From a virus, in IMG/VR virus record IMGVR_UViG_3300044700_000298, positions 1-26,534 of that record: a stretch of 26,534 nt of DNA. One strand, given 5' to 3'. Position 1 is the stretch's first letter. Every line of letters begins with the position of its first letter. Shown here piece by piece: positions 1 to 26,534 of the stretch. The position numbers and the translations under genes are program-made. The notes below the pieces were generated by a model. It was not told where the DNA came from and made no database searches. It saw nothing but the letters and a program-made list of their open reading frames with translations.

Positions 1-2
1 AC

Positions 3-377
3 GAGGCATACGACGACTATGACAGAGAATATAACCAAGGCGTATACGAACACAATAAAAACGTCAACCTTGGGCATGACAATGCTGATGAAGTATGGAG
101 GCTTGCGCAAAAACGCGCAGCAGAACTGTCAGCAATTACATCAGGCATTGTTCGAGAAGGTAAGCGTACAGGATTGTCTGTAAAGCAAATAGAAGCACGC
201 ATAAAAGATGCAAAACGTAAGTATGGCGCAACTGGCGCTGACGTTTTAAGAACAGGCGTAGAGTTTGGAAGTATGCCGAAAGATTTCACAAGTCCTGAAA
301 ATCAAGTGCAAGCCACAAACATTACTGGTGGAAAACAAACAGGATACGGTTACAACAGTTGGGACAGACGGCGGTAA
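3..377 (+). CDS. Unrecognised phage protein, 3' part only
   Basis: The reading frame is open from base 3 to the TAA at 375-377, so about 124 residues of the C-terminal part are visible and the start lies upstream of the window. The visible part is hydrophilic and mostly helical in character: an acidic and aromatic stretch at the left edge, then a Lys/Arg/Ala-rich helix-like region (Q-K-R-A-A-E-L), then a tail rich in Gly, Asn and Tyr ending in D-R-R-R. I see no catalytic motif or membrane segment. It lies just upstream of the packaging genes, with a 9-base gap to the next start. A DNA-binding or late regulatory role would fit the place but is not shown. An internal ATG at 174 exists, but the frame is clearly longer. 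Confidence 0.7.
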   Translation, partial: EAYDDYDREYNQGVYEHNKNVNLGHDNADEVWRLAQKRAAELSAITSGIVREGKRTGLSVKQIEARIKDAKRKYGATGADVLRTGVEFGSMPKDFTSPENQVQATNITGGKQTGYGYNSWDRRR

Positions 378-386
378 TATGACTTT

Positions 387-1145
387 ATGTCAGAGATTAC
401 AGTTATCGACGGTAAGCGTTATAAGATTAATGGTTCGACAAAAACAAAGTTATGCAATGGCATCGTAGTTGAAGATGCACTAAGTGGCACAACTAGGCAC
501 TGTAATGCGCGTGCAATGAAAGGCAGAGATTACTGCCAGTATCATGGTGGTAAATCTTTAATAGGACCAGCACACCCAAATTTTATAACGGGGTTGCAAA
601 GCAATAACCGGAAGCGTTTTAGTACAGTTGGTCAAAAGTTGCTGGAGCGAATTGAAGAATTACGTGAAGACGTAGACCTATTCAGCCTGAAAGACGATGC
701 CGCATTTATTACGGCCATTATGGACAAGCGTGCGGAAGCCGCTTCTGAAGGTGTTGGGATTGACCAATACAAGAAAGTTCAAGCGGCTTATGGCTTAGCT
801 CACAGCAAATTAGGTAGTCCAGACTTTGTAGACGCTTTTGAGCAAATTGGAGACGTACTTACAGATACCCTTTCAATGTATGACGCAAGTCGTGATGTCA
901 TTGAATTAATTGACAAACGCGTAAGTATTGTTGAAGCAGAACAAAGAATGATGCACGCGAAGGCGTATACTCTGGAAATTGACCAGGCATTTTCGTTGGT
1001 CATGCAGGTGTTGGAAATTGTCAAAGATAATGTGCGGTCGTCAGAAGAACTGATTGCCATACAAGCAGGATTTCAAAAGTTACTTAAGGTTTATCAGTCG
1101 CCTGATGAAGAGGTTCTTGACGCGGAGATTATAAGTGAATCTTAG
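387..1145 (+). CDS. Putative terminase small subunit (Cys/His HGG-type N-terminus)
   Basis: A 252-residue protein directly upstream of the large terminase, overlapping it by 11 bases. The N-terminal 60 residues contain C23, C39, C50 and H53, the last pair as C-Q-Y-H-G-G, followed by a G-P-A-H-P-N-F segment. This Cys/His plus HGG pattern recurs in phage small packaging proteins and probably binds a metal. The rest (about 75-252) is charged and helical, with no membrane segment. Small terminases recognise the phage DNA, control the first cut and pass DNA to the large subunit, and the position supports that role. The assignment rests on context and the HGG pattern. A separate DNA-binding protein is the alternative. 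The ribosome binding site before ATG 387 is weak (GCGGTAA). Confidence 0.6.
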   Translation: MSEITVIDGKRYKINGSTKTKLCNGIVVEDALSGTTRHCNARAMKGRDYCQYHGGKSLIGPAHPNFITGLQSNNRKRFSTVGQKLLERIEELREDVDLFSLKDDAAFITAIMDKRAEAASEGVGIDQYKKVQAAYGLAHSKLGSPDFVDAFEQIGDVLTDTLSMYDASRDVIELIDKRVSIVEAEQRMMHAKAYTLEIDQAFSLVMQVLEIVKDNVRSSEELIAIQAGFQKLLKVYQSPDEEVLDAEIISES

Positions 1146-2868
1146 AGACCTAGAGAAACTAACGCCTAAACGATTTAAGCAATTTGCACGACCAGATAAG
1201 CCGTTGGCAAATGCGTTATTGGAAGCAATGGACGCTAGGCTAAAAGATATTATTGACACGGGTGACTACAACAGCGGGAGGGCATATTCCATTAACGGCG
1301 CCGAATTAGACTATCAAAAATGGCTTAGGACATATGCTCCACACGCGGCAAGTTCAGGGCTAGGTGAACATCACAAACGCGCTTGGGAGTGGGCTGAGAA
1401 TATTGCTCAGGGTGAGCCACCTCCAGCGCTTATTGAGTGCTGGTTTCGTGGAGGAGGTAAGAGTACCACAATGGAACTTATCTCTGCCCGTATTGCCGTT
1501 AAGGGGTCAAGGCGGTTCCTCCTCTATGTATGTTCAACACAAGAAGCGGCTGACCGTCACGTAACAGACATTGCGACTACGATGGAACGATGTGGCATTG
1601 AAAGGGCTATGAACCGGTATGGCTTTTCTAAAGGCTGGAATGCATCAAAGCTCAGGACTGCTAACGGGTTTAACGTATTGGCTTTTGGCCTTGACACTGG
1701 TGCTCGCGGTGTTAAGTTGGATCACCTACGGCCTGATTTTATTATTCTGGATGACATTGACGAACTTGACGACAGTGTTACTCGAGTGGATAAAAAAATT
1801 GCGACAATAACGCAAACAATTCTTCCTGCAAAGTCAAACGACTGCGCAATCGTATTTGTGCAAAACCGCATTCACGCAAACTCCGTAATGAGTCAAGTCA
1901 TCTCTGGTGAACTTGACATGCTCCAAAACCGAATCCAAAGCCCAATCGTCCCAGCGGTTATCGATCTTCGATACGAACCTATTGAAAAAGAGAACGGTCG
2001 TATGGGTTACAAAATTACTGGTGGCACAGCATCTTGGGAACACAAATCACTTGAAGTCTGCCAGCGTGAAATCGATGACTATGGACTCATTTCGTTTTTG
2101 CGCGAATGCCAGCATGACGTTGGTGTTGGCGGACGATTCTTCCCTGAATTTAAACAGCATGATGAAAAGGGTAACCCTTGGCATGTTGTAGACATTGTCG
2201 ATGTCAAGCCGTGGTGGCGCGTGTGGGCGTCGCATGACTTTGGAACCAATAGTCCTGCGGCATTCTTGTTATATGCATCCGACGATTTGGAGAACGTCTA
2301 TGTCATTGGTGAAGTTTATAAGAATGGAATGGTATCTAGCCAACAAGCCGACGCCGCGTTGGAGTTACTGCGAGCTAGAGACATGGCCGCTCCTGTGGAT
2401 AAAGATATCCCAGGAGGAGTCTGGAACACCAAACTAGAAGCCATTGCATTTGACTGGGGTAACACATTCCCTCCAGAGAAATACGACCAGCGCATCGGAG
2501 AGTATCCAGTCGAAGTCTGGTGGCGTAAAGGCCTTCCGGCAGTACGTGCTGTCAAAGACCGAAAGGCTGGCTGGAGGCGTCTCAAAGAATGGTTTGCTGC
2601 TACGCGCATGACTGATGGCGTTGTGACACCCCGGTTCCGTATTTTGAGGAACAGTTGCCCTAACCTTATTCGTGAAATAGAAGGCGCAATGGCTGACCCT
2701 AAAGACCCAGAAGATCTCGACAATGGAACTAAGAGCGACCACGCTCTTGACTCATGTCGTTATGGGGTTATGTGGCGAGAGTATCCTGTTCGATGTGACG
2801 AGGTTATTCTGAATCCTAAGACAAAGCCACACTGGTTGAAAGAGGCTAAGAACGAGGATTACCTATGA
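1135..2868 (+). CDS. terL: Terminase large subunit (packaging ATPase-nuclease)
   Basis: A 577-residue packaging motor. The ATPase part has a Walker A loop at about 104-111 (F-R-G-G-G-K-S-T) and a Walker B strand at about 202-208 (F-I-I-L-D-D-I), with acidic residues following. The C-terminal RNase H-like nuclease shows three candidate metal-binding acidic sites: D368 in S-H-D-F-G, D440 in A-F-D-W-G, and D535/D539 in S-D-H-A-L-D. Length and domain order are normal for the family. Translation starts at GTG 1135 inside the end of the small-subunit candidate, with GGAG at 1124-1127 seven bases upstream, so the two are probably translationally coupled. The stop overlaps the ATG of the next micro-ORF (ATGA). 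The protein docks on the portal and uses ATP to pump and cut DNA. Confidence 0.95.
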   Translation: MNLRDLEKLTPKRFKQFARPDKPLANALLEAMDARLKDIIDTGDYNSGRAYSINGAELDYQKWLRTYAPHAASSGLGEHHKRAWEWAENIAQGEPPPALIECWFRGGGKSTTMELISARIAVKGSRRFLLYVCSTQEAADRHVTDIATTMERCGIERAMNRYGFSKGWNASKLRTANGFNVLAFGLDTGARGVKLDHLRPDFIILDDIDELDDSVTRVDKKIATITQTILPAKSNDCAIVFVQNRIHANSVMSQVISGELDMLQNRIQSPIVPAVIDLRYEPIEKENGRMGYKITGGTASWEHKSLEVCQREIDDYGLISFLRECQHDVGVGGRFFPEFKQHDEKGNPWHVVDIVDVKPWWRVWASHDFGTNSPAAFLLYASDDLENVYVIGEVYKNGMVSSQQADAALELLRARDMAAPVDKDIPGGVWNTKLEAIAFDWGNTFPPEKYDQRIGEYPVEVWWRKGLPAVRAVKDRKAGWRRLKEWFAATRMTDGVVTPRFRILRNSCPNLIREIEGAMADPKDPEDLDNGTKSDHALDSCRYGVMWREYPVRCDEVILNPKTKPHWLKEAKNEDYL

Positions 2869-2993
2869 TTGTCCTTGCCATTCTTGCGTGTTTTCTTCTT
2901 GCTGGCTCAGTAGCATTGCAATTTACAATATACTTGTATTTAAAGTCATTGGTTAAAACGCCCTGGTATTACAAGGAAAATAGGTATTTGTGA
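2865..2993 (+). CDS. 42-residue single-pass membrane micro-protein between terL and portal
   Basis: A short open frame beginning at ATG 2865, which overlaps the terminase stop as ATGA, and ending at TGA 2991-2993, which overlaps the portal ATG as TGATG. A GAGG at 2854-2857 lies seven bases upstream. Residues about 1-27 are almost entirely hydrophobic (M-I-V-L-A-I-L-A-C-F-L-L-A-G) and would span a membrane. They are followed by a short aromatic and basic tail (K-S-L-V-K, W-Y-Y-K). Close coupling on both sides and a proper binding site argue for a real gene. I do not recognise its family. A tiny holin-like, spanin-like or membrane-signalling peptide are all possible. Confidence 0.6.
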   Translation: MIVLAILACFLLAGSVALQFTIYLYLKSLVKTPWYYKENRYL

Positions 2994-5221
2994 TGGATAT
3001 TCGTGAAATATTGCAAGCTGCTATACAGCGTACGCAACAACCAAAGATGACTGCATTACAAGCACCACAAGCAAAAGGGCAAGTAGGAAGCTTTGATGTA
3101 GAGAATCTCCTACTGAATAAAGACGATGACTTGTCTATTGACCATAGCAAGTCTGAATGGAGAGTCAGTCCGGAAAACGATAAAGAAGATGCATTAAAAG
3201 TTGTTGCACATGTCAAAAAACAATTCGACATAGCATACACATCACGGCTTGAAATGGAACTTGAGTGGACTCAAGCCCTTGCATTTTTTGAGGGTAGGCA
3301 ATGGTTTAGGATTAATAGCCAGACTCGAAACTTGGTAAATCTGCAAAACCCTAACGAAGCTGCTCGATACGTTACCGTAAACAAAATGCGTCCACTGATT
3401 GACGGCGTAGTTGGAAAACTTACACAATGCGCCCCAGATGCGCGAGCAGTGCCACTCTCTTATAGCGAGTTTGACCAGAAGGCTAGTGAGGAAGCAAACT
3501 TCATAGCTGGTCATTACACTAGGAAGTTTGGCAGAGAAACGCAAACTAAAGAGCGCGTGCGCTGGGCCTGCGTGACTGGTACTTCGTTCGTTAAGGTGTG
3601 GTGGAATGCTAAAGCCGAGCAAGTGGTTCCCGAATATTCAATCATGGATGGTTCTGTCACAGGTTTTAAGTCAATGGCGATAGGAGATGTTGAAGAGCAG
3701 ATTATCCCATGCTTCAACGTCTATTATGATCCAGTAGCTCAAACAGATGATCAAGTCAGGTGGCTTATCCATGCATGTATTCGTCCTTTATCTTGGTTTG
3801 TTGACAGTTATGGTGATGCTGGTAAGAAGGTGGTTCCGGATGCTATTGCTGGAGATAATGCGGGTTATGTGGATTCGTATCTGGAAGGCTTAGGTAACAC
3901 AGGATACGGATGGGTTCAACCATCGTCAGCACGATTGAATAACTCAGATCACAAGCGTAAAGCGGCTGTTGTGTATGAGTACTGGGAAAAGCCAACCGAA
4001 CAATACCCTAATGGGCGATTCATTGTAAGCACCAACAGTGCGTTGCTTTATGCCGGAGAATGGCCATACGAAAAGAAAGACGAGTTTCCATTCATTGCAC
4101 TTCGATGGCAACCTCGATCTGGCACGCCATATGGTCACAGTCTCGGCTTTGACTTATGCCCACTACAATTGACCTACAACCGTTTGTATTCACGTGCTGT
4201 AGAGCAGTTTGAAACCACTAAAGACTATGTTATGGTTGAGCGCAATAGCAACATTGGGGCTGATGCATTCAATAATACTAGCGACGATATTGAAGACAAA
4301 AACCGCACATACAGAAAAGTGTACTTTAACAGAGGTACGCATCCTCCACAGATTATGCGTGCACCTGGTGTCAGCGGAGACCTATTCCCGTTTATGCAGA
4401 CCGTGGAAAAAGACATGATGGATGTCGCTGGACTCCATGATGTTTCGCAAGGTCAGGCTCAAGCGGGTACTCCTGCTGAGTCGGTTAAGTTACTTCAGCG
4501 TGCGGACAACACTCAGCATTCGTATATTCGCGCTGACATTGAGATTAGCATTGCAAAGATCAAAGAGTGGGAGATTGCTCTTGTCAAAGAGTTTGCGCCT
4601 GCTCCATTTGTAGGTAGCGTTGATGACCAGATTAATAGTAAGTCTCCAGCACAACAAGGGATTGTAGACTTCCAAGCTATACGTGAAGGCGGTCTGTATA
4701 AGGTCGTTTATGTACCTGGGTCATCGCAAGAAGATAGCCCTGACCAGAAGTTACAGAAGATTGCAGCGCTACGTCAAATGGGATTGTTTGGTGACCCGGC
4801 TGACCCAGAAACCAATGCGTTGGTAGTCAAGATGTTGCAGTTGCCAGAAACTGGTGAAATCCTTGAGCATCTTGCGCGACAAGCTGAAAAACAACAGATG
4901 CAACAACAGCAGATGATGGAGATGCAACAACAACAAATGATGGCTCAGCAACAGCAACCTCAAGGTCAACAGTATGACCCAGAAGCTGAAGGTCATCGAG
5001 CAGAACTAGACATGCAAAAGCAAACCACGCTGGCTGAACAAAAAGCACAGATGGAGCAAGCAAAGATGCAAATGCAAAGCCAACAGAAGCAAGAAGAGTA
5101 CGCTGCGCAAAAAATTGCAGACATAAATCATGCTATGGCGATGCAAGCAGTTTCTCCGGAACCAACACAAAGTTCTACTTCCGGAGGAAAGCAGAAGCCA
5201 CGACCTGCAAACAAAAAATAA
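2993..5221 (+). CDS. Portal protein (P22-like)
   Basis: A 742-residue portal, the dodecameric ring through which DNA enters and leaves the head. The characteristic N-terminal portal signature is seen around residues 92-105 (A-L-A-F-F-E-G-R-Q-W) and the N-K-M-R-P-L-I-D segment near 130. The length matches the long P22-type portals. The C-terminal 110 residues are unusual: about 30 residues dominated by Gln and Met (632-661), then a charged coiled coil, then a basic Pro/Lys tail ending N-K-K. In P22-type portals a long C-terminal helical barrel runs into the head, so this may be its counterpart. ATG 2993 is chosen because it overlaps the preceding stop. GTG 2990 in the same frame is an alternative and would add one residue (residue numbers here count from it). 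AGG at 2982-2984 is the nearest binding site. Confidence 0.9.
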   Translation: MDIREILQAAIQRTQQPKMTALQAPQAKGQVGSFDVENLLLNKDDDLSIDHSKSEWRVSPENDKEDALKVVAHVKKQFDIAYTSRLEMELEWTQALAFFEGRQWFRINSQTRNLVNLQNPNEAARYVTVNKMRPLIDGVVGKLTQCAPDARAVPLSYSEFDQKASEEANFIAGHYTRKFGRETQTKERVRWACVTGTSFVKVWWNAKAEQVVPEYSIMDGSVTGFKSMAIGDVEEQIIPCFNVYYDPVAQTDDQVRWLIHACIRPLSWFVDSYGDAGKKVVPDAIAGDNAGYVDSYLEGLGNTGYGWVQPSSARLNNSDHKRKAAVVYEYWEKPTEQYPNGRFIVSTNSALLYAGEWPYEKKDEFPFIALRWQPRSGTPYGHSLGFDLCPLQLTYNRLYSRAVEQFETTKDYVMVERNSNIGADAFNNTSDDIEDKNRTYRKVYFNRGTHPPQIMRAPGVSGDLFPFMQTVEKDMMDVAGLHDVSQGQAQAGTPAESVKLLQRADNTQHSYIRADIEISIAKIKEWEIALVKEFAPAPFVGSVDDQINSKSPAQQGIVDFQAIREGGLYKVVYVPGSSQEDSPDQKLQKIAALRQMGLFGDPADPETNALVVKMLQLPETGEILEHLARQAEKQQMQQQQMMEMQQQQMMAQQQQPQGQQYDPEAEGHRAELDMQKQTTLAEQKAQMEQAKMQMQSQQKQEEYAAQKIADINHAMAMQAVSPEPTQSSTSGGKQKPRPANKK
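5154..5186. repeat. Inverted repeat at the 3' end of the portal gene
   Basis: Two perfect 8-base arms (CTCCGGAA at 5154-5161 and TTCCGGAG at 5179-5186) flank a 17-base loop inside the coding sequence for the portal tail. No run of T follows, so it does not look like an intrinsic terminator. It could form an RNA hairpin about 65 bases ahead of the scaffold start, but chance is also possible. Confidence 0.3.
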
Positions 5222-5252
5222 AACTGTTGTGGTAAAGTAAGGAAAACAACTA

Positions 5253-6065
5253 ATGTCTGACGAGATGGTGATGCCAACTCCCGATTCACCAGCGGGAGCG
5301 TCTGACGCCAACCTTGGTGGAGCTTTTGCTGAATTCATTCAGGACGCCGCCGGTCCTGAAGGTGGTGCGACAGGGGCGTTAAACGCAGATACAGTCAGCA
5401 ATGCTAGTGCGGATGATGTCATTAACGAGTTGCTTGGCCTAGAAGGTGACAAGCCCGGTAGTGTCCCGTACGAGCGGTTCCGAGAGGTCAATGAGCGCGC
5501 AAAGCAAGCCGATGCAACATCTAGTGAACTAGGTGATTGGAAAGGCGTTATCGATGAATTGCGTTCCCAAGGTTTTAACAACGCGGCTGATGTCCAAAAA
5601 GCCCTTGCTGAGCAACAAATGCAAATGCAAGAGCAGGAAATCAGAGATCGTTACGAACGGCTTTCGGAAGCAAACCTCGTTGATGCGCAGAGCGCGTACG
5701 CACAGCAAGAAGCTGAAATCATGCGTCTTCGCTACGAGCGACAGATGGGTGAAGTGCAACAGTTTATGCTTGATAAGCAGATGACTGAAGCGATAACTCA
5801 GTATCCTCTTGCTAAGCGGTCGCCAGACTTAGTTGCGAGTCTAGTGCAGTCAGGCGTAAGCCCATCACAAGCTGCACAACAGGTTCACAACATAGTCAAG
5901 GCTACTGCCCAAGCTTTACTCCCAGATTTGACTAACAGGTTAAACAAGGGTGGATCAGTTACTCCAATGAATAGCGGAAGGACTCCAGCGCCAGCTGCAC
6001 AGCCTCAAGCTGCACAACGAGGACTATCTGCCATTTCGCAACTGCTAGGTATATCTAAAGACTAG
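5253..6065 (+). CDS. Putative capsid scaffolding protein
   Basis: A 270-residue, highly charged, Gln- and Ala-rich protein between portal and coat genes, the usual place for a scaffold. The N-terminal third is acidic and low in complexity. A V-P-Y-E-R-F-R-E-V-N motif (about 71-80), common in phage scaffold-like proteins, is followed by a long predicted coiled coil (about 78-185, rich in E, Q, R and M). The C-terminus ends in a short helical segment after a Pro/Ala/Gln linker; in many scaffolds the C-terminal helix contacts the coat. AAGGA at 5239-5243 precedes ATG 5253 by nine bases. Scaffolds direct procapsid assembly and are then lost. The function is inferred from position and composition, not from a catalytic motif. 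Confidence 0.75.
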   Translation: MSDEMVMPTPDSPAGASDANLGGAFAEFIQDAAGPEGGATGALNADTVSNASADDVINELLGLEGDKPGSVPYERFREVNERAKQADATSSELGDWKGVIDELRSQGFNNAADVQKALAEQQMQMQEQEIRDRYERLSEANLVDAQSAYAQQEAEIMRLRYERQMGEVQQFMLDKQMTEAITQYPLAKRSPDLVASLVQSGVSPSQAAQQVHNIVKATAQALLPDLTNRLNKGGSVTPMNSGRTPAPAAQPQAAQRGLSAISQLLGISKD

Positions 6066-6084
6066 TAAATAAAGGACAAACAGT

Positions 6085-7131
6085 ATGGCAATTGACTTTA
6101 ACGGAGCGCTGACACTTGCAGACTATGCAGCCATCTCCAACGACAATCTTGTAAAAGAGATTACAAAAAGTTTGCATAAGACGTGGAATGCGCTTAAGGA
6201 TATTCCACTTCACACTAGCCCATCCCTCCGCCAGGTCGGAATGCGCTATCTCAACGCTAACATCCCTGCCCCTAACTGGACTGGTATTAACTCGGAGCCA
6301 GTCGCGTTCCGCAGTAAGCCTAAGTCTTACGAAGAGCAGTTGTACCTTGTGCGTAACAAGTTGACCGTTGATCGACGTTTGCTTAATCAGCCAAACTCCA
6401 TCATCGACCCAATTGAAGCACAGGTGCAAATGTTCCTGGAAGGTTTCGCCTACGATTTTAATGATAAATTCATTAATAATGATCCGTCGGTGTCATCCGG
6501 CGGATCTACTTCGGAGTGTTTTCCAGGCATCAACTATCGTCTAAGGAATGCTGCTGACTACGACATTCCATCGGAAATGGTAATTGCTTCGCAGGATATT
6601 TCTGCTAACGCAACAACAGGTTTGTTTGCAGGTAGTGGTGTAGGTACTGCTAACGCAAACAAGTTCTTTGCTGATATCCAGAACCTGTTTGACAACATGA
6701 ATAGTCCTGATGGCGATGGAGTCGTTCTGTATATGTCAGAACTTGCTAAGCGTCAGATGGAAATGGCTGTTCGTGTAATGGGTATTGGTGCTGGTTTTGA
6801 TATCACCCAAGACTCCTATGACCGACCTGTAGAAAAGTACAAATCGGCGACGATTCGTACCGTTGGTCGTAAGTCGGACGGTGTAACTCCAGTCATTAGC
6901 AATACTCAAACTATTGGTTCTTTGTCCAGTGCTAAAGCAACATCTATCTTTGCCGTACGTTACGGTACTGGATACGTTACAGGATGGCAGTCCGAGCCAT
7001 TCAAGCCTAAGTATTTGGGTCTTAGTAATGAGAACGGCATTATGCATAACGTGTTGTTCGACTGGGGTGTAGGTTTGTGGATTCCACATACCCGTGCACT
7101 GGGTCGTCTTGACTGCGTTGTGACAGCGTAA
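6085..7131 (+). CDS. Major capsid protein
   Basis: A 348-residue protein following portal and scaffold. The N-terminus (L-T-L-A-D-Y-A near residue 10, then an amphipathic helix) and the mixed alpha/beta body with long Asn- and Gly-containing loops resemble the BPP-1 / Bcep22-like coat group, which is expected to have the HK97 fold. No protease or delta-domain precursor is evident. A good binding site (AAGGA at 6072-6076) lies eight bases ahead of ATG 6085, fitting a highly expressed gene, and it ends with tandem stops (TAA TAG at 7129-7134). It would form the icosahedral shell. The family assignment is from remembered resemblance; the order of genes makes the role itself rather secure. Confidence 0.85.
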   Translation: MAIDFNGALTLADYAAISNDNLVKEITKSLHKTWNALKDIPLHTSPSLRQVGMRYLNANIPAPNWTGINSEPVAFRSKPKSYEEQLYLVRNKLTVDRRLLNQPNSIIDPIEAQVQMFLEGFAYDFNDKFINNDPSVSSGGSTSECFPGINYRLRNAADYDIPSEMVIASQDISANATTGLFAGSGVGTANANKFFADIQNLFDNMNSPDGDGVVLYMSELAKRQMEMAVRVMGIGAGFDITQDSYDRPVEKYKSATIRTVGRKSDGVTPVISNTQTIGSLSSAKATSIFAVRYGTGYVTGWQSEPFKPKYLGLSNENGIMHNVLFDWGVGLWIPHTRALGRLDCVVTA

Positions 7132-7149
7132 TAGCGAAAGGAAATAGAT

Positions 7150-8232
7150 ATGGCAAGAGACGCTAAACTTTGTTTTAAGTTTGACAGTACGGTTACTGGT
7201 ACAAAACCACTTCCGACTTCACAGCAAACAGTTAATGGTGTATATAACGCTAACACATCCCAAACAAGTTTGTGGATGAACTTTGGTGGCTTTACAAACA
7301 CCATTGCTGACGCCGGTGCATTTGGTGCGCAAGCAGATGCGGCAGCGCCTGGTACCCCGATTGTCCCACAGTTACATAGTGGTAGTCGTGACCAGATGTA
7401 TGCTCGTATTGCTTACTGTGTAACAGAAGCATATGCGACAACAACTGCGCTTAAGTTTTCTGTAGAGGGCACAGCAGATGCAACTGTAGCATCGCCAGTA
7501 ACTTATACGGTTGGTCAAACCGCCGCTACTGGTGCAGTCATGGGACCTATTTATTCATCGACTGTTGCTAGTTCTTCTGGTAACGTGATGACTGTTGCCG
7601 CAGGTTCTGGACTTGCTTCAACGTTCTCAACCACAGTTCCAACAATTACACTTACAACTGCCCTAACGTACCCAATTCCAGTTGGTAGCGTTGTTCAGGT
7701 TGCAGGTACGACTGTGCCTACTGGATTCACTGCATCGACAAACTACTTTGTTGTGTCAAGTACAACTACAACTGTACAGTTGGCGTCCACGGCGGGTGGA
7801 GTTCCGATTCAAGCTACAGCTGGTGGCTCTGCGCCTACGATTGTATTGCAATCACACAACTTTGCGGTTGGTGATTTGGTGCAAATGACAACTGTCGGCA
7901 CGATGTCACTTAATAGCCAAACTCCAACTGTGGGTTCTGTTTATCAAGTACTCTCCGTACCGGCATACAACACGTTTACAATCGGTCTTGGCCCAGGTGC
8001 GTTGTTAGCTGGTGTCGGTGCAGCAAGTACGGTGTTGACTCTTTCAGTAACAGGTACAACCACGGTGTTTACTAAGGTTGCATCTGGACGTATTGCATCA
8101 GTTCCACTTATGTCGAACTTTGCAGGTAGTCTGCGGCTCAACATTATTGGTGCTGGGTCTTCTGCTGCAGGAAAACTTATCATTCAGTCCGCAAGTATTG
8201 CATACGGACGTGATTCTGCTGCTATTGGCTAG
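7150..8232 (+). CDS. Capsid cement/decoration-like protein with two inserted beta modules
   Basis: A 360-residue beta-rich protein immediately after the coat gene. Residues 1-125 and 310-360 together look like the single jelly-roll cement protein that follows the coat gene in BPP-1-like phages (Bbp16 type): D-A-K-L-C-F-K-F-D at the start, A-L-K-F-S-V-E-G-T-A-D in the middle, and S-L-R-L-N-I-I-G-A-G near the end. Between these parts lie about 180 extra residues rich in Thr, Val, Ser and Gly, holding two copies (about 164-227 and 229-288) of a small module found elsewhere in this window. Cement proteins bind between coat capsomers and stabilise the shell. AAAGGA at 7137-7142 lies seven bases before ATG 7150. 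The Bbp16 likeness is inferred from pattern, so a different surface protein is possible. Confidence 0.65.
   Translation: MARDAKLCFKFDSTVTGTKPLPTSQQTVNGVYNANTSQTSLWMNFGGFTNTIADAGAFGAQADAAAPGTPIVPQLHSGSRDQMYARIAYCVTEAYATTTALKFSVEGTADATVASPVTYTVGQTAATGAVMGPIYSSTVASSSGNVMTVAAGSGLASTFSTTVPTITLTTALTYPIPVGSVVQVAGTTVPTGFTASTNYFVVSSTTTTVQLASTAGGVPIQATAGGSAPTIVLQSHNFAVGDLVQMTTVGTMSLNSQTPTVGSVYQVLSVPAYNTFTIGLGPGALLAGVGAASTVLTLSVTGTTTVFTKVASGRIASVPLMSNFAGSLRLNIIGAGSSAAGKLIIQSASIAYGRDSAAIG
7639..7830 (+). other. FCCH-like beta module, copy 1
   Basis: Residues 164-227 of the cement-like protein. Core pattern: P-V-G-S-V-V-Q-V, then N-Y-F-V-V, then V-Q-L-A-S-T-A-G-G-V-P-I. It matches the order of strands in the four other copies in this window. 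Confidence 0.5.
7834..8013 (+). other. FCCH-like beta module, copy 2
   Basis: Residues 229-288 of the cement-like protein, directly after copy 1. Core pattern: H-N-F-A-V-G-D-L-V-Q-M, then G-S-V-Y-Q-V-L-S-V, then Y-N-T-F-T-I-G-L. The G-D-x-V and N-T-F-x-I positions match the other copies. Confidence 0.5.
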
Positions 8233-8240
8233 GTGATGAC

Positions 8241-8888
8241 ATGACTAGAGGCGAGATCAAACGACGTATAAGGTTGCTAGGAAAGCATTACTTTTCTGGC
8301 GACAACGACCTTGACCCGTTTGGTCTTGACCTTTTGATTGTGGAAGTTACAAATCAAATAGCACGGACTACTGATAGTTATATTGGTAGGCGTTACCTAG
8401 ATATAGTCGCTGGAACAAGTGAATATTGTGACAGCGACCTATATCGTGTGAAGAATATATTTACATTGCAGTCAGATGGTGATTACGAGCGGCTTCAGTT
8501 AATTGACTGGGCAGATGCTCGATCACAAGACTATCGACGAACCGACACAGACATTACTCCAACACAAGCTATTGTGTTTGGCATGAACAGAATTAAACTT
8601 TATCCACAGCCATCAGCAAGCACAACCAATGGGCTGATGATTGAAGGATATGCAATCCCTGGTGATTACTGGGTGTATGACTCTAATGGTAACCCAGTAA
8701 CACTTATAGATAGTCATAGTTGTCCTCTTCCTGAATCTGGACACGATGCAGTTGTATACGGTGTTCTGGCTGAAAAAGCGTTGCAGATGCGCGATGGTGA
8801 AGCCGCACAAATCTACACACAGAAGTATCAAGAACGAGTAGGCATACTTGAGTCTAATGCCGCTGTGTACAGCAGGAGAACACTGTAA
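8241..8888 (+). CDS. Head-tail adaptor/connector protein, first of two
   Basis: A 215-residue protein resembling the adaptor proteins that bind under the portal of short-tailed phages (P22 gp4 or gp6-type adaptor group). It has an N-terminal helix (M-T-R-G-E-I-K-R-R-I), a central beta part ending in R-I-K-L-Y-P-Q-P, and a C-terminal helical hairpin around residues 168-205 (H-D-A-V-V-Y-G-V-L-A-E-K-A). The last feature is typical of these adaptors. AGGTGA at 8231-8236 precedes ATG 8241. Its stop overlaps the next start as TAATG. It would extend the portal ring and form the platform for the tail. There is no lysozyme-like motif, so the muramidase activity known from P22 gp4 is not supported. Confidence 0.65.
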   Translation: MTRGEIKRRIRLLGKHYFSGDNDLDPFGLDLLIVEVTNQIARTTDSYIGRRYLDIVAGTSEYCDSDLYRVKNIFTLQSDGDYERLQLIDWADARSQDYRRTDTDITPTQAIVFGMNRIKLYPQPSASTTNGLMIEGYAIPGDYWVYDSNGNPVTLIDSHSCPLPESGHDAVVYGVLAEKALQMRDGEAAQIYTQKYQERVGILESNAAVYSRRTL

Positions 8889-9643
8889 TGGCTGTATCCA
8901 TAAAGGATGTCCGCGAAGAAGCATACAGGCTCCTTAACGAAACTAACGCTAGTGTTTTAGGTCAGTTACCGGATGGCACCGGTGGAGCAGACACTATCTC
9001 TTCTACAGCGGGTGTAACAACGTTTATAAGAGAAGCCGTAACTGACATCTGTAAGACGTGTGTGTATATCCCGGTTTCGGCAACGGCAACTGTACCGGTG
9101 GGTGCATTGTCTTTAACTATTAGTGGGACAACTGCTACGCCTGTTACAGTTTCACCATCTGGAACGATATGGTCAGTAACAGACGTTTATGTAACTAGTC
9201 CTTTGACCAGGTTGACACACGCGAGTGAACAATCAATTCGTGCCAACGACCTGAGTTACACTACTACTACTACTACATCATTGGCATCCATTCTTTATTG
9301 GTATAGACCAGATGCATATCGCATTGCCTTGTATCCTCGTAATGCCAATCCACTGACAGTAGCATTAACAATTTACGGCTGTGGGGTTATTGCTATACCT
9401 GCTGGGGACACAGACCCTTTCGACATGTTTCTGCCTGACGATGTCCTTAAGCAAATTCTAGCTACATACGTTGCAATGAAACTCATCATGAAAAACGTAG
9501 ATGACCCAAGCTTGGCTCAACGGATGTTTTGGCGTGATTCGTACGACGGAATGCGAATGAAATTGTGGATGCAGATGGACGCGCATATGAAGACGCCCGG
9601 AGCACCATACTTTGTACCTCCTGTACCGCAGGCTCAAAAATGA
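8888..9643 (+). CDS. Head-tail adaptor-like protein, second of two
   Basis: A 251-residue protein that follows the first adaptor with a TAATG overlap. It has an N-terminal helix (I-K-D-V-R-E-E-A-Y), a Thr-rich beta middle, a Y-W-Y-R-P-D-A then I-A-L-Y-P-R segment, and a C-terminal helical part in which F-L-P-D-D-V-L-K and D-P-S-L-A-Q-R are the landmarks. This order is seen in a common phage adaptor-like family. A run of six Thr codons (ACT repeats around 9259-9276) lies in the middle. AGGAGA at 8874-8879 is eight bases upstream. It probably forms the next ring of the connector. The two adaptors share overall design but no obvious sequence identity by eye. Confidence 0.55.
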   Translation: MAVSIKDVREEAYRLLNETNASVLGQLPDGTGGADTISSTAGVTTFIREAVTDICKTCVYIPVSATATVPVGALSLTISGTTATPVTVSPSGTIWSVTDVYVTSPLTRLTHASEQSIRANDLSYTTTTTTSLASILYWYRPDAYRIALYPRNANPLTVALTIYGCGVIAIPAGDTDPFDMFLPDDVLKQILATYVAMKLIMKNVDDPSLAQRMFWRDSYDGMRMKLWMQMDAHMKTPGAPYFVPPVPQAQK

Positions 9644-9936
9644 ACATAGCCTGGGGCAGATTAATTTTGCTTGTTATAGGAGCATTCACAGCGTCGGCTG
9701 CTCCTGAGTTTGATGCTGCTTGGAAGGCGCAGCACATATCAGACAATGCATCATTCGGCATGGTGACACGCAGTTTATTGTTGTGTAGCATAGAAGGAGT
9801 CAGGGCTGGTATACCGGCTATGACTACTGCGTTGATTGCGTTCTTCATGCGACAAGATAGCAACCTACCAGTTTTTTCAGTTAAACTACCGGAGGTGAAG
9901 CGTGTCAGCGAAGCGACGAGGGACATCGATGGATAG
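9640..9936 (+). CDS. Small membrane protein (98 residues), unrecognised
   Basis: ATG 9640 overlaps the preceding stop as ATGA, so this start is preferred to an upstream in-frame ATG at 9565 that lies inside the adaptor gene. The N-terminus (about residues 5-21) is a hydrophobic segment ending in T-A-S-A-A, which could be a signal peptide or a membrane anchor. A second hydrophobic segment lies at about 52-70. The C-terminal 28 residues are polar. It overlaps the holin candidate downstream by 35 bases. The ribosome binding site is weak (CAGG), so translation is probably coupled to the adaptor gene. A role in lysis or as a membrane accessory to the next gene is suggested only by place and topology. 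Confidence 0.6.
   Translation: MNIAWGRLILLVIGAFTASAAPEFDAAWKAQHISDNASFGMVTRSLLLCSIEGVRAGIPAMTTALIAFFMRQDSNLPVFSVKLPEVKRVSEATRDIDG
9891..9931 (+). promoter_or_regulatory. Strong Shine-Dalgarno and possible dual start of the holin candidate
   Basis: GGAGGTGA at 9891-9898 stands just ahead of GTG 9902. A second purine-rich site, GAGGGA at 9918-9923, stands five bases ahead of an in-frame ATG at 9929. The residues between the two starts include K4, R5 and R6. Confidence 0.5.
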
Positions 9937-10207
9937 AGATCAACTTATTGCAGGTGCCATTGGTGCAGTTGCTGGCACTGACTGGTGGGACAAAACCAAA
10001 GTGAAAAACTTTTGGCACGGCCTAGCGGGTGTAGTTGTCGGTACGATGTCTGCTGTTTATCTCACACCACTTATTGCTAAACAATTCCAATGGACAACAC
10101 CTGAGCAGGTTGTAGGAGTTGCTTTTGCAGTTGGGACATTAGGCCTTAGATCTGTTCAATTAGTTAATGCAATGGCTGAAAAAATTGTAAAGAAACTAGG
10201 TGAATAA
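9902..10207 (+). CDS. Holin-like membrane protein, 101 residues
   Basis: A small protein with two clear hydrophobic segments (about 40-59 and 69-88), a weaker one at about 14-25, and a basic C-terminus (K-I-V-K-K-L-G-E). This size and topology is usual for phage holins, which form lesions in the inner membrane at the time of lysis. GTG 9902 has a very strong binding site, and ATG 9929 nine codons later also has one, giving forms of 101 and 92 residues. The long form adds K-R-R to the N-terminus. Its stop overlaps the next start as TAATG. No endolysin gene is visible beside it, so the holin reading is not confirmed; a membrane-bound tail-assembly helper is an alternative. Confidence 0.55.
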   Translation: MSAKRRGTSMDRDQLIAGAIGAVAGTDWWDKTKVKNFWHGLAGVVVGTMSAVYLTPLIAKQFQWTTPEQVVGVAFAVGTLGLRSVQLVNAMAEKIVKKLGE

Positions 10208-10461
10208 TGATAATTCAAGCTACGGTCACGAAAGTAACAGAATTACCAAACGGCAACGTGAATGTAGAATTTGATGACGGTACAGGTGCGTCGTGGGTCA
10301 CAAGAGCAGATTTTGAGAATGAAGTTAATCGACGACTAGAAGCGTCCGGCAACAGTCTAATTTGGCTTGCTATGAATCAATACATTCTGACAAGTCAGTA
10401 TCCAGTCACAGCAACGCTAAATTCCGATGAGCCAAACGGCAATGTCGTAAAGGTTACCTAA
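10207..10461 (+). CDS. Small conserved-type phage protein, function unknown
   Basis: An 84-residue soluble protein. The first 30 residues form a beta-rich unit (A-T-V-T-K-V-T-E-L-P-N-G-N-V, then E-F-D-D-G-T-G), followed by a helix (F-E-N-E-V-N-R-R-L-E-A) and a second beta part. The P-N-G-N-V pattern occurs twice (residues 14-18 and 76-80). ATG 10207 shares a base with the preceding stop, and AGGTGA at 10198-10203 is its binding site. It sits between the holin candidate and the tail genes. I cannot assign a role. Confidence 0.65.
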   Translation: MIIQATVTKVTELPNGNVNVEFDDGTGASWVTRADFENEVNRRLEASGNSLIWLAMNQYILTSQYPVTATLNSDEPNGNVVKVT

Positions 10462-10462
10462 C

Positions 10463-11542
10463 ATGAAAGGTTTACAGTTTAACCTAGTAGGTAATGACGT
10501 TTGGGGCTATGTGTTTCACGGATTTAACACGATTAGTTTTACTGCAACCAACCAGCAGTACAACATAATCTTACGTGCGGCAGAAGACGCTACCATTACA
10601 CACGTTGGTTTTAATTTTAATACCCGGACAGGCTCACCCGGATCTTTTATTTTCCGATTGGCTAGTGTCGATGCTAGTGGAAATCCTTCTACAACACTTG
10701 GCACAGCAACTATTGCATCATCGTCCGTAACCTATGGTGGAGCATCTGGTTCGCTTTATTGGGGCGCATTAGGTACATCAGTCAATGTAACTCGTGGTCA
10801 AATTCTTGCTTGTACGGTAATTGCAAGTACAGGTACATGGGATGGTGCTAATAACGTCACACTGAACTATCAATTAAATAATAGTGGAGAAGCAAACGGA
10901 AATAGAAGTACATTCCCATATGCTACTCGTGGCTCGGCTAGGCAGGTTGGTTTAATTGGAGGTATGCGTAGTTCAACTACAGCATATGGCTATCCTGTTC
11001 AGAGCGTTGGTATTGACACGTATAGTTTTACGTCAACACGTTACGGAACTCGATTTACTGTACCTAGTAACATGGGTGCATCTGTGCAACTTGCGGGAGT
11101 TAGATTCCGAGCCGCAATTAATACCGCTTCGTCGTACGACATTAAAGTTGGCACAATTTCTGGCACAACTGTTACAGAAACATATACACAGAGCATTGAT
11201 ACCGACCTACAGGCTAACACAGCAGAAGGTTATGTACATGACCACGTATTTACTACAGCCCAAACTCTTACTGCTGGAACAGAATATGTAATTGGCATAT
11301 TGGCTGGTGGTGACAACGTACAATTTGCAAGTGCAAAATTTACCGCAACAATTGATAGGAGCGCATTGACGCATTCTATATATGGCACTGTCATATCTGG
11401 AAGTTGGACTAGTGGCGGAACGTGGACTGATGATAACACACGCCTTTATATGATAGTTCCATTTGTTGATTTGATTAATGCAGCAGCTGGCGGTGGAGGT
11501 ATGTTAGTCCATCCGGGAATGTCAGGAGGCATACGTGGCTAA
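10463..11542 (+). CDS. Beta-rich virion surface or tail protein
   Basis: A 359-residue protein rich in Thr, Ser, Gly and Asn, with the alternating hydrophobic pattern of beta-sandwich domains. Two similar halves seem present: about 1-170 (starting F-N-L-V-G, with S-F-I-F-R-L-A-S-V-D near 60) and about 180-340 (with V-R-F-R-A-A and Y-D-I-K-V-G-T-I-S-G-T). Each half has the shape of a jelly-roll domain with a fibre-like role. The C-terminus is a glycine-rich tail, G-G-G-G-M-L-V-H-P-G-M, that I associate with phage tail and capsid surface proteins. No enzyme motif is evident. AAAGG at 10449-10453 precedes ATG 10463. It is likely a host-contact or decoration protein, but the family is not recognised. 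Confidence 0.6.
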   Translation: MKGLQFNLVGNDVWGYVFHGFNTISFTATNQQYNIILRAAEDATITHVGFNFNTRTGSPGSFIFRLASVDASGNPSTTLGTATIASSSVTYGGASGSLYWGALGTSVNVTRGQILACTVIASTGTWDGANNVTLNYQLNNSGEANGNRSTFPYATRGSARQVGLIGGMRSSTTAYGYPVQSVGIDTYSFTSTRYGTRFTVPSNMGASVQLAGVRFRAAINTASSYDIKVGTISGTTVTETYTQSIDTDLQANTAEGYVHDHVFTTAQTLTAGTEYVIGILAGGDNVQFASAKFTATIDRSALTHSIYGTVISGSWTSGGTWTDDNTRLYMIVPFVDLINAAAGGGGMLVHPGMSGGIRG

Positions 11543-12734
11543 GCAACTTGTACAACTTAATAACACTAGTCGTACTGAATATGTTTTTATACAGAACTCA
11601 TCAAGTACAACAGGTGCTGGCCTTACTGGACTTGTCTTTAACTCGGCTGGTCTTACGGCAGACTTTGTTGTTGAGCGCGGACTAAGAACAAGCATAACGC
11701 TTGCTACATTAGCTTCGGCAGATGCAGCTTGGTCTTCTGGTGGCTTTATTGCTGTTGATGGAACTAACATGCCTGGGCTTTACAGGATTGATATCCCTAA
11801 TGCCGTGTTTGCCACAGCTGATAAATCGGTTGTAATGCTCAAGGGTGCAACTAACATGGCGCCCGTTGTACTTGAGTATCAGATTGTAGGGTTTAACCCT
11901 GATGATGCGGTACGACTAGGTCTCACATCTATACCTAACGTAGCACAAGGCACTACTGGTGCTATCTCGACAGGTAATGCTACTGGGCAGGTCACGGTTG
12001 CTACAAACAACGACAAGACTGGCTATTCTCTTACTACAGCTCCGCTGGATGCTGCCGGAACTGCAGCTGCTGTATGGAATGCGTTGCTTGCGTCTTACAC
12101 GACTGCAAACTCTTTTGGTGCAAGGATTGTAAGGACAAGGTCTACATCGCCATCTAATGAAGTTACTATTACTGGATCATTCCACATTGCAGCTGATGTA
12201 CATGAACTTCAGCCTGGAGTAATCGTAGCTGCTGACTTTGCAGCAGGTGCTATCAATGCTAATGCGCTTGCTACTGACGCAGTCAATGAGATTGCGGATG
12301 GCTTGCTAACTAGAAGTTTTGCAACTGCTGGCGCAGCTAACAACATTGCAATCACATCTATTGTTGCTAACGTGTTTCAGGCTGTAAATACATTGGCTGT
12401 TGATGATCGAATTGCGTTTGTGGGAACTGCACCGGCAAGTTTGGCACTTGGTGCTATCTACTGGGTAATTTCAGGGAGTTTGACATCAACAACATTTACA
12501 ATTAGCACATCACAAGGTGGATTTGCAATTGCAACAGGCTCTACTGGTGCGTTTACAGCAACTAAGGTAACAGGGCGTGACATGCTCTCAGCACTTCGTT
12601 ATCTGCGAAACAAGGTAGACATTAGCGGTAGCATAATGACCGTATATCAAGAAGACGATACTGCTGCTGCGTGGAATGCTGCTTTAACAGCAACAGCAGG
12701 AGTAAACCCAATCACAACAGTAGATCCATCATAA
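11535..12734 (+). CDS. Tail-associated structural protein with an inserted beta module
   Basis: A 399-residue protein. Residues 1-120 match a pattern common in environmental phage tail genes: G-L-T-G-L-V-F-N-S-A-G-L, then I-T-L-A-T-L-A, then G-T-N-M-P-G-L-Y-R, then L-K-G-A-T-N-M-A-P. The C-terminal part (about 347-399) has a D-M-L-S-A-L-R-Y-L-R-N-K motif and a short beta unit ending I-T-T-V-D-P-S, also familiar from these genes. Between these parts a module of about 75 residues (271-346) appears inserted. The start is GTG 11535 with AGGAGG at 11524-11529, five bases upstream and inside the previous gene. The protein is probably part of the tail fibre or its attachment. The exact place in the virion is not known. 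Confidence 0.6.
   Translation: MAKQLVQLNNTSRTEYVFIQNSSSTTGAGLTGLVFNSAGLTADFVVERGLRTSITLATLASADAAWSSGGFIAVDGTNMPGLYRIDIPNAVFATADKSVVMLKGATNMAPVVLEYQIVGFNPDDAVRLGLTSIPNVAQGTTGAISTGNATGQVTVATNNDKTGYSLTTAPLDAAGTAAAVWNALLASYTTANSFGARIVRTRSTSPSNEVTITGSFHIAADVHELQPGVIVAADFAAGAINANALATDAVNEIADGLLTRSFATAGAANNIAITSIVANVFQAVNTLAVDDRIAFVGTAPASLALGAIYWVISGSLTSTTFTISTSQGGFAIATGSTGAFTATKVTGRDMLSALRYLRNKVDISGSIMTVYQEDDTAAAWNAALTATAGVNPITTVDPS
12345..12572 (+). other. FCCH-like beta module, copy 3
   Basis: Residues about 271-346 of the tail-associated protein. Core pattern: L-A-V-D-D-R-I-A-F-V-G-T-A-P, then G-A-I-Y-W-V-I, then T-T-F-T-I-S-T-S-Q-G-G-F-A-I. It is the best matched to copy 4. Confidence 0.55.
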
Positions 12735-12745
12735 GGAGAAGATAA

Positions 12746-13456
12746 ATGGCAGTAGTAGCAGCAATGACGGAGTTTAGTGCACGTAGGTCGTTGGCAGCAT
12801 ATCTTAATACGCCAGCAACTAACCTCACAGTTAGTAGTGTGTCAACCACTACGCTTACGGCTAGTGCCGCTCATGGATTAATCAATGGAGACATTGTTCG
12901 ATTTGTATCAACTGCGCCAACCAGTGCTGTTGTTGGACAACCGTACTATGTAGTCGGAGTGTCAACGGCGGGTGGCACAACATTTTCAATCTCTGCAACA
13001 ATTGGTGGGTCAGCCATCTCGTTGTCAGGCACTGGACCATGGTCAGCCGCGTCTATTCTGCAAACCAACTCAAGTCCTTATTTGTACTTAGTCAAAACAG
13101 TGCCAACTACTGACACTGGCACTGGGCTTGTTATGGCCACATTCACGTATACACCACAACAGTTGCCGGCATTTACTGTTGGTTCTCCATCTTCTGGAAC
13201 AGATTTCCAGCGTGCGTTTAACAGTGTTGCAATCAACTTTTCCATTACTGGAACTGGTGATACCTGTAGCGGAATTTTGGTGTGCCGTAATAACCTGGCT
13301 GCACCAACTACTAGTGACTTTTTGGCTACTGCTACTAGTAACCCAGTTTTGTATTACGGTGACTTTACAACTGTGACACTTAACTCAGGTGATACGTTGT
13401 CGTTTGCTATTGGTGCTAATACTGCTGCAACTGGTATAGCAATAGACCAGTACTAA
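12746..13456 (+). CDS. Virion structural protein beginning with a beta module
   Basis: A 236-residue protein. After a short helical N-terminus (about 1-22) comes a complete copy of the recurring beta module (about 26-105), then a beta-rich domain (about 108-236) rich in Thr and Ser with two Cys residues in C-S-G-I-L-V-C. It has no signal peptide and no enzyme motif. AAGGAGA at 12733-12739 is six bases ahead of ATG 12746 and overlaps the previous stop. It stands between two other tail or surface genes and is probably exposed on the virion, but I do not recognise the C-terminal domain. Confidence 0.6.
   Translation: MAVVAAMTEFSARRSLAAYLNTPATNLTVSSVSTTTLTASAAHGLINGDIVRFVSTAPTSAVVGQPYYVVGVSTAGGTTFSISATIGGSAISLSGTGPWSAASILQTNSSPYLYLVKTVPTTDTGTGLVMATFTYTPQQLPAFTVGSPSSGTDFQRAFNSVAINFSITGTGDTCSGILVCRNNLAAPTTSDFLATATSNPVLYYGDFTTVTLNSGDTLSFAIGANTAATGIAIDQY
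12821..13060 (+). other. FCCH-like beta module, copy 4
   Basis: Residues about 26-105 of the 236-residue structural protein. Core pattern: A-H-G-L-I-N-G-D-I-V-R-F-V-S-T-A-P, then P-Y-Y-V-V-G-V, then T-T-F-S-I-S-A, then G-G-S-A-I. It is the most typical copy in the window. Confidence 0.6.
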
Positions 13457-13462
13457 GGGTAA

Positions 13463-14605
13463 ATGGCTGCATCAGTCGGTGGAAGAGGTGGCCCAAGATT
13501 TAGTGTCTTGGGCGTACCTTTTGGCTCGGGTACAGGCGGCACAACTAAAACTGCCGTTAGTAACCCGTCGTCAAAATCCCCGATTACAATCGTCATTAAT
13601 GTTACGAGAGTTGTCAAGTGTAACTTAAGTAGCAAGACATCAGTAACAAATACACGCCAGCCTGTAACAAAAACGCCTGTATCGAATGCAAGCAGTAAAG
13701 TTACAGTTACAGTTATTAGAGCAGCTACTACAAAGACTGCTGTATCAAACACAAGCGGCAAGGTATCAGTTAGTGCCGTACGGCAAGCAGTTACATTTAG
13801 TCCTGTAGCATCCACAAGCAGTAAGGCAACTGTTACCGCCACACGTCAGGCTGTTACAAAAACAGTTGTTTCCAATGCAACTAGTAAAACAACTGTCACA
13901 AGTACGAGGCAACTTGTAACAAAGACTGCTGTATCTGCGATTAGTAGTAAGGCAGTAGTTACAGCGTCAAGAGCAGGGTTCTCTAACACCAATGCTTTAC
14001 TAAGTAGTAAAACATCTGTCTCTGCCGTTTTCACCGTCACTCGACAAGTAGTTGCAAATACGAGCAGTAAAACTACGGTAACAGCAACAAGGCAAGCAGT
14101 CACCGTTACTCGTGTAGTAAATATAAGCAGTAAGGTAACTGTTACAACCACACGGCAGACTGCAATAAAAACGCCTGTATGTAATCTTAGTAGCAAGACT
14201 ACTATCTCGGCTACACGAGCGGGTTTTGTAAATGCAACGTGTAACCTTAGCAGTAAAGCAGTATTTACAACCAGTACTAGAGTTACAAAAGTAATTACTA
14301 CAAAGCTAAGTAGTAAAGTTGCCATAACTGCGTACGGTGTCAAGGGCGGTGGCGCAACAACGTTTGTTGTTGTCAATATGTCTGTGCGTGCAGTTGTAGC
14401 TGTCAATCAGTTATATTGTGAATGCCCTCCGTGGATGCCAGATGGCACGCTTACAAATACATTTAATGACGAAGGAACGTTAGTCAATGGATTTGCAAAC
14501 GATGCATCATTGACGTATCAATTCAAGAACGATTCAACGTTATCATCGACTAATAAGCGTGATCAAACCCTTACCTCTGGTTGGGGTAAAAAAGGTTGTG
14601 AATGA
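13463..14605 (+). CDS. 21-residue tandem-repeat surface protein
   Basis: A 380-residue protein built almost wholly of repeats. After a Gly-rich start (1-27), thirteen units follow. Their conserved S-S-K lysines fall at residues 38, 58, 79, 100, 121, 142, 163, 183, 203, 224, 245, 265 and 285, always 20 or 21 apart. The consensus unit is about T-K-T-x-V-S-N-x-S-S-K-x-T-V-T-x-T-R-Q. Then comes a Cys/Trp hinge (Y-C-E-C-P-P-W) and five exact 10-residue units, ending G-K-K-G-C-E. The regular beta pattern suggests a solenoid or a string of small beta hairpins forming a rod, with many Lys and Arg at fixed places. AAGGG at 13455-13459 is close to ATG 13463. A fibre or receptor-contact role is likely from form and place but unproven. 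Confidence 0.65.
   Translation: MAASVGGRGGPRFSVLGVPFGSGTGGTTKTAVSNPSSKSPITIVINVTRVVKCNLSSKTSVTNTRQPVTKTPVSNASSKVTVTVIRAATTKTAVSNTSGKVSVSAVRQAVTFSPVASTSSKATVTATRQAVTKTVVSNATSKTTVTSTRQLVTKTAVSAISSKAVVTASRAGFSNTNALLSSKTSVSAVFTVTRQVVANTSSKTTVTATRQAVTVTRVVNISSKVTVTTTRQTAIKTPVCNLSSKTTISATRAGFVNATCNLSSKAVFTTSTRVTKVITTKLSSKVAITAYGVKGGGATTFVVVNMSVRAVVAVNQLYCECPPWMPDGTLTNTFNDEGTLVNGFANDASLTYQFKNDSTLSSTNKRDQTLTSGWGKKGCE
13544..14344 (+). repeat. Thirteen coding repeats of 60-63 bases
   Basis: The DNA encodes units of 20 or 21 residues with conserved S-S-K and T-R-Q positions. The protein pattern is much better kept than the bases, so the array is old or under selection for protein form and is not a fresh slippage array. 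Confidence 0.8.
14438..14587 (+). repeat. Five exact 30-base-period coding repeats
   Basis: Five units of exactly ten residues. Leu of the T-L or S-L pair lies at 330, 340, 350, 360 and 370, and an aromatic lies at 334, 344, 354 and 374 (Asn at 364). The consensus is N-D-x-T-L-T-x-x-F-x. Confidence 0.75.
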
Positions 14606-17600
14606 TGCCAGATAATACAAGACAAGTAAGTTCAGGGACGCAATCATACGTCCTTGGAGACAGACGGTTTGTTGGTATTCAAACAGACCTTCAACCTAAT
14701 GCCTTAGATGTTGGGCTTATTCAAGACGTCAGTAACCTGTATGTTGATGGGTCTTCATTGGCTCCTCGTCCAGGTTGGCAAGCAGAGTTGACATCGTCAT
14801 TACCTGACCCTATTTATGCACTAATTTCATACCGTACAAAAGACAATCAAGACAATAAAGCAATCTTTGTCAGTGGTAAGTCTATCTATGCGCATACCGT
14901 GTCAGACCCAGTTACCAATACAAACACGCACTTAGGTTACGGTCCATGGGCAGACGCAAGTCAAGTCAAGTTAGTACAGCATGGAAAATACGTTTACGGC
15001 GTACCAGGTGCAGGTACTGATGCTTCGCCACCGGTAAGTGGCGGATGCATGTTCCGAACCGATGGAATAAACCCAGTTGAGTACATTCCACAAATTGAAC
15101 CGGTTACTACTGACGGAGAAAACTACGTCAAGTGCACCATCAACCTAGGTGGTGTACTAGTTAAAACCATAGCAGCAAAAACAGATATTGATGAGGCCTA
15201 TCTTACTGCGGCTGAGGCTGCATTTGGAAAGACTGCACTGACTGGCTGGCCATCAACATGGTCTGACAATCTTCTTAAAAATGCATCTGCTAGTCCTGCT
15301 CTATCACCAATTATTCCAAGTGGTGACTTTGATGGTTACACAGGTGGTAGTGGTAATACGCAATTTGACTTGGATTGGCAGTCAAGTAATGCATCTGTAA
15401 ATGCAAATATTACATGGGCACAAAAAAACGGAACTAATGTAAAGCAAGCACCGGGCAGTGTAACTTATTCAAGTGCACCTGGCGGGACGAAGAAGTATCT
15501 TGTGCTGGACAACACTGGTGAATACATAGAACAATCTATACAAAATTTACCGTACGAGCAATGGGGGCCAGCAACTTCAACTACACCAATAGGTTTATAC
15601 AACCTTCAATGGTATTCCTTCGCTAACATTGTAAAGACTGAAGGCAGTGTTAGATACATGGTTACCGTAACTGGGATAGATAGTACGGGAGGAATTATCA
15701 CTGGTGCTCAGTACAGCAAGGAATTCAATCAGGCTTATTCACTCAATGAAAGCGATTGGCTTTTAAACAATGTAGTCGTTGACTTCCGTGAATTTGCTAG
15801 TGTGCTTGTCAAAATTAAATTGAGGTTTGAAAGCACTGCAACGCTTGCAAATCAAGACATTATTATTGACAACATTAGATTTCAGGCTAGTGTGTCGGCA
15901 TTAACAACATCTGTCGAAAACCCAACAACTGCAACTGGACTTGTATCAATAAAGTTCAAACAAGAAAACACAAACTTAGCATTGCGTAATGCGAGCTACG
16001 TAAAGAACCGTGCAATACGCATAATAGCCGCAACAACAACTCCATACATGGATTTTTCTACAGTTGATACGTTGTCTTTTAAATGGGATTTTGAAACAGG
16101 TTCAGTAACAGACACTGGCTCATACCCAAACATTGTTTTAGGGTTACAGGCAAATGGGTCATCTACTGTGGCGTGGTCATCAATAGGTGCGTGGGACAAA
16201 ATAAATCAATACATCTCTTTTAATCTGTTTAGGTTAGGTAACAGTGAAAAGAAAAAAATACAGTACGTCTACGTCAAATTTCTTGAAGATGTGTTTAAGT
16301 CAGACGGAACGTCGTTTAGTAATCTTGAACCGGCGTTTGGTATTGGAGACTTGGTCAAGACAGGCACTAGCCTTACACCAAACATGGCTTATGAATACGC
16401 ATTTACAAGATGGTATCCAGAAAGCCTTACTGCTAAAGTTGGGCCAGACCAATTGCTGTCAGATGGTTTAACTGCCAATGGATATGAGACTAACATATCT
16501 GACGTATCCAACACAGTATTTACAACCGCCGCACTAACATCAGCAAGCGTCATTGTTAATCCACTTGTGCCAACTGGTTCTGTTGGCTACAGCATTGACA
16601 TGTCAAAGGAGCGACGTAAAGTTGTAGCCATTACGGATTCAACTAATGTTGATCAACACCTATTGACTGCGGTTCCAGCTGAATATCAAATTAGGCTGAT
16701 TTCATCTAATGCGGCTCCTGCTATTACATATATCGCACTAGATGGCACAACTGTGACAGTCAGTACAATTGCCGCTGGGGCTTGGGTTGCTCTATCTGGA
16801 ACAAGTTATTACTATTACTCTATTCCAGTAACTCAATCCGGAAAGATACGATACGTAACTTCTGTAACCGGTCCAATATGGATTGAGCACTACGTTTCAT
16901 ATGGCAAAGTTAACTACTATGCGTCAGTTACAGCAAGTGTAAATGCCATCAGTGTAGTGACCCCATTTGCTGTAGGTGACACGATTGTATTTACTACTAC
17001 GCTTGGCACACTGACTGGTGGAACAACGTATTACGTACTAACAAATTCAGGAACAGCAATCACCGTATCGTTGACTTCTGGAGGAACAGTAGTAACTCCT
17101 AACACAAGTACGGCAGCAGGAACGTTTGCTACCATACAAAGGACAGCGCCGGCGCAATACAGTCATGTATTGGTTTACAGAAGATGTAACACCATGTTCC
17201 CAGACGGTAGGTTCAGGCTTATTGCATCGATACCGTATGACCCGTCTACATCGACCACACAGACCGTTACAGGTCTTAACTGGACTGCAACCTATAACAA
17301 CGCATCTGCTACTGCTCCAGGCGTAATTACGCTGACAGATACTGTTCCTGATTCAGACTTACTCTATATTCCCGAGCCATATAAGCAAGGGCAAATACAG
17401 GAGATTGGTCGCGACAGCCTACCTATAGGTGCCAGTTCAATTGCCGTATTTCAAAACCGTACATTTGTCAGTAAAGGCAATGTGCTATACGGAAGTTGGG
17501 AGTTGGAGCAAGGACAGGAGTATAGTTTTTATACGACTCTTGTTCCAGACTTAAATGAGCCTGGCGTGCAAAAGAAAGGTGCTACATTTACTGTAGGTGG

Positions 17601-18588
17601 TTTCTACGACAAAGAAACAATTAAAGCACTTGTCGGTTCTTTTGCTACAGGAATTCAGCAAAGCAACTCAGCATCTGCAACGCTGTACATATTTAAAGAC
17701 AATAGCCTCAGCACCTTGATTGGTTTTGACCCAACAACATTTACTGCACAGGTGTGGATTTCAACTCCTGGTGCAGGCATAGCTGCTCCAAACTCTGTCA
17801 TTAACGCTGATGGTCAAATCATATGGTTGGGCGTCAATGGTGTAAACCAATATAATCAAGGGCAAATCGTACCTAGGTCAACTGAGTTACGCAAACTATT
17901 GTCTCTAGACCCTAGTATGAGAGGTCCCGCAAACATATCGAAGGCGTATTATCAACAATCGTTTACGGTTTACGCAAACAGACGTTTGATGCTAGTCAGT
18001 ACATCCAGCAGTGCTGGAGCTGCAAATCAGACAGTTTATGTATTTGACTACAGAACAAACGGATGGGTTAAGTGGACGACTGTAAGCGATGTGACGTACA
18101 CATCTGGTTGTGTGTTGTCATTCAGTGACAGTATTCAGTATGTCCTAATGGGTAGTACCACAGGGCAGTTGTATAGACTTACAGGCACAACAGACAATTT
18201 AAGTGTTGGAAGTACGGCTCCTATATCTTGGTCGGTACTTACGAGGCAACATGGCCAAACGTATTCTGAAGGCGTCGCTTACCATGCACTTAACCGGGCA
18301 TATCAACTAGACTTGCACATACAAAACCTAGATGCAGTCACTAGCCCCAGTACTACAGCCATGGCTATTACTTGGAGGGTTGAAACAAATCTTGGAGTGT
18401 ACTTAAATAACAGCACAACAACGTATAACTTTGCAACTGGAACAAACAGATCTATTGCAATACGTAATTTAAACAGAGCAATCAAGTCAGCGGCGTTGCA
18501 GATACGGCTATCAGGAAGCACGTCAGGTACGTTCTATATACACGCGGCACACATACACTGCTATGATGGTGCTATACAGAGGTCATAA
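14602..18588 (+). CDS. Large tail nozzle/hub-like protein with inserted beta domains
   Basis: A 1328-residue protein. The N-terminus has Y-V-D-G-S-S-L-A-P-R-P-G-W-Q (47-60), and the region from about 930 to 1200 has strand repeats with F-D-Y-R-T-N-G-W-V-K-W (1148-1158). Both are the kind of signatures found in P22 gp10 or T7 gp12-type nozzle proteins, which have a beta-propeller. Those relatives are about 470-800 residues. The extra length is made of inserts: a jelly-roll, carbohydrate-binding-like domain at about 224-430 ending I-I-I-D-N-I-R-F, a further beta domain to about 600, and one copy of the recurring module (774-845). The end overlaps the next start as TAATG. ATG 14602 overlaps the previous stop; ATG 14605 is a near alternative. 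It probably forms the lower tail tube. Any sugar binding is inferred. Confidence 0.6.
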   Translation: MMPDNTRQVSSGTQSYVLGDRRFVGIQTDLQPNALDVGLIQDVSNLYVDGSSLAPRPGWQAELTSSLPDPIYALISYRTKDNQDNKAIFVSGKSIYAHTVSDPVTNTNTHLGYGPWADASQVKLVQHGKYVYGVPGAGTDASPPVSGGCMFRTDGINPVEYIPQIEPVTTDGENYVKCTINLGGVLVKTIAAKTDIDEAYLTAAEAAFGKTALTGWPSTWSDNLLKNASASPALSPIIPSGDFDGYTGGSGNTQFDLDWQSSNASVNANITWAQKNGTNVKQAPGSVTYSSAPGGTKKYLVLDNTGEYIEQSIQNLPYEQWGPATSTTPIGLYNLQWYSFANIVKTEGSVRYMVTVTGIDSTGGIITGAQYSKEFNQAYSLNESDWLLNNVVVDFREFASVLVKIKLRFESTATLANQDIIIDNIRFQASVSALTTSVENPTTATGLVSIKFKQENTNLALRNASYVKNRAIRIIAATTTPYMDFSTVDTLSFKWDFETGSVTDTGSYPNIVLGLQANGSSTVAWSSIGAWDKINQYISFNLFRLGNSEKKKIQYVYVKFLEDVFKSDGTSFSNLEPAFGIGDLVKTGTSLTPNMAYEYAFTRWYPESLTAKVGPDQLLSDGLTANGYETNISDVSNTVFTTAALTSASVIVNPLVPTGSVGYSIDMSKERRKVVAITDSTNVDQHLLTAVPAEYQIRLISSNAAPAITYIALDGTTVTVSTIAAGAWVALSGTSYYYYSIPVTQSGKIRYVTSVTGPIWIEHYVSYGKVNYYASVTASVNAISVVTPFAVGDTIVFTTTLGTLTGGTTYYVLTNSGTAITVSLTSGGTVVTPNTSTAAGTFATIQRTAPAQYSHVLVYRRCNTMFPDGRFRLIASIPYDPSTSTTQTVTGLNWTATYNNASATAPGVITLTDTVPDSDLLYIPEPYKQGQIQEIGRDSLPIGASSIAVFQNRTFVSKGNVLYGSWELEQGQEYSFYTTLVPDLNEPGVQKKGATFTVGGFYDKETIKALVGSFATGIQQSNSASATLYIFKDNSLSTLIGFDPTTFTAQVWISTPGAGIAAPNSVINADGQIIWLGVNGVNQYNQGQIVPRSTELRKLLSLDPSMRGPANISKAYYQQSFTVYANRRLMLVSTSSSAGAANQTVYVFDYRTNGWVKWTTVSDVTYTSGCVLSFSDSIQYVLMGSTTGQLYRLTGTTDNLSVGSTAPISWSVLTRQHGQTYSEGVAYHALNRAYQLDLHIQNLDAVTSPSTTAMAITWRVETNLGVYLNNSTTTYNFATGTNRSIAIRNLNRAIKSAALQIRLSGSTSGTFYIHAAHIHCYDGAIQRS
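16921..17136 (+). other. FCCH-like beta module, copy 5
   Basis: Residues about 774-845 of the nozzle-like protein. Core pattern: F-A-V-G-D-T-I-V-F-T-T-T, then G-T-T-Y-Y-V-L, then I-T-V-S-L-T-S-G-G-T. It fits the other four copies. Confidence 0.55.
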
Positions 18589-19007
18589 TGCCAAGTTATC
18601 CAGCACCAGCAGCCGGTCAAGCAGCGGCGGCAGACAATGGTCAATCTATTGGTCAAAGTAAAACCGTAGATGATCCTCCTATTACTGCGTCTACAACATG
18701 GGATCCTTATGGGACTAACTTTGTAACACCAATTGAAATCACGGTGTCACAAACTTTAGACTTTGCGCCAATGATTGTTTTAGCAGATGCAACTGGTGCA
18801 GCCGTAACGGTGACTTTACCTGACCCTGGGACGTTTGAAGGTAAAACTGTTACAATCCAGAAGATGGACGTCACTGGCAATGCGGTCAACATTGCTACTG
18901 TTTCAGGCACAATTTACGGTGGCACAGCCGCCATTACAACGCAATATGGCGCCAGAGACTACACCGCAGTCAATGGGGCAACTTACATTGGCTGGGTAGG
19001 GAGATAG
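18588..19007 (+). CDS. Small tail fibre or spike-like beta protein
   Basis: A 139-residue protein. The first 50 residues are flexible (Ala, Gln, Asp, Pro-rich). Residues about 60-139 form a beta unit typical of small phage fibre tips: V-T-V-T-L-P-D-P-G-T-F-E-G-K-T-V-T-I, then a Gly-rich I-Y-G-G-T-A-A-I-T strand, ending Y-I-G-W-V-G-R. This pattern is common in phage tail fibres and capsid fibres. AGAGG at 18578-18582 stands five bases before ATG 18588, which overlaps the nozzle stop. It is likely a trimeric tip or a minor decoration; which one cannot be told. Confidence 0.55.
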   Translation: MPSYPAPAAGQAAAADNGQSIGQSKTVDDPPITASTTWDPYGTNFVTPIEITVSQTLDFAPMIVLADATGAAVTVTLPDPGTFEGKTVTIQKMDVTGNAVNIATVSGTIYGGTAAITTQYGARDYTAVNGATYIGWVGR

Positions 19008-19009
19008 TC

Positions 19010-19834
19010 ATGAGTGAAAAGACACATCCGTTTCAAGTTGGACCACTGCAATCGTACGGTGGAGGACAAACTGCCCCTGTCCAAGTTGATGGTTGGGGTT
19101 CACCATCTTATGATTACAGTGGTGGACGACAGCAACAACAACCTGGAGGTCCATCAGGGTTTTTAAGTCAGCAGTGGCAAAATGCTGGTCCATCTGGACG
19201 AGCCGCTGGAATCATTGGCGCGGGCATGGGACTTATGTCCATGTTCGGGCGAAGGCAAGGTCCATCTAGATACGAAGTTGAACAAGAGGGACTAGCCAGA
19301 AGTGGAATGGGAGCAGCTGACTCCTACGCTGGCATGCTTGGTTCAATGGGACAAGGCTTACAAACACAAGGATTGCATAATCAAAACATGTATCGAGATC
19401 GATATATGGACGAGGCTATGAATCCTGCCAACATGCAGATGGATATGGCATCACTGGCAGCACAAGATTCAGCAAGACAACGCGGTATCTCATCTAGGTT
19501 TGGTCTCATGGGAGGCAACTTAGGTGCAGCAAACGCTATGCGGTCAGCATACAACCCCGGGATGGCAAGCGGAGTTGCTGGGCTGATGGGTGGAAACCGG
19601 CAACGACGCATGAGTGCTTTTGGTCAAGGAGCTCAATGGGGTTCTAGCGACTTTGGCCAAGGCATGGGCATGCTAGGCAACTCATACAATGTAGCAAATG
19701 CTGGTCGTCAGAATATGGGTTCTGTACTAGGACGACTACAAGCATCTAGTGATGCACGGCGTGCGGCTTCTGACCAAGCAATGATGGGTGCAGTCAAGGG
19801 TATTGGCTCACTTGCTGGTGGAGGATTCGGTTAA
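19010..19834 (+). CDS. Internal virion/ejection protein candidate 1
   Basis: A 274-residue protein very rich in Gly, Met, Gln, Ala and Ser. The first 60 residues are disordered-looking (G-G-R-Q-Q-Q-Q-P-G-G), then comes a hydrophobic amphipathic stretch at 65-80 (A-A-G-I-I-G-A-G-M-G-L-M-S-M-F-G). The rest is helical, with many Met and a Gly-rich end. This resembles the small ejection proteins of podoviruses (T7 gp14 or P22 gp7 group), which leave the virion first and help build a channel through the envelope. It starts the size-graded set of three genes that follows the tail genes. GGGAG at 18999-19003 lies six bases upstream. The assignment comes from composition and place only. Confidence 0.5.
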   Translation: MSEKTHPFQVGPLQSYGGGQTAPVQVDGWGSPSYDYSGGRQQQQPGGPSGFLSQQWQNAGPSGRAAGIIGAGMGLMSMFGRRQGPSRYEVEQEGLARSGMGAADSYAGMLGSMGQGLQTQGLHNQNMYRDRYMDEAMNPANMQMDMASLAAQDSARQRGISSRFGLMGGNLGAANAMRSAYNPGMASGVAGLMGGNRQRRMSAFGQGAQWGSSDFGQGMGMLGNSYNVANAGRQNMGSVLGRLQASSDARRAASDQAMMGAVKGIGSLAGGGFG

Positions 19835-21996
19835 TGGAAGGCTTAGGACTATTAGCCGGATTGCTTGGAGGCTATCAGCAAGGGCGTCAGCTCAAGCAAA
19901 ATAGAGCATTGAAGCAAGCGCAACTTACTCGAGAAACAGCACGCGATGCAGCCACATTGGCTCATCAGAAGAAAATGGAAGAGTATGCTGGGCGTCGGTT
20001 AACCATAGCCGAAAATCCACAAGCAAAAACGGACACTGGCCCATCGCTTATTTTTGACCGTCAACTTGACCCAGTACGAGAGTACTGGAAAACATGGAAT
20101 AACAACATCAATAAAGAGACCACTATGGCTGGTCGTAAACGGGTTATTGATGAAGGTTTAGGTAAGCTTCCGTATCACAGGCAGTTAGTCAAAAGTGCTT
20201 TAGGTACATATGGACCACAACTTGGATACACTGACGACACCGACCCAGACCTATTTTTAGGGGGCATGCATGGCATGTCTGGAGTCACATTTGACCCAAA
20301 GACTGGGGCATATGGCGCGCCAAAAGATGTCTACAGTAAATATGCGCCAGCTGTTTCAACAGCAGATAAAGCCGCACTCCGACAAAAAATTGAAGCTATT
20401 TCAAATTCGCCAAACCTGCCTATTTCACAGCAACGAGCTATGATACAAGCAGAAAGGGACAGGTTTGCTGACCTATATGGTGAAGATAATGCAAAGGCTG
20501 AGATTCCGTACTTACCAGGAGATGATGTAACTACAGGTTATAAAACGCTTGATGTGGAAGGAAAGCCGGAATCTCTTGGCAATCGACCAGAGCCTGTATT
20601 TAACGATGCAACAAATCCATTTCTAGGCACAAATATTGAAGGAGGTGTTGCTCGAAGAACAGTACCTCAGCAAAATCTACTGGGGATGTTTGGTACAGAT
20701 GCGCCTGGCATGTTTGCCACACAAGAACAAAAAGATGCCTATCAAAATTCTAGGTATAAACCGTTTACCGAAGACAACCCTGCTTTACAGCCTAGTGCAC
20801 AACGATTTAATCCATTGCAAGGCCAATTTAATATTGCGCCAATGTTTGAACCTAAATTAAATCAAGCACAATTCACAGACCCAGATAAAGAATTTCGGCG
20901 TAACTTTGCTATGCGGGTAATGTCTGGCAGTCCACAGAATCAAGAAGAAGCGGGATTACAACAGTTTATAGAGTCTCAGCGGCAGTACAACCCTAACTTT
21001 GACCCGTTTCGTAACCAAGAAGATTTACGGTTTACGTTGCAAATGGCTAGTCCACAGATTGCGCCAACGCTTCATCGAACCGCAGCAAAGATGGCTACAG
21101 GTGCTGGTTCGTCATTAGAGTTTGTGCCAACAACGCAGAAAACTGTACCTGTCACTGGGAAGTACACCATTGCGCCAAAGGCTTCAGCAATCGCTTCGTT
21201 GGCGTCTGCTGATTATACTAAAGAAAAGACGCAGACAGAAATTCTGATGCGCCAACCTAACTATAGGCTGGCACTCGCTAGAGAAAATCAGATACAAGAA
21301 GGTATATCTAACGATAAGTGGAGGCAAAGATTTGACGCCGCTAAATTCTCGGATGAATCACAGCGTGGATGGCAACAACTCGGTATATCTAGATCTAGAT
21401 TAAACTTTGACATCGACCAAGATAAATTCAAACGTTTTATCGAAAGCAAAAAGTTAGTACGAGACGACATTGCGTTGGTGCAGTCGCTCACTAAACATCA
21501 AGACTTAAACGTCAAAACAATTGACACTGAACTTAAAAGCGTTACTGCTGAAATAGGTAGGGCCCAAGCATCTCAGTGGTTAAATCATACGTCATTAGGC
21601 TCAGTTGATGAATCTATTCTGGCAAAGGTGCAAGGTGGACAAGAACTTAGTCCGAACGAATTTAATGAACTTACAGCCGAACAAAAGATGGCAGTAAACG
21701 AACAAATTAATATGGGTCGACTGGTTAGGCGAGCTGGAACACTACGTGCTCAATTGACGACAGAAAATGGAAAACTTGACACCGCACGTGAATGGGAAGC
21801 TGCAACGCGAAAAGAATTTTCAGGACAAGCTGCTAGAGAAAGAGAAACAGTTGCAGCATGGAAAAAACATAATCCTAGAATGACGGCGGAAGAAATTCAA
21901 CAAGCATTAGATGCCGGTTTAGCTCCACCTAAGCCAACTAAAAAAGGTAAGACAGCCGGTCCAGGGACGGTAGACCCATTCGCCGGTCGAAAATAA
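19834..21996 (+). CDS. Internal virion/ejection protein candidate 2
   Basis: A 720-residue protein beginning with a short hydrophobic Gly/Leu segment (M-E-G-L-G-L-L-A-G-L-L-G-G) and then a charged coiled coil (about 15-65). The middle part (about 65-470) is Asp, Pro, Asn and Gln-rich, with many isolated loops (F-N-P-L-Q-G-Q-F-N near 325). The C-terminal third (about 480-700) is a long helical, highly charged region. It ends in a Pro/Lys/Gly tail. The size is close to T7 gp15 (747 residues), which forms the periplasmic tube of the ejection apparatus, and the gene order agrees. I recognise no enzyme motif. TAATG overlap with the previous gene, with GGAGG at 19820-19824 nine bases upstream. Confidence 0.5.
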   Translation: MEGLGLLAGLLGGYQQGRQLKQNRALKQAQLTRETARDAATLAHQKKMEEYAGRRLTIAENPQAKTDTGPSLIFDRQLDPVREYWKTWNNNINKETTMAGRKRVIDEGLGKLPYHRQLVKSALGTYGPQLGYTDDTDPDLFLGGMHGMSGVTFDPKTGAYGAPKDVYSKYAPAVSTADKAALRQKIEAISNSPNLPISQQRAMIQAERDRFADLYGEDNAKAEIPYLPGDDVTTGYKTLDVEGKPESLGNRPEPVFNDATNPFLGTNIEGGVARRTVPQQNLLGMFGTDAPGMFATQEQKDAYQNSRYKPFTEDNPALQPSAQRFNPLQGQFNIAPMFEPKLNQAQFTDPDKEFRRNFAMRVMSGSPQNQEEAGLQQFIESQRQYNPNFDPFRNQEDLRFTLQMASPQIAPTLHRTAAKMATGAGSSLEFVPTTQKTVPVTGKYTIAPKASAIASLASADYTKEKTQTEILMRQPNYRLALARENQIQEGISNDKWRQRFDAAKFSDESQRGWQQLGISRSRLNFDIDQDKFKRFIESKKLVRDDIALVQSLTKHQDLNVKTIDTELKSVTAEIGRAQASQWLNHTSLGSVDESILAKVQGGQELSPNEFNELTAEQKMAVNEQINMGRLVRRAGTLRAQLTTENGKLDTAREWEAATRKEFSGQAARERETVAAWKKHNPRMTAEEIQQALDAGLAPPKPTKKGKTAGPGTVDPFAGRK

Positions 21997-22003
21997 GGTA
22001 AGT

Positions 22004-25000
22004 ATGGAAAACCAACAACTCAAAGATCTCGTTAAGCAACTTGGTTTGACGCCAGATGCCAAATCATCACGGGCAAAAATACGAGCTATAGCGACCGAAG
22101 AGTTTATTATGAGTAATGCTTATAGGGCATTACTTGAAGGTGCGAAAACTTCACCAAAAGAATTTTCCGCTCTTACTGGTCTAGATGCACAAGACACAGC
22201 CTTGTTACAACAAACGCGTAACAAGGTTAGTGCGCGCATTATTAAAACCAGTCCAAAGAGACTTGGCCCAGAAGGTGTACTCTTCCCTACAGTAGAAGAA
22301 GCGCAGTCAGCTAGGCAGTCTACTAAAGAGGCTGGTGCTAAGGGCATAGCCGCTGAACAAAAAATACAACGACGTGGTCTTCTTGAACAAGTACCCGCAT
22401 ACCTTAGTGGTTTTGCTGGAGGCGGTGCAGCTGATGTTGCCGCAAGTAAACTTAAGGCACGTGGTCTTGACCCAAGACTTGCATACTTTAACGCTGGAAG
22501 CGATACGGATTACGCTAAGCAAATAGGTGCTGAATCTGGATATACGTTTGCAAAAACATTCCCATCTGTAGCCGCATCTGTACCCACAATGGGTCTTGGT
22601 GGAGCAGTTGGTGACATTGCTACTGGTGCATTGACGTCTGGAGTTACGGCTGTATCACCAGGATGGATGCGCGCTATTGCAGGTGGCGTACGTTTTGCTG
22701 GACATCTTGCTGGCGCTATTCAAGGTGGACATATTGGTTCATCATTAGCTGAAAAGGCACAACAGGGACTGACAAGTGGGAACCTTACGCCAGAAGAACG
22801 TGGCGTTGGTCAAAGCATGTTTGGAGAGCAAACTCCGGGTGGTCAGTTAGGAAGCACCGCAGCAACTCTGTCACTATTTAAGCCAACAATTAAACTTGCT
22901 GGCGCTCCACTTCGTAAGTTGTTGCCACAAGTATTTACTGATTACGGGTCAGTTGCACGCAATCCATACATGATGGCGTCGGTGAAAGACTTAGGTACTC
23001 GTGGGTACTTTGTATTGCAAGCAGGGCAAGGTGTAGATGCGGGAAATCAGCAAGCAGTTAAAGACGCTACTGATGCTCTTGGCTACACACCAACTGATGC
23101 TGAACAGTTAAAACCATTTGGTTATAAGACGCAGTTTGAAAAACTGGCAGACATGGGCATGGCTGCCCTTCTTGGTGGGACAACTAGACTGGGTTCATCT
23201 TTAAGTCGCATGGGGCATATTGATACGTCTCCGCGCCCAGAATTTAACGTTAATGATCTTGCTCAACAAGTACAAGACGTTCGTAACAAACGCCAACAGG
23301 GTACTCAACCACCTACTCCACAGGGCGGATTGCAAACTACAGGTGTTGCAGCTGGCGGAAGTTTCCCACGGTTTGAGACTATTGAAGGCGGAGTGCCAAT
23401 CACTGTCGAAGAACGCAGTGGGACAGAAGTTGGAGTATTCCCAACTCGTAAAGAATCATTTGAAGTTGTACAGAAGTTCAATGCTAGTTTTGGTCGTAAT
23501 GCTAATAAAGACGTAGCGTTTACGCCTACATCTGAAGGAGCACAAAAACTAGTCAGTATGAATGCTGACAACGACTTTAACGTGCTTCATCGCAATGCTG
23601 ACGGCACAACCGAAGTCCGCTCATATGGTTGGACTGAACTACCACAGCAACTTAAAGACCAAGCTAGTCAGTTCTTTGGGACAACTACGTTTATTGATAG
23701 GTCAACTCCTGAGCAAACGCCATATAAGTACGACCCAGCAGCGGTTACAGAAGATGTACCTGGGCGCGAGCGTCGTACATACAATACTGAAAACGACTTG
23801 CGTGGCGTACCAGTTAAAGACAAGTCCGGTAACTGGAAGCCCGGTATCTACAAGCTTCGTAAAGACGGAGTTGATGTACCAGTCCGTGCAGTATCAGATG
23901 TCGACACGCGCAATGACAGCGTTGGTGTCAAGACGTTTAGTGGTAACTATTACCGCGTTCCTATTAGTTCGCTTCGTGATGGCGCAGACAAACCGATTAC
24001 GACTGTTAGGCAATCAAGTTGGCCGGAGCAAGCATATCGTAAGTCATATCGCATCGATAACATCCCAGGCGACGCTGTGCGCTTTGCTGAGTCTGATTGG
24101 CGTATTAGTCCAGACGACCAGCAAAAGGTCAAGAATGGCGACGAGGAAGGCTGGAAAGATAGTTATGACGTCGATGCGTTAGAAGCTACGTATACGGGAG
24201 CCACAGAGCGCATAGGGGAACTACAGCAAGTAGAACGCGGCACTGTGTTTGCAGATCGATACAGTGGCGACCGCGTAGTCCTATTGAGCCACGTCGACCA
24301 GACTGTCGAGGGTCGTCGAATGGTTGGCATGCTTGTCTACGATGTAGACAGCCGTGTCTACGAACCGTACGTCATGAGTTATGCCGATGCGGTAGATGTA
24401 TCGGAAGCCGTCAAGATTAAAGAGTCTTTGAAAAAGACTACTGCCGTAGAAGACACAAAAACCGACACCACAGACGAAGAAGGTCCTACTGGGCCTGAAG
24501 ACGAAGAAGGCCCCGGCGATGGATCTGGCGAAGGCGAAGGCGAAGGCGAAGGTCCAGGAGATGGAAAAGTCGAGGGTGAAGGCGAAGGTCCTGGGTCTGG
24601 AACAGATGAAGGCGAAGGCCCAGATTCTGGTACTGATGACATCGAGCCTCCAAAAGTAACGGCTCGTGGCGACAGTGAGGTTAATTACGTCAAGTCGCAA
24701 ATTATTAGGTACTTAAAAGAAAAGACTAACGCTACAAAAGCAACTGTTACACAACAAGAAATTGAGTCTCAAGACTTTGCACCGCAAACTCTTACGCAAA
24801 TCAAAGAGTTTAAGGACACAGGAATTAAGCAAGGTGTCAGGCGTGACATCCTAGATCGAGCGTACAGTGAACTAGAAGAAGACGGAATCATTGTTGCTCC
24901 TAGTGCGGATGCATTTGATAAAGATATTGCCCGTGGTGCTAATTTTGATTCTGCTGTAGAAAAGTTGGAGATGGGAGCTAAGACTCCTAGAGATGCTAAG

Positions 25001-26534
25001 CGTAGCTTTGGAGATAAGTTTGCATCTAAGGATTTAGAACCCGAAGAAAATCTACCGCAACGTACACAGTCAACTGAAGGTGAAGCCACAGGTGAACGTG
25101 AAGCGGGTCATGAGTGGTATCGAAAGACTGAAGGAGAAGAACTTCGCACATCAGCAAGTGTTACTCAAGAAGAAATTAAGTCAATCATACAAGCGTATTC
25201 ACCAGTTCAATCCCGACCACGTGTGTTTGATTTATCCATGAGCTTTGTTGGCAAAGATGGCGGTCGATTGATTGCTACAGCGCAAGCAGAAGGTGTAAGT
25301 AACGAACAAGATGTTGTACGTGTTTTGCAACAACGATGGAACAGTACTGAGCAGGAAGCAAAAGCGTTAGCTAGATATGTTGATGGTTGGGCTACTGGTT
25401 GGGCAATGACTGTTGCCCGCATGGAAGGAGTCAACCTCAATAAACGTTTGATGGCACGAATGACAGATGCCGAAAAAGCAGGTGCTTATTCCTCATTTAT
25501 ACAAAAAGCCGTTGTTAAAGAACTAAAAAATACAGGAATCAAACTTGATTCCGCAATGATTACAAAACTTGCAAACGAAGCAATTAACAACAACGGAAAA
25601 ATCAAAGTAAACGGTACAGAATACACAATACCAATTGTTCAAGACTTTAAAGAATGGGATACGTGGAAAAAAGATTTTAGAGAAATTACTATATTCAATA
25701 ACACTGAATCCAATAAGCAATTATTGGCTGATCTAAAACAAGTTTATTATGAACAACATTTAGGGTCGTTTACTCAACTTACTGCTGGGGCAGCAGAACT
25801 GTATCGACCCGGAGCGCAATATGGACACGTTGATCGTGCTGTAAGAGTGTTGATGGATGGCACCGTTGCGAACGCAGGACAAGTTCTTGCAGTTGAATCA
25901 ACAGCTTTACTTGAAGTAAAACTTCATGAGTTACATCACGCATTACTTCAGTCTCTGCCAAGAGCCATCTATCACGATATTTTAAAATCAAGATTCCCAA
26001 GCCTCGAAATGAAGCACCTTGGATATGGCTCCGAAAAAGGCATGATTACCGAGAGAGATGGTGGAGTTTGGCTTAATACGACACATGAAGAAGAAATGGT
26101 GGCAGCGCTTACTAATGCTGTAATGACTGCTGACATTAATAATTACCAATTTAAATATGGGTTTGGTGTTAATGCCTACGAAGTGCACATTGCTGAAGCC
26201 GTTGTCGAACTTGGTCAATTAATGCGAACTCAAAATGCTGTCATAAACGAGTTGCAAGCAAGTGGACAAAATCCTAGTCGGTCGTTGTGGAAAATGGGCA
26301 ACTTCTATGGCAGAGGAGACAAGCTCGAAGCATCAGAAGTTGCTGGTGATGTTTTAAAATTCGAATATACAAAAGACACAACTGTCCGCGTATATGACAG
26401 TACAACAAACGGTTTTGAACAAGGAAAAATATTAAGATTAGACGGATTAAAGAAAGTTAGTGCCGATAAGTTAAAGCTTGTCGACGTAAAAATAACAGTA
26501 AAGTTTGGCAGCAGAGAGCAAACGTACAAAGTTA
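22004..26534 (+). CDS. Giant multidomain ejection/polyvalent-like protein with HELHH metallopeptidase motif (3' end outside the window)
   Basis: An uninterrupted frame of more than 1510 residues from ATG 22004 (AAGG at 21995-21998) to the window edge. Visible order: a helical N-terminus; Gly/Ala-rich hydrophobic stretches at about 130-148 and 182-246, able to lie in a membrane; a mixed alpha/beta middle (about 420-820); a Gly/Glu/Asp/Pro linker at 823-883; a helical part at about 890-960 with I-L-D-R-A-Y-S-E-L-E-E-D-G-I-I, which looks like a winged helix; and a C-terminal domain with H1308-E-L-H-H1312 and acidic residues E1362-E1364 that could be the third zinc ligand. The HExxH motif points to a zinc peptidase of the gluzincin kind. 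Its place fits T7 gp16-type ejected proteins, and the domain mix fits polyvalent proteins. No lytic transglycosylase motif was found by eye. Confidence 0.7.
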   Translation, partial: MENQQLKDLVKQLGLTPDAKSSRAKIRAIATEEFIMSNAYRALLEGAKTSPKEFSALTGLDAQDTALLQQTRNKVSARIIKTSPKRLGPEGVLFPTVEEAQSARQSTKEAGAKGIAAEQKIQRRGLLEQVPAYLSGFAGGGAADVAASKLKARGLDPRLAYFNAGSDTDYAKQIGAESGYTFAKTFPSVAASVPTMGLGGAVGDIATGALTSGVTAVSPGWMRAIAGGVRFAGHLAGAIQGGHIGSSLAEKAQQGLTSGNLTPEERGVGQSMFGEQTPGGQLGSTAATLSLFKPTIKLAGAPLRKLLPQVFTDYGSVARNPYMMASVKDLGTRGYFVLQAGQGVDAGNQQAVKDATDALGYTPTDAEQLKPFGYKTQFEKLADMGMAALLGGTTRLGSSLSRMGHIDTSPRPEFNVNDLAQQVQDVRNKRQQGTQPPTPQGGLQTTGVAAGGSFPRFETIEGGVPITVEERSGTEVGVFPTRKESFEVVQKFNASFGRNANKDVAFTPTSEGAQKLVSMNADNDFNVLHRNADGTTEVRSYGWTELPQQLKDQASQFFGTTTFIDRSTPEQTPYKYDPAAVTEDVPGRERRTYNTENDLRGVPVKDKSGNWKPGIYKLRKDGVDVPVRAVSDVDTRNDSVGVKTFSGNYYRVPISSLRDGADKPITTVRQSSWPEQAYRKSYRIDNIPGDAVRFAESDWRISPDDQQKVKNGDEEGWKDSYDVDALEATYTGATERIGELQQVERGTVFADRYSGDRVVLLSHVDQTVEGRRMVGMLVYDVDSRVYEPYVMSYADAVDVSEAVKIKESLKKTTAVEDTKTDTTDEEGPTGPEDEEGPGDGSGEGEGEGEGPGDGKVEGEGEGPGSGTDEGEGPDSGTDDIEPPKVTARGDSEVNYVKSQIIRYLKEKTNATKATVTQQEIESQDFAPQTLTQIKEFKDTGIKQGVRRDILDRAYSELEEDGIIVAPSADAFDKDIARGANFDSAVEKLEMGAKTPRDAKRSFGDKFASKDLEPEENLPQRTQSTEGEATGEREAGHEWYRKTEGEELRTSASVTQEEIKSIIQAYSPVQSRPRVFDLSMSFVGKDGGRLIATAQAEGVSNEQDVVRVLQQRWNSTEQEAKALARYVDGWATGWAMTVARMEGVNLNKRLMARMTDAEKAGAYSSFIQKAVVKELKNTGIKLDSAMITKLANEAINNNGKIKVNGTEYTIPIVQDFKEWDTWKKDFREITIFNNTESNKQLLADLKQVYYEQHLGSFTQLTAGAAELYRPGAQYGHVDRAVRVLMDGTVANAGQVLAVESTALLEVKLHELHHALLQSLPRAIYHDILKSRFPSLEMKHLGYGSEKGMITERDGGVWLNTTHEEEMVAALTNAVMTADINNYQFKYGFGVNAYEVHIAEAVVELGQLMRTQNAVINELQASGQNPSRSLWKMGNFYGRGDKLEASEVAGDVLKFEYTKDTTVRVYDSTTNGFEQGKILRLDGLKKVSADKLKLVDVKITVKFGSREQTYKV
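24470..24652 (+). repeat. Acidic Gly/Glu/Pro low-complexity linker in the giant gene
   Basis: Residues 823-883 are nearly all G, E, D, P, S and T. A hexamer unit (GAAGGC) repeats about four times at 24527-24553, giving alternating E-G. It divides the folded middle from the C-terminal domains and may have arisen by slippage. Confidence 0.75.
25925..25939 (+). other. HELHH zinc-binding motif
   Basis: Codons 1308-1312 read H-E-L-H-H, preceded by a hydrophobic and charged strand (L-L-E-V-K-L) and followed by a helix (A-L-L-Q-S-L). This is the usual setting of an HExxH active-site helix. The glutamates at codons 1362-1364 (26087-26095) follow at about 50 residues. Confidence 0.6.

Follow-up and report, generated by a model that had tools for sequence, protein, structure and literature searches.

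A giant late protein of an uncultured phage lineage carries a predicted zincin site related to the metallopeptidases of N4-type virion RNA polymerases

Polyvalent proteins, among which the N4 virion RNA polymerase (vRNAP) is counted, have zincin-like metallopeptidases (MPTases) as their commonest, or hub, domain, found in about 36% of them (PMC5512222), and these MPTases fall into 12 clades (Iyer et al. 2017, PMC5512222). Three roles have been proposed for them, namely processing, either before the protein reaches the head or inside it, freeing of its parts once it has entered the cell, and attack on host proteins, with self-processing placed first (PMC5512222). Polyvalent proteins that combine an MPTase with an ADP-ribosyltransferase (ART) (PMC5512222), such as the 3,421-aa protein of vB_Pun_Y3, join several unlike domains, are encoded late and are presumably injected, and the protein studied here, called the giant below, shares these properties. 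It also resembles N4 gp50 (Schitoviridae), both being encoded by a very long gene that closes the late block, and its gene order recalls that of N4, where gp50 follows gp53-gp51. An earlier note on this DNA had taken a peptidase to be rare in ejected proteins and the locus to be a candidate for an undescribed system; the frequency of zincin MPTases in polyvalent proteins speaks against both statements. The lead toward polyvalent proteins in the same note has held, as N4-type MPTase and ART profile matches and the late-gene context all fit it. Most likely, the giant is a new family of already known injected polyvalent proteins and not a new kind of system.

The window, by which we mean the whole stretch of DNA analysed, is an entire virus record of 26,534 bases. 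Its genes run in the order terminase, portal, capsid, adaptor, variable tail-type genes, proteins of 1328, 139, 274 and 720 aa, and the giant:

1135..2868, + strand: terminase large subunit (PHROGs match, phrog_38)
2990..5221, + strand: portal protein (PHROGs match, phrog_156)
6085..7131, + strand: major capsid protein (PHROGs match, phrog_212)
8241..8888, + strand: head-tail adaptor, SU10 type (PF24175, E 4.6e-15)
14602..18588, + strand: 1328-aa virion structural protein (phrog_3287, E 5e-12)
18588..19007, + strand: 139-aa conserved late protein (ORF call and comparison)
19010..19834, + strand: 274-aa Gly/Met/Ala-rich protein, candidate small ejection protein
19834..21996, + strand: 720-aa protein immediately upstream of the giant, putatively ejection-protein-like (position, size and N terminus)
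22004..26534, + strand: giant gene, first 1510 codons (ORF call; homologues about 4,800 aa, stop outside the window)

The giant is the last gene of the late block, downstream of small ejection-like proteins, which agrees with its earlier description as an ejected-protein candidate; the 720-aa upstream protein has no match in Pfam. Gene order, neighbors and domain content suggest that it may be delivered with the DNA, like N4 gp50. T7 gp16 and the P22 ejection proteins are similar in their position after small ejection-like proteins and in what would be DNA-coupled delivery. By description, the giant differs from them in being several times larger, in that no transglycosylase was found and in the presence of a peptidase.

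The source is an uncultured, probably short-tailed phage. The SU10 adaptor match (PF24175) hints at podovirus morphology. An actinobacterial host was considered and set aside as too weak, the nearest named relatives of the portal (Microbacterium, Arthrobacter and Cellulosimicrobium) having at most 26% identity. A 360-aa gene after the capsid gene (7150-8232) and the 359-, 399-, 236- and 380-aa genes at 10463-14605 stand at about 23-62% between contigs, their neighbors being far less variable, and are likely decoration and host-recognition genes.

As reported earlier, the giant's frame stays open for 1510 codons, from an ATG start at 22004 to the contig end at 26534 (+ strand), with its stop codon beyond the window, and full length is visible in homologues. 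Related loci were found on four contigs, and a terminase scan opened a wider lineage with two divergent giants, G011 and G007, both matched by the peptidase profile (E about 1e-17). The stop that the earlier note had sought beyond the window is reached in G002 (57 kb), where the complete gene encodes 4841 aa and is followed by genes on the opposite strand, and in G011, where it encodes 4046 aa; G007 retains 3254 aa with its 5' end cut. In G003 the gene is present, split by contig ends. These ends (L016 start and L019 end) share an overlap of 231 bases that is 99.6% identical, which probably makes the G003 genome, a record of 62,008 bp classed as linear, a complete one of about 61.8 kb. Judged by these homologues, the window ORF is the first third of a protein of roughly 4,800 residues.

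The giant is fast diverging. Within the near clade its identity is 44-76%, versus 95-96% for the terminase large subunit, and toward the far clade 22-24% versus 82-83%; the capsid genes likewise diverge far more slowly. The divergence is spread along the whole protein, and the presumed host-recognition genes show it too.

The part of the giant that lies in the window can be divided as follows:

22331..22933, + strand: Gly/Ala-rich N-terminal segment, about aa 110-310 (composition)
24458..24658, + strand: acidic Gly/Glu-rich linker, aa 819-885 (composition)
25328..25651, + strand: conserved helical part preceding the zincin core, with a YVDxWAxGW motif, about aa 1109-1216 (alignment)
25652..26278, + strand: zincin-like MPTase domain, about aa 1217-1425 (profile match, N4 vRNAP MPTase)
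25925..25939, + strand: HELHH, aa 1308-1312, with H1308 and H1312 as predicted zinc ligands and E1309 as predicted general base (invariant, 6/6)
25970..25972, + strand: Y1323, +15 from H1308 (a tyrosine at +15 is likewise invariant in the N4 MPTase alignment)
26087..26092, + strand: E1362-E1363, both invariant, with E1363 as predicted third zinc ligand (pairs with the glutamate of N4 NEFMAWGL)

An HExxH motif would be expected 0.011 times by chance in 1510 aa of the giant's composition. It occurs once in each homologue covering the region, as HELHH in the near clade and as HEVNH in G011 and G007. In an alignment of the peptidase region (322 residues; the window and five homologues with 29-68% identity to it), 44 of the 247 columns without gaps are invariant, and H1308, E1309, H1312, E1362 and E1363 are identical in all six sequences, an outcome with a probability of about 2e-4 if columns are treated as independent and kinship is ignored. 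The motif at aa 1308-1312 thus stands as first described. H1311 and E1364 are variable, the latter changing to Q, so the suggestion of a third ligand among E1362-E1364 survives in narrowed form: E1364 drops out and E1363, invariant and paired with the N4 glutamate, is favored. E1362/E1363 follow the HExxH motif by 45-58 residues in the aligned sequences. H1324, 12 residues after H1312, is invariant as well; as an alternative third ligand it is less likely, given that E1363 is the residue that falls on the ligand helix of N4. For the core fold expected of such MPTases, with one N-terminal helix, a three-stranded sheet and two helices at the C-terminal side, two AlphaFold models have low confidence (pLDDT 57 and 50), at which the HExxH is predicted to be helical, and two Foldseek searches of the PDB with these low-confidence models returned no relevant match. 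Taken at the level of sequence, the giant has a conserved zincin-type site, in which H1308, H1312 and E1363 are predicted to hold zinc and E1309 to act as general base.

To place this domain, its alignment (A6) was compared by hhalign with eight MPTases of N4-type vRNAPs from the phage collection. The match has a P of 7.8e-4 over 126 columns, against 0.25-0.35 for unrelated parts of the giant, and pairs HELHH with HELVH and EEEMVAALTN with NEFMAWGLAN. Its strength is moderate, with an hhalign probability of 25%, or 6.5% when match columns are set by the first sequence, and the profile alignments are thin (4-8 rows). Because a shared HExxH alone could produce such a match, the N4 MPTase profile was run blindly along the full length of the giant; a single peak lies at the motif (score 34, at most 25 elsewhere), and the maximum in 200 column shuffles was 23.5. 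When the giant was compared with an alignment of seven full vRNAPs, the four best of 540 window pairs joined MPTase to MPTase. Most members on both sides have T at -3 and a hydrophobic residue at -1, and both groups have Y at +15 and the third-ligand helix E-x-[MVI]-x3-L-[TA]-N, details that make E1363 the predicted third ligand. No direct HMM match of the giant to PF18818 (MPTase-PolyVal), PF18760 or PF18857 was obtained. The miss of PF18818 is not strictly defining, as one model does not cover all 12 MPTase clades and a match is obtained with the profile of the N4 clade. These profile comparisons show the domain to be related to N4-type MPTases.

A second domain, of presumably unlike activity, was recognized by profile in a blind scan of the homologues. 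With an ART profile built from seven phage domains, a single peak appears at about aa 3,900-4,400 of the G002 giant (score 39, at most 17 elsewhere), versus a maximum of 22.7 in column shuffles. This segment lies outside the window, near the C terminus. The C-terminal half of the ART domain (NP..D, G-x-DG, final strand) is matched with a P of 1.9e-5 over 51 columns; the N-terminal half (YHGT, GxYxT) matches weakly (P 0.043), an invariant WHG (WHG..MY) standing where ARTs have YHG, and the ART-like domain would be interrupted by a long insertion. By these profiles the segment is shown to be related to ADP-ribosyltransferases, and its activity is presumptive. In Pseudoalteromonas phage vB_Pun_Y3 (24147-37521, L100), the 3,421-aa protein is polyvalent and DdrB-like and contains HEWWH as well as an ART segment of the YHGT type, and the next gene is annotated as an ADP-ribosyltransferase.

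Other segments of the giant are known mainly by composition. Of the hydrophobic Gly/Ala-rich segments claimed earlier, the Gly/Ala richness is borne out (G+A 37% around aa 141-240) and the hydrophobicity is not of transmembrane grade, as the window part of the giant contains no 19-mer with a Kyte-Doolittle mean of 1.5 or more. The acidic linker was correctly recognized (aa 819-885, D+E 36%); in G011 and G007 a Ser/Thr/Pro/Glu-rich linker replaces it. A possible winged helix at about aa 885-960 could not be confirmed and is not kept in these two giants. The C-terminal 570 aa show good conservation (36% identity between clades), and nothing matched them. A likeness of the C terminus to LPD38 (PF18857) is not claimed, as that model gave no match; no control genome matched it either.

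Besides the motif details, the likenesses to N4-type vRNAPs include a Gly/Ala-rich stretch in the N-terminal part, which other polyvalent proteins also have, and, in most members, a single hydrophobic 19-mer that precedes the C terminus by about 250-290 aa. The giant is longer, with 4,841 aa against 3,331-3,760, its MPTase lies at 27% of its length against about 64%, and its ART-related segment is near the C terminus, whereas a Roseovarius phage vRNAP has its ART well within the first half of the chain (about aa 1,060-1,190). No polymerase domain was detected: the 540 window pairs against seven vRNAPs, a comparison of limited sensitivity, gave no match to a single-subunit RNA polymerase region, and the giant was rejected as an N4-type RNA polymerase. 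With polyvalent proteins it shares a zincin MPTase as well as a segment related to ARTs; unlike them, it has no detectable match to their Pfam domain models, and no helicase, methylase, ParB or lysozyme domain was recognized in it.

We consider it probable that the giant is a virion-delivered polyvalent protein of about 4,800 aa whose zincin processes the giant itself. It would be expressed late, be loaded into the head or core alongside the small ejection proteins, and enter the cell with the DNA as N4 gp50 does. In the zincin (about aa 1217-1425), H1308, H1312 and E1363 would bind zinc with E1309 as base, and the peptidase would cut the giant, in the head or after entry, freeing other parts that may include the C-terminal ART-related segment and its presumed activity. 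We favor self-processing on account of the position of the domain, which is flanked on both sides by other parts of a very long chain. The N4 vRNAP, packaged unprocessed (PMC5512222), counts against it, and as the MPTase-holding region of that protein is required for encapsidation (PMC5512222), a zincin fold retained for assembly or encapsidation rather than catalysis can be argued. Such a role is quite improbable here, since all five predicted catalytic positions are invariant in an alignment where 44 of 247 gap-free columns are.

Should the same injected protein instead use its peptidase as an effector that cuts host proteins of defense or envelope, it would fill one of the three roles listed by Iyer et al. 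(PMC5512222), and its much faster divergence than that of the capsid genes is as expected in host conflict. We think this unlikely: the domain sits mid-protein, like many processing MPTases, and the rapid divergence covers the whole giant and the presumed host-recognition genes. A broader proposal, which we hold to be doubtful, sees a new class of virion-delivered megaprotein without a polymerase, from an uncultured lineage, whose N4-type protease would free separate effectors, one of them an ADP-ribosyltransferase, or cut host defense proteins. That the giant belongs to the tail or the virion surface, for example as a fiber or tape measure, and is not ejected seems very improbable; several neighboring late genes are tail-type and without known function, and against this stand the SU10-type adaptor with a podovirus-like portal, the two profile matches to polyvalent-protein domains and the place of the giant last, after small ejection-like proteins.

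What is new is the family itself, its length, which exceeds that of the N4 vRNAP, its divergence, much faster than that of the capsid genes, and the presence of an MPTase of N4 type where no polymerase was detected. Scans of the giant against Pfam and PHROGs gave matches at chance level only, tblastn searches of 50,697 phage records, queried with the ORF of the window and with three homologue segments, gave none, and no prophage relatives appeared in two scans of genome contigs; the literature searched, mostly outside subscription journals, holds no description of the family. Polyvalent proteins thereby gain a family that diverges fast, has a length of about 4,800 residues and is remote from all isolates. 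The giant shows the N4-type MPTase apart from its usual partner polymerase, which cannot then explain the retention of the domain, so that what such proteases cut becomes easier to test.

Two minor observations concern the gene content and composition of these genomes. G011 has a tRNA-Asn gene (L067:8966-9037), the only one in the stretches scanned. The giant gene has a third-position GC fraction of 0.33, versus 0.40-0.45 in the terminase, portal and capsid genes.
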